Assembly (NCBI GenBank): GCA_009760885.1
Contig: CM019703.1
Span: forward strand, 11,796,459-11,860,458
Direction of reading: 5' to 3'
Length of the DNA stretch: 64,000 nucleotides
From: Achatina immaculata
Lineage: Eukaryota > Mollusca > Gastropoda > Stylommatophora > Achatinidae
Position numbers and translations under genes: made by a program. Under the pieces are notes generated by a model. The model made no database searches and was not told the origin of the DNA. It was given only the letters and a program-made list of their open reading frames with translations. Shown here piece after piece: positions 1 through 64,000 of the stretch; position 1 is the first letter of the stretch, and every line of letters starts with the position of its first letter.

Positions 1-189
1 GATTGTGAAGCACCTCTCAGGAGAATTCATGGACTTTCTTATAATAATGTCCAACTTTTATATATCTTCAAAGAAAAGGTTTATTCAAAATTATTGTTAA
101 AGTTTCTATGGCCTATAGTATTCAAACCAGAAACAGAATATGAAAGCTGACCTAAAAAAACTTTAATACCTGCAGAATAACGTCAATAT

Positions 190-470
190 TCTTGCCTTTT
201 GTGGCACATCAGATGTCCAAGTGTTCTCCAGCATTTGCAGCGTAACTGTTTTCATTGCAGCAAAAATTACAAGATTTCCTCAAGGGAGATCACAAGTCTT
301 GCAAACAATGTCCTTAACATACCACAGAAAGAAATCAAGTGGCATTATATTAGGCGAGTGTGGAGGTAGCAGAACTCGTTCCAGGACATGTCCATGGGTG
401 CTGAGATCCCCCCTCCCTAAAATGTATCCATCAGCAACCTGCAGCTGGTAGTGCCTGTCTCTCATGCCTC
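190..470 (-). pseudogene. Tc1/mariner-like transposase C-terminal remnant
   Basis: On the minus strand a stretch reads HSPNIMPLDFFLWYVKDIV, which resembles the SPDLTPLDFFLWGYVKD block around the last catalytic acid of IS630/Tc1/mariner-type DDE transposases. The following residues end in a CATKGKNIDVI-like tail similar to the C-termini of that group. Stop codons and frame changes break it, and no terminal inverted repeats were found. The assignment rests on one motif block. The adjoining 471-780 may contain more of the same element but could not be aligned. Confidence 0.42.
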
Positions 471-779
471 TTGTTCCTGGCCATGCCAGTATGTAAGCCC
501 AGCTCTATCAGTCAAAGTAGCAGAGTGTATATATCTCTCTGAATGCATTATCAATATCAGCTCGATCCCGTGGTTGTCCACCTGCAATGACGGCTGAGCA
601 AGCTGACATATCAGTTCTCTCATTTCTTTGGACGCCCAGGGACATAGACGAAGGTGACTACGAATCGATTTCTGCACTGACTTGAGCCACTGCCTGCACA
701 CATAACCTGCCTCAACCTGGATCATACTCATTTAATCACTTAGCATGCAGACACGGGCATAGTCCTGTGACTCCAGTCA

Positions 780-3700
780 TTTAAATGCTTTTTTGCAGAC
801 ATATTCCAAAGAAGTTCATTGTGTCATTTGATTCTTGTCTGCCAAAAGTCTAAGGCCCTTGAACATACACCGGAAGCAATTTGTGCACATGCAAGGCTAA
901 ATCTACCAAATTTTAAAAAGGCATTATTTTTCCTGTACTAACTAAAAGTTGTGCGTAATTCACATTTTCTAACTTGCATTTGATTCAGTCTCCACAATAC
1001 CAGTAGGATGACTTATCCAAAAATATTTTCGAACCTAAAATTTTATTTAACTGCTCTGGATTTCTACAACTTTTTTTGTCTATGAATCATTTAAGTTGGA
1101 ATTTTATATTTTTGAGAAAAAAAACTTCTGTAGATCAAGGAGCAGTACTGTTAACACAATTACATTGCTGCCTAAGTTCTACACTTGAAATCTCCAGCCA
1201 CATCAGCATTTCTTGGTCCATTAATAAAAATTTAGAAAAACCATCACTGCCCACTCCAAGATCTTCACTCTACAGTACTTGTATAAACTCCCTGTAACTG
1301 CGAGCTGTTGTTCTTTGCAGCCGATGCTGTAGAGATGGTGAGGTACAGCATTGTATCGGTTTGGGAGTGGGTTATGGCGGCTACTTTTTCAGTCCCGGAA
1401 TACAGCTAAAAAAAGCAGAGGGTGTGCAGTGCTTCTTTAGCAGACTCCACCACCATGGGGGCTATGTTTGCAGTTACAAGGATTTATCTCTAACCAACAT
1501 TAGTTTGTTCTTTAAAATGTCACTAAAAACTGTAACTCCTGTTCACAACAGGAACTATATCTGCAACATCCGCAGAGGGTACCTGGTGTTGCCTGGGTAT
1601 GTGGGGGTGCAAGACAAAACCTTTCATATGTTGACAATGGTGCATACTTGCTAATCAAATGTAGAACAGCCATTCACTTTTTGTGTAATGACAAACTGGT
1701 AGGAAAACAGACACTGGACCACAAATAAATGAATTATATGGTAATTACAAATATAAATATATAAACATAAACTTTCATTATCTCCTGACCAAAAATAGTT
1801 TCTGTCTGCATAGTGGCATAGATACATTACATGAGATCTTGAACTGAGATCAATGGTAATATGTACAAAGAGTACAAATTCATGTAGGATCTTTCATAGG
1901 TTATCTTTTATATAGCAAAAATCTGAGATTTTGCCTTTTATTTTATATAATACTTACAGTAATTTAAATGGTTCAAATTTTACTGATCTGTCCTCATTGA
2001 ATTAGCATTTTCACAAATTCACAAAAACCTGGAGAAATACTTTCAACAGTATGCTACAAAATGAAACCAAAATACTAAAAATGTGTTTTATTTATTTATT
2101 TTTTTCAAAACAATTTCTGGTCCAAAAAAAAGGGGGGGGGGAAAGAAATGTATAAGAATTTCTCAACTAATTATGAATTCATTTAATGTGATAATAATTT
2201 CAGAATAACCATAAAAATGTACAGGATTAGTCACTACAATAAATGTCAAAAGAAAACATTCAAAGCAACAAATTTGTTAAGGCTCTTAACTTCTGCCAAT
2301 ACTAAGTTTATAATTCTTCTGCTGTCATTTTTCCTACAATCAGTTCAGTAAACAGTCTAATGAGTGCATGTCTTAATGCTTTAAGGAATGTGTGCTTCAC
2401 TAATGGTTCTCATCTATTGGAGACCATAAATTACTTCTACCTTGGGATGCTAGATTATGCCATATATTTCAGCCAAGCTGTAAGTTACTCCTAATCCAAT
2501 TAAACTTTTCAAGATGACATTATCTTTTGACAACAACAAAAAAAAAATTGCATAAGATCACTTAGAATTCTTCAGTATTCAAGTTTCTGGCCAATCTTTG
2601 CCACAAGGATAAAGTTAGCAGTTTTATCCAAGTTTTTTTTTTTTTTTGTGATAGCCTCCAAAGCTGCCACAGCTCCCAAACTCTAACCAGATCTAGGAAT
2701 GCAGATCTGAAAGTGTTACACTTATCTTAGTACAAGACTACTCTGGAATCTTGTTTTCCACTGCTGCATGAATATTCATAAGATACCATGAATCTTTAAA
2801 TGTGCAAATATGCATATGGCCCACAAATATGCTCTGTGGCATGTACATTCAATCAAATAGGAAGCATGGTTAGTAACCTGGGAACTAACATAAGCATTAA
2901 CAAGCAGTGTCAATACAAATGGGTAGTATGGATTAGGATTTAACAACTGTCATTTTACAGACACATTGAACATCTGTAACATTTTTAAACTTTTTCTCAA
3001 AATATTTGAAAACAGGCTGCAATGAAACAGCAAAATATTTTTTTAAAATGTGAAATGATGCCACAAGAGAAAAACATCATTAAAAAAAAAAGCGTTATCA
3101 CAAGAAAAGAAATCACTTACAGATCTTTGCAACATAGAAAAGTTATATAATCCTAACAATTTGGAGGATACATTATGACATTATCTGTGTCATGTCCTTT
3201 AAAAAATGATAAGCAAATTATAACTGGCACAGAGTAGCATGCGCTGATCAAACTTGCATGCACTGCCCAAAATGAGATATAAAAGTGTCAAGTCCAGTGT
3301 GAAACAATAAACATCACTTCTTATAGCCAAATTCCACTTTTTTTTTTTCAAGAAAGCTGGCAAGCCATTACACATTCTGTAATGAAATACCACATACATA
3401 AACACAGCATACACTTACTACTTCCACAATCAAAGCCTTTGTAGTTTTAGAACTTGCACAAATGGCCGGCATGATCTGTCATTTCCTTCAAAATAAAGGC
3501 AAACCTAACTGATCTTTTGCATAGAGCTACAAATGTTTTCCTTATTTTGTGAACCCTGCTACTTTTCATTCAGTAGCTGCATAGTTCAAGATCACTGCTT
3601 TATGTGCATGGGACTGATTTGTACTTGCTCATCTACTGCAATGCACCAATAGCTGTGAACAAGCTCATAAACAAGACAACATAAAACTGACAAATACAAG

Positions 3701-5946
3701 TGCCCACAGATTCTGAACACATGGTTTCCAAACCATCACACTAAAGATGCAACCTGAGATCACAAGAAAATTAAATAGCTAAATCACATATCAAACACAA
3801 GTAATACACCAATACAATAATCCAGTGCAGCGTTCCCCAACAGTCAACATCAATCCTCAAAGATCAGTGGGACAACCAACAGAGTTCACAAATTTTTTAT
3901 TAAGTTACTTTTACAGATAGCCTGCTTTCTGACAATTCACTTTTTTTTGTTTAATGTTTTAAAATACACCTGTCTGTTGGCAGTAAAGTACTGTTATGCT
4001 CACTCATACGACATTTTCTCTAATTCCATTTTGCTTTCTGCCGTGACCATTAGAACAGTACCTCAGTGAAAAACAAGTACTACCTATATTATTATTTGCA
4101 GTGCAGTTTGTGTCCTGTTATTAAGTTAAGTTTTTGGGGTCAGTGAATGACCTGAAACACTTTATTATGAGGTGAGATGATGAGCTGAAGAGTTTTGCCA
4201 CTTCTCAGTTAATGCTTTTGCCTTCATACTGCCTTTTTTCATTGCTCTATGTCCAACTGGAACTACAAACTCAACTGCAGAAGCTAAGCAAGACGGATAA
4301 CCTGGCACAGTAGACATGACGTCAAGAAATGAGCAACAGATAAGCAAGAAAAAGACGTGTTTGGTTTTCTATAAAAGAAAACTTTACATTTAACGATGCT
4401 TTACAACCATGTTACCAAACAAAAACATTTAAGGAAGTCATCTTTCTCACTACATCGTAACCAAATTGTGTAGCTTATAGAAGGAAATTTTGTTTTTCTT
4501 TCCAAATTACTCTTTATGGTATGAAATAACAGTTCAGACCACCTGAGTTTTGTAGCAAAGGAGTAAATAAGGTCATCAATGAAAGATGTCTGACATTAGC
4601 CTCTATAACACCTGAATCTCAGAAGACCATAAGTGTTGCAATTATAAATTTTCATTCTTTTGGTTACATTTTTTTGATGATATTCAGCAACTGAATAGAT
4701 AAAGAGCAAATCTGGTGTACAATGAAGGATCCATGACATGGCAAGCACGAGGAAGAAGGCTAGCAGAGACCAAAGTGGAGAGGAAACACAATAACTTTTT
4801 TTTTTTTTTTTTGAAAGAAGAGAAAGCTACATTTCTTCACATCATCACATACACAGGAAAACCTTGCAGATTAATTATATTTGAGACAACACTGCTGGCA
4901 GTACTTTTATGTACTATTTATGATTTATGTCCCAAAAATGTATTAAATAGTGAAGTTTTATCTCTGCTACTACATTTATGCTCAAGTTTTGGAACTGTAA
5001 CAGGAAAACATAATACTCAAACATACATCAAACAATCAAACAAAAAAAAAAAACCAGAAATGAAGAGAAATTACAACCTTCAAATCTATCAACATAATCT
5101 GCCAAACAAACAAAAAAAAAGGAATTACAATCTCAAAATTAATTAACATTAATTAATTAATTAACATTAATTTTCAACATTTTAATGTTGCACCCTTATA
5201 CAAGACACAACTTTTCAAGATGATATGCATCATATCATAAACCAACTGTGGTCCAAAAAATGATCTCTTGCAATCTCCAAACAGAAAGTTTCCAGCCAAT
5301 TATTTCTCTCTCAGTTTGGTCTATGCTTTAGTCTCCACTCCTCTATGATATTGTCAGCTCAGCCACTCTATTCTCCTGGCCTCCATTTTCATTCCATGAT
5401 TACATTTGTCTCATTTAAAAGATGGTTTTCAGCACATTCCATTTCCATGTAAAAAGACTCAACAATTTCTACTGTTGCTTGTTTTTTTCTCTCTCTGTCA
5501 GCTGTTCCAATGCAAGCTGATGTCTAAAAAATTCAGACTTTTAAAAGATCTGAAATCACTATCACTTCAATTGCAGACCCCCAAAATAAACTGGAGCAAA
5601 ATCTAGTCATGGCTGAAATGCATACCTCCACAGACACCAGGATCTGACATTATACGTAAAATTGAAATATGATGTGAGGCAAAGTAAACATACATAGCAA
5701 AACACTGGTATCACTGAAGTGCATGATGTAGAATGTATGTCTGGTTATACAAGTTGAGTGAGCAGCAATATGAGTGAACCAACATGAAAGATTTGGGGAG
5801 GAAAAAAAAAAAAAACCAACATATTTTTATATATATATATATACAAAATGATGAGCTGCATCAGATGGTAAAAATAATAATAATTTTTTAAAAAATTCAT
5901 CTTTACAGTATACAACACCCCCCCTCCCCTATATAGCACCAAACAA
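780..5946. other. AT-rich DNA downstream of HMGB; probable 3' UTR plus intergenic
   Basis: No convincing coding region was found on either strand; the open frames are short and of low complexity. The part next to 5946 must contain the HMGB 3' UTR, but its polyadenylation site could not be placed, because several TTTATT hexamers (AATAAA on the minus strand) occur, for example near 4161 and 2082. Mononucleotide runs and a short (TA)n at 5828-5842 are present. Confidence 0.4.
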
Positions 5947-6069
5947 TTACTCATCATCATCCTCATCATCTTCCTCCTCTTCCTCATCATCATCTTCAAC
6001 TTTAGCTTTCTTTGGAGATGCTTTGGGACCAGAACTTGCACCTCCGCCCCCACGGTATGCTGCCATGTC
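5947..6069 (-). CDS. HMGB: HMGB coding exon 4 (hinge, acidic tail, stop)
   Basis: Begins after a GTGCAG acceptor with DMAAYR, continues through a GGGG hinge and SPKKAK, and ends in 16 consecutive acidic residues before TAA. The GAT/GAG run is the long CATCAT/CTCCTC tract seen on the plus strand. Confidence 0.95.
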   Translation of the reverse strand, partial: DMAAYRGGGGASSGPKASPKKAKVEDDDEEEEEDDEDDDE

Positions 6070-9000
6070 CTGCACGACAAAGAAAACCTCACTGATTCAT
6101 ACAAGTTTACAGTCACTGGTTTTTTTTCCCATTCAGTTTCTAGATATGCTACATAAACAAGAAAGACATTCAATCACAACAGAAAATCTTTCTTTAATAA
6201 AATAATTTTCAATAGTAAAGCTTTTCATATTTTATGTAAATTTAACCAGCAGAAGAATATAGAGAAATGAATATCAATACTTCATAAAACATATCCATAT
6301 TTTTAACTGTACTGTAGTGCTTCTTATTCAGTTGTCAGGTATAACAAATCAGTAAAACAGACTTTTCAAAGGCTTCATCACCACTATATCAAGTTCTGCC
6401 CTGAACTACCAGTCTGCTTCTGGTGAAATGTCAAAACATGGCTCTTTATGGAACTCCAAACTCGTGTCTTCAACAGTCAGCGCTATGATGATCTTGAGCT
6501 GCAGAATCAACTGTGTGATTACAGTGGCTGAGATCTTGGGAATGTACCCAAGAAACTGGGTTGTAGCCAAATTTTGCGATCATGGGGAGTTACGTCAAAA
6601 TCTACCCCACTGTCATGACTTATGTGTAAGCACCCATTTCTAGTTGCTCCATGAGATGATAGGATAGCATCATGGTTAAATGTGATTTGCTGCCACTGTT
6701 AACTGTCATCCTTCTAACATGGTAATCTTGCCTCAAAACTGTTTCTGCTAAGTGGAATTAATTTCTAAGAAACAAAAAAAAAAACCAACAAATAATTCTG
6801 ATGGCATAACTTTTAAATATAATCAGATGTACATTTCCACTTGGAACCTTTTTATCCAAAACCTACCCTTTCATATCTGGCTTTATCCTCATTGGCTAAC
6901 TGTTCAAATTTTGGTTTGTTGGGGCACACCTCCCATCTCTTACCAAGCTCCTTGGCCACATCTGCAGCACTGATGCCTGGGTTAGCTGCTCGCACACTGG
7001 GGCGCTCTTCAGCATAGAAAAAGAAACATGCAGACCTGAAGGATAAAATAAGAATTTCTTACTTTCAAGCTCTCTCTGAAACCTACAAAATATTCTGCTC
7101 ATCTGCTTCTCTAATTTCCAGTTCTATAAACATTAAACTAGCATATCTGGACAGTGTTAACAAACTGTGATAGTTCTGCAGTGTTCAACTTCTTTGTACC
7201 TTCCACCTTAAAATTTGGTTCTTGTTTTTTTTTCTCTCAAGTGATGCAGCACCCTTAAGCAGTCACTCTCCATCTGACACAGACTAAAGCCAGTTTTTCC
7301 TAGACTTAGTGGTTAATGAAAAAAATTCTAATGTCTTCATATATCCTTGCATTAAAGTTTCAGTCTGTCTTGTAGCAGCCTTTTTCTCTCTTGAAGTTTG
7401 CTTTATATCTGCGGATGTGATTGGCATACATTCTGGTAACAGCTATTTTACTATTCAACTTCTCAGCACTGTCACAATGCATAAACGCCTAGCATGGTGC
7501 ACCATCTCCAAATCTGTTGCTTTTATTCTATTACTTGATGTACATCATTTTCTACTGGAAGTAAAGGTGGTACCTGTTATTTTTAATGGAGAGCTTTGAA
7601 TCACAAGAGCAAATTACTTAAGTGCTACCTAACAGCAAAACACTGAAACTTCATAATGTTAAAGCACCACAGCACTGCATTTTCCAACATTTAGAATTAA
7701 ATAATATAAAATACAACCATATGAAACTGCACATTAAGACCACTAAAGGACACTTTATATAATTTACTGATTGCTACAGCTGTACGGATAAAATGAAAGT
7801 TAATTAAATTGACTTACAGAACCCTTTTTGGTGGATTGGGATCCTTGGTCCACTTTCTCTTCTTAGACTGACCTCCTGCTGGTATGTATGAAGACATTTC
7901 TCGCTCGTACCTGGCCTTGTCACGCTCTGCCATGTCCTCGAATCTTTTCTTCTCTTTAGGAGTCATCTCCTGCAATGAGAAATATCTAACTTGTCTCAGA
8001 ATCCATATTTTCTGACCATGCTAATTCAGTAAAAACTGGACCAACATATACCAGTTGTCTCCATGTTCAGATTGAAGTTCACAGCTTTTCCCTCCATTCC
8101 AAACCCTTCATCTGTCCACATTCTTAGGTAGTGGCTGACAAAGCTATCACTGGCCTGCTGTGTCATGCAGGGCAGTAATAAATTTTCTTCACTTTTCAAG
8201 CTCTGCAACCAGTTTTGTATGATGCTCCAGCCATACTGTGCATTTTGTCCATCACAGTTCTTGACAGAACACTGCCTGTCTTTTTCCTTTAGTTATCCAT
8301 CATATGGCTATTAACATCCACAGCCACCTTAGTCAGTTTTATCTCCATATGCAGTCTTATTCACTTAATGTCTGGTTTCTAATTCTACAAAACTCATTAA
8401 TACACCAGTTCTACAAGATTCATTAATGTATTATGCTTCCAGACAACAAACAACAGCCTAGAGTAATAGTAAATAGTAATGCTTCTGTATTCTGTAGAAT
8501 TGGGCAAGTTCTGCTGCCCAAGCCATTTTTTTTCTCAGTTGGGAACTGTACTAGGTGTAAATGTCAGCTTATTCAGACTCATAAGTTTATTGCTCATGTA
8601 ATAAGATACGGTTGGTGAACCTTTAATGTGAGCGCATGCAAAAACTGGCTACATTTTTGTAAAAAAAAAAATTGTTTTTACACAGTTTTGCATACCACTA
8701 ATGATTTATTACTGCATATTTCATGTTAAAAGTTACGTTTTCACATTAAAAATATTATGCTCATATGTCACTTTCAGCATGCGTGTGAAGTTATGTCACA
8801 ACATGTACTAGGATAATGCATAAATTAATCAGATGCGGTTAGCGGGGTAGAGGTATCCCCTATCAAAGGAGAAGTAAGACACCTCCTTACCTCCATCAGT
8901 CTACGGGACACCCTTGGGCAAAGTGGAGTACCCGTATAGCCCCCCGATCAGGGTGACGTGAAGCCATGGGAGCAGGTGGTGGATGGAATGGGAGAGCAGC

Positions 9001-12000
9001 TGACAGATAATGTTGGTTATGGTCACCATTCTATGATGGTAGGCAGATGATCTCAATGTAGGGACAATGGCTACGATCAATGACTAGTACAGTCACTGCC
9101 CGGAAGGAAAGCAATGGTAAACTATCTTCTGGAAATATACCAAGAAACCCAAACAGCAATCATGGAAAGTCAAATAGGGAAAAGATCTGGCGGTGAGTCC
9201 CCCAGGCCAGATAGATCTAATTTTAACACTGGGGAAGAGTGTGAGGCAGAGGTCAGTACTAGTAATTGTGATGACAGACAAAAGCCTGACGGTGTTACCA
9301 AGGAAAACTCCTGCACCAAACTAAAAAGAAAAATAAGAGTAGGAACATGAAATGTAAGAAGTATGTATGAGGGAAAATATCAAGTAATAAGTGACGAGAT
9401 GAAAAGAATGGAGATACACATTTTGGGAATCTGCGAACATCGATGGAAAGGATCAGGACACTTTAAGAGCGAGAATGATAATATCTTTATATACTCTGGT
9501 GGAGAAGTAGGAGGAAAGAATGGAATGGCTTTTTATTTGGACAAATCAACATCAAAAGCATTACTAGGCTACAATCCAGTAAGTGATAGAATCCTAACAA
9601 TCAGACTTAAGGGCATTCCTAGAAATGCAACAATCATTCAGATATATGCACCTACATCAGCAGCAGAAGAAGAGGAAGTAGAAAACTTTTATAACACCCT
9701 GCAAATGACAATAGACCAGGTATGGAAAAATGATATTGTATTAATAATGGGTGATTTTAATGCAAAAAATGGTACAGAAAGAGCAGAAGACGAAGGACAT
9801 GTTGTAGGGAAATTTAGCATAGGACATAGAAATGAGGCAGGTGACAATCTAATGGCGTTTTGCATGGAAAATGAGCTAATGATCGCTAACACACTTTTTA
9901 AACAACATCCAAGAAGACTTTACACATGGACATCACCTGATAGTAAAACCAGGAATCAAATAGATTACATTTTAGTGCAAAGAAGGTGGAGATCAAGTAT
10001 AACATCAGCAAAAACTTTACCAGGTGTTGACTGTGACACGGACCATGAATTATTAATAGCAGACATGAAGATAAAGATAAAAAAGACAGTTACGGGATCA
10101 AGACCACTCCGCTTTGATCTTACAAATATACCAGAACAATACGGTATAGAAATGAAGAACTGTTTCGAAATCCTGATGGCTGTACAGGAGGAGATGACAC
10201 CAGATGAATTGGCTATGCAGGCCAAAGATATCTTAATAACAACAGCTAAAGACATGGTTCCAGTAAAGAAAACACAAAAGAATGGATGGATTACAGCAGG
10301 TACACTAGAACTGATAAAATAAGGTAGATAGAGGTGTATGGTGCAGTTTTACAAAGTGAGGGAGGAAGTGAGCAAGGTGAGAAAAAAACGAATATAAAGT
10401 ATGAGAATGTATAAATGAAAAACATACAACATCCGATAGTTCGGCGTGAGCCTTATTCGAGGATACATGCAAAAACAAAATACAAACATATATAACTTAT
10501 CTGAAGCGTCTTGCTCTCAGCAAAGCGGAAATGTGTATGGAAGAAGGAGGAAAAAAAAAAACGTTGCCTACAGACAAAAGATTCCCGATATAGCCAATCA
10601 TAGCGAAGATGCGGAGAGAGAGAGGAGGAGAGCAAGTGGGAGAAAGGGGTTGGGGGAAGGCAATAGAAACATGATATCCGCTAGAGGTGTCGGGGGGGGG
10701 GGGTGGGTGGGGGGAAAGGGGAGAGAAAAGAGGACGCGAGAGATAATGAATGAAGAACTTAAACGCCTACAAGGAGGAAATGTACAACTGGTGAATGGGA
10801 CAAGACCAATATGTTGGCAGAGAAAGAAATGAGATGGTGGTAGGGAGGGGTAGCATAGAGAAAGAAATTAGAGTATAAAAAAGACCAGTGGAAAAATAAA
10901 GAAGTTACAGAAAGCTGAAGACATTGTTAATTCCAGCTGGGTGGAGACAGCCAGTCTGGAAAATAAGGCGCTGTTCTAGGACCCTCCGAGATAGTACATC
11001 TGCGGAACAAGAGCGGATCGCACTAACCGAAACGTCCTGTTTGCCCCTGTGGTTACCAAGGCAAAAATGTTTAGCCACAGGTGTCCAGGCCCTCTTAGAA
11101 ATATCATTGAGATGCTGGCGAAATCGATCTCCTAACCGTAAGCCAGTTTCCCCTATGTACTTCAAACCGCAACGTTTGCACATGATAACATAAATGACAT
11201 TTCGTGAAGTGCAGGTGAAACCCTCCTGTACCGACAACGTGGATTTAGGGAAAGAGATCTGGCTGGCCTCGACAACAAACGGACAAGTGTTGCATCTGCG
11301 GCGTCCACAACGTCTGGTACCATAAAAAGTGCCATCTGTCTTAAGATGACTACGAATTAAAAGGTCCCTGAGGTTTTTGTCACGTCTGTAAGCCACCAAT
11401 GGGGGTTCCCCAAAAAGTTCACGTGTCTCAGGCTCGGTCTGGAGGAGATGGAGATGGCGAAACAGTATGTTTTTAACTACCAAGCTATGGGGGTGGTACG
11501 TGAGTACTAGTTTCACCCTGTCCGAGCTACAGTGCGGTTTAGGGGTGAGGGCTTGTTGCCGCGATGTGTGACTAATGCGGTTCCAAGACGACGAGAGAAC
11601 GTGGTCTGGATAGCCGCGTTGACGGAAGAAATCTAGTAATTTGTGGCCTTGATCCTGGAAATCCAAATCCTCCTTACACAAACGTCGCAACCTAAGAAGC
11701 TGGGAAAAAGGAATAGAGTCCTTACATGATCTGGGATGGGAGGAAGAGATAAGTTATATATGTTTGTATTTTGTTTTTGCATGTATCCTCGAATAAGGCT
11801 CACGCCGAAATATCGGATGTTGTATGTTTTTCATTTATACATTCTCATACTTTATATTCGTTTTTTTTCTCACCTTGAAAAACTAATTATGTCAGTCCGT
11901 AAGAACAGCGAAGAGCAGAACCTCTATCTTAATGCAAAGAAAACTAAATTGATGACAACTGACAGAACAAACAAGACAACTGAAATATATATCAATGAGG

Positions 12001-13254
12001 AAAAATTGGAAGAAGTGGAGAGTTTTGAATATCTTGGATCACTGCTAACTAATATTGGAGATACAATGAGGGAAATTAAAAGGAGAACATCTATTGCTCT
12101 TCAGAAAGTAAAACAAATAAATAATCTGTGGAGAGGAGTAGACAGAACTACAAAAATAAGATTTTTAAGGGCATGCATCTTTCCCATCGCAACATATGCC
12201 TGTGAGACGTGGAAACTTAACAAAACAGCTGAGAAACACATAAATGCCTTTGAATGTAAATGCTACAGAAGAGTTCTCCAAATATCGTGGACACAAAAAG
12301 AACAAATATATCTATACTACAAGAGCTTAATATTGAAGAAGGCTGGGTAGTAAAGAGGATTAAACAGAGAAAACTGAAATATTTTGGACACATTAAACGT
12401 CATGATAATCTAGAGAAGACCATATTGGAAGGATACATAATGGGAAAAAGAAAAAGAGGAAGACCAAAACGAAGATGGCTGCAAGAAATCGTTGACGATC
12501 TGCAAATGGACGCAGCAGCAGCAGGCCATCTTGCTCACAACCGAGAGGCCTACAGGAGTGCTGTTTGGGAGGCAAAGTTCCACAAGGGACATGCAAATGA
12601 ATGAATGAAATCAGATGTATTTCAACAACTATTATTTTTTTTTTAAAAGAAAACAGATGGAGGTGTATGGTTCAGTTTTACAAAAAAGATAAGAGTGAGG
12701 AAAGTAGGAAGAAAGCAAGATGAATATGTACAAATGAAGAACATACAACAATCCAATATCAGCCCGACTTTCTTACTAGAAGACCATAAAAGCAAAATCT
12801 ACATTTTTCTTGTTTTTATCTGTTGTGTTGTTTTTGTATGTGATCCTTGAAAAAAAGGTTTTCCAAAATATTGGACTGTTGCATGTTATTCGTTTGTATG
12901 TACTCATCTTACTTTCTGCCATTCTTATTTCTGCCCATTTTCCTCACATTTTTTTGGTAAAACTGAACCATACACCTCCATCTATTTTCATTACTAGAAC
13001 CAGTTTTACGGCAGTCATCATTTCTTTTATTTATGTAATAATACACAAAAACATCTATACCATATCATGCTCTGTGCAGTAAAGAACAAAGTGACTTATA
13101 CCTTCCACTTTTCAGCACATTTTTTTGAGAATTCTGTAAACACAACTGTGTCATTAGGATGTTTCTTCTTGTGTTCTTCACGGCAGGTCTGAAGAAAGAA
13201 TGCATAAGAAGACATGCGGCCTCTAGGCTTGGCTTCGCCGTCCTTTTTCTCCAT
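5947..13254 (-). CDS. HMGB: HMGB-type high mobility group box protein, 198 aa, four coding exons
   Basis: Abundant nuclear chromatin protein that binds and bends DNA without strong sequence specificity. Coding exons are 13254-13102, 7969-7818, 7035-6867 and 6069-5947, all with GT donors and AG acceptors, giving a continuous 198-residue reading frame. Box A spans about residues 8-80 ([20 protein letters not shown], then the [13 protein letters not shown] helix end). A basic linker ([14 protein letters not shown]) follows. Box B spans about 96-165 ([32 protein letters not shown]). A Gly-rich hinge and a 16-residue all Asp/Glu tail (183-198) complete the classic A-B-acidic plan; length is close to the usual 200-215. 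The start codon is in a Met-Glu-Lys context just before box A. An AG acceptor at 13280/13281 implies an upstream non-coding exon. The 5.1-kb second intron is filled with transposons. Confidence 0.95.
6867..7035 (-). CDS. HMGB: HMGB coding exon 3 (box B)
   Basis: Begins after a CTTCAG acceptor by completing the split Leu codon, then encodes [12 protein letters not shown] through KARYER. It ends in phase 0 at a GTAGGT donor. It carries nearly all of box B. Confidence 0.94.
7302..7460. repeat. RTE 5'-region fragment in HMGB intron, near-identical to 19168-19328
   Basis: About 160 bp, starting at ACTTAGTGGTTAATG, match a segment at 19168-19328 with only a few substitutions. There the segment joins the antisense start of an RTE endonuclease reading frame. 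Similarity stops abruptly near 7460. Probably a short truncated retrotransposon insertion in HMGB intron 3. Confidence 0.6.
7818..7969 (-). CDS. HMGB: HMGB coding exon 2 (end of box A and linker)
   Basis: Starts after a TTGCAG acceptor with [13 protein letters not shown] and ends inside a Leu codon (phase 2) at a GTAAGT donor. It holds the third helix of box A and the basic linker. Confidence 0.94.
9318..10322 (+). pseudogene. RTE/BovB-like endonuclease domain, one in-frame stop
   Basis: Encodes the N-terminal endonuclease of an RTE-clade LINE, which nicks target DNA for target-primed reverse transcription. Visible blocks are [22 protein letters not shown], the catalytic [24 protein letters not shown] and DCDTDHELL. 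The start of the domain reads VGT-stop-NVRSM where the family has VGTWNVR, so a TGA has replaced the TGG of a conserved Trp. The rest (319 codons from 9363) is open and ends at TAA 10322, just before the Penelope boundary. Confidence 0.85.
10376..10505. repeat. Left inverted terminal repeat of Penelope-like element
   Basis: Reverse complement of 11745-11877, differing by only a few bases over about 130 bp. Contains a short stem (GGC-loop-GCC) followed by GAAA when read on the other strand, reminiscent of the hammerhead core found in Penelope terminal repeats. Related sequence occurs at 12655-12995, 38590-38830 and 40440-40640. Confidence 0.85.
10905..11690 (-). CDS. Penelope-like element C-terminal part: GIY-YIG endonuclease
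   Basis: The 261-residue open frame shows the linker and endonuclease region of Penelope-like proteins: a Cys-rich stretch ([11 protein letters not shown]), the [19 protein letters not shown] block corresponding to the GIY-YIG core, then [13 protein letters not shown] with a conserved Arg/His, and HFCLGNH. The frame is intact to its stop. The first Met is probably internal, since the reverse transcriptase that should precede it is missing. It may be uninterrupted simply because the insertion is fairly young. Confidence 0.87.
   Translation of the reverse strand: MRRLCKEDLDFQDQGHKLLDFFRQRGYPDHVLSSSWNRISHTSRQQALTPKPHCSSDRVKLVLTYHPHSLVVKNILFRHLHLLQTEPETRELFGEPPLVAYRRDKNLRDLLIRSHLKTDGTFYGTRRCGRRRCNTCPFVVEASQISFPKSTLSVQEGFTCTSRNVIYVIMCKRCGLKYIGETGLRLGDRFRQHLNDISKRAWTPVAKHFCLGNHRGKQDVSVSAIRSCSADVLSRRVLEQRLIFQTGCLHPAGINNVFSFL
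11745..11877. repeat. Right inverted terminal repeat of Penelope-like element
   Basis: Partner of 10376-10505. It ends at CTCACCTT directly against LINE sequence, and lacks the outermost 50 bp present at the left end. Confidence 0.85.
11878..12604 (+). pseudogene. RTE reverse transcriptase C-terminal region, frameshifted
   Basis: Reads [48 protein letters not shown] and [11 protein letters not shown], then shifts frame near 12290 and continues as [39 protein letters not shown] and [19 protein letters not shown] before stopping at the 3' tail. This order (thumb, ETW motif, GHIxR, GRPxRRWxD) is typical of RTE C-termini. Related copies: 26354-27349, 28086-30664, 46655-46905, 48541-49645, 50385-50920. 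Confidence 0.85.
12655..12995. repeat. Foldback element built from Penelope-type terminal repeats
   Basis: Two inverted arms (about 12655-12755 and 12830-12995) both end in a GAGGTGTATGGTTCAGTTTTA-type terminus and enclose about 75 bp without a coding frame. The arms match the outer part of the Penelope-like left repeat at 10326. It resembles a solo pair of inverted terminal repeats. Confidence 0.65.
13102..13254 (-). CDS. HMGB: HMGB coding exon 1 (start codon and first half of box A)
   Basis: Encodes 51 residues from the initiator Met to AEKWK. It ends at a GTATAAGT donor in phase 0. The splice acceptor lies 25 bp upstream of the ATG, so the physical exon is 13279-13102 and begins with 5' UTR. 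Confidence 0.94.
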
Positions 13255-13279
13255 GGTCAGTGACTGAGAGATTATTCTA
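13255..13279 (-). promoter_or_regulatory. HMGB 5' UTR segment and splice acceptor
   Basis: A pyrimidine-rich CTTTGCAG acceptor ends at 13280, followed by 25 bp of untranslated sequence before the ATG. This shows that transcription starts further upstream, beyond another intron. The first exon was not identified. Confidence 0.7.
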
Positions 13280-13971
13280 CTGCAAAGTACATAATACATA
13301 AACATTTGGTGTCAGTAGCTAAAAGCATAGGGGAAAAAAGATAAAAAGTGATGTAATGTCTTAAATAGTATAATATGAACAGGTATGAAATATATGAGCA
13401 GTCTTCTTGGTTTGGTAATCAGTTTGATAGGTATTCTTCTCAAGCTTATAAGATAAAAGTTGGATTGGTAATAGGCTACATTCAATTGTTATCCTAACTT
13501 CCCAGAGTGGATCTATGTCTATCATTTTTATGTTTGCAAATTATCCCGATTCCTGAAGCAAAGAGTCAGGGCAGCATTTTCGGCTGAGGATGTAGAGTCG
13601 AGGTCTGAAGTGCCATTAGGGTAGGGTTTTTAACTAAAGATGTGTGGGTGATGGCACTGTATTGCCTGACATGGTTGCACCAACATTGGTGAACCATAAC
13701 AAACCAAGTCCCACCTTTCTATTTTTTCTTTCAGCAACAGGTCCAGCCTGGCTAACGGGTCACTTTGGTGATGGAGTCTGCTAGAGAAGTATTATGCCCT
13801 TCCTGCTTTTTATCTGTGCACAGACTGAAAAAAAAGTCATTATAACCTGCTCCCCATTCAACCTGATGTGCCTCATCTTCATAGCTCTGGCTACAAAGAA
13901 CATCATCTCACAGTTCCAGGGAGATTGAACTATCAGGGATGTGGAGTCTGAAGTAGACAAGATCTTTCCTG
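13280..13971. other. Non-coding, unrecognised DNA upstream of HMGB exon
   Basis: No credible frame or known repeat recognised. The upstream HMGB intron occupies at least its start. Confidence 0.4.
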
Positions 13972-14876
13972 GGAGTTGAGGTCTCTCCTTCTTCTTCGTT
14001 CGCTTCTACCACCAAGACTGCCCTGTGATTCTACTGAGTTTACCCCTTTGGTCCTCTAAAAGTCCTGTGGTCCCCAAAGGACCACACAAGGTCCCCGAGA
14101 GGACCACAAGAGGTTCAGAGTATCGTACGGTTTGAGCCTGTATTCTTGGTGGGTCTCTGAAGCGGGATTGCCTGACACCGTGGTTTTCGCTGCACCAGTG
14201 TGAACTAGAGTTGAACTTCTCACCGGAAGACCTCGGCGTGTTTTAAGATACCCGCGTATCACCGTTGGGTGAGAGGTGGTTGCCCATCCATTCCGACATT
14301 GGACTTTCTCACCGGAAAACCTCAACGTTATTAGGATACGCATACATCCCCGCCGGGTGAGAGGTGGTTGCCTGTCTAGACTGCACTGGTCCAGTGTCTC
14401 CGACTTCAGCATTTTGTGGTCATGGCCGCTACCCTTCCTAGTTGTGACCAGGACGGAGCTTTTGTTCAGGAGGACATATCCTCGCCACTAGTGACTTCCA
14501 CCCCTGGGTTGAGCCGGTTTAGGCATATTGACCCAGTTTGGGCGTGTTTAGGACATGACTGACCTCTGGAGCAGAGGTACCGTGACATGCGTAGCCATCA
14601 AGTTTCACCCCTGGTTTAAGCCGGTTTAGGCATATTTTACCAGTATGGGTGTATTTCAGACGTGACCGACCTCTAGAGCAGAGGCGCCGTGGTATGGGTA
14701 GCTCTCATCGCAATACTGCTGAACATACCGATTAAGCTTCACTTTATCCTTTCCATCACCTTTTTTTTTTACATCGGCGCCACACAGCAACCCTGATTGC
14801 TTTTCCACATTTTCTTCCTTGGCCGGGAGGAGCTTCACTCCACGCGCGGCTCCGAAGAATCTCGCCAACAGTGTGA

Positions 14877-15097
14877 TTTTGAACCAATAAAAGCGCTCTT
14901 TCCATGAGGGTCGGAGCTTGGTAAGCATGTATTAGCTCTAGAATTGCCACAGTTATCCAAGTAGGATCATGTCATCTAAGGAACCTCGACTGATTTAATG
15001 AGCCATTCTCGGTTTCACCGTGAGACAGTGTGAACTTAGACATGCATGGCTTAATCTTTGAGACAAGCATATGACTACTGGCAGGATCAACCAGATA
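14877..15097 (-). rRNA. 18S rRNA 5' end fragment (about 220 nt) within the chimeric retroelement
   Basis: Reads CTGGTTGATCCTGCCAGTAG from the start of 18S rRNA, then GTCATATGCTTGTCTC, AATGGCTCATTAAATCAGT and TAGAGCTAATACATG, and stops after GCGCTTTTATTGGTTCAAAA, about nucleotide 220 of the mature rRNA. A few substitutions from the universal sequence are visible (for example GAGAATGG for GCGAATGG). It is a pseudogene segment, not a functional rRNA gene, because the rest of 18S is replaced by element body. Confidence 0.93.
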
Positions 15098-15574
15098 GCT
15101 TTCTTCAGCGAACCTTAGTCGGATATCTGCCGACAGACCGACCCGAGGCAAGGGAGTGCTCTGCTCAGGGCGGATCCCTTTTGACCCCGGTGGCGTTTTA
15201 TTTCCTTTAACCGGTGGGGGCGGCCGGCGGCTCTCTCTGCTCTAGCGAACGAGAAGAAAGCCCAGCCACCCACAACCAATGCACATTACATACTGCAGAC
15301 CCGATACTCTTTGCGAGAGATGGGCCAATTTCGAGACCATCAGTCGACAAAACCGTAGTACACCGTTAGCACGAACCTGGCTGGCTAGCCTTTTACATGC
15401 TTCACTCGACCGACAAACCACTTGCTTCTGCATCGAAACACCTTAACTCTCGCCATCATAAAGGGAGCGAAAGCCTGTCTCCCAACGCACGGAACTCAAG
15501 AGCGCTTTTTCGCCAAAAGAACGGTCGGCCTGCGCAACAGCAGCAGTCGGTGCTGTGCAGCTCGCGCGGCTGAC
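15098..15574 (-). other. GC-rich head of element A, probable 5' external transcribed spacer of rDNA
   Basis: This segment lies immediately upstream of the 18S start in the order expected for the 5' ETS, and is much more GC-rich than its surroundings. Element B carries the same head (28761-29055) without the 18S part. That it is this species' ETS is inference from position; no reference ETS is available here. Confidence 0.6.
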
Positions 15575-15585
15575 GGAGTTGAGGT

Positions 15586-16450
15586 TTAAGTAAATAATCA
15601 AAATGATTCATAGAGTCTGAAGAAATGAATTGGGATAGGGTTTTCAGCTGAGTTTGTGATGTCAGTATCTGAAGCAAAAAAGTTAGGATATAGTTTTTTT
15701 GCAAAGGATTTCGATGTAGAAATGTACCATTTATGAATGAGTTGATGATGAAGAGAGGAAAAACAGAAAAGTCAAACCCTGAAGCAATTTTGAGAGGAGC
15801 TGGTTGAAATTCTGCATTTATATAAAAGAGTGAGATGGTAGAAAAATAGATGTTGTAGGCTTGGTGTAAGGAGGTATTATTCACTGATTTCCTCCACTGT
15901 CAACCTCTCTTAAGCAATCACATCAGTTCTGCCATTAACATAGCAATAATCTTAAGTTTCACTTAAAAGCAAATAGACTATTAATGGTAAACCCTGCTGC
16001 ATGTCAAATTTTAAGTACTCAATGCTGTATTAACAAATCCAGTATTTCAAACCCATACAAGGTGAAAGACAACTATATTGATTTTTCAAAATCCTAGCAC
16101 AATCACTGTAACAGCCAGTGACCCACTGCTTACTGTTTGCATCTGGACTGGTGAACCATAGTTGACCAAGATCCTATTCTACACTCCAGTGGTGTCCCTG
16201 GAAAAAGCTGTCTGGCTATATAAATAGTGATATTAAAATGAAGATGAACACGGTCTCATTATATGCTGCAGCCAAAATTGCATGTTTTCGGCCAAAAGGA
16301 GCATAACTGTGACACAACACAACCAATACCATTTTGAGGCTGAATAATGGAAAAGGAAACGAGTCAGTGCAATCCATTCTCAGAATCTGACATGGCGCCC
16401 ATGTTTCAGTATATCGGCTACATTGACTGCCAACAGCATCCAGCTGACAA
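15586..16450. other. AT-rich DNA with no recognised gene
   Basis: Short spurious frames only. Pieces around 15630-15730 resemble 13560-13640 in word order (GATAGGGTTTTCAGCTGAG-like), hinting at an older repeat that copy A split or that is locally duplicated. Confidence 0.35.
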
Positions 16451-16454
16451 CTCT

Positions 16455-17530
16455 AGAAAGATAACACAATTCTCTTGGTCTTCCTCTTTATCTTTCCAGT
16501 TTTCAAGCTCTCCTCTTCTCATTATATGTCTAAAGAATTATGACTGTCATTTTCTTATTGATTTAATTAGGTTCCTTCTACATTTGATTTTCTTTGACAT
16601 TCCCTGTTTACCATCTTAGTTGTTAATGGTATTCCTAATATTTTTTCTAATACATCACAACTTTGTTGCCTCAGAGATCTCTGTACCAACCTGTTGATTG
16701 TCCATGAATCACTTACTTAAAGCAGGATAGGTTCAAGACAGCATTTTAGAAGTCTCTTAGGCTTGGTGATGGAGACATATTGAAAAAGATGTTTCACATT
16801 TTTCACTGTTGGCTTGGCATATTCTGTTTCTAATTTTAGAAGTGCATTTCCCATCCAATGTTACTCAGTGCCCAAATATTTAAATGCATACACTTGTCTC
16901 AAGAATGTTCCTTGTACTTTAGCATTGCATTTAGGTGGAACTTTCTTTTGTGTTAAGACCACTATTTCAGTTTTCTTGCTATTTAAGATGAGTCCTTCTT
17001 CTCACTTTCTTTCACTACTATATTTAATAATTTATGCAAGATCTTTCATTTTTGGCTATTAGTACTGTCTCATCTGCATATTGTGGACTGTAGACGTTGT
17101 AGCCTCCAACTCTTAATTCCCGATTTATTTTTTTTCTTTCATATTTTCATGGAGAGGACATGTCCTTGCCTAACTCCTTGCTTTATTGGTTGATATTTGC
17201 CCATCATATTTTCTAACATGATGGCCTACTTCTTGATTCCAATACATGTTTTTTTAATTATTATTAATATTTTCATATCTCTGCCATCAACATTTACATC
17301 CTTTCATTTTTTTCATGATTTCATCATGTTTTACATGATCAAATCCTTGGTATAGCCAATGAAGCACACAAATAAGTCTTTCTGTACTTCTAAAGTTCTC
17401 TCTATTACCATTCTAAGTGAATATGACACTATGTTTTCCTTCTAATTAAATCCAAATGTCTCATCTCCTGTGTTCCATCTTTATTCTGCATCCAGTTACT
17501 CTCATAATAATTCCTAATAGTAGTTTTGTG
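16455..17530 (-). pseudogene. Old degraded RTE reverse transcriptase copy
   Basis: Minus-strand translation with many stops still shows YADETVLIA (YADD box), KESEKKGLILNSKKTEI, FKYLG, LKCCLEPILL and a C-terminal PRE..L region. It is much more decayed than the adjoining copy starting near 17531, so the two are separate insertions of different age. Confidence 0.7.
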
Positions 17531-17662
17531 ATATGCCCCCTATTCTCATTGCATGTCTTATGAAAGTACATTGTCTCTCTCTTATCTTTTTGACAAGGTT
17601 TTTGTCTCTCCAGCTCTTCTCATACATTCTTCATTAGTTATTTTTGCTGTCCAGGGGATTCG

Positions 17663-18658
17663 CTACATTCTTCTAACAAACCACATTTCTGCTGCTTCCA
17701 ATGATTTTTGTGCAAACTTGCCTATTGTCCATGATTCACTTCCATATAACAAAATAGGTTCAATGTAGCATTTTAGGACTCGTTTTCTAACATTCATTGA
17801 TAAGGATGTGTTGGATAATATGTTTCTGATTCTCTTAAATGCAGTCTTTGCTTGGCTTATTCTGTTCCTAATTTCTGTTCTGCATTTTCCATCTGAAGTT
17901 ATTACTACTCCAAGGTATTTGAATTTCTGCACCTGCTTTAGAATAGTTCCATTCAATTTTATACTGCATGCTGGTGGATTCTGTTTCTTAGATATAACCA
18001 TAGTCTCTGTCTTTTTGATGTTCAAAGTAAGACCTTTCTGTTCACTTTCTTTGGCGACTTTATCTAAGAGACTTTGCAGGTCTTGTTGGTTCTCAGCTAT
18101 CAGTACTGTGTCGTCAGCATACCGAAGGTTGTTAATATTGTATCCTCCAATTTGCATGCCTGGTTCTGTGATGATCGTTCTTATAATATTCTCGCTGTAC
18201 AGAGAAAAAAGGTCTGGAGATAGTACACATCCTTGTCGCACCCTTTGTTTTATAGGTTGATATTTTCCAGTTCTATTTTCAACTCGAATTGCTGCTTCTT
18301 GCTGCCAGTATAGATGTTTTACAATCCTCTGGTCTTTGTCGTCTATATTGATGTCTTCAAGCATTTTAATAATTTCATTATGTTTCACCTTATCGAATGC
18401 CTTTATGTAATCAATGAAGCTTAAGTAGAGATCTTTCTGTACTTCTAAAGCTCTTTCTGTTAGTGTTCGTAAAGCATAAATGGCACTGTGTGTTCCCTTT
18501 CCTTCAACAAATCCAAACTGTTCATCTGCTATTTCCATTTTTATCTTTTTCCTTGTTCTTCTCATAATGATTCTCAGAAGTAGCTTTGTTATGTGACATG
18601 AGAGGCAGCTGACAGTCCGGTGGTCATCACATTCCTTTGCACCTGGTTTCTTTGGCAA
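17663..18658 (-). CDS. RTE reverse transcriptase domain, 331 codons open
   Basis: Copies LINE RNA into DNA at the target nick. The open frame runs from PKKPGAKECDDHRT through [50 protein letters not shown] (catalytic YADD), KKTETM, FKYLGVVITSDG and EPILLYGSESW. All core palm motifs are present and uninterrupted. The N-terminal Met is internal to the element's polyprotein, and the last segment ends at a stop around 17663 just before the 3' zinc-finger-like end. Lack of an intact endonuclease makes the copy non-autonomous. Confidence 0.85.
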   Translation of the reverse strand: MPKKPGAKECDDHRTVSCLSCHITKLLLRIIMRRTRKKIKMEIADEQFGFVEGKGTHSAIYALRTLTERALEVQKDLYLSFIDYIKAFDKVKHNEIIKMLEDINIDDKDQRIVKHLYWQQEAAIRVENRTGKYQPIKQRVRQGCVLSPDLFSLYSENIIRTIITEPGMQIGGYNINNLRYADDTVLIAENQQDLQSLLDKVAKESEQKGLTLNIKKTETMVISKKQNPPACSIKLNGTILKQVQKFKYLGVVITSDGKCRTEIRNRISQAKTAFKRIRNILSNTSLSMNVRKRVLKCYIEPILLYGSESWTIGKFAQKSLEAAEMWFVRRM

Positions 18659-19223
18659 TGCTATAAACGTGGATTTAATCAGGTCACTGGGAATATAACC
18701 ACTGTTGTAAATGTCATTCAGTAACTTGGTTGTTATTATTTTTATTCCTGTCTCCTCTAGTGCCTCTATTTTCTTCTATCATTATATCATCAGGCCCAGT
18801 CGTTTTTCCTTTCTTCATGTGTTTGATGGCATCTATGATTTTATCTTCAAGTATTAGTGGTCCATCACAGTCTTCAGTATCTGGTGTTAATTCTGGTCTT
18901 TCTCCTCCATACAGCTCACCGATATACTCTGTCCACAATGTCTTCTTTTCCCATTAACATTTTACCTTCTTTCGATTTCAGGCATCCTGTGGTATATTTT
19001 GTTTTCTTGCCTGTGAGTTCACTAATTCGTTTATGCATGTTTTTGCTGTCTTTAATATGAGAGTCCTCTATCTGTCTGCACTGTTCATTTAACCACACTT
19101 CTTTTGCTTCTCTACATTTGCGTCTTATTTCTTTATTTATCTGGCTACATTTTTCCTCGTTATTTTTACTTAGTGGTTAATGAAAAAAATTCTAATGTCT
19201 TCATATATCCTTGCATTGAAGTT

Positions 19224-19592
19224 TCAGTCTATCTTGTAGCAGCCTTTTTCTCTTTTGAAGTTTGCTTTATATCTGAGGATGTGATTGGCATACATTCTGG
19301 TAACAGCTATTTTACTATTCAACTTCTCTGCACCTGTCCATCTAACTTCACTCATTCCTAATATGTTGATCTTCATCTTTTCCATTTTCATCTTTACATT
19401 TTCTAATTTTCCAGCCTGGAATAAAGTTCTAACATTCCATGTTGCTATTTTGAACTTGTTAGTTGTGCCACCAGTAGCTTGATGATGATCTGGCTTCACC
19501 TGTGGCTCGTGAGCTGCCCTACCGGATGAGGCTGTTCCAAAGGAACATCCTTTAACGTCGTTCATGGCAAATCTATTACTCTGAATAAGCAT
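19224..19592 (-). pseudogene. RTE endonuclease N-terminus
   Basis: Reads KFKIATWNVRTLFQAGKLEN and INILGMSEVRWTGAEKLNSK, the first strand and helix of the RTE endonuclease. It then runs into unrelated sequence and a stop; the catalytic GDFNAK and later blocks are absent. The Met-rich leader upstream belongs to the RTE 5' region. Confidence 0.8.
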
Positions 19593-19916
19593 AATTGCTC
19601 TTGGGATCTACAACAGTGATTTCCTGTTGCCTTCTGTCAGTTTGTGTATGGACTCTCCGCTAGCCTTTGGACTCCCTGTCCTACCCGCAAGGCAGCGGGA
19701 GCAGAGGTTTTAAGGCGCCTCTGACCCGCCTGGTATTCCCTTCACTGAGCACCTGAGGCACTTTATAGGAGTAGTAGAGCCACCTACTACCCCACCTCGC
19801 TCTCTGAGTCTACCGCCAGTTGCTCCGCGCCTGCTTATTTGGACAACTCCTTATTCACAGGGATCCTCCATATCTGGAGGACTTTCACCATCCGCCCCAG
19901 CTTTACCCTAGGAAGA

Positions 19917-20125
19917 GAACATACAAATGAAAATTACGTATACACGAGAGATGAGGGAAAGAAGACCAATAGGGTAGACCAAGACGAAGATGAAAAGACA
20001 ACATAGAAGAGGATATAAGAGAAATTGGTGTCACCAACTGGAGATAGAAGGCAAGGAAAAAAGAGGAATGGAGACAAATTTTATCTGCAGCAATGAGCCT
20101 TAATGGCTTGGAACGCTGAAGAAGA
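19917..20125 (+). mobile_element. RTE-like 3' end fragment with GAAGAA tail
   Basis: Plus-strand sequence shows GRPRRRWKDNIEEDIREIGV, EEWRQILSAAMSLNGLER and then GCTGAAGAAGAATGG. It is a 5'-truncated insertion lying between antisense RTE sequences. Its (GAA)-type terminus resembles that of the chimeric rDNA-headed elements. Confidence 0.6.
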
Positions 20126-20790
20126 ATGGATCATGGTCACTATTGCAGTCAGCTCCTGGCATTGTTTTTTTTTTTAGTAAGGTATTTAGGAATCTTTCAT
20201 TAATAAGAATGTAGTCAAACTGATTAATTTTTTTTGTGGTCTGATCTGCTCCATGGTGCCAGTCTTCTTGGATGTTGCTTAATTAAACCATGTTTCCAAT
20301 ACTCATGTTGTGCATTTCTGCTCATTCTATTTATCTCCTTGCTCGTTTCTCATTTCCAGTCCATCATCCCCTACTAAATCTTTTACTTTTTCATTTTCGG
20401 TTTAGGCATTAAAATCACAGAGTACACATTCATGTGATTTGGTGCAACTCACAGCTTGTTCTAAGTCATCATAAAATATCTGAATATCTTATTCAGAATT
20501 ATCCCCTGCTGGAGCATATGCTTGTACAATGTCTACATTTATATGTCTTCATTTCAACCAAACAACAGCACTTGATCTGAAATATTCTACAATCTGTTAA
20601 CTGTTTCTGATCAATATTTATCTCTATTCTTTCATTTTTATCCCATCCTGAGCATATAACAGTATGCTGTCTGATTTAATTTTGCTTGCACCTATCCTCT
20701 TAAAACATATCAATAATGCTTTCCAGTCTGTGTATTTGTACTAAAAAAGCCATTTATCAATTATAAAAATCGACTTTTTCCTGCACATTG
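20126..20790 (-). pseudogene. Degraded RTE endonuclease region
   Basis: The plus-strand words GATCATGGTCACTATTGCAG and GCAGTCAGCTCCTGGCAT match the antisense endonuclease region at 62000-62040, and following blocks parallel 62050-62400. Numerous indels make it non-functional. Confidence 0.6.
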
Positions 20791-21602
20791 CAAATTCAAA
20801 AATGTCCTATCCTGTGTAAAAAAAATCTCAGCAAAAACTAAATCTGATGTTTCAATCTTGTCAGTTTTCTTGCACAAAATGATATTTGAGCTAAGAATTT
20901 TTCGTAAATTTATCTCTTGCGGTCTAGCTGGCAGCAATAAAAATAAGTTTTTGCGGATGTCGTCTTTCCAACTTCATGCCCGTTGAGAAAACATGGCGTT
21001 CTTTAGCTTTGGTAAATGCCGGGCAGGTCAACTTTTGTTTTCAATCCATGCGTGAAAAAAGCACAGAAAACTAATACTAAATATAAATCAGTTAGCCAGT
21101 CCTATCCTGTGTAAAAAAATCTCAGCAAAAACTAAATCTGATGTTTCAATCTTGCCAGTTTTCTTGCACAAAGTTACAAAATTAACTGTTTTATTTGTTA
21201 TTTACATGAAGAAAAAAAAACACCAATTAATTCAGGTTGTTATCACTTCATATCATTAATTATTTTCCATATACTTTACATAACTAAAATATGAAATTAA
21301 AAATGATAGTTATATACTGTATGCACACACATACACACACACATCAATGAAGCCGCATATTAAAAGAAATTGTACTATAAATATTCTCTTGTTTAATATT
21401 CCCTAACTGACTGTACAAGTTTAAATAACTTATGTAGAATACAACATGTTATTTCATTTCTAGCTTGACAGAAGTATACAAATTCATTCGCAAACAGGAT
21501 TTTAATAGAGGCAAATTTTTAAAAATCAAAATTGGGTCATGGATAACGTGCTGCAACAGTGTAAGAATACAGAAGAATCAAGTATCTAGCCAACTACAAA
21601 TC

Positions 21603-21603
<1 letters not shown>

Positions 21604-21675
<72 letters not shown>

Positions 21676-21676
21676 C
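21604..21676. repeat. (TA)n plus poly-T microsatellite in satellite copy 1
   Basis: About 28 TA dinucleotides followed by about 16 T. The same site in copies 2 and 3 has only a few TA units, so this is the most expanded allele of the array. Confidence 0.95.
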
Positions 21677-22811
21677 ATTTCGTTTCATCTCACAAAAAAA
21701 TGTGAACACAGAATACACAGCCTTGCTTTCACTATGGCCCTAGTGTGTAGCGGGTAAGTTCGTGCCGTGCTTACGTCTGCTACTTACTCAGCACGTCTGA
21801 ATGGCGGGCAACCAAACACCCCGGGCTAACAAACGACCTCAAAACCTGCTTCCCAATGTCAAATAACCGGCCAGTTTTATCGAGAAATCATCAATAAACA
21901 ATCCATCTACGTTTGTCTTATGTTTACATGCTGTTAAATTTTACTGGATGGTCCAAAAAGTACACATCTATGAGGTCATCACTTCCAACTGTTTAGCTAC
22001 AAGCAAGGTTTTATCATTGGGTCTACGGCCGTCCTACGTCCTCAAAAGAAGCTTGGCTTGTAGTAACGGTTTGGTACTGTGAAAACAGATGCAGGCCCCG
22101 TAATTCACAGACCGACTATAAATGATCTGTAGATTTTACTGACTAAAAACTTAAAACTCTTTCAAAATGATATTTGAGCTAAGAATTTTTCGTAAATTTA
22201 TCTCTTGCGGTCTAGCTGGCAGCGATAAAAATAAGTTTTTGCGGATGTCGTCTTTCCACCTTCATGCCCGTTGAGAAAACATGGCGTTCTTTAGCTTTGG
22301 TAAATGCCGGGCAGGTCAACTTTTGTTTTCAATCCATGCGTGAAAAAAGCACAGAAAACTAATACTAAATATAAATCAGTTAGCCAGTCCTATCCTGTGT
22401 AAAAAAATCTCAGCAAAAACTAAATCTGATGTTTCAATCTTGTCAGTTTTCTTGCACAAAGTTACAAAATTAACTGTTTTATTTGTTATTTACATGAAGA
22501 AAAAAAAACACCAATTAATTCAGGTTGTTATCACTTCATATCATTAATTATTTTCCATATACTTTACATAACTAAAATATGAAATTAAAATGATAGTTAT
22601 ATACTGTATGCACACACATACACACACACATCAATGAAGCCGCATATTAAAAGAAATTGTACTATAAATATTCTCTTGTTTAATATTCCCTAACTGACTG
22701 TACAAGTTTAAATAACTTATGTAGAATACAACATGTTATTTCATTTCTAGCTTGACAGAAGTATACAAATTCATTCGCAAACAGGATTTTAATAGAGGCA
22801 AATTTTTAAAA

Positions 22812-23683
22812 CATGGGACCCAACTAGGGTAACACAGGTATTGACTGGGTACATGGGACCCATCTAGAAGATCTTGATTTTGCTGATGACATAACTCTTA
22901 TCAGTAATAATGTGAATTCCATGCAAGAAAAAACAGATAGCCTGTCTTCACTGGCTAGCAAATTAGGACTTGAAATTAACAAGGACAAAACAAAAATAAT
23001 GAAAATTCCCATCAATCAAAATGGAAAAATACACATAGAAGGGACAGATATTGAAGAAGTCAATCAATTTGCATACCTTGGCAGCTACATAGACCAGGAT
23101 GGTGACACTAGAAAGGAAGTTAGGATCAGAATTGCAAAAGCAGCATCAATCTTCAAGAATCTTGAGAACATATGGAATTCAAAAGTTATAAGCACAAAAA
23201 CCAAGTTAAGACTATTCAATTCAAATGTAATATCCACCCTCATTTATGCATGCAAAAGCTGGAAAACAACTAAAGAAATAGAAAAGAAATTAGACTCTTT
23301 TGAAAACAAATGCCTAAGGAAAATACTCGGCATCAAGTGGAATGAATTCAAGAACAATGCAGAGATAAGACAGATGACTGAACAACAACCAGTCTCATGG
23401 GTGATCAGGAAAAGGAGATGGACATATGTTGGTCACTTGATGAGAAGAAATGATCAGAGAATCCCAAAACAAGGTATCAAGTGGAACACAACAGGCCGAA
23501 GAAAAAGAGGCAGACCGCGTGAAACTCTGAAGAGGACATTATTAAGAGAGGCCAAGTTAACAGGCATAAAATCCTTTGTTGAGGTTGAAAGACTCGCCGA
23601 AGACAGGAAAAATTGGCGAACTACTTTGCGAGCCCTATGTGACGTCTAACGGCACGGGAAGGATATAAGATATAAGATATAAG
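22812..23683 (+). mobile_element. Young 5'-truncated LINE inserted in satellite copy 2
   Basis: Flanked by a perfect 12-bp duplication AAATTTTTAAAA (22800-22811 and 23684-23695), present once in the empty sites of copies 1 and 3. The 3' end is GATATAAG repeated. The body is about 97% like 52860-53700. The 5' end is rearranged: a CATGGGACCCAACTAG piece precedes GGTAACACAGGTATTGACTG, although it lies downstream in the source. Confidence 0.93.
22869..23649 (+). CDS. LINE reverse transcriptase C-terminal part, open frame
   Basis: In frame from LEDLDFADDITLISNN (FADD catalytic box) through KTKIMKIPINQNGKI, NQFAYLGSYIDQDGDTRKEV, LIYACKSW, RKRRWTYVGHLMRRNDQRIP and GRRKRGRPRETLKRTLLREA to ALCDV-stop. 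No interruptions in about 260 codons, unlike older copies at 38013, 41590 and 49795. It cannot act alone because the fingers and endonuclease are missing. Confidence 0.85.
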
Positions 23684-26353
23684 AAATTTTTAAAAATCAA
23701 AATTAGGTCATGGATAACGTGCTGCAACAGTGTAAGAATACAGAAGAAGCAAGTATCTAGCCAACTACAAATCGTATATATGTATATTTTTTTTTCATTT
23801 CGTTTCATCTCACAAAAAAATGTGAACACAGAATACACAGCCTTGCTTTCACTATGGCCCTAGTGTGTAGCGGGTAAGTTCGTGCCGTGCTTACGTCTGC
23901 TACTTACTCAGCACGTCTGAATGGCGGGCAACCAAACACCCCGGGCTAACAAACGACCTCAAAACCTGCTTCCCAATGTCAAATAACCGGCCAGTTTTAT
24001 CGAGAAATCATCAATAAACAATCCATCTACGTTTGTCTTATGTTTACATGCTGTTAAATTTTACAGGATGGTCCAAAAAGTACGCATCTATTAGGTCATC
24101 ACTTCCAACTGTTTAGCTACAAGCAAGGTTTTATCATTGGGTCTACGGCCGTCCTACGTCTTCAATGGAAGCTTTGCTGGCAGTAACGGTTTGGTACTGT
24201 GAAAACAGATGCAGGCCCCGTAATTCACAGACCGACTATAAATGATCTGTAGATTTTACTGACTAAAAACTTAAAACTCTTTCAAAATGATATTTGAGCT
24301 AAGAATTTTTCGTAAATTTATCTCTTGCGGTCTAGCTGGCAGCGAGAGAAATACATTTTTGCGGATGTCATCTTTCCACCTTCATGCCCGTTGAGAAAAC
24401 ATGGCGTTCTTTAGCTTTGGTAAATGCCGGGCAGGTCAACTTTTGTTTTCAATCCATGCGTGAAAAAAGCACAGAAAACTAATACTAAATATAAATCAGT
24501 TAGCCAGTCCTATCCTGTGTAAAAAAATCTCAGCAAAAACTAAATCTGATGTTTCAATCTTGTCAGTTTTCTTGCACAAAGTTACAAAATTAACTGTTTT
24601 ATTTGTTATTTACATGAAGAAAAAAACACCAATTAATTAGGTTGTTATCACTTCATATCATTAATTATTTTCCATATACTTTACATCACTAAAATATGAC
24701 ATTAAAATGATAGTTATATACTGTATGCACACACACACATCAATGAAGCCGCATATTAAAAGAGATTGTACTATAAATATTCTCTTGTTTAATATTCCTA
24801 ACTGAGAGTACAAGTTTAAATAACTTATGTAGAACACAACATGTTATTTCATTTCTAGCTTGACAGAAGTATACAAATTCATTCGCAAACAGGATTTTAA
24901 TAGAGGCAAATTTTTAAAAATCAAAATTGGGTCATGGATAACGTGCTGCAACAGTGTAAGAATACAGAAGAAGCAAGTATCTAGCCAACTACAAATCGTA
25001 TATATATATATTTTTTTTCATTTCGTTTCATCTCACAAAAAAATGTGAACACAGAATACACAGCCCTGCTTTCACTATGGCCCTAGTGTGTAGCGGGTAA
25101 GTTCGTGCCGTGATTACGTCTGCTACTTGCTCAGCACGTCTGAATGGCGGGCAACCAAACACCTCGGGCTAACAAACGACCTCAAAACCTGCTTCCCAAT
25201 GTCAAATAACCGGCCAGTTTTATCGAGAAATCATCAATAAACAATCCATCTACGTTTGTCTTATGTTTACATGCTGTTAAATTTTACAGGATGGTCCAAA
25301 AAGTACGCATCTATTAGGTCATCACTTCCAACTGTTTAGCTACAAGCAAGGTTTTATCATTGGGTCTACGGCCGTCCTACGTCTTCAATGGAAGCTTTGC
25401 TGGCAGTAACGGTTTGGTACTGTGAAAACAGATGCAGGCCCCGTAATTCACAGACCGACTATAAATGATCTGTAGATTTTACTGACTAAAAACTTAAAAC
25501 TCTTTCAAAATGATATTTGAGCTAAGAATTTTTCGTAAATTTATCTCTTGCGGTCTAGCTGGCAGCGATAAAAATAAGTTTTTGCGGATGTCGTCTTTCC
25601 ACCTTCATGCCCGTTGAGAAAATCTGGCGTTCTTTAGCTTTGGTAAATGCCGGGCAGGTCAACTTTTGTTTTCAATCCATGCGTGAAAAAAGCACAGAAA
25701 ACTAATACTAAATATAAATCAGTTAGCCAGTCCTATCCTGTGTAAAAAAATCTCAGCAAAAACTAAATTTGATGTTTCAATCTTGTCAGTTTTCTTGCAC
25801 AAAGGTACAAAATTAACTGTTTTATTTGTTATTTACATGAAGAAAAAAAAACACCAATTAATTCAGGTTGTTATCACTTCATATCATTAATTATTTCCCA
25901 TATACTTTACATCACTAAAATATGAAATTAAAATGATAGTTATATACTGTATGCACACACACACATCACTGAAGCCGCATATTAAAAGAGATTGTACTAT
26001 AAATGTTCTCTTGTTTAATATTCCCTAACTGAGAGTACAAGTTTAAATAACTTATGTAGAATACAACATGTTATTTCATTTCTAGCTTGTGTTTTCAATT
26101 CAGGCGTTAAAAAAGCGCAGAAGACTAATACTAAATATAAATCAGTTAGCCAATATCATTATTAATTTTTACTTTGAAAAAAGTGTTCGTACGACAAAAT
26201 AATTTAATATAGAAGCAAAACAATGCAATCTACCTTGATGTTATGCTGTAAACTCCTTACTGGCAAAGCCTTGAAAATCGACGACACGCCAGTTCGTCTA
26301 GCAGCGGCCTAGTGAATCGACTGTGAATGATTTCATTGGTTAGTTTTGTATTC

Positions 26354-27233
26354 ATTCATTCATTCATTCATTTGCATGTCCCTTGCGGAACTTTGCCTCC
26401 CAAACAGCATTCATGTAGGCCTCTCGGTTGTGAGCAAGATGGCCTGTTGCTGATGCATCCATTTGCAAATCATCATTGGTGTCCTGCAGCCATCTTCGCC
26501 TTGGTCTTCCTCTCTTTCTTGTCCCCATTATGTACCCTTCCAAGACAGTCTTCTCTAGATTATCATGTCGTTTAATGTGTCCAAAATATTTAAGTTTTCT
26601 CTCTTTAATCCTCTTTACTAGCCAGCCTTCTTCAATATTAAGTTCTTGTAGTATGGATATATTTATTCTTTTTTGTGTCCATGATATTTGAATAACTCTT
26701 CTGTATCATTTGCATTCAAAGGCATTTATGAGTTTCTCAGCTGTTTTGTTAAGTGTCCGGGTCTCACATGCATATGTTGCGATGGGAAAGATGCATGCCC
26801 TTAAAAATCTTATTTTTGTGCTTCTGTCTGCTCCTCTCCACAGATTCTTTAGTTATTTTACTTTCTGAAGAGCGATAGATGTCCTTAATTTTCCTCATTG
26901 TATCTCCATTACAGAATTAGAAAAATATTTTGGCCGAACACAATAAGAAATAACATCTTATTGGCAGAAATGCAGATGAAGCCACTGACAACAATTTCGA
27001 GGAAAGACGCTGGCGATGGTTGGAACATGTGCTCCGAATGACTGACAACTCACTACCAAAAATAGCACCACAGGGGAACAGAAGTAAGGGCAGACCAAAA
27101 GAGACGTGGAGAAGAACAACAGAGAGGATGTTGAGCAATAGAGGGCTCACCTGGGCAAGAGCAGAAAAAAGGCAAAGGACAGGCATTTGTGGAAAACCCT
27201 TGCGGAAGCCTCATGTGCCCTGGGCACTTAAGG

Positions 27234-27292
<59 letters not shown>

Positions 27293-27349
27293 CCATTACA
27301 AGTTTGTAGTGATCCAAGATATTCAAAGCTCTCCACTTCTTGCAGTTTT
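26354..27349 (-). mobile_element. 5'-truncated RTE copy, with a nested LINE
   Basis: The tail (ATTC)n at 26354-26371 is followed by the antisense RTE C-terminus (CATGTCCCTTGC, then GRPxRRW, GHIKR and ETW regions). Flanked by a 13-bp duplication TAGTTTTGTATTC (26341-26353 and 27350-27362). Split at 26914-27288 by another LINE. Confidence 0.85.
26914..27288 (+). mobile_element. LINE 3' fragment with (AG)n tail, nested in RTE
   Basis: Encodes KIFWPNTIRNNILLAEMQMK, LRMTDNSLPK, GNRSKGRPKETWRRTTERML and a C-terminus ending in KTL.EA..ALGT-like residues, then about 50 bp of (AG)n. A 12-bp duplication ATCTCCATTACA flanks it (26902-26913, 27289-27300). Same family as 43961-44187, 50016-50307 and 62560-64000. 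Confidence 0.9.
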
Positions 27350-27362
27350 TAGTTTTGTATTC

Positions 27363-28085
27363 GCGGGTCAGACTTAGCCAATGGAAACGCTGAATCTCTG
27401 ACGTAGTGCTTGGGCTCCAAGGTTTCAAACGAATAAGAAAAGTAGAAAGTAGTCACGTGATTTTGTTGTGCTACCACTGGCGGTGATTCGGATATTTTGT
27501 CACCGCGGTAATATTTGAAAATAAAGTAAGAAACATCACATAATGTTGTTTCTATTGTTGACTGATGTCCTTTCTTCTGTCCCTTTGTTTAGCAGAACAC
27601 TCGGGCAAGCTGATTTCATTCCATCTTGACACTGGCCATCTATCTAAGAATAGAAAGGGGGGAAAACATCATCCTGTTAAAACCTTTTTTTTTCTTCCAT
27701 TCTTATTTCTTATGCATCATTCAAGTAAGTTCAGTCTTTCTCTCCTGTTGCTGTTTCTCCGTCATTTTTAAAAAAATAAATATGGCGAAAATCGAAATGT
27801 GTGCTCCGCTCAGAGACCGAAAAGAAAAAAAAAAGTGTCATAGCTCATTTCAAAGTCCGACACGATGCTGTATTCAACAATTTCACAGCATCGACTGCAC
27901 AGATCATCAGCACGCAGTTCTATGGAGATATAAGGCGCGACAAGAAGCAGGTCCTACCTTTTACCATAATGTGTTACGATAGGTTTACTGCAGTAGCTTT
28001 ATGGACGTGTATATATTTAGTTTTACATGGTTTAAACAAAACTGTGAAGCAAATAATACATTAGAAGAGAAAGATTAAATTTACA
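27363..28085. other. Unrecognised DNA between LINE copies
   Basis: A modest frame at 27801-28064 (87 codons) has no recognisable domain and is not called as a gene. Confidence 0.35.
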
Positions 28086-30664
28086 CGAATAACTTTAATA
28101 AATCAACCAATCATTTCCTTTGCGGAGCTTTGCCTCCCTAGCAGCTATCCTGTAGGCCTCTCGGTTGTAAGAAAGATGCCCTGCTGCTGATGCATCCATT
28201 TGCAGATCATCAACGATGTCTTGCAGCCATCTTCGCCTTGGCCTTCCTCTCTTTCTTTTTCCTATTATGTACCCTTCTAAGACGGTCTTCTCTAAATTAT
28301 CATGACGTTTAATATGTCCACAATATTTAAGTTTTCTTTGTTTAATCTTCCTGACTAGCCAACCTTCATCAATTTAAGTTCTTGTAGTGTGGATACATTT
28401 ATGACATTTGAAGAACTCTTCTGTAGCATTTACATTCAAAGGCATTTATGTGTTTATCAGCTGTTTTGTTAAGTGTCCAGGTCTCACAGGCATATGTTGC
28501 AATGGGAAAAATGCATGCCCCTAAAAATCTTATTTTTATAGTTGTGTCTGTTCCTCTCCACAACTTCTTTAGTTGTTTTACTTTTTGAAGAGCGATAAAT
28601 GTTCTCCTTTTAATTTCCCTCATCCGTTATTAGTCAGTAATAATGCAAGATATTCACAACTCTCCACTTCTTCCAATTTTTCCTCATTTTATGTATTCCT
28701 TATGTGTTTTGTCGGTTGTCATCAATTTAATTTTTTTCGCATTAAGTTGGAGGTTTTGCTGGCTTTCGCTCCCTTCCCGGACGGCGAGAGTTAAGGTGTT
28801 TCGATGCAGAAGCGAGTGGTTTGTCCGTCGAGCGAAGTATATAAACGGCTAACCAGCCAGGTTCGTGCTAACGGTGTAGTACATTTTTGTCGACCGATGG
28901 TCTCGAAATTGGCCCATCTCTCGCAAATAGTTTCGGGTCTGCAGTATGTAACGTGTGTTGTTTGTGGGTGGCCAGGCTTTCTTCTCGCTCGTTAGAGCAG
29001 AGAGAGCCGCCCCCGCCGGTTAAAGGAAATGAAACGCCGCCGGGGTTGAAAGGGATCCGCTCACTGTTGGCGAGATTCTTCAGCTGCCGTGCGTGGAGCG
29101 GTGCTCCTCCCGGCCAATGAAGAAAGGTTCAAATGGGGTTGCCGCGCAATACCACTGCGGAAAAGATGGCAGAAATGATAAAGCGAAACAAACAGTCAAA
29201 TCATGGCACCTCTGGTCTGGAGATCGGCCACGTCCTGAGTGCAGTCATATCGGGTGAAAAGCATGAACCGCCTTGTCCCAGAGGTTAAGACACTGCTGGC
29301 GAGACTCTTCGAATGCCGCGTGTGGAGTGAAGCTCTTCCCGGTCAAGGAAGAAACTGCGGAAAAGAAATAAAAGTTGCTGTGCGGCGCCGACGTGAAAAG
29401 GTGGTGGAAAGGATAATGTGAAATTTAATCGGTATGTCCAGTAGTATCGCTGCGAGAGCTACACATACCACGGCGCCTCTGCTCTAGAGGCCGGCCACGT
29501 CCGAAATACACCTACACTGGTGAAATTTGCCTAAACCGGCACACACCAAGGGTGGAACTTGATGGCCAGACATGTCATGCCACCTCCGCTCTAGAGGTAG
29601 GTCACGCCTGATATACACCCATACTGGTGAATTATGCCTAAACCAGCTCACACTAGGGGTGAATCTTGAAGGCTACGCATGTCATAGTACCTCTCCTCTA
29701 GAGGTCGGTCACTTCCCAAACAAGCCCATACTGGGTCAATATGCCTAAACCGGCTCAACCCAGGGGTGGAAGTCACTAGTGGCGAGGATTCGTCCTCCTG
29801 GACAAAAGCTCCATCCTGGTTACAACTAGGAAGGGTAGCGGCCATGACCACAAAATGCTGAAGTCGGAGACACCGGACCTGGGCAGTCTAGATAGGCAAC
29901 CACCTCTCATGTTTGCATATCCTATTCACGCTGAGGTTTTCCAGTGAGAAAGTCCAACTCTGGACTGGATGGGCAACCACCTCTCACCCGGCGGTGATAC
30001 ATGGGTATCTCAAAACACGTCGAGGTTTTCCGGTGAGAAGGTCCAACTCTGGCCTGGGTTGACTACCATCTCTCACCCAGCGGGAATGCACCGATATCCT
30101 AAACACGTCGTGGTCTTACTGTGAGAAAGTCCAACTCTAGACTAAACTGGTGCAACGAAAACCACGGTGTCAAGCAATCCGCTTCTGAGACCCACCAAGA
30201 ATACAGGCTAAAGCCCTGAAATACTCTGAACCTGTTGTGGTCCTCTCGGGGATCATGTGTGGTCCTTTTGGGGACCACACAGGAAACCACGGGACCTAAC
30301 GAGGACCACAGGCATAAATTCAGTATGATCACAGTGCGGTCTTGGTGGTAGAAGCGAATGAAGAAGAAGAAGAAGAAGGTTTTGCTCTTCACTATTCCTA
30401 CGGACTGACATTAATTAGTTTTTCCATTCTTTTTTATGTTGTGGAGAGTAATACTGTGTCATCAGCATATCTAATCTCAGGTATTTCATAACCTCCAATT
30501 GTTATGGCATCGTAATGTTCTTTGTCTACATTTTCTCTAACATTCCTCATTATATTTTATTTTCAGTATACAAGTTAAATAAGTAAGGTGACAGTATGTA
30601 ACCCTGATAGACCCCTTGTTTTATGTCAAACCAAGTTGTTGTTTCACCATTAATTCTTACTTTA
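28086..30664 (-). mobile_element. RTE copy interrupted by chimeric element B
   Basis: The antisense RTE C-terminus at 28110-28750 is split and resumes at 30387-30664, where the YADD region (TCATCAGCATATCTAATCTC) and QGV.QGY.LSPYLFNLYTENI can be read. Joining the halves across the insertion matches 48760-49640 collinearly. The tail is decayed. Confidence 0.8.
28761..30376 (+). mobile_element. Chimeric rDNA-headed retroelement, copy B
   Basis: Flanked by AGGTTTTGCT (28751-28760, 30377-30386) within an RTE copy. It starts at GGCTTTCGCTCCC, about 105 bp inside the head of copy A, and carries the ETS-like head to about 29055. It then passes directly from GGGATCCGCT to CACTGTTGGCGAG, lacking the 18S segment of copy A. 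The segment after the junction is present twice (29058-29250 and 29285-29480), followed by 110-bp and 90-bp repeat blocks, the GGTCC/GGACC stem and a (GAA)n tail. Divergence from A is visible but modest. Confidence 0.82.
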
Positions 30665-31639
30665 TTCACTGGGAAAGCGTCCTTGAACTGGGCTGTCCGG
30701 ACCAACAACCCTGTCAGCCGTCATACTATCGCTACAAAGTCCAAAAAGAAGAAATCTCTCCCCCCCCCCCCAGGATTTACCGAAAAGGGGAGGGGGATAA
30801 TAGATTCACAGGTGACTACGGTAACGGCCATGCCCGCCCCAATTAATTCGACTTAAGAACAGCGGATGGATACTCCATGTTCAAGAAGGCACATGAATCA
30901 GAAATGGAAGGACTAAGACATGTTTGGCAGCATTTAAAATACCAACACAATGCCTTTGCAGAGCTGAAAGACTATGTAAAAGGAAGAGAGAAGCCAGATA
31001 CGCAAGAGAGAAGTTCTACAGAGATCCCTTCGGGTTTGCCAAGCAGTTATTTGAACAGCCAAAATCAGGTACGCTGAAAGCAGGTAAGGAGGTGCTCGGG
31101 GAATATCTGAGTAAGACATACTCTGATAAAAATCAGCATATACCTCTCGAATAGATGAAAGGTCTAATGTGGCCCTGTGCACCAGGCAGCAAATTCAAAT
31201 GCAGCCCACCAACCTCACAAGAAGCAGAGTATCGCAGGAAAAGCTAAAGGCAAGTCAGTACCAGGCCCAAATGGCGTCCCTTACATACTATACAAAAGAT
31301 GCCCCGAAGTACTAAAGAAGCTCCATAAACCCTTACGAACAGCATGGACCAAGGGACTCGTAAGTAAAGAATGGAAAAAGGCTAATGGAGTATCCCAGAT
31401 GAGCAGAATTCCACCGAAATCAACCAGTTCGGATCAATCTCACTTTTGAATGTGGAAGGAAATATATTCTTCTCCGTGATGGCAAGGAGACTAACAACAT
31501 ACCTCCTAGATAATTGTTACGTTCATATATCCGTTCAGAAGGGATGAATTCCAAGTTCCCCAGGATGTTTCGAGCATGCTTCAGTGATCTAGCAAGCTAT
31601 TCAACAGGCAATATTTGGAAAGCAAGATTTACATGTAAT

Positions 31640-32400
31640 ATCGCTTGACCTAGTCAATGCGTATGGCTCAGTACCGCACCAGATGATGTGGCTAGCACTG
31701 GACATGTATCATGTGCCAAAAGAAATCACGAAGATGCTGAAAATGTACTTCACATGGTTCCTCATAAGATTTGGAACATCAGGATATATTACAAGATGGA
31801 TTGAGCTCCAGGTAGGAATTGCAGTGGGCTGTACAATACCTCCCATACTGTTCGTAATAGCCATGTAAGTGATCATGAGAGAAGCAGGAGCAGCAGAAGG
31901 CCCAAGGTTCAGAAATGGATGTCAGATGCCACCATTAAAAGCGTTCATGGATGACACAACAGTAATAACAACCAGTGAAGCACAGGCACGAAAGATGTTA
32001 GAGCGTTTGGATAGCCTCATCATATGGTGCCGCATGGGCTTCAAGCCAAAGAAGATAAGAAGCCTGTCATTCATAAAGGGAAAAGTGATAGAAAGATCGC
32101 ACACAGAGGCAAATAAAATAATCCTAACTGTAGGGGAAGAGCCAGTGAAGAGCCTTGGCAGAGTATATGATGCTTCCATGAAAGACTCAAACGCGGTGAA
32201 GCATGTCATAGAAATGGCACAGAATGGACTGAACATCATAGATAAAAGCAGGCTACTGGGGAAGTTCAAAATATGGCGCCTCCAGTTCATACTGATTCCA
32301 AAATTGATGTGGCTACTACTCATTTACGAAGTAAGTACCAGTATAGTAGAGGCAGTCAAAAGAAAGATAAATAAATCCATAAGAAAGTGGCTGGGCGTAC
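31640..32400 (+). pseudogene. Reverse transcriptase core of the FMDD LINE
   Basis: Palm motifs DLVNAYGSVP, GCTIPPILF and FMDDT are legible; a TAA after FVIAM (31866-31868) and the break at 32402 prevent expression. The 200-codon frame 31869-32471 contains the FMDD box. Confidence 0.75.
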
Positions 32401-32401
32401 C

Positions 32402-32948
32402 GGTTCTAAGGACTGTTATTGCCGGAGGTGGAGTGGAGAATTCGATCTCCATACCAATCAGGGCAGTCTAGATAGGCAACCACCTCTCACCCGGCGGGGA
32501 TGTATGCGTATCCTAATCACGCTGAGGTTTTCCGGTGAAAAAGTCCAACGCTGGACTGGATGGGCAACCACCTCTCACCCGGCAGTGATACATGGATATC
32601 TCAAAACACGTCGAGGTTTTCCGGTGAGAAGGTCCAACTCTGGCCTGGGTGGGCTACCACCTCTCACCCAGTGTGGATATACTGATATCCAAAACACGTC
32701 GAGGTCTTTCAGTGAGAAAGCCCAACTCTAGACTAAACTGGTGCAATGAAAACCACGGTGTCACGCAATCCCGCTTCTGAGACACACCAAGAATACAGGC
32801 TCAAGCTCTGAAATACTCTGAACCTGTTGTGGTCCTCTCGGGGATCAGTGATCACACGGGGGACCACGAAACTTAACGAGGACCACGGGCGTAAATTCAG
32901 TAGGATCACAGGGTAGTCTTGGTGGTAGAAGCGAACGAAGAAGAAGGA
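32402..32948 (+). mobile_element. Chimeric rDNA-headed retroelement, copy C (5'-truncated)
   Basis: Flanked by a perfect 12-bp duplication GCTGGGCGTACC (32390-32401, 32949-32960) inside the FMDD LINE. The last 490 bp (from GGGCAGTCTAGATAGGC) match the 90-bp repeats, stem and (GAA)n tail of copies A and B. The first about 59 bp have no counterpart in A or B and look like a foreign 5' patch. Confidence 0.88.
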
Positions 32949-33721
32949 GCTGGGCGTACCACCAGGATTAACTGATATAGCACTATATTGCAAGAAAAAG
33001 GAAACTGCAGCTACCATTCAAATCTATAGTCGAAGGATACAAAGTAGGAAAGACAAGGCTTGCAATGATGTTACAAGAATCTGCAGATCCGGTGGTACGA
33101 GAACCAACACTTAAAACTGGACGAAAATGGAAAGTAAGTGAGGAAGTGACCACAGCCAGGGAAAAACAGGGGCTTAAAGAAGTAATAGGATACACTCAGA
33201 CAAGGGGATTTGGTCATGATGAAATCAAAGGTGGTCAAAGGCCTCCTGTAAGGAAAGAAGGGATATGATCATCAGCGAAGTAAGGAATTCAGAGGATGAC
33301 AAACGGGTCCAGAAGGCAATCCAACAGGCACAGCAAGGTCGATGGACAACATGGGAGGAAGTCCTGCAGAGATCACTAAAATGGAATGACATCTGGAAAA
33401 TGGCACCCTTGAGACTCAGCTTTATCATCAGAGCTACTTATGACCTTCTGCCTACAAGCTCCAACCTATACAAATGGGGTGTATCAGAAGACACAAATTG
33501 CCATCTCTGAAATGAAAGGCAAATATTGGAACATGTGCTGTCAGCATGCAGAGTATCATTAGGTCAAAGACGCTACACCTGACGGCACAACAGAGTGCTG
33601 CAGGAACTAGTAGCCATTGTAGACAGGGCAAAAGATAAAGCAAATAACACCAAAAGAGTTGAGGTCCCACCTAAATACTTCATAGTTGCTGGTACGACAT
33701 CGAATATTGAAATCCCTTATC

Positions 33722-33935
33722 ATCACTACTAGATTATCTTTATCTTCATGTCTGCTATTAACAACTCATGATCCGTGTCACAATCAGCACCTGGTAGAGT
33801 TTTTGCTGATGGTCTTGATCTCCACCTTCTTTGCACTAAAATATAATTTATTTGATTCTTAGTTTTCCCATCAGGTGATGTCCATGTGTAAAGTCTTCTT
33901 GGATGTTGTCTAAAAAGCGTGTTAGCGACCATTAA
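33722..33935 (-). pseudogene. RTE endonuclease fragment
   Basis: Minus strand reads [53 protein letters not shown], the same segment as 9885-10075 with about 90% residue identity. No 3' LINE end is attached. Confidence 0.85.
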
Positions 33936-34299
33936 ATAATAATAATAATAAAAAGAATAAGAATGAAAAAAAACCTCCCATTCCTCTCTGTTACACATCA
34001 TTTATGTAAATGAATCATCCACAGCTTTTAAAATAATCCATTTATTAGTTGCCTCATCCACATTTAAATCACATTTATCCACTGTTTCAGTTTTTTAATA
34101 CTTCACTTTGGTAATTCATAATTATTGCAGTATGTGGCAGTATCGTAATTTTTATTTCGCAACTGAACCTTCCTCTTCAGTTCTTTAGACTAAAACATTT
34201 GCGAAGTTTGGATTCATGCAACGATATCTGGGCGTCAACGTTCTCATGTGATATTATATTGTTAAGCAATTATGAAGGATCATCACTAGGAACACATCC

Positions 34300-34960
34300 A
34301 TGGGTGCTCCGGCTTCCTCTTCATTTTCTCCTTCAGAGTACAATAACCAATGACACCTGTTCTTTGTTGGTTCACCATCCGACTGGAGCTCTTCCCGAAT
34401 CGTTAATCTTCCGCCGCTCCGAGTTTCACCTCAGACTCCCTCATTCTCGAACCTCAGAGCTTTTGTCACAGTCATGGTTTCCAGTGTGTGGCTGCTTGTT
34501 GCTGCAGCATAAAGCACTGCTGGCTTCTTTCACCGTTCTGCCATTTGAGTTGACTGCAAAGAGCCAGGCATATCTCTTGTCCCGAACTACTGATCCATCT
34601 GTACAAATAACAGCGTCACCATCTGTGGTGTTTTCACTAATTAGTGTTTTGACCTCATGATCTGTTCATGCTCTCTGCTTCTTCTGTTGAGTGTGATATG
34701 AACAAATAGAGCCACGTTGAAATTCGGTGATTCAATGCCTGTCCAGGATCTATATTCTCAGGAGGGCACACATCACGGATTACTTCTTCCGCACGGCCCA
34801 TCCACGATTTTCCTTGAATCTGTTGCCTTTTCCATGTGGTATTATGAGTAGTTTTAACGCTAACTTTGCTAAATTGTCAAATGGGATTTCTCTAGTGGAA
34901 TCTTCATCTGATGAGACTTCTATCCCAAAGGCGATTTCATCTGAAATATTTAGATAATGG
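34300..34960 (-). pseudogene. LINE RNase H domain remnant
   Basis: The minus strand encodes DGDAVICTDGSVVRDKRYAW, then VKEASSALCCSN, resembling the TDGS beta-strand of RNase H domains carried by some LINEs (I/Jockey-like groups). Stops follow. The flanking 34690-34960 probably belongs to the same element. Family assignment is uncertain. Confidence 0.55.
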
Positions 34961-34981
34961 TAAACTAGTTATGCCTTAAAG

Positions 34982-35260
34982 CAGTATTCCCCAAGCAGCC
35001 CCCTTTCCTTCAAGGCTATATCTTCAACGCTCCCCTCCCACCCCACCCCCACCCCGGGTCACCGCCATCACCAACCCCTCATCCCATTTCATACAGTGGC
35101 CTATTAAACTAGGATATCTAGTACACAACTAAAACTTCAGCAAGCAAACCAATCTAACAATATGAAGGAGTACATTTATAACTCACCTACTGCATTACTT
35201 TCTCACCTTTTAGTGTGATGGATGAGTTTCATGTAGTAACGCCCACTTTGGGAAACACTG
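34982..35260. mobile_element. Non-autonomous hAT-type MITE
   Basis: Termini CAGTATTCCCCAA and (reverse complement of the end) CAGTGTTTCCCAA form hAT-like inverted repeats. Flanking 8-bp sites CCTTAAAG and CCTCTAAG agree at 6 of 8 bases, as for an old hAT target duplication. It is 279 bp long, C-rich inside, with no coding frame. Confidence 0.65.
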
Positions 35261-35268
35261 CCTCTAAG

Positions 35269-35989
35269 GCACATACAAGGCAATTTTCCCTCTAAGCTGA
35301 GCGGCCGCCCACAGAACAAAAAATCATACCGTGCAAGAAATTGTATGTACTGCGCAAAAAAGAAAAGCAAACATAAAAAAAATTGCAATCTTTATTGTCC
35401 AGTTTCTAAATGCTGCTCTGTGATAGTTGCGATGAAGAAAACTCTGACGACGGTACACGTTTTTCTTTACTGTTCCTTTCTTGTTGAGAAAAGACTTTCG
35501 GACCGAATGTTCCAATTGGTCTTTTATAGCATAGTTTGGACCTGTGATGTAGTAGAATAGGGAGGGGGGGGGCAAGTGAGCACAGAGAGGATAGAGGATA
35601 ATTAAAATACACATATAGATGAAATACTTATTTGCGTCGTGTAAAAGAAGCATGTCCGCTCTGGTTGATCTATTTTAATAACTAACACCAAAAGTTGTGA
35701 CAACTGACATTAGAAAAGTGGACGTCACACATCTATCCTATTTGTCTAATAGGAGTAGATTTATTACCACTGTGAACATATGTAAAGGTATGTGGAATTC
35801 AAATATACTACTACACAAAAGTTAAGAGCCACCCCTTTATTTTCAACACATTTTATATCAGATAATGTATTGATACAGTAAATAGTAATTTCCTTGAAAC
35901 TTGTTTCATTGACATCCACAAACAGTCCTCTATGCGTGTGAGGTCAGAAAAGTACTCACTGAGTATCATGGTGGGTGTAAAAATCACGT
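35269..35989. other. Unrecognised DNA
   Basis: Contains a GGCAATTTTCCCTCTAAGCTGAG-type stretch near 35278 that looks like part of another dispersed repeat, and a poly-G run near 35563. No gene seen. Confidence 0.35.
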
Positions 35990-36002
35990 GCAATAACGTT
36001 AT

Positions 36003-36352
36003 CTTATCTTATATCTTGTATCCTTCCCGTGCCGTTAAACGTCACATAGGGCTCGCAAAGTAGTTCGCCAATTTTTCCTGTCTTCGGCGAGTCTTTCAAC
36101 CTCATCAAAGGACTTTATGCCTGTTAATTTGGCCTCTCTTAATAATGTCCTCTTCAGAGTTTCACGCGGTCTGCCTCTTTTTCTTCGGCCTGTTGTGTTC
36201 CACTTGATAGCTTGTTTTGGGATATGATCTTTACATATCATGTACCGGGAGTTGGGCATAAGGCTAACAACCTTATCCTGGGACCTATCTAGAGGCGACT
36301 CCAGATGGGAAAAACAGATATCGTTATGGAAACTCGCAGAGAAACCAACCGA
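36003..36352 (-). mobile_element. LINE 3' fragment fused to a foreign 5' segment
   Basis: Flanked by a perfect 13-bp duplication GCAATAACGTTAT (35990-36002, 36353-36365). The first part (36003-36227, antisense) is the GRRKRGRPRETLKRTL...ALCDV end and (ATAAG)n tail of the young LINE family. Beyond IPKQ the sequence switches to about 125 bp (36228-36352) not found in other copies. Confidence 0.88.
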
Positions 36353-36599
36353 GCAATAACGTTATGTTAAGCGTAAATTTAGGGTATGATTCACGCGTTC
36401 TGACAATCCATGCAGGTATAAAAATCGTTATGATTCGTGAAGCTAGCGCAATAGGGACTTTTACTGAACGGACATCACTTTTCATTCGTTTTATAAATGG
36501 TTTTAAGCGGACACTTTTGCCAGTTGCAAAAACCATGCCCCAGAGAAGCCTTCGCGCCCTAGAACGCCTTCGGGCTATTGTATGGGTTTTTACCTATAA

Positions 36600-36770
36600 A
36601 ACGCTATAAAGCAGACTGAAGAAGTAGCAACATCAGCATATGACCTATGTAAGCAACTGGGCATAAAGGGACAAGAAAGAGCAAGGACATTGAGAAGCCT
36701 TTCAGAAACAGCAGAAAAGGCCTCATGCTGGCTGTGGAGTATGTGAAACAAGCATTGGGAACATAAGTAA
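36600..36770 (+). pseudogene. C-terminal fragment of an RNase H-type LINE
   Basis: Reads EEVATSAYDLCKQLGIKGQERART, SETAEKASCWLWSM before a stop; this pattern recalls LINE C-termini following an RNase H domain. Short and low certainty. Confidence 0.4.
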
Positions 36771-36791
36771 TTTCATTTGCCACAACCAATA

Positions 36792-37020
36792 CCAGTCCTC
36801 CGTAGCTAAATCGCTAAAGACGCACTTCAAAAAAAGTGCAGTGGCAACTGAAAGATCATGGGTTCAATCCCTGGACCGGGGGGGGGGGGGGGGGAAGCAA
36901 CAACTCACAAGACCTCTGGGAGTCATGACCCAGAGGGGCCCACCCCCCTTAGAGTGTCAGGAGTTTAATAGGGCCGAAACACTTGTCTGAGGGGGGGGGG
37001 TACTTCCTCTGATGATCTGA
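36792..37020 (+). mobile_element. tRNA-derived SINE-like element
   Basis: The head has an A-box-like TAGCTAAATCGC, an anticodon-like stem GCACTT/AAGTGC, and a perfect B box GGTTCAATCC at 36861-36870. A poly-G run and a body containing GGGCCGAAACACTTGTC and TTCCTCTGATGATCTG follow. The acceptor ends do not pair well, so a functional tRNA gene is unlikely. Its 3' limit is uncertain. Confidence 0.6.
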
Positions 37021-37049
37021 AAGAGTTGTATTGTTGTTCCGCTCTCTGC

Positions 37050-37250
37050 ATATGGGTTGGGACTGGCGAATTCACTTGTCAGTTTGCAAGACGCTTGGGA
37101 ATGTTACATTCTACTATCCAAAGGCTTTTGGAGATATTTAGAGCCACCGGAAGAGTAGAAGACCGAAACAGTCCAGGACGTTGTACGAACTGCAGGATGA
37201 GAGATATCTCTTGTTGCTGCAGGATGACAGATATCTCTTGTTGTCGACAC
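37050..37250 (+). pseudogene. Tc1-like transposase N-terminal helix-turn-helix fragment
   Basis: Encodes CQFARRLGMLHSTIQRLLEI and ATGRVEDRNSPGR, the paired-like DNA-binding domain and GRPR-hook region of Tc1-type transposases. An internal repeat of the GATATCTCTTGTTG word (37201, 37231) and stops end it. No DDE domain nearby. Confidence 0.7.
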
Positions 37251-37259
37251 CTTTAAAGT

Positions 37260-38003
37260 GAGGGTAGCTTTAACTTAACCTACAACTAAAACTCCAGGCT
37301 TTCTGGAGAATTCCATTCCACAGCAAAGTGTAGGACTGGGATTTTAGGTTATCCTTCCTTGGATAAACCCAAGCTTCTGACATTTGGGACGTCTAGAATT
37401 TATTTTTTCAAGAGCTTCTTTGTTCTAGAGGGGCATTTCAAGCGAAAGGGAAACAAGCAGGAATATATTATGAACTGAGTTCTGGCGCACTGTAAGGTTT
37501 GCAGCAAAGTTTTTGGCAGACAAAAGTGTAAGTAGATTCTAAGTGCATAGTGTACTGTGCACTACCTTCTGGTGGTGATTACTATAGTACACTATTCGCA
37601 CTTTTGGGAGAAGTAATATTCCATTATATTTTACAAATTCCTGAAGTATTAATTTTCATTAAGTTTCTTGGAATACTGGATTATACTCTGTAGATACCAC
37701 TTGTTTCGTTTCTAAATAAACCGTGTAATTTTTTAATTGTCCACGTTTTCTCTGCGCATGTCCGGTGAACTTTCATAGTTCAGTCCGAAGCGTGCCTAAC
37801 AACCGAGTAAAAATGTTTTTTTTTTTTTTTCTTTGAGAAATTTCAACATTTTGTGTGATTTCTGAGGCACACGGACAAGCCCTACGACCTGGCTACTGTT
37901 CTTGAATGTGGCCCACGTAGATTTTGACCTATAAAACGCTATAAAGCAGACTGAAGAAGTAGTTAGAATGTTATTTCAGACATTATTTTAGCGAGACTAT
38001 TAT
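37260..38003. other. Unrecognised DNA
   Basis: No gene. A 36-bp exact copy of 36592-36627 occurs at 37927-37962. Confidence 0.35.
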
Positions 38004-38012
38004 AAGACGGCA

Positions 38013-38240
38013 GAAATGATCAGATAATCTCAAAACAAGCTATCAAGTGGAACACAACAGGCCAAAGAAAAAGAGGCAGACCGCGTGAAACTCTGTAGAG
38101 GACATTGTTAAAAGAGGCCAAATTAATAGGCATAAAATCCCTTGATGAGGTTGAAAGGCTCGCCGAAGACAAACAACTATGCGAGCCTTATGTGTCGTTT
38201 AACGGCACGGGAAGGATATAAGATAAGATATAAGAAGTAC
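38013..38240 (+). mobile_element. Short LINE 3' fragment with (ATAAG)n tail
   Basis: Same family as 22812-23683. Flanked by a 9-bp duplication AAGACGGCA (38004-38012, 38241-38249). Contains an in-frame stop in the RETL region and small deletions, so it is an older insertion. Confidence 0.85.
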
Positions 38241-38589
38241 AAGACGGCATTGACAAGTCGATCTAGAAATCTCAGATGATAAGTAGTGCGGTTATAGACC
38301 TATCCGATGGTAAGTAGAACACAATTATTGTCTAAAAACATCACATGACTTCTTTTTACCTAAAAAATTCTGCATTTATGAAATCTTCATAGATTTACTG
38401 CTATTTCTTTATATAAAACGTATACTTCTAATGTGGAATACTTTGTTACATTCTCTTTACAACTATACCCCCATTACAGATCAAGACCCGTGCTTTTAAT
38501 TTGGCTGATAGAATTTATAGAAACTGACAGGCCAATCGTTCCTGGTTAGCTGCATGTTGTTTTAAGAGACATTTACATGTACAACAATG

Positions 38590-38830
38590 AAGACGGTGAA
38601 GTGGTTTGTAGAATTTGGAAATATTGGATTGCTGTATGTTCTTCATTTACATGTACTCATCTTATTTTCTGCCATTCGTGTTTCTACCAACTTTCCTCAT
38701 TCTTTCTACTTTTTTTTTTGTTTTTGTAAACTGAAGCATACCTCTGTCTCTCTTCATTACAAGAACCAGTTTTTTTTAAAACCACAGTCATCATTTTTTT
38801 TATCTGTCATAATTTGCAAACAAGTGAAAA
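38590..38830. repeat. Single copy of Penelope-type terminal repeat
   Basis: ATATTGGATTGCTGTATGTTCTTCATTTA through CATTACAAGAACCAGTTTT parallels 12870-13010 and 40500-40640. Solitary, no coding frame. Confidence 0.55.
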
Positions 38831-39079
38831 CTGGTAGGGAATGAGCGACAGGAAAAAAATTTGGATGAATTGAAATCAGACTATTTGAAACAGCATCTAT
38901 CTAAAAAAAAATCCACAGTTCTGTCATCCACGTATTACGAAATCAGAGTCAGAATACATACAAATTATGATAAAAACCTTTTTTTGACAGGAACACGCGA
39001 TGATAGAGAAAATAAAATTGAAATGTCTAAAAAAAAAAAAAAGAAACAAATTCAGATTAAGTAAAAGTTCTATTCAGCA

Positions 39080-40420
39080 ATATTATTTTGGCAATTGCAT
39101 TAAATACATCTATACTTATCAGTGCACTAAATTCATGATCAAGCTTCCAAATATATTTCTATTCTAGATCACTGGAAAAGTAAGAATTATGCATTCAAGT
39201 TTGTTAAATGCATAAGTTCAGTTCTAAAAAAGGATCTGCTGAGTGACTGGAAAAATTCACAGTTTCACACACTCATTGTTGATAAAAGTATTGATACTTC
39301 TGCTAGCAAAATGTTGATTATTTATGTGAAAGATAGAAAACTCTCTCTCTCACTCACCCTAACACACACACACACCTACATGGATTTAAAAAAAACAAAC
39401 AAACAAAAACTTACTGAATTATCATGCCATAATATGTTTGGAGGAATTTTAAAACTAACATAACGTGTCAGTTCAAGAATAGTTGAAACAATAAACAGTT
39501 TTATGCATAAAGTAATATAGATTTGTAGAAAATGGGTATGTTTACATTTGATGGTGCATCAGTTATGTTAGGAAAGCAGAATAATGTGGCAGCAACTCTG
39601 CACAGATGTATACTACACTTTACATTTACTAGAACAGCACTGTGTAGTACATAAAGAAAACTTCGGCCTGGATGATGCTTGGAAAAACACATCATTTAAT
39701 ATTGAAACACTTGTCACAACAGTCTATGCATTTTTCAGTAGGTCGTCAGTAAGGAAAGACAAATTTGAAGATCTTTTATGTGGCTGCAGATTGTAAACTT
39801 GTTTCTTCCCCTCTTTTAAATAAAGTCAGATGGCTTTCTATGAATATTGCTGTTAGGGCTTTGATGAACAAATATACATAGTTGATACAGTATTGCAAAG
39901 ATCAGGTTGAGCAAGACAATGACCCATTTCATAATTATTGTTAGGATAAATTGATCAAACCTGAGTATCATGTTGCTACTGCCATTTTAAATGATGTGTT
40001 ACAAGAATTGGCAGAGTTGTGTCCACTTCTTCAACACAGAATTCTAACTACAACAGAGATGTACCAATTTACAAAAATCAAAGATTAGAAAACTACGAAA
40101 ACAATATCTTGGTTCAGCTGCCCATTTCTCATCATAAATTCAAGAAATAATACCATCATACCAATTTTCTGTTGGCACAACTGCTGTAGCTCACTTATCA
40201 AAGAAGTATGTAATTATTTTGACAGCATTTTCCAGAGGATGAGCGGAAAAAACATATGTATGATAAAGATTCATTTTAATCTATTCACAGTTTAGAGGAG
40301 TTCACGACTGATAGACAGCAATTGGAAACTTTGGCTGTGTGGAGCTTAACAAGATACTTCTCTGATGTGTTTTTACTTTTTACCAGCTATATCTGAATGC
40401 ATTTTGTGCCAGTTTTTCTT
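39080..40420 (+). pseudogene. Degraded hAT-type transposase-derived sequence
   Basis: Frames broken by stops give DHWKSKNYAFKFVKCISS, HTLIVDKSIDTSASKMLIIY, FTFDGASVMLGKQNNVAATL and VYAFFSRSSVRKDKFEDLL, resembling hAT-like/ZMYM-type domesticated transposases with an S/T-DGAS-VMLG catalytic segment. No terminal repeats assigned. Confidence 0.55.
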
Positions 40421-40439
40421 CCAAGGATACAAAAAGAGC

Positions 40440-40640
40440 TGAGTTTAATTTTTCATTTATTTTGTGTTGTTTTTGTATGAGATCCTTGAAAAAAATCTGA
40501 TGCCAGAATATTGGATTGTTGTACGTTTTTCATTTACATGTGCCTATCTTTTTCTGCTGCTCTTTTTTGTGCTCACTTTCCCCACTTTTTCTATCATTTT
40601 TTTTGGTAAAACTGAACCATACACCTCTGTCTACAATCTG
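40440..40640. repeat. Single copy of Penelope-type terminal repeat
   Basis: GTGTTGTTTTTGTATGAGATCC, ATATTGGATTGTTGTACG and the end GGTAAAACTGAACCATACAC match the right arm of the foldback at 12830-12995. Confidence 0.6.
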
Positions 40641-40649
40641 TGAACTAAT

Positions 40650-41585
40650 CTATCATGTTTCTTCTTGATTATTACTTTTCATCAGTTAATGGTGTTTGTT
40701 TGATTTTCTGTTTTTCTCAGCTCACATTGTCAATTGTGATTACTTTGATAAAAACTCTAATAGAATATTACTAAGCAATCCTCTACAGTCATCAGAAATA
40801 TTAAAATAGTTTCATTATCTTACTGCTATTTTTTGTGTATATTTACATATATTAAACTGATGTTGAATGTTTATGATAAAGTGGTAATTGAGAGATGAAG
40901 GATAAAATATCGTACATGCCTAAGCATTAAATTCTTCATTGTTTGAAATAAAATGTATTCTTTCCTCAGCAAAAATCAGAGAAAATAGTAGAATGACAGC
41001 AAACACTGATACTGTTTGATAAGTTGCTTTAGAACAAGTGTCCAGAGTTTTCTGAAAATATTTGAGGCATGCTAATGTTTCTTTCTATTTTTCAAAGGAA
41101 GAGAGATGCTGTTCAGATATTGCAAGTTTAGGGATTTTATGGGAGTTCATTTCCACAAAGTTCAAAGCCAGTTACACCTTTACCTTCATTGCCACACCCT
41201 TTTCTCTTACCACATTATAGTCTACAATGTTGGTTGTCCAAGAAGGTAGTATCATCCTCTGAAGGAGTTGGGAAGATCCAGAGGGGAAGTGAAGGGAAAA
41301 GGACTACCAGGGGAAATCCTATTTGTTTTGGCACTTTCATGTATCGAAGGTCATGGAAAATACGGGCCTAACACTGTATTCCCCAATATGCCTTAATGGC
41401 ATGGAAACAGGAATTTTACCTTTATCTTTTTTTTAAAAAAAATCTAATCATTAAAATAATAATACCCTCACTTACTAATGTTCTTTGAAATATTGTAATG
41501 TTTAATACAAAGTAAATTGCCTGTTGTAACTGAATAGAATTGTACTTTTTAAAAATTTCATGTGAAAAATGAATGTACCAATTCA
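40650..41585. other. Unrecognised AT-rich DNA
   Basis: No gene. At 41366-41405 lies a short sequence repeated in inverse orientation around 44188-44232. Confidence 0.35.
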
Positions 41586-41589
41586 CTTA

Positions 41590-42025
41590 GTGAATATCAA
41601 CCCTCATTTATGCATGCAAAAGGAAAGCAATTAATGAAATAGGCAACAAATTAGACTCTTTTGAAAACAAATGCCTAGGGAAAGTACTCAGTATAAAGTG
41701 GAACGAATTCAAGAGCAACACAGAGATAAGGCAAATGAGCAAACAACAACCTGTCTCATGGGTGATCAGGAAAAGAAGATGGACATATGTCAGTCATGTG
41801 ATGAGAAGAAGCAATCAGAGAATCCCCAAAAAAGCTATCAAGTGGAACAAAACAGGCCAAAGAAAAAGAGGTCGACCATGTGAAACTCTAAAGAGGACAT
41901 TGTTAAAAGAGGCTTGTTCAGTGGGCATAATATCTCTTGATGAGATTGAAAATCTCGCCAAAGACAAGAAATCTTGGTGAACTACCATGTGATGTGATGT
42001 TTAATCACATGGGAAGGATGTAAGA
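41590..42025 (+). pseudogene. LINE C-terminal fragment, diverged
   Basis: Reads NKLDSFENKCLGKVLSIKWN, RQMSKQQPVSWVIRKRRWTYVSHVMRR, GQRKRGRPCETLKRTLLKEA and ends in a CATGGGAAGGATGTAAGA tail. Clearly related to, but older than, the 22812 and 51190 copies. Confidence 0.8.
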
Positions 42026-42777
42026 ATTCATTTAGTGTGGGTGAAGTTATTACATGTTAGTTAATTTTAGTTGATAATCAGTATTTTTTTAAAAACTTTT
42101 TTCATGGGTTGCATGTCACCTACAATTTCTGGTTCGAGGTCACACTTAAAATGGGCTGGTAATTGTTGCCTTAGATCATCGAAGGACCTCTCCTCCTCCT
42201 CCTCCCAGACAAGTATATCAGTCCTTTAAACTCTTTCTTTCAATCCTTTAAGCTCTTTGATTCAGCCCTTTAAACCTCTAAGATAAAATATTTCATGGGT
42301 GACACACAATACCATGGTGAAGATTTTGTAATGAATGATCATATTAGGTGGGTGGTATGTTATAGTGACTTTCTTAAATAACCCAGAGCAGAAATAAGAA
42401 ACAGGGAAACTTAGCAAATGCAACCCATTATGTGCAACACACTGATCTCTTGATGAGAATACACTGACAGTCTTTATCAGCAATGGTTTTCTGACCCTAG
42501 CCCTAGTGATACTGTCAGTCTCTCTAGCACAGTAATTATCACCTCTGCTAACAGATTATGCATTAATATATAGTGATTCTCAGAAAAGAGGCAGATGGCT
42601 CCTCAGGGAACAAATCTACAAAGAAACTTTATTTTCAGAGAGAAATGGGCATAAAGATCAGTCTGAAAATTTCAAGCCTAAAGGGAGGGATTTTTTTTCC
42701 AAAGGAGTAACTGGTTTTTTTTTCATATAAAAGGAGAGTATAATGGTGAAAATTCTTTCTGGATAATGCTACATGAG

Positions 42778-43400
42778 GTGCTATCAGAAAGTTCCTAGAC
42801 TGGTCCTGAAACAAAATACAGGATTACCCTATTTAAATATGATCATCACCTGAATAGTCTCCTTGGGAATGTCCACAGTGATCAATCTCAATGCCTCTTA
42901 ACATTCTTCAAAAGCACCATAGAAGTCCTTCTTCTAAAGGATTGCAATTCAGTTTGGATTTCATGTATGGTGTTGAAGCAGTACTCCTTCAGCTTAAGTT
43001 TCATTTTAGGGAGCAAGCACAGTCGATGGGAGTTAGTTCAACCCAAATTTCATTGGCCATGATAATCCTAAGAAAGGTGGGTTGTCATTAGTCATCTCAC
43101 AAAACACAAGCCACACATCAAGATGCCACCACTTCCAAACAAGTGTCAAGAGACAGGGAACAAACTTTGCAGCAGTGTGATGCACAGTGAGGTTTTCTGT
43201 GAGGATCTCTTGGCAGAGTCCTTAACTGATTCCAACCATGTCAGAGAGCTGATTATTGTTTGGCAGCAGTCTTTGTGGATGAGTTCACACATTTTTTCCC
43301 ACATTTTTGGGCACTTTTCTGGTGAAAAACACCTTGGAGAGATGATCAGTCATGAAACACATGTGCCACACAAAAACCTGTGTTCAGGTTAAAGAATGCT
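42778..43400 (-). pseudogene. Mariner-family transposase remnant
   Basis: Minus strand contains LLPKMKLKLKEYCFNTIHEIQTEL, the conserved C-terminal block of SETMAR/mariner-type transposases, plus KMWEKMCELIHKDCCQTI upstream from the N-terminal half. A GGTGCTATCAGAAAGTTCCT-like end at 42779 is probably a terminal inverted repeat. Many stops. Confidence 0.7.
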
Positions 43401-43960
43401 CATCAAAATCCTGAAAACATATTATGAAACTTTTAGTAGCAGATTTGCTAAGCTTCATACAAAATTTGATTTTTTCATGCAATTGACCTGATTGAGTTTT
43501 ACATTGATTTCATCAGTACTGGGCTGAAGAAAGTCCTGCAAGGAAAAGGAGGGGTCAGTGAAGACAGTTTGTAGCAGTACAGTAATTCATATAATGCACA
43601 TATGGGATAAATGATGGTAAAGTAATGATTCTGCTACAAATTCTATGAGAATACACTATCTTCTCTTTTAACAAATATTATGCTGGTGATTCTAGCAAAT
43701 GATGATCCTCATGTCCAAAGACATACATAAAAAGACTCAATCCTAGTCAGCTGTAATATCAGTCTTATAAGTAAGCTCCCCCAACACCACATCAATTGCT
43801 GAACATTTGCCTGGCGATTATAACACAATCTTCTTCTAAGCAGAAAGCTAGGGTCTTGAGTGGATGTCTAAGCTTAAATTTTCAATAGGATTCTGACTGG
43901 AGTCCTGCTAATGTTTATGTTGGATAAGGTGAAGGTAAAATCCTTGTTTCCATGCCATTA

Positions 43961-44156
43961 TTATACCAAAAATAGCACTAAGATGGACACCACAGGGGAA
44001 CAGAAGTAAGGGTAGACCAAAAGAAACATGGAGAAGAACAACAGAGAGGATATTGAGCAATAGAGGACTCACCTGGGCAAAAGCAGAAAAAAAGGCAAAG
44101 GCCAGGCATTTGTGGAAAACCTTTGTGGAAGCCCCATGTGCACTGGGCACTTAAGG

Positions 44157-44187
<31 letters not shown>
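43961..44187 (+). mobile_element. LINE 3' fragment with (AG)n tail
   Basis: Encodes the KIALRWTPQGNRSKGRPKETWR...ALGT end, then (GA)n. Flanked by a 9-bp duplication ATGCCATTA (43952-43960, 44188-44196). Confidence 0.88.
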
Positions 44188-44193
<6 letters not shown>

Positions 44194-44239
44194 TTAAGGC
44201 ATATTGGGGACACAGTGTTAGGCCATTATTTCCAAGATC

Positions 44240-44400
44240 TTTGTCAAGTGAAAGTGTGATGTAGTCAACATCATGTCTGGCTGTATTTACCTTCCCCAGA
44301 TTTCTCTGGTATCAATTTTTAGAGACTGGGTGGACCTGGGGCTTTTTGGCATGATGGTACCAGAAAAAAATCCCTGCTGCTTGAGCCTAGTACCACCGGA
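44240..44400. repeat. Dispersed repeat related to 56770-56880
   Basis: Contains ATGTCTGGCTG, TTACCTTCCCC, GACTGGGTGGACCTGGGG; the same word order (CGCCCGGCTGCCTTTCCTTCC, GGGTACCCATTTCTACAGCT) occurs near 56790. A common type of molluscan dispersed repeat, by recollection. Confidence 0.4.
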
Positions 44401-44581
44401 TTAGTAGACTGAGCACCTAACCACTCATCCAACCAGTTTATGTTCAGGCCTTGGCTAAAGTCTTGCTAACGTCTTGGTGAGAGTCTAGCTAAGATTTTGC
44501 TACAGTTGTAGCTGGGGGTTTGGGCTAAAGTCCTCTTTGGAGTCTTGACTCTTTTTACTGGCACATCGCCAAGATAACACA

Positions 44582-45480
44582 TGAATGAATGAATGAATGA
44601 TCTTTATTTTAAAGGGGTAAATAATTGGGCGCATAGGCCCATCTTACATTCTGCCCTTTATCACTCTATCTTTCATGCTTCACATTCTTGATTTAATAAG
44701 GTATACAAAATTACATGAATATTATACACACACACACACACGCACGCACGCACGCACACTTATAAGGATGCAAGATGAAACTGTGTGAAATATAATTATA
44801 CAGATTACATGAAAAAACCTCATAAGAATGCAAGACGAAAATATTATATTCACAAATATAGGATAATGAAGTACAGAAGAGGTAACTTAACTAACAAAAT
44901 AGCGCACCTACACATGTACACACACACACACAAACACACAAATACATTTTCAATGGAGTTCTTCTGACATTCCACTCTTAAATATTCACTAAGATAATTT
45001 CTAACAAGATCTATCAAATTATGTTTAGAACTATGTTCTTTTAGAACAGAACTAGGTGGCTGGTGAGTTGTGGTATGAGAGGCTGTTAGATATTCCATAG
45101 AGGCATATAGGTACAAGCCAGTAAATACTGAAAAAGGCTTGAGTTAAAGGATGAAGTATTACTATTGGATTTTAGATGATAGGGGAAAGAGTTCCAGAGA
45201 TGTACCGCAGAATACGCAAGGCTTTTCTTGTACAGACATAGCCTGGGTTTAGGAAGAAGATAGTTTCTTAATGTTGGCTATGTTTAATATAGGACGTAAA
45301 CAATGGCCACAAGTATGGTGGAGCATTGTGTGACAAAATTCTATGAACAAATTTGAGTTTGTTAAAAAATAATTCTATATTTGAAGGGTAGAGTTTCTAG
45401 TTCTTTGTGCTGATCTGCAGTCTGTACTGGGTGTTTGCCACAAATCAGATTTAATGCTCATTTGTGAAGTGAGTGGAGCC
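44582..45480 (-). pseudogene. L2/CR1-like LINE C-terminus and 3' end
   Basis: Minus strand reads LKFVHRILSHNAPPYLWPLF and KSLAYSAVHLWNSFPYHLKS..SSFNSSL, the C-terminal pattern of L2/CR1-type reverse transcriptases (APxYL, W N.LP). The 3' end is a (TGAA)n tract at 44582-44600, with CA/CG microsatellites at 44732-44758 and 44916-44940. Confidence 0.7.
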
Positions 45481-45589
45481 TTTTTGTGTTTGAGACGGAG
45501 CATTTGTGAGACAAAAACAATGAAGACTTTTTACAGTATTTCTTTAGTTACAGTGAGATAACTCTTAATTATCTCGTATGTGTCATATC

Positions 45590-45920
45590 AAATAGTACCA
45601 TGCTAATAGGCTTAGGTGGTTATCTCTTACTATCTTGCTCACTCTTCCATGTCTTGAATCACTCTGATTGCTGTTTTCCTGCAGTCAGACCATGAAGGTA
45701 TTTCTGTCTTCTTCATCCTCCCTGTTTTTTGTCATTTATCTTTCCAGTCATTACTAATTTTTCATGACCTTCACTTCTGCTGATGTGTCCAAGAAACTTT
45801 GATTGCCCTTTTCTTTGTGTGCACAGCATTAGTCTGAGATATATCTTTGCCTGCTGTAATCTTCTTCATTTGTCTTTCTGGCTGTCCATGGTATGCAAAG
45901 CATCCTTCTTAAGGGTCACA
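45590..45920 (-). pseudogene. RTE C-terminal fragment
   Basis: Minus strand gives KDALHTMDSQKDK, LCTQRKGQSKFLGHISRSEGHEK and MTGKINDKKQGG, parallel to the ALHIPWTAKxTNEE...FLGHIMR blocks of RTE C-termini. Confidence 0.6.
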
Positions 45921-45959
45921 TTTCAGTAGTAGTCTTTATTCTTCATTCTAATCCTATAT

Positions 45960-46270
45960 ACATACCTACCAAAGCCTAACCCTGGAGACCACATCAATGG
46001 CTTATGTCATAGAGACCAAAGCACAATCTTTAGACTGCAAACAGAGCACATCACCCTCAATAAGCACTTACATTAACTGACCACTGACATACTGCATGCA
46101 CTGCAACAGACAAGAAGAAGAAACTGTTGAGCACCACCTGCTGGACTCCAGCGCACTTAGAGATCTTCAGAAGAACCTGACACCACCAAAGTCCTCCATC
46201 ACCAACATTGTGTATGGAGATAAAGAGCAGCTGAGAAAGACTTGTACATTCCACTATCTAGCACAAGGTT
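45960..46270 (+). pseudogene. LINE C-terminal zinc-knuckle fragment
   Basis: Encodes RDQSTIFRLQTEHITLNKHL and CMHCNRQEEETVEHHLLDSS (CxxC..H) and NIVYGDKEQLRKTCTFHYLA, the C-terminal region of Jockey/I-like LINEs after RNase H. A frameshift separates the two parts. Confidence 0.6.
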
Positions 46271-46654
46271 AAAAAAGAGTGAAAACTTGTAAACCTGGTG
46301 ATCAGACTAGTCAAAGGCAGAAGTCTTTGTTCTAATTGCATATCCATAGCCCATGTTTCACTTGCATAACATACAACAGGTTCTATACAGCATCTTAGAA
46401 CTCTTTCTTACTGCCAATGATAGTTTTTGATTTGTTAATATGTTCTTTATTTTTCTAAAAGGTGTCTTTGCCAGTGCTATTCTGGTTCTGATTTCATCAT
46501 TGCACCTGCTGTCAGATATTATGGCTGTACCTAAGTATCTATTGATCTGTTTTAAAATCTTCCCCTGCACTATAATTCTGCATTCTGGTATTATCTTTGT
46601 CTTGGGTATTACCGTTATTTCTGTCTTATTGGTGTTTTTTCTCAATCACTAAGA

Positions 46655-46905
46655 GAGATAACTTAAATATTTTGGACATATTAAATATCACGAGAATTTA
46701 GAGAAGACAGTCTTGGAAGGGCACACAATGGGAAAAAGAAAGAGAGGAAGACCAAGATGAAGATGGTTGCAAGACATTGCTGATGATCTGTGAATGGATG
46801 CATCAGCAGCAGGGCATCTTGCTTATGACTGAGAGGCCTTCAGGAGAGCTGTTAGAGAGGCAAAGTTCCACAAGGGACATGCTAATGACTGACTGACTGA
46901 ACCCC
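46655..46905 (+). mobile_element. Short RTE 3' insertion with (TGAC)n tail
   Basis: [30 protein letters not shown]... and the NREA...[12 protein letters not shown] end, terminated by GACTGACTGACTGA. Stops present. Confidence 0.75.
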
Positions 46906-47184
46906 TTTTTTGTGCTTCCTTCTATAACTTTATCTAGGAGTTTTTGTTAAGGTTTTACCATTCTCCATTATCAGTTCTGTGTCATCTGCATATCTGATGT
47001 TGTTTACATTCTTTCCTCCAATCTTTACTCCACCTATTTTCTTGATTTCTATCATTATTATTTCACTATATAAAGAGAAAAGGTTTGGAGACAGAACATA
47101 TACTTGCATCACACCTATTTTTATTTGTTGGAACTCGCTGATGGTACTTTCCACTCTTATTGCCACGGATTGTTGCCAGTATAT

Positions 47185-47265
47185 TGTTGCTGAGAGGCCT
47201 ACAGGAGTGCTGTTTGGGAGGCAAAGTTCCGCAAGGGACATACAAATGAATGAATGAATGAACTA
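47185..47265 (+). mobile_element. Very short RTE 3' insertion with (TGAA)n tail
   Basis: Only the last about 80 bp of the RTE (GAGAGGCCTACAGGAGTGCT onward) plus GAATGAATGAATGA. One of the shortest 5' truncations in the window. Confidence 0.8.
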
Positions 47266-47560
47266 ATATATTCTTCACTATCTTTAGGTTTCTTCCATCA
47301 TTTCCTAGTTTATCAAGCAAGTTAAAAATTTCATGTCATACCCTATCAAACGCTAAAACTAATTATATATACCAGCTAACAAATTCTGTGTCATAATTTA
47401 TTGGATATCTACCTTTATTAGATCCAATACTGGATTACAGAGTTCTGGAAATCCTGCATGTTGGTACATGGGATCGTAGATAAACTTTGACAGCTTCTTC
47501 AAAGTACCTTGTGGGGTATCTTCATCTCAATTTTTAAATAGTAATGGGTAAAATCATTAT

Positions 47561-48530
47561 AAGTGTAGACTGAATGAGCAAACTTTATTTCAAAGAGTGA
47601 AAAACTGGGTACACGAATCATTTAACATAATGCAGGAAACAAATGAACTAAATTACACATTGAATGAAAGTGTAAGTATCTGAGAGTAGTGTGCAGTCTA
47701 CTTATGATCTGAAAACATGTAAAGTTTTACAAGAATGCTTGGCTCTGAAGGTTCTCTGTTGTTGCATTACAACATTAAACCTCTCTTCAGTTATCTTCCA
47801 GATTTCAGTCAGACTAAATATTTATTTTAATAACTGCTGATTTCATTTTATTAAAAATGAATGAATAAAATAGTCTCTCTTTTCATTTCTGATGCATCAA
47901 AATAATCTCTCAGTGAATAAACTGTTTTTGAATTATTATATTTTGTTACTTAACTCCTTTTTTCTCTATATATAGTTACATTTGAATACATAATTTCAGT
48001 TTTTGTGACTTTTATAGATTATTTAGACAGCAGACAAACTTGATGTCAAGGGACAGAAGACAAAAACAGACAAACTGGAGACTGATGGTTAGAAAACAAC
48101 ACCAGACAAACTGAAGACTGATGTACAGAAGACAATAACAAATGAACTGGAGATTAATATGCAGAAAACAGTAACAGACTATTCTGAGATAGTTTAACCA
48201 AGTGTAAAATCAAATAAAATAAAAGAGAGCCTGGAAAGCTACTGCAGTCACTATGCTATATTGAATGGAATTGATGATTATAAATCACATATAATAAATG
48301 TACTATCTGTCTAAGGCTTTTATATTTTATTTCCCCCATTTTTTGTTCAACACATTTTCATATCTCTAAAAATTTTCATATATTTAACCTTTAATTATCC
48401 GTTTTATTAGTTTTTATCTTCACTTATAAATTATAAAAGTTTTCAACTCAGTTATATTTTTATTTGGTAAAAAATTATTATTGCTACATATTTCCATTCC
48501 AGTGTTTGAAAATTCAAATTTTGAATTATG
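47561..48530. other. Unrecognised AT-rich DNA
   Basis: No gene. Around 48010-48190 a degenerate repeat of about 40 bp (GACAAACTGGAGACTGATG and variants, four times) is visible. Confidence 0.45.
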
Positions 48531-48540
48531 GTATTTGGGT

Positions 48541-49645
48541 AAGCTGTGAATCTATATTTATCCTTTATAGACTACTCAAAGGCATTTGATTGTGTACAAC
48601 ACCAGAAACTTTGGGAAATAATGGAAAAAATGGGATTTCCAACACATTTGATACAATTAACATCACTGCTGTATCTAGACCAACAAAGCAGTAGTAAGAA
48701 TAAATGGTGAAACAACAACTTGGTGTGACATAAAACAAGGGGTCCATCAGGGGTTCATATTGTCACCTTACTTATTTAACTTGTATACTGAAAATATAAT
48801 GATGAATGTTAGAGAAGATGTAGACAAAGAATATTATGATGCCATAAAAATTGGAAATTATGAAGTACCAGAGATTAGATATGCTGATGACACAGTATTA
48901 TAGTCCACAACACAAAAAGTAATGGAAAAACTAATTATGTCAGTCTGTAAGAACAGCGAAGAGCAACACCTTTATCTTAATGCAAAGAAATCTAAATTGA
49001 TGACAACTGACAAAACAAACAAGGCAGCTGAAATATGTATCAATGAGGAAAAACTGAAAGAAGTGGAGAGTTTTGAATAACTTGGATCACTACTAAGTAA
49101 TAATGGAGATACAATGAGGGAAATTAATAGGAGGACGTCTATCGCTCTTCAGAAAGTAAAACAAATAAAGAATCTGTGGAGAGGAACAGACAAAACCACA
49201 AAAATAAGGTTTTTAAGGGCATGCATCTTTCCCATTGCAACATATGCCTGTGAGACCTGGACACTTAACAAAACAGCTGAGAAACACATAAATGCCTTTG
49301 AATGTAAATACTATAGAAGAGTTCTTCAAATATCATAGACACAAGAACAAATATATCCACACTACAAGAGCTTAATATTGAAGAAGGCTGGCTAGTAAAG
49401 AGGATTAAAGAGAGAAAACTTAAATATTTTGGACACATTAAACGTCATGATAATCTAGAGAAGACCATCGTGGAAGGGTATATAATGTGAAAAAGAAAGA
49501 GAGGAAGACCAAGGCGAAGATGGCTGCAAAACATCGTTGATGATCTGCAAATGGATGCATCAGCAGCAGGCCATCTTGCTCACAACCGAGAGGCCTACAG
49601 GAAAGCTGTTAGGGAGGCAAAGTTCCAAAGGGCATGCAAATGAAT
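48541..49645 (+). pseudogene. RTE reverse transcriptase copy with (TGAA)n tail
   Basis: Reads DYSKAFDCVQHQKLWEIMEKMG, YADDTVL then stop, [60 protein letters not shown] and GRPRRRWLQNIVDDLQM to the tail. 5'-truncated at the finger/palm region; several stops and a frameshift. Confidence 0.82.
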
Positions 49646-49794
49646 GAATGAAATGAATTAATGGGTAAGCTAAATACAGGCATTGTTTTATTTTCTAGTT
49701 AAAAAAAAATAAAGTGAATGTGTTTATTATACAATTGTTTGTGTGTTCTTCAGATTTTTGGTCTGGTAGTGTAAAAATAACTCATTGTTAAGAA

Positions 49795-49925
49795 TGGCTA
49801 GTTCAGTGGGCATAACATCCCATGATGAGATTGAAAAACTCACAGAAGACAGGAAATCTTGGTGAAATACCATGCGGGCCCTATGTGATGCATAGCTGCA
49901 TGGGAAGGATGTAAAATGTAAGTGT
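49795..49925 (+). pseudogene. Short diverged LINE 3' end
   Basis: GGCTAGTTCAGTGGGCATAA through TGATGAGATTGAAAA and GCATGGGAAGGATGTAAAATG match the end of 41590-42025. Confidence 0.7.
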
Positions 49926-50015
49926 AAAAGTATAACACTTTGGATATGAGTATGTGAAGATGTTATGTGCATGGTGCATGATGTTTTATACTGGTCCATT
50001 TATATATTTGGTACT

Positions 50016-50307
50016 CTCTCTCTCTCTCTGAACCTTAAGTGCCCAGGGCACATGGGGCTTCCGCAAGGGTTTTCCACAAATGCCTGTCTTTCGCCTTTTT
50101 TTCTGCTCTTGACCAGGTGAGCCCTCTATTGCTCAACATCCTTTCTGTTGTTCTTCTCCATGTCTCTTTTGGTCTACCCTTACTTCTGCTCCCCTGTGGT
50201 GTCCATCTTAGTGCTATTTTTGGTAGTGAGTTGTCAGTCATTCGGAGCACATGTCCCAACCATCGCCAGCTCAATAATTGTTGTCAGTGGTTTCATCTGC
50301 ATTTCTG
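50016..50307 (-). mobile_element. LINE 3' fragment with (CT)n/(AG)n tail
   Basis: Antisense WRWLGHVLRMTDNSLPKIAL, GSRSKGRPKETWRRTTERML and EAPCALGT. Flanked by a 12-bp duplication ATATTTGGTACT (50004-50015, 50308-50319). Confidence 0.9.
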
Positions 50308-50384
50308 ATATTTGGTACTATTACTATATTACTATATTCTTTTTGCCTAGGATATATCTATGTACACTTTTTTTTTTACCTGTA

Positions 50385-50920
50385 GCAATTACATTCAAAG
50401 GCACTAATGTGTTTCTCAGATGTTTTGTTAATTGTGGAGGTCTCACAGATATATCTTATCTTATATCCTTCCCGTGCCGTTAAACGTCATATAGGGCTCG
50501 CAAAGTAGTTCGCCAATTTTTCCTGTCTTCAGCGAGTCTTTCAACCTCATCAAGGGATTTTTTGCCTGCTAATTTGGCCTCTCTTAACAATGATCTCTTC
50601 AGAGTTCACATGGTCTGCCTCTTTTTCTTTGGCCTGTTGTGTTCCACTTGATAGCTTGTTTTGGGATTCTCTGATCATTTCTTCTCATCAAGTGACCAAC
50701 ATATGCACAGATATATGTTGTGATTAAAAAAATGCCTGTCCTTAAAAAATTCATTTTTACAAAATTCTGTCTGTCCCTCTCTACAGCTTCTTTAGCTGTT
50801 TTAGAATCTGAAGAGTGACAGAAGTCCTATTTTTAATTTCTCTCCATTGTTAGTAATGATTCAAGATATTCATAACTCTCCATTACTTTCAATTTCTCCT
50901 CACTGATTCATATGCAGAGA
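50385..50920 (-). pseudogene. RTE fragment carrying a nested LINE
   Basis: Antisense RTE thumb region (ATTACATTCAAAGGCACTAA, then GCCTGTCCTTAAAAAATTCA, TCTTTAGCTGTTTTAG) interrupted at 50455-50705. Confidence 0.75.
50455..50705 (-). mobile_element. Nested LINE 3' fragment with (ATAAG)n tail
   Basis: Antisense GRPxETLK...LRALxDV end of the young LINE family. Flanked by an 11-bp duplication CACAGATATAT (50444-50454, 50706-50716). Confidence 0.9.
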
Positions 50921-51197
50921 ACCAACATTTATATGACTAGTTCTGCTTTACTTGCTTATTCTAACAGCCTTATTGCACAGTGTACTCAGTCGTGCAGAAG
51001 ATTTGAGAGATGAAGCATCCAGTTCCACCATGAAAAATATCAGGAGAGTGTATAACACGCTGAATAAAATAGAACACTCATGAAAAGATGTCTTTCAACT
51101 CCCTCTCCTTCTTTTCCACTCAAGCACCCCTTTCTAATCATTAATATAAAATCTCAATGAATACTGAATTATAACCTGCCATTCTTCCCTAATTGCT

Positions 51198-52418
51198 ATG
51201 GGGGACTTCAATGCTAAGGTAGGGAAGGATAATACAGACGTTGAAAAAGTGATGGGGAAAGAAGGAATTGACATGGTTAATCAGAATGGAGAAAGATTAA
51301 TTGAAATATGTCTAACAGAGGGCATGGTCATTGGAGGCACAATATTCCCACACAAAGAGATACATAAAACAACGTGGATATCTCCAGATGATAGAACTAG
51401 AAACCAGATAGACCATTTTTGTATTAGAAAGCAATACAGAACATCTCTCATGGATGTAAGGGCTTATAGGGGTGCAGATGTCAACAGTGATTACAACCTG
51501 TGCATAGGGAAAATAAAACTAAAATTGAAAAGTCAACACAAGAAATCAGTACACAGAAAGATAAACATCCACAGCCTACAAGAAGAAAATACTAACATTA
51601 ATTTCAATCAGGAACTTGCCAATCATTCCAAAACACCCAGTGAAGTTGAGGAGATAGGTATAGATGAGTTATGGAATTCTTACAGCACAGCCATAATCAC
51701 AGCAGCAAAAGTAAGCGCTGGATTGAAAAAACCAAATAGAAAAGCATGGATATCAGATAAAACATGGAAGTATATACATGAAAGACGAGCAGTCAAATTA
51801 AACATGTTGAATGCAAAAGCAGATCATGAAAGAGATTCGGCAAAAGCAAAATACAAAGAAATAGACAAGAAAGTAAAAAGTTCAGCTAGAAGGGATAAAA
51901 GAGAATACATAGACAATATGGCGAAAGAGGCAGAAAAAGCAGCAAAAACAGGAGACAGCAAAACTTTATATATCATACAAAAGAGGCTAACAGGTACTAT
52001 TACATCTAAAGAAAGACCAATCCTTAGCAAAACTGGAACACTATTAACATCAAATAAAGACCAAAAGCAAAGATGGGCTGAACACTTCCAAGAAATACTC
52101 AATCGACCACACCCAAAAGAATTGTTAAACCTTGAAACTGACTTACCAGCCCCACAACTAAATGTCAGTCTAGATGAAATTAAATTGCATGAAATTGAAA
52201 CAGCAGTGAATTTAATGGCTAACAACAAAGCTGCAGGTGAAGATGAAATAACAGCCAAGATGCTAAAAGCTATCAATAGTGACAACATGAGACAACTACA
52301 GAGAATGTTTAACAAGATTTGGAAAGAAGAAAAGGTCCCTTCTAATTGGAAGAAGGGAATCATTGTTAAAATACCAAAAAAGGCAACCTTAGTGACTGTA
52401 ACAACTGGAGAGGAGTAA
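51198..52418 (+). CDS. LINE endonuclease C-half, linker and reverse transcriptase fingers
   Basis: A 406-codon open frame. GDFNAKVG is the endonuclease catalytic block; TTWISPDDRTRNQIDHF matches its YTWxSPDxxxxNQIDYI block, and the usual SDH is NSDYN, so a late His has changed to Tyr. A Lys-rich linker follows, then WAEHFQEILNRPHP, NNKAAGEDEITAKML and VPSNWKKGIIVKIPKK (start of the fingers). It shifts out of frame one or two codons after PKK. Confidence 0.8.
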   Translation: MGDFNAKVGKDNTDVEKVMGKEGIDMVNQNGERLIEICLTEGMVIGGTIFPHKEIHKTTWISPDDRTRNQIDHFCIRKQYRTSLMDVRAYRGADVNSDYNLCIGKIKLKLKSQHKKSVHRKINIHSLQEENTNINFNQELANHSKTPSEVEEIGIDELWNSYSTAIITAAKVSAGLKKPNRKAWISDKTWKYIHERRAVKLNMLNAKADHERDSAKAKYKEIDKKVKSSARRDKREYIDNMAKEAEKAAKTGDSKTLYIIQKRLTGTITSKERPILSKTGTLLTSNKDQKQRWAEHFQEILNRPHPKELLNLETDLPAPQLNVSLDEIKLHEIETAVNLMANNKAAGEDEITAKMLKAINSDNMRQLQRMFNKIWKEEKVPSNWKKGIIVKIPKKATLVTVTTGEE

Positions 52419-52749
52419 CTTTAATATCAGTTGTGTCAAAAGTATTTTGCAAGGTCATTTTGAATAGACTCAAAGATATAGTGGATACTGCAATGAGAGA
52501 AGAACAAGCAGGATTTCGAAAAGGGAGAAGCTGTCTCGACCAGATCTATACTCTCAGAATAATACTTGAAGAACATATTGAAAAGCAGAAACCATTAATA
52601 ATTTCATAGATTTTAAGAAGGCATTTGATAGCATACACAGAGATTCATTATGGAGAATTTCATGTCTATATGGAATACCATCTAAAATTGTAAACATCAT
52701 TAAGGACTTATACAATGGATATGGTTGTGAAGTCAAGACAGAAGAAGGG

Positions 52750-53676
52750 ATGAGTGAATGGTTCCAGATTGAAACAGGCGTGAAACAAGGATGTATACTG
52801 TCTCCTTTACTTTTTGGGATTACAATAGACTTCATAATGACAAAATGCTGCACAGGTAACACAGGTATTGACTGGGTGCATGGGACCCAACTAGAAGATC
52901 TTGATTTTGCTGATGACATAACTCTTATCAGTAATAATGTGAATTCCATGCAAGAAAAAACAGATAGCCTATCTTCACTGGCTAGCAAAATAGGACTTGA
53001 AATTAACAAGGACAAAACAAAAATAATGAAAATTCCCATCAATCAAAATGGAAAAATACACATAGAAGGGACAGATATTGAAGAAGTCAATCAATTTGCA
53101 TACCTTGGCAGCTACATAGACCAGGACGGTGACACTAGAAAGGAAGTTAGGATCAGAATTGCAAAAGCAGCATCAATCTTCAAGAATCTTGAGAACATAT
53201 GGAATTCAAAAGTTATAAGCACAAAAACCAGGTTAAGACTATTCAATTCAAATGTAATATCCACCCTCATTTATGCATGCGAAAGCTGGAAAACAACTAA
53301 AGAAATAGAAAAGAAATTAGACTCTTTTGAAAACAAATGCCTAAGGAAAATACTCGGCATCAAGTGGAATGAATTCAAGAACAATGCAGAGATAAGACAG
53401 ATGACTGAACAACAACCAGTCTCACGGGTGATCAGGAAAAGGAGATGGACATATGTTGGTCACTTGATGAGAAGAAATGAGCAGAGAATCCCAAAACAAG
53501 CTATCAAGTGGAACACAACAGGCCGAAGAAAAAGGGGCAGACTGCGTGAAACTCTGAAGAGGACATTATTAAGAGAGGCCAAGTTAACAGGTATAAAATC
53601 CTTTGTTGAGGTTGAAAGACTCGCCGAAGACAGGAAAAATTGGCAAATTACTTTGCGAGCCCTATGTGACGTCTAA
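52750..53676 (+). CDS. LINE reverse transcriptase palm to C-terminus
   Basis: 308 open codons: WFQIETGVKQGCILSPLLFG, LEDLDFADDITLISNN (FADD), LEINKDKTKIMKI, FAYLGSYIDQDGDTRK, LIYACESW, RRWTYVGHLMRR, GRRKRGRLRETLKRTLLREA, ALCDV. The preceding palm motif A lies in another frame (52440-52740). Confidence 0.85.
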   Translation: MSEWFQIETGVKQGCILSPLLFGITIDFIMTKCCTGNTGIDWVHGTQLEDLDFADDITLISNNVNSMQEKTDSLSSLASKIGLEINKDKTKIMKIPINQNGKIHIEGTDIEEVNQFAYLGSYIDQDGDTRKEVRIRIAKAASIFKNLENIWNSKVISTKTRLRLFNSNVISTLIYACESWKTTKEIEKKLDSFENKCLRKILGIKWNEFKNNAEIRQMTEQQPVSRVIRKRRWTYVGHLMRRNEQRIPKQAIKWNTTGRRKRGRLRETLKRTLLREAKLTGIKSFVEVERLAEDRKNWQITLRALCDV

Positions 53677-53714
53677 CGGCACGGGAAGGATATAAGATAA
53701 GATAAGATTCCTCC

Positions 53715-55177
53715 CTACCTACCTTGTGGAATGGTCCAAGTGAAGTGCTGATAGCCTAGCAAAAAGGAGGACAGAAACTTTAAATAGGCTTGTCTCAGTC
53801 TGGAGTATGTTGCTTTCTCTGTTACCTGCGTAAATATAATTTTGCCACGTAAGTATTGTACAGTGGGTCTAAAAAGTTCTTGTGAGAAATAAATAGCCTT
53901 TAGTAGCTAGAAAATTGAACATTTTAATCTATGTTGATGATATAGAAGCAAGTTTGGATTCTAATGACCATAAACAGTAGTATTAATAACATTCAGGGCT
54001 GAGTTTAGGGCATGCTCATTGTGCGTAATGACTGACAGTGCTACTTCTTCTTGCTTGAGATTGATTGTGGTGATGGTCTGCATGCGAGCCAAGGGAGAGA
54101 AGAGAAAGACAGAAATTTAAAGATAAAAACTTTTACAAGTTACAGTAACTGATCTGACAGTCAAGCATGAAGTAATATAATTAGTAATGTGTGGGGGAGG
54201 TTAATTATGTGTATATGAAAGGTTGCATCGCATATGAACCCATTCTACGCGGCAGTAGTAATATAATTTGCTAAAATTATTGTGAAATTTAGCTACGATT
54301 TTTTTGTTCAAACGTCAGTACGTTTTTTAAGCCAAGGTTATTTCTTTAAAAAAAATATTGGAGAAGTCTGAGATTTGTATTCTAGTTTTCTTTATTTGGT
54401 TCCATAACATAACTTTATAAACATTGACAGTGTAATTTTCATATCTACTGCCACTGGTAGCCAGTTTCCATAAAATTACTTAAAATTAAACAAGATAACT
54501 GTCCTCCAGCCATGCGATAGAGCAAGGTTGGTGCCGTTATTCTGTTTTCTAACAAATAGGTATAATTCGTTTGATTCACACAAAGGAAGATCGATATTGT
54601 ATTAAAGGTCTTTACAGTATTGAATGGAAGTTGCACATTTTCTGATATGGTTTCGTTTTCTGTAATTTGTCATGCCTGAGACAATTCGCGCGCCATTTAG
54701 ATTCATTCGTCGAGAGGAATGAACTGTGTGTAAGTGTATTATTATCGGTATTTAGGTCTGTGCAAACAGCTTTTTAAAATCTTCACAGCCGAAATAAATA
54801 CCATAATATGGTATCACAGTATTAGGAATTAATTTGATGTATTTTAATGATATCATCACAGATCCTGATGTTACATAACTGTAACGGAAATATAACTTTA
54901 CATTTTCAATACTGAAGTTAGGTTTATGTACTGCTGTCTGAATTATGAAAGAAAACAGCTGCATTGAAGTATAAAACGACAGTTCAGTTTAAAAATTAGG
55001 ATAGATTACACCTTTATGAAATTACAGATCCGTTAGAGAAGAGTAAAATTATTTCAGTGAGATCTCTTCGGAGATAGCTCAAAGGTGATGTTCTTGTAAA
55101 TTATATGATCTCATCTATATTCACGTAGTCAAGAAATGATAGACTACCAGCAAGAAGGGTAAATTTGTCGAGCATTT
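53715..55177. other. Intergenic DNA upstream of the GPCR
   Basis: AT-rich, no gene or repeat recognised. Presumably includes the GPCR promoter and any 5' UTR exon, but no TATA box or initiator stands out with confidence. Confidence 0.4.
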
Positions 55178-56265
55178 ATGGAGGAACAGATCATGAATGA
55201 ATACAGCAGAAGATGTTTTATCGTTTACTTTGCAATCATTTTACATGGAACGCTGGCGTTCGTTGGCTTCATGAGCGGTATCGTCAACACAGTTGTCTTC
55301 TTGAAACTTGGAATAAAAGATAGTATGAGCTTGGCGTTGGTGGCTCTTTCACTGTCCGACTGTGTGGCGGCTTTTGTTCAGATATTTCTGTGTGTTTTGA
55401 AGGCAGTCAACATAGCTTACCCAGACATTCATGTAAACGTGAAAGGAATGGAAATCATAAGATTCGTCGCCTTTTCCAAATATACAATTTATTTTGTGTC
55501 AAACTGGACGGTCGCATTTATAACCCTAGAAAGATGTTTTTGTATTATTTTTCCTTTTAGTGTTTACCAAATCTTTACAAAACCCCGTTCCCTGGTTTAT
55601 CTTTCTCTGATCAACATCATCCACTACGGCTGTCGTATTTCTATTAACATAACACAAAAACTAGAACTAATTCAAGTCGCGGTTAATACGCCCATGAGTA
55701 TGAATAAAACTTACTTTACAGGAACACTGACAGCGGTGTATTCTCCAGGTGCAAGAACTGCTGATATAATCGTCAACGCGATGGAACTGTTCAGTTTGTT
55801 GGCTTCACAAAATATTATAATTTGTTGCACAATCTTGATGATTCGTGGAATGAAAAACTTGTCACACGTTAGACACACTCAGTCCACTGACCCCATAATG
55901 AACAAATTCTTAAAAAATTCTCCGGAAAAAGAACATCCAAACCAGAGTCTAAACTTTCCGTTCGAGAACGAAGATTGGTCAAGATGGTAGTGTTTCTTGC
56001 CTTGTACATCTCATTTTGCAACATTCCAAGTTTCCTTGTCGGATCAGTGTACCGTAGTGTTCGGGAACTGTTCATGGACAAGTACACAGATGTGGAAGAA
56101 ACTATGTTCGAAATTGTGAGCTTCTTTAATACACTTTCCTTATCCATGAACTTTTTAATATATATCAGACTAAACACTGCATACAGAAACATGTTCATGG
56201 CACTTTTATGTTTCCGTAGAAGCAACGAAACTGAACCTCGAGCTAATACTAATAGGCTGAAATGA
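55178..56265 (+). pseudogene. Gastropod chemosensory-like GPCR (7TM), intronless, one frameshift
   Basis: Class A-like receptor of the plasma membrane. Frame one (55178-55990) encodes TM1 (about residues 14-42), TM2 with LSLSDCVAAF (48-75), TM3 ending ITLERCFCIIFPF (ERC in place of DRY, 100-125), TM4, a second extracellular loop with a possible NKT glycosylation site, and TM5 (205-230). The frame then closes at a TGGTAG, while an overlapping frame carries SVRERRLVKMVVFLALYI (TM6), a TM7 ending SMNFLIYIRLNTAYR (NPxxY-like) and the C-terminus to 56265. The switch falls near the A-run at 55910-55916, consistent with one missing base: recent pseudogenisation or an assembly error. Intact length would be about 360 residues. 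The ERRLVKMV block is typical of the expanded receptors annotated as chemosensory in sea slugs and snails; ligand unknown. Confidence 0.82.
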
Positions 56266-56279
56266 ATAATTCTCCGGTT

Positions 56280-57240
56280 TTGATACTAAGATATTGCACA
56301 CGTGCTCATCTGCAAAGAAAGATGCAAAAACTATCTGATCTTACAAAATCACTAAAGACTGCAATGACTAAAGAAGCACAGGTACCCATTCCTCGCCGGG
56401 GTTGACGTTTTTGTTTTTGTTTTTGTTTTGGAGGGTTCAAAGAAATGCTTGATGATGTATTCTGCAGTCGTTGGTGATGTTAAGTTTGAACTACGGGCTC
56501 ATTCTCTTCACACTCTATTCAACCCAGATATCAAAGCTGGAAAAAAGGTCAGAAAGAAGCAATGGGAGCAGTAAGACGCACCAGGGACACACCGACTGTA
56601 ACCATGAGGCATGTACTGGAGCTACCCAGCATCAGAGCATGACACAGGCATGCGCAAGTGAAGGCCTACCTCAATGTTCTTCTGTTCTTCTTTTAATCCT
56701 GTCATGCCTTAGAGGCACATGGGGATATGCTGTTAGTGCCTATATTTTCCTTGACTTGTCAGCACACTAGAGGGCGATATGGTCAGTATCACGCCCGGCT
56801 GCCTTTCCTTCCCGAACTCCAGAAGAAGTCGGGTACCCATTTCTACAGCTGGGTACCTCAACGTTGCCTACAGACAAATGATCCCCTCATTTTAGCCCAG
56901 CGGCCCCCCCCCCCCCCCACTCTATCCTCAGAGAACTGCATGTCCTAGTTTTGCCCAGATAAAAATCTAGTAAGTCTAATTATACTGCACATTTATCCCA
57001 GATTCTACCACCAAGCCGTGCAGCTCATCAATAATCAAGATATCGTGTAGCCGAGCTGAGATCTGCATACAGCTGCACATTTACAGGTATTATTTTAGTA
57101 AAATACGTTTGTTCTCAAACACTTGTGTGTAACCACATTAAATAAATAAAAACGGCTTCTTTTCATTTGAACCACGCTCGTGTCGTTTTTCTGCAAAAAA
57201 AGAAGAAAATAAAATGAAAGATTTCAGCTACTCTTTCGAG
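56280..57240. other. DNA downstream of the GPCR with dispersed repeats
   Basis: No gene. Repeat sequence at 56770-56880 (see 44240), a C-run at 56906-56920, and a possible AATAAA polyadenylation signal around 57143. Confidence 0.4.
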
Positions 57241-57303
57241 TTACAAATAAAAGGCACTTGATTGTTTACTGCTGTCCTGACAGTCGTAACTCCAGGAGTC
57301 GTT

Positions 57304-57365
57304 TTCTTTCTTTCTTTCTTTCTTTCATACTTTCTGTTCTTTCTTTCTTTCTTTCTTTCTTTCTG
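57304..57365. repeat. (TTTC)n microsatellite
   Basis: Two blocks of TTTC repeats separated by CATACTTTCTGTTC. Confidence 0.95.
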
Positions 57366-57374
57366 TGTATATTG

Positions 57375-57640
57375 GATTTGGATAAAAGTGTTATACTGAT
57401 TTTTATGTCAATATCTTGGATATGGGAAGAGAGGACATTGAAAATATTGTAACAACAGATAAAACAGAGGGAAGAACAGACAACGGAAGACAGAAGGAAA
57501 TGATACTGGATAGTTTGACGAAATGGTGTGTTATGAAAACACCAACTGAACTGATACCGTTCATGAAGGATCGAGTGCTGTGGAGAAACATAATAGCCAA
57601 CCTCCAGTCGACATGGCACCTGATGATGATGATCTTAGAT
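57375..57640 (+). pseudogene. LINE C-terminal fragment with (GAT)n tail
   Basis: Reads REDIENIVTTDKTEGRTDNGRQKEM and LDSLTKWC...FMKDRVLWRNIIANLQSTWHL, the G-RGRQREMILD..RDRxxWRxMIANxxxHGT pattern of RTE-like C-termini, then GATGATGATG. A second copy of its first half is at 58233-58398. Confidence 0.65.
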
Positions 57641-58232
57641 TTGCTTTTTTATGTTGTTTGTGTGTGCGTGTGTTGTGTGTGTGTCTTATTGCTGTGATAT
57701 CTGTGAGTACTGTGCACGTTATGCGTTAGTTTGTTTTTCTATAGCAGTGACACAAAGCCGTATTTTTAACAACACAGTAACGTTTTTTTTTAAGCTTTTG
57801 ATTATCGTATATCTCAAAACTAGGCTAACTTGGAAGAAAAAAATGTAAAAAAAAATTAAAAGCGAGTACTAAAATTAAAATTTATTTATGTTGCTCGTCC
57901 TGCGAAGGACTATGTTTGTCTGTCTTTTTATTACTAAAAGTTGGTCATTTCTGTTATACAGCCTTAATTGGCAAAAACTACACGGGATTTAGTCATCTTG
58001 CGTCATACTGCGACACAAAACCAAAATCATGCCTTTAATTGTTCATAACTTACTGAAGTCAACGATAACTTGGAATTAATGAGAAAAACCGCCATTTTTA
58101 ACGTGGTAATTTATATACATTTGTAAATATTTGCTTCGGTTTCGCGGAACTGCGAGCAGACTGAGCCGTTAATGGTGATGCTGTTTTAAAGCAGAATTCG
58201 TAACTTTCAAATAACATATAACTTATATAAAA

Positions 58233-58398
58233 GTATAAACGTTTTATACTGATTTTTTTAGTCAATATCTTGGATATGAGAAGAAGGAGCATTGAAAATA
58301 CTGTAACAACAGGAAAAACAGAAGAAAAAAAAACAGGCAGGGGAAGACAGAGAAAAATGATACTGGATAGTTTAACGAAATGGTGTTGTATGAAATAG
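58233..58398 (+). repeat. Direct repeat of 57375-57540
   Basis: About 165 bp of collinear match (ATACTGATTTTT...GTCAATATCTTGGATATG...GATACTGGATAGTTT) with small indels; stops at TGTATGAAA. Confidence 0.8.
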
Positions 58399-58810
58399 GA
58401 AGTTTACTAATAAGTAAATTATACTTTTACTTCTTATTACTATCTTTAGAAAGTTTGATTATCTGAAGGGACTTGACTATGCAACCGAGGGGTTTTCAAT
58501 CATTACCTTGTGAAGATGTAGAATTTAGTGAATGGCTGGGAATCTTTGGCTACGGTAGACGAGAAGAGATTTTGTAAGAACACTATTCAAATTTGACTCA
58601 AACATCACATATTTAATAATATTCGATCTATATTTTATCTGCATGATGTTCTACATAGAGAGTGACTCATTTTAGATTTGCACTTTGTGAAATTAATCAC
58701 ACGTGACTGTCTTGGGGAGACAGATTTGGATCACAGAAAGCAGAGCATTCTGGCTTTGTCTTTCTTCCAGCTACAAACTTTCAGTAATACAGTGCGTTCG
58801 GAAAAATATT

Positions 58811-58940
58811 GTGCACTAATCCAGTATCGATTCCAGTATCGTAGTAATATCTTAATGACTGCGGCAGGTAGATGTGGCTAGATACCGCAGTCATTAAGAT
58901 GTCACTACCATATATCGGAATCGATACTGGGTTAGTGCAC
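58811..58940. repeat. Long imperfect hairpin (54-56 bp arms, 20-nt loop)
   Basis: Left arm 58811-58864 begins GTGCACTAATCCAGTATCGA and ends ATGACTGCGG; right arm 58885-58940 is its reverse complement at roughly 85% identity, ending GTTAGTGCAC. Could be a foldback MITE or a hairpin-forming transcript. Confidence 0.85.
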
Positions 58941-58944
58941 AGTT

Positions 58945-59560
58945 ACTTTGTAGAACAGTGTATGATTGAGAAGAGATTGGAGCTTTCTTTACAGTAGTGA
59001 AACTTGCTAAGGTACTCGATTCTTATCCCTGCAAGGGATTATTTCACATCTGACGTGTGATCTCTGCCTTACCATCTGCTGTGAAGAATGTAGGTTTTAA
59101 GTAGCATGAAACATAACAGCAGCAGCAAAAACAACCACAACAACAACAACAAACTGGCATTGATAAAAAGATCTCAGTGTTGAATTGTAATTTTTGGCCA
59201 TTAACAAATATCAATATTCAACTTGTAGTCTGAAATAAAAAACCGAATTGAAAGACTGAAAACAAATTTAATGTTTAATTAAATTTAAATAACTGCAATT
59301 CTGGAAAAATCGACACCTACATTCTCAGTATCTAAATTGTTATAAGAGAAATACTTTTCAGATTTTATGAATGGTAAAATCGCAATGCTTCTCCTATTTC
59401 TGCAACATTTGCTTAGACTGGTAAACCCAAAACAGTTCGCCTGACCATACAATTAGCATTTGTTACTAACATAAAGACACAAATAAGCGAAAAGCAAAAC
59501 TACTTATCAAATTAGAGGTTTTCATTTATGGCTGAAAGAAAGAATTCATTGAAAGTATGT
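58945..59560. other. Unrecognised DNA
   Basis: No gene seen; a short (CAA)n tract near 59130. Confidence 0.35.
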
Positions 59561-59569
59561 AACGTTCAT

Positions 59570-59790
59570 GTGGCCTTTTCGAGGGAAAAGAAGGAAGGGC
59601 AAGCCACTGGGGATATGGAGAAGGACAATATAGGAAGAACTAAAGAAAGCAGGAAAGACAAGGTTTGAGGTATCCCGACTTGCTTAAGACAAGACTAGCT
59701 GGAGAACCTTTATTGATGCCTCCATTGGGAGTACAGAGGACTGATGATGATGATGATGATGCTGATGATGATGCTGATGATGATGATGAT
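59570..59790 (+). pseudogene. LINE 3' end with long (GAT)n tail
   Basis: GKPLGIWRRTI, ELKKAGKTRFEVSRLA and TSWRTFIDASIGSTED-stop precede about 50 bp of (TGA)n/(TGC) repeat at 59740-59790. The pattern is an RTE-like C-terminus of a separate subfamily. Confidence 0.7.
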
Positions 59791-60438
59791 GTGGTCTTTC
59801 AATTGGCCCCGAGTGGCAACGATTACTGATTCACGACTCGGACTTCATGTTCATTCATTCATGAGCCCTGTTAACCACTCATTCATTCATTTGCATGTCC
59901 CTTGCAGAACTTTGCCTCCCTAACAGCATTCCTGTAGGCCTCTCGGTTGTGAGAAAGATGGCCTGCTGCTGATGCATCTATTTACAAATCATCACCAATG
60001 TCTTGCAGCCATCTTCGCCTTGGTTTTCCTCTTGATCTTTTTCCTTCTATTTTTCCTGTTGTTATAATATTTTCAATGCCCCCTATTCTCATTGCATGTC
60101 CTATGAAAGTACATTGTCTCTCTCTTATCTTTCTGACAAGGTTTTTTTGTCTCTCCAGCTCTTCTCATACATTCTTCATTAGTTATTTTTGCTGTCCAGG
60201 GGATTCGCAGCATTCTTCTAATACACCACATTTCTGCTGCTTCCAATGATTTTTGTGCAGACTTGCCTATTGTCCATGATTCACTTCCATATAACAAGAT
60301 AGGTTCAATATAGCATTTTAAGACTAGTTTTCTAACATTCATTGATAAAGATCTGTTAGCTAATATGTTTCTCATTCTCTGAAATGCAGTCTTTGCTTGG
60401 CCTATTCTGTTCCTAATTTCTGTTTTGCATTTCCCATC

Positions 60439-60933
60439 TCAAGTTATTACTGCTCCAAGGTATTTGAATTTCTGCACCTGCTTTAGAATAGTTCTGTTTA
60501 ATTTAATACTGCATGCTGGTGGATTCTGTTTCTTAGATATAACCATAGTCTCTGTCTTTTTGATGTTCAAAGTAAGGCCTTTCTGTTCACTTTCTTTGGC
60601 GACTTTATCCAAGAGATTTTGCAGGTCTTGTTGGTTCTCAGCTATCAGTACTGTGTTGTCAGCACACCGAAGGTTGTTAATATTGTATCCTCCAATTTTT
60701 ATTCTTGGTTCTGTGATGATTGTTCTTAGAATATTCTCGCTATACAGAGAAAAAAGGTCTGGAGATAGTACACATCCTTGTCGCACCCCTTGTTTTATAG
60801 GTTGATATTTTCCAATTCTATTTTCAACTCGAACTGCTGCTTCTTGCTGCCAGTATAGATGTTTTACAATCCTCAGGTCTTTGCCGTCTATACTGATGTC
60901 TTCAAGCATTTTAATAATTTCATTATGTTTCAC
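60439..60933 (-). pseudogene. RTE reverse transcriptase palm with altered catalytic box
   Basis: Reads [20 protein letters not shown] and [17 protein letters not shown]: the catalytic YADD is CADN, so both the Tyr and the second Asp are lost. Otherwise close to 17663-18658. Confidence 0.85.
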
Positions 60934-61454
60934 CTTGTAAAATGCCTTGGTGTAGTCAATGAAGCATAAGTAGAGATCTTTCTGTACTTCTACAGCTCTT
61001 TCTGTTAGTGTTCATAAAGCATAAACGGCATTGTGTATTCCCTTTCCTTCAACAAATCCAAACTGTTCATCTGCTATTTCCATTTTTATCTTTTTCCTTG
61101 TTCTTTTCATAATTATTCTCAGAAGTAGCTTCGTTATGTGACATGAGAGGCTGATAGTCCGGTGGTCGTCACATTCCTTTGCACCTGGTTTCTTTGGCAA
61201 TGCTATAAACGTTTATTTAATCAGGTCACTGGGAATATAACCACTATTGTAAATGTCATTCAGTAACTTGGTTATTATTTTTTATTCCTGTCTCCTCTAG
61301 TGTCTCTATTTCTTCTATTGTTATATTATCAGGCCCAGTCACTTTTCCGTTCTTCATGTATTTGATGGCATCTGTGATTTCATCTTCAAGTATTGGTGGT
61401 CCCTCACAGTTTTCAGTATCTGGTGTTAATTCTGGTCTTTCTCCTCCATATAGC

Positions 61455-62465
61455 TCACCTGTCCACAATGTCTTCTTTTTCCATTAACATTTTACCTTCT
61501 TTCGATTTAAGGCATCCTGTGGTATATTTTGTTTTCCTGCCTGTGAGTTCATTCATTCGTTTGTGCATGTTTTTACTGTCTTTAATATGAGAGTCCTCTA
61601 TCTGTCTGCACTGTTCATTTAACCACACTTCTTTTGCTTCTCTACATTTGCGTCTTATTTCTTTATTTATCTTGCTATATTTTTCCTCGTTACTTTTACT
61701 CCTCCTCCTCCTCTTGTCCATCAGTCTTAAGATGTTGTCTGTCATCCATTTATTTTTAGGGGCTTCTTTTTTTGGTGGTATTATCTCCTTAACAGTTTGG
61801 TGGATAGAATCTCTTAACATTTCCCATTGTTCATCTATACTATTTATCTTTGCTATTGCATTGTATCTATTTGTTATAATAACTTTGTATTGTTCTCGCA
61901 GTTCTTGATCATTTTTAAGAAGTTCTGTATTCAGTTTGATGTTTCTCACTTTTCTGCCTGCTTTCTTTAGTTTTAATCTAACTTTTCCACAGAGTGGATC
62001 ATGGTCACTAATGCAGTCAGCTCCTGGCATGGTTTTTGTTGTCAGTAATGCATTGCGGAATCGTTTGTTGATTAATATGTAGTCTATCTGGTTAAAAGTC
62101 TTTTTGTCTGGGCTGCACCACGTTGCCAGTCTTCGAGGATGTTGTTTAAACCAGGTGTTTCCTACAACCATGCTGTGTATTTTTGCCCATTCAATTAATT
62201 TATAACCTCTGTCATTCCTCTCCCCCAGTCCATAGTCACCAACGATGTCTGAAGTTCTTCCTTTACCAACTTTGGCATTAAAATCTCCGATGACTATGGT
62301 AACTTCATGTGGCTTTGTGTGTTTTAGTGCTGTCTCTATGTCATTATAAAATAGCTGTACATCTTCTTCAGAGCTTTCAGATGTTGGAGCGTACACTTGT
62401 ATAATATTTATGTTTATTGGTTGTCCTTTCAGTTGGGCTAGCAGGACTCTGTCCGAGATGTTCAA
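61455..62465 (-). CDS. RTE endonuclease domain, 336 codons open
   Basis: Reads [104 protein letters not shown], then a basic linker. Catalytic Asp/Asn of GDFNAK and SDH are intact. The first about 50 residues, with the NVR motif, lie beyond a break at 62466. Endonuclease of RTE type nicks DNA to prime reverse transcription. Confidence 0.85.
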   Translation of the reverse strand: MNISDRVLLAQLKGQPININIIQVYAPTSESSEEDVQLFYNDIETALKHTKPHEVTIVIGDFNAKVGKGRTSDIVGDYGLGERNDRGYKLIEWAKIHSMVVGNTWFKQHPRRLATWCSPDKKTFNQIDYILINKRFRNALLTTKTMPGADCISDHDPLCGKVRLKLKKAGRKVRNIKLNTELLKNDQELREQYKVIITNRYNAIAKINSIDEQWEMLRDSIHQTVKEIIPPKKEAPKNKWMTDNILRLMDKRRRRSKSNEEKYSKINKEIRRKCREAKEVWLNEQCRQIEDSHIKDSKNMHKRMNELTGRKTKYTTGCLKSKEGKMLMEKEDIVDR

Positions 62466-62559
62466 ATATCCTAAATTGTCCTTGCCGTTTGTTCATCAAA
62501 TATAATTCCTACTCCTCGTTCATGTTTCTCACTTCCTGAATATATTATTGTATATTTCG

Positions 62560-64000
62560 CTCTCTCTCTGAAGCTTAAGTGCCCAGGGCACATGGGGCTT
62601 CCGCAAGGGTTTTCCACAAATGCCTGTCCTTTTTTTCTGCTCTTGCCCAGGTGAGCCCTCTATTGCTCAACATCCTTTCTGGTGTTCTTCTCCATGTCTC
62701 TTTTGGTCTACCCTTACTTCTGTTCCCCTGCGGTGTCCATCTTAGTGCTATTTTTGGTAGTGAGTTGTCAGTCATTCGGAGCACATGTCCCAACCATCGC
62801 CAGCGTCTTTCCTCAATAATTGTTGTCAGTGGCTTCATCTGCATTTCTGCCAGTAAGATGTTATTTCTTATGGTGTTTGGCCAAAATATTTTTCTAATTC
62901 TTCGTAAACATTTAGTCTGGAAGAATTCAACTTGTTTTCTATGGTTTTGGTGATTTTCCAGCATTCACTTCCATAGAGTAGTACACTTAGAACATTGCTC
63001 TTAAATATCCTGATTTTCATATTTATGCTTAGTTTTTTTTTAATTTCCATATAGTCTGCAGCATTGCAAAAGCCTGGTTTGCTCTAGTAAGTCTGCTGTT
63101 GATGTACTCTGTGCTGTCTCCATTTTCTACTACTCTGCTGACAAGGTATACAAATTCGTTGACTTCCTCCACTAACTTGCTATCTACTCTGAGTACATTT
63201 CTGTTGTTCACATTTTGCTTCATTAACTTTGTCTTTCCTACGTTAATCTTTAGTCCTATGTTGTTTGCATTCTGAGTTAGCTTGTTTATTTTATCTTGCA
63301 TATCTTTGTGACTGCTTGATAATAGACAAATGTCGTCCGCAAAGTCAAGGTCCTCCAGCACTGTGTCAAGGGTCCATTGTAATCCTCTGCGTTTGTCTGA
63401 TGTTGCCTCCTTCATTAACCAGTCTACTGCCAAGATAAATAATGTTGGTGATAGTACACATCCCTATTTCACTCCTGTTTGTACCCTAAAGCTGTTGGAG
63501 GTATGTTCTCCACAGATAACTTTGCACTGAAAACCCTCATATAGGGCTTTGATTACATTAACTATCTTATGGGGGAGGCCATGCCATCTTAGGATTTTCC
63601 ACAGTGCATCTCTGTTGACACTGTCAAAGGCTTTCTCAAAATCTATGAATAGTGCATATGTTGTGCCATGCCACTCATCTGCCTGTTTTAATATTTGTCT
63701 AAGTACAAATATGTGGTCTATGCATGATCTGCCTTTCTTAAATCCTGCCTGCTCTTTCCGAAGTTTTTCCTCAAGTGTTGATACTATTCTGTTGATGATT
63801 ATTCTGCAAAATACTTTACTGGTGAGTGGCAGTAGGGTAATGCCTCTCCAGTTCCCGCAATCTCTGAGGTCACCCTTCTTTGGTAGTTTTACTATAAGCC
63901 CAGTTTTCCACTCTTCTGGGGCTTTTTCTAGATCCCAAATTTGTTGTAATATCCGGCAAAGTTGTTTTGGTGTTTCTGTTTCTTCTGCTTTTAACATCTC
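62560..64000 (-). mobile_element. (AG)n-tailed LINE, longest copy, running off the window
   Basis: Antisense from the CTCTCTCT tail at 62562 through EAPCALGT, LRMTDNSLPK, LYGSECWKIT, a FADD-box region (63029-63433) and the fingers/palm to the edge. One in-frame stop and at least two frameshifts. Confidence 0.88.
63464..64000 (-). pseudogene. LINE reverse transcriptase fingers/palm, partial at window edge
   Basis: Reads WKTGLIVKLPKKGDLRDCGNW, RGITLLPLTSKVFCRIIINR, EQAGFKKGRSCIDHIF, FIDFEKAFDSVNRDALW and FRVQTGVK, then TAG where the family has Gln of KQGC, followed by GCVLSP. The FADDICLLSS box continues in 63433-63029. The upstream part lies outside the window. Confidence 0.87.

Follow-up and report, generated by a model that had tools for sequence, protein, structure and literature searches.

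According to the available portions of the cited reports, template jumps in Drosophila connected the 5' ends of R2 elements with U12 snRNA or tRNA, so that a cellular RNA in sense precedes the RNA of a non-LTR element within one insertion, and one such jump may have founded a subfamily; the partners in those chimeras are small stable RNAs and the targets lie in rDNA (PMC3414825). Chimeras of 28S rRNA and L1, ascribed to ligation or template switching, carry an rRNA fragment of 50-482 nt, mostly in sense, at the 5' side of a LINE-derived insertion with a TSD, and the terms "18S" and "external transcribed" are absent from the main text of that report (PMC13174262). Among the rRNA-headed SINEs, SINE3 bears a 5S head, and SINE28 and MeloSINE bear the 28S 3' end; these elements are non-autonomous and non-coding, with an rRNA-derived part, a 3' tail and a TSD, and their chimeric structure is uniform in the parts of the reports available (PMC8010984, PMC7245038). 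The SIDEs of R2 are likewise non-autonomous and tied to the rRNA transcript, and they occupy 28S target sites and carry a self-cleaving ribozyme (PMC3414825). No report of a retroelement headed by 18S or by the 5' ETS was found in the accessible open-licence literature, which is no proof of absence.

Three copies (A, B and C) of a retroelement that shares features with all of these systems were found in the window, i.e., the whole 64-kb stretch of DNA that was analyzed. In contrast to the R2 chimeras, the insertions combine an unprocessed pre-rRNA-like 5' piece with a non-coding body, dispersed targets and TSDs of 10-12 nt. The 28S fragments of the L1 chimeras are replaced here by the 18S 5' end and an upstream leader, and the body is non-coding and not LINE-1. 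Unlike the uniform SINEs, 18S was present in one of the three copies and the leader in two, and no Pol III promoter was found; neither the 28S target sites nor the self-cleaving ribozyme of the R2 SIDEs was seen. Relative to the known chimeric retro-insertions, the novelty lies in an apparently unprocessed pre-rRNA as the partner and in a junction that recurs. The features of the three copies are listed in Table 1.

Table 1. Positions of the three element copies and their parts in the 64-kb window.
Feature	Position	Strand	Remark
Copy A, whole element	13982-15574	-	between two GGAGTTGAGG copies
Copy A TSD, 5' side of the element	15575..15584	.	GGAGTTGAGG on +
Copy A TSD, 3' side of the element	13972..13981	.	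GGAGTTGAGG
Copy A leader, GC-rich, 477 nt, probable 5' ETS of pre-rRNA	15098..15574	-	unbroken joint with the 18S 5' end
Copy A 18S rRNA piece, first ~222 nt (final 2 nt ambiguous)	14875..15097	-	Rfam RF01960
Copy A body with a fixed start at its 5' end (ACACTGTTGGCGAGA), two repeats of 107 nt, two of 88 nt and the 3' hairpin	13999..14874	-	
Copy A GAA-rich tail	13982..13998	-	reads GAAGCGAACGAAGAAGAAGGAGAGA
Copy B, whole element	28761-30376	+	
Copy B TSD AGGTTTTGCT, 5'	28751..28760	.	unoccupied paralogous sites near 48962-48972 and 11914-11923
Copy B leader, corresponds to copy A 15475-15170; without 18S and the 72 nt that precede it	28761..29061	+	
Copy B body unit 1: additional, diverged 5' body segment with one 107-nt-like repeat	29062..29289	+	29209-29295, E=2.5e-5
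Copy B body unit 2: complete body, beginning at ACACTGCTGGCGAGA, with three repeats of 107 nt, three of 88 nt and the 3' hairpin	29290..30359	+	
Copy B (GAA)n tail	30360..30376	+	
Copy B TSD AGGTTTTGCT, 3'	30377..30386	.	
Copy C TSD GCTGGGCGTACC, 5'	32390..32401	.	
Copy C leader, 59 nt, origin not found	32402..32460	+	
Copy C body, truncated at the 5' end, with three 88-nt repeats and 3' hairpin; GAA-rich tail	32461..32948	+	
Copy C TSD GCTGGGCGTACC, 3'	32949..32960	.	

The sequence-only reading of this DNA had described a TSD-bounded unit in which a GC-rich head runs in register into the 5' end of 18S rRNA, followed by a repeat-rich body and a GAA tail, and copy A was found to have this structure. 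The 10-nt TSD occurs on its strand only at the two flanking positions in the 64-kb window. The match to Rfam RF01960 reached 87.4 bits (E=1.8e-23), by which a chance similarity to 18S was rejected, and it was recovered in a whole-window run at the gathering threshold (E=4.8e-15). Model position 4 falls at 15094, so that 18S position 1 lies, by extrapolation, at 15097; the match extends over ~222 nt and ends near 14875, the remaining Rfam alignment being low-confidence body sequence. The composition of the leader (GC 55.8%, CpG o/e 1.01) and of the body (GC 51.9%, CpG o/e 0.71) was compared with that of the whole window (GC 37.9%, CpG o/e 0.45). The 18S piece departs from the Rfam model in 2 of 88 strongly conserved columns, and this favors a recent capture; 57 of the 134 less conserved columns also differ, and these we read as lineage differences. 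A decay of 10% was excluded for this piece (P=0.005), and decays of 5-6% were compatible with it (P=0.18 and 0.10). Short diverged direct repeats (13565-13644 and 15629-15658) were observed, one on either side of copy A, which indicates that the copy sits in an old repeat.

On three grounds the leader of copy A is read as 5' ETS: it meets 18S without a break precisely at the 5' end of that rRNA, it is rich in GC, and copy B carries it as well. It is thus very probably the 5' ETS of a pre-rRNA, an assignment drawn from the joint, with rRNA identity itself observed for the 18S piece only. The leader of copy B (about 300 nt) is 88% identical to that of copy A over the aligned 15170-15475. It begins 99 nt downstream of the start of the copy A leader, the first 99 nt of which are absent; the 5' ends therefore vary, and that of copy A may itself be truncated. 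With this offset, the proposal that the element starts at the pre-rRNA initiation site is unsupported. The leader of copy B joins the body 72 nt before the expected 18S start, no 18S is present, and one extra T (perhaps TC) at the junction is assigned to neither leader nor body. Copies A and B each hold two RNAs in sense within one TSD pair, the leader being taken as rRNA from its joint with 18S.

The body start motif was the same at 14874 in copy A and at both of its positions in copy B (29062 in unit 1, 29290 in unit 2), and it was preceded by 18S nt ~222, by the ETS-like leader and by body sequence, respectively. Three junctions with a shared body start and different upstream partners are what the joining of other RNAs to one with a defined 5' end would produce. 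Unit 1 of copy B (29062-29289) has the start and one 107-nt-like repeat in common with unit 2 and is strongly diverged from it; it may be an old duplication or, alternatively, a different body subfamily. Between copies A and B, the leader differs at 30 of 299 sites and the body at 89 of 698 (Fisher p=0.24), the body sum covering four of the eight A-B body comparisons, as the others are alternative repeat registers or 88-nt repeats.

Copy C showed no match to the leader of copy A or to 18S and no recognizable rRNA, and its own 59-nt leader had no above-chance similarity to A, B or the rest of the window. No Rfam match at E<=1 was obtained in 28700-33000, where copies B and C lie. Profile searches of the window located the leader at two places and the 3' end at three; a fourth 3'-end match was the hairpin of copy B on the opposite strand. 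The head is therefore not uniform among the three copies, with leader and 18S in A, the leader only in B and an unrelated leader in C. The earlier view of a fixed unit of ETS, 18S and body found no support on this point, since 18S occurs in A only, B joins the leader to the body elsewhere and C has neither. The view that B and C make this a family was upheld in part: a dispersed, TSD-flanked retroelement family was found, with the leader in A and B, but B lacks 18S and C lacks recognizable rRNA.

The TSDs of A, B and C differ (10, 10 and 12 nt), and as each copy has its own, the three are separate insertions. Among 20,000 random pairs of junction windows, matches of at least 10 nt occurred at a frequency of 0.00035 and 12-nt matches at 0.0002. 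Copy B lies inside a dispersed repeat, and its two flanks join into a form that is seen unoccupied at the two paralogous sites given in Table 1 (the flanks match over 62-65 nt with 83-86% identity, and in the shortest case over 48 nt with 90%); with this joined site, the leader was rejected as a part of the interrupted host repeat. Copy C splits an RT-like frame, and its joined site reads through for ~11 residues before the degenerate copy shifts frame. This host is a degenerate retroelement (30690-33700, + strand); its ORF had no Pfam match, and the RT label is our presumption from an FMDD motif. Distinct TSDs and disrupted host repeats indicate that the copies are retrotransposed units and not segmental duplicates; duplication of a single locus was rejected for the three copies seen, given their different TSDs and the location of B and C inside different repeats.

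The 88- and 107-nt repeats are not multiples of 3 and no protein relative was found, so the body was taken as non-coding; its longest ORF (143 aa) had no homolog at E<=0.001 among 11 candidates. SINE-type traits were present, namely TSDs, GAA tails and no visible coding capacity. In copies A and B, the 3' part forms a long hairpin that closes immediately before the tail (z=-2.38 with 2 of 200 shuffles as good in A; z=-3.48 with 0 of 200 in B), and the body 5' end showed no unusual fold (z=0.38; 135 of 200 shuffles as good). Across A, B and C, both sides of the hairpin changed in 2 of 50 pairs and the covariation term was unfavorable (+1.56); covariation thus gives no support for a conserved fold. 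A partner LINE with the same 3' end was not found in the window, where only the three copies' own 3' ends matched, and exact-pattern searches of viral contig and genome contig collections gave 0 matches to related rDNA or body copies.

Pairs resembling A and B boxes numbered 3, 1 and 1 in A, B and C, against shuffle means of 1.4, 1.7 and 0.5, so that copies A and B show no excess and copy C, by count, a slight one (1 vs 0.5). One of these, a weak pair, recurs in each copy at an equivalent 3' position. TTTT runs occur inside the transcripts (5, 4 and 2 in A, B and C). On these A/B-box counts and internal runs, a Pol III head was rejected as unsupported. No Rfam ribozyme was matched at E<=1 in 13950-15600 or 28700-33000.

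Several other elements were observed in the window. The spellings of the 18S piece and of the retroelements suggest an animal host, perhaps a mollusc. An RT-coding LINE is present twice (17533-19170 and 60076-61700; 93.5% identical), with an RVT_1 match at 17663-18775 (E=3.5e-37). Nested tandem copies at 20875-26089 are 93-99% identical over 0.6-1.9 kb and have one end near an RT fragment (22828-23649). The 282-codon ORF at 10905-11753 (- strand) contains a GIY-YIG domain (Pfam PF01541, E=1.9e-5), and we take it to be the end of a Penelope-like element. Of two ORFs at 55163-56265 (+ strand), which by eye we presume to resemble a seven-helix receptor, the first had no Pfam match and no protein match among 857 candidates.

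Copying or joining accidents, and not a new ribosomal-RNA-driven family, are the most likely origin of these heads. More specifically, we see an even chance that a non-coding retroelement, mobilized by a LINE, acquired unprocessed pre-rRNA at its 5' end on two or more occasions, either through a template jump or through ligation of RNAs. The body, as a non-coding and non-autonomous retroelement, would then owe its insertion to target-primed reverse transcription by the machinery of a putative LINE partner, which would recognize the 3' hairpin and the GAA tail. Its RNA would have a preferred 5' end at (A)CACTGYTGGCGAGA, where cDNA or RNA would have been joined to unprocessed pre-rRNA, at 18S nt ~222 in copy A and inside the 5' ETS, 72 nt before 18S, in copy B. 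Copying would have gone onward to the pre-rRNA 5' end, stopping at different points in A and B; the joining by template jump or ligation and its nucleolar place are presumptive steps. Against recurrent joining, leader and body show like divergence, as a single inherited chimera would also give, and two captures of the same leader among only three copies would be frequent for accidents, three copies being few. Moreover, the extra T or TC at the copy B junction could be a remnant of an 18S-body joint left by a deletion. The same three observations would fit a fixed chimeric lineage, in which a single capture made ETS-18S(222)-body, with a subsequent loss of 295 nt (the ETS 3' part and 18S) in copy B and of body unit 1 in copy A; a precedent is offered by one R2-U12 jump that was suggested, in the available part of the report, as a subfamily founder (PMC3414825). 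However, the deletion in copy B must then end within ~2 nt of the body start, for which the chance is ~0.003 (a rough value for one fixed point in 1592 nt with uniform endpoints), the 18S of copy A has decayed little (2/88), the leader brings no known promoter, and copy C has neither leader nor 18S. We consider such a lineage doubtful. Two further points count against recurrent joining, namely the compatibility of the 18S piece with 5-6% decay and the lack of a LINE partner in the window.

It is unlikely, in our estimate, that the body resides in rDNA units, at 18S nt ~222 and in the 5' ETS, and that chimeras made by Pol I read-through were occasionally inserted elsewhere by a LINE. Differing rRNA junctions, an intact body 5' end and in-register sense pre-rRNA upstream are what read-through would produce, and R2 and its SIDEs depend on co-transcription with 28S, as stated in the available part of the report (PMC3414825). 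Nevertheless, two rDNA insertion sites would be required, no rDNA was seen, and all three insertions lie outside rDNA in unrelated targets. The unremarkable fold of the body 5' end (z=0.38) also weighs against this origin, as does the finding that neither A nor B matches an Rfam ribozyme at E<=1. The ETS identity of the leader being unproven, the leader could instead be some other RNA joined by serial template jumps exactly to the mature 18S 5' end, since a jump off mature 18S would break at precisely this point (15097/15098). Copies A and B would each require a jump onto one and the same other RNA, and the ETS covers both with one RNA; this explanation is highly improbable.

The promoter of a Pol I unit is located around +1 and in the sequence upstream of it, so that a retrocopy starting at or after +1 would not carry the promoter, and Pol I drive would in that case need sources resident in rDNA. 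A Pol I-driven family is unsupported. It seems quite improbable that the rRNA unit serves as an expression system, with rDNA-resident bodies or a pre-rRNA-headed master transcribed by Pol I and the chimera inserted genome-wide by a LINE. To our knowledge, no Pol I-driven dispersed SINE-like family has been described earlier, and this one would be the first if that reading were true.

The 5' ETS is short-lived and is present only in nucleolar pre-rRNA. Should the leader indeed be ETS, the insertions would document an encounter of unprocessed pre-rRNA with LINE reverse transcription, or with an RNA ligation that preceded it, in two of three copies within 64 kb. If a fixed head or an rDNA-resident source proved true, a Pol I route would exist for a dispersed element. 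Genome-wide counts of the junctions would bear on the nucleolar passage of the element RNA or RNP and on how retroelements gain new heads.
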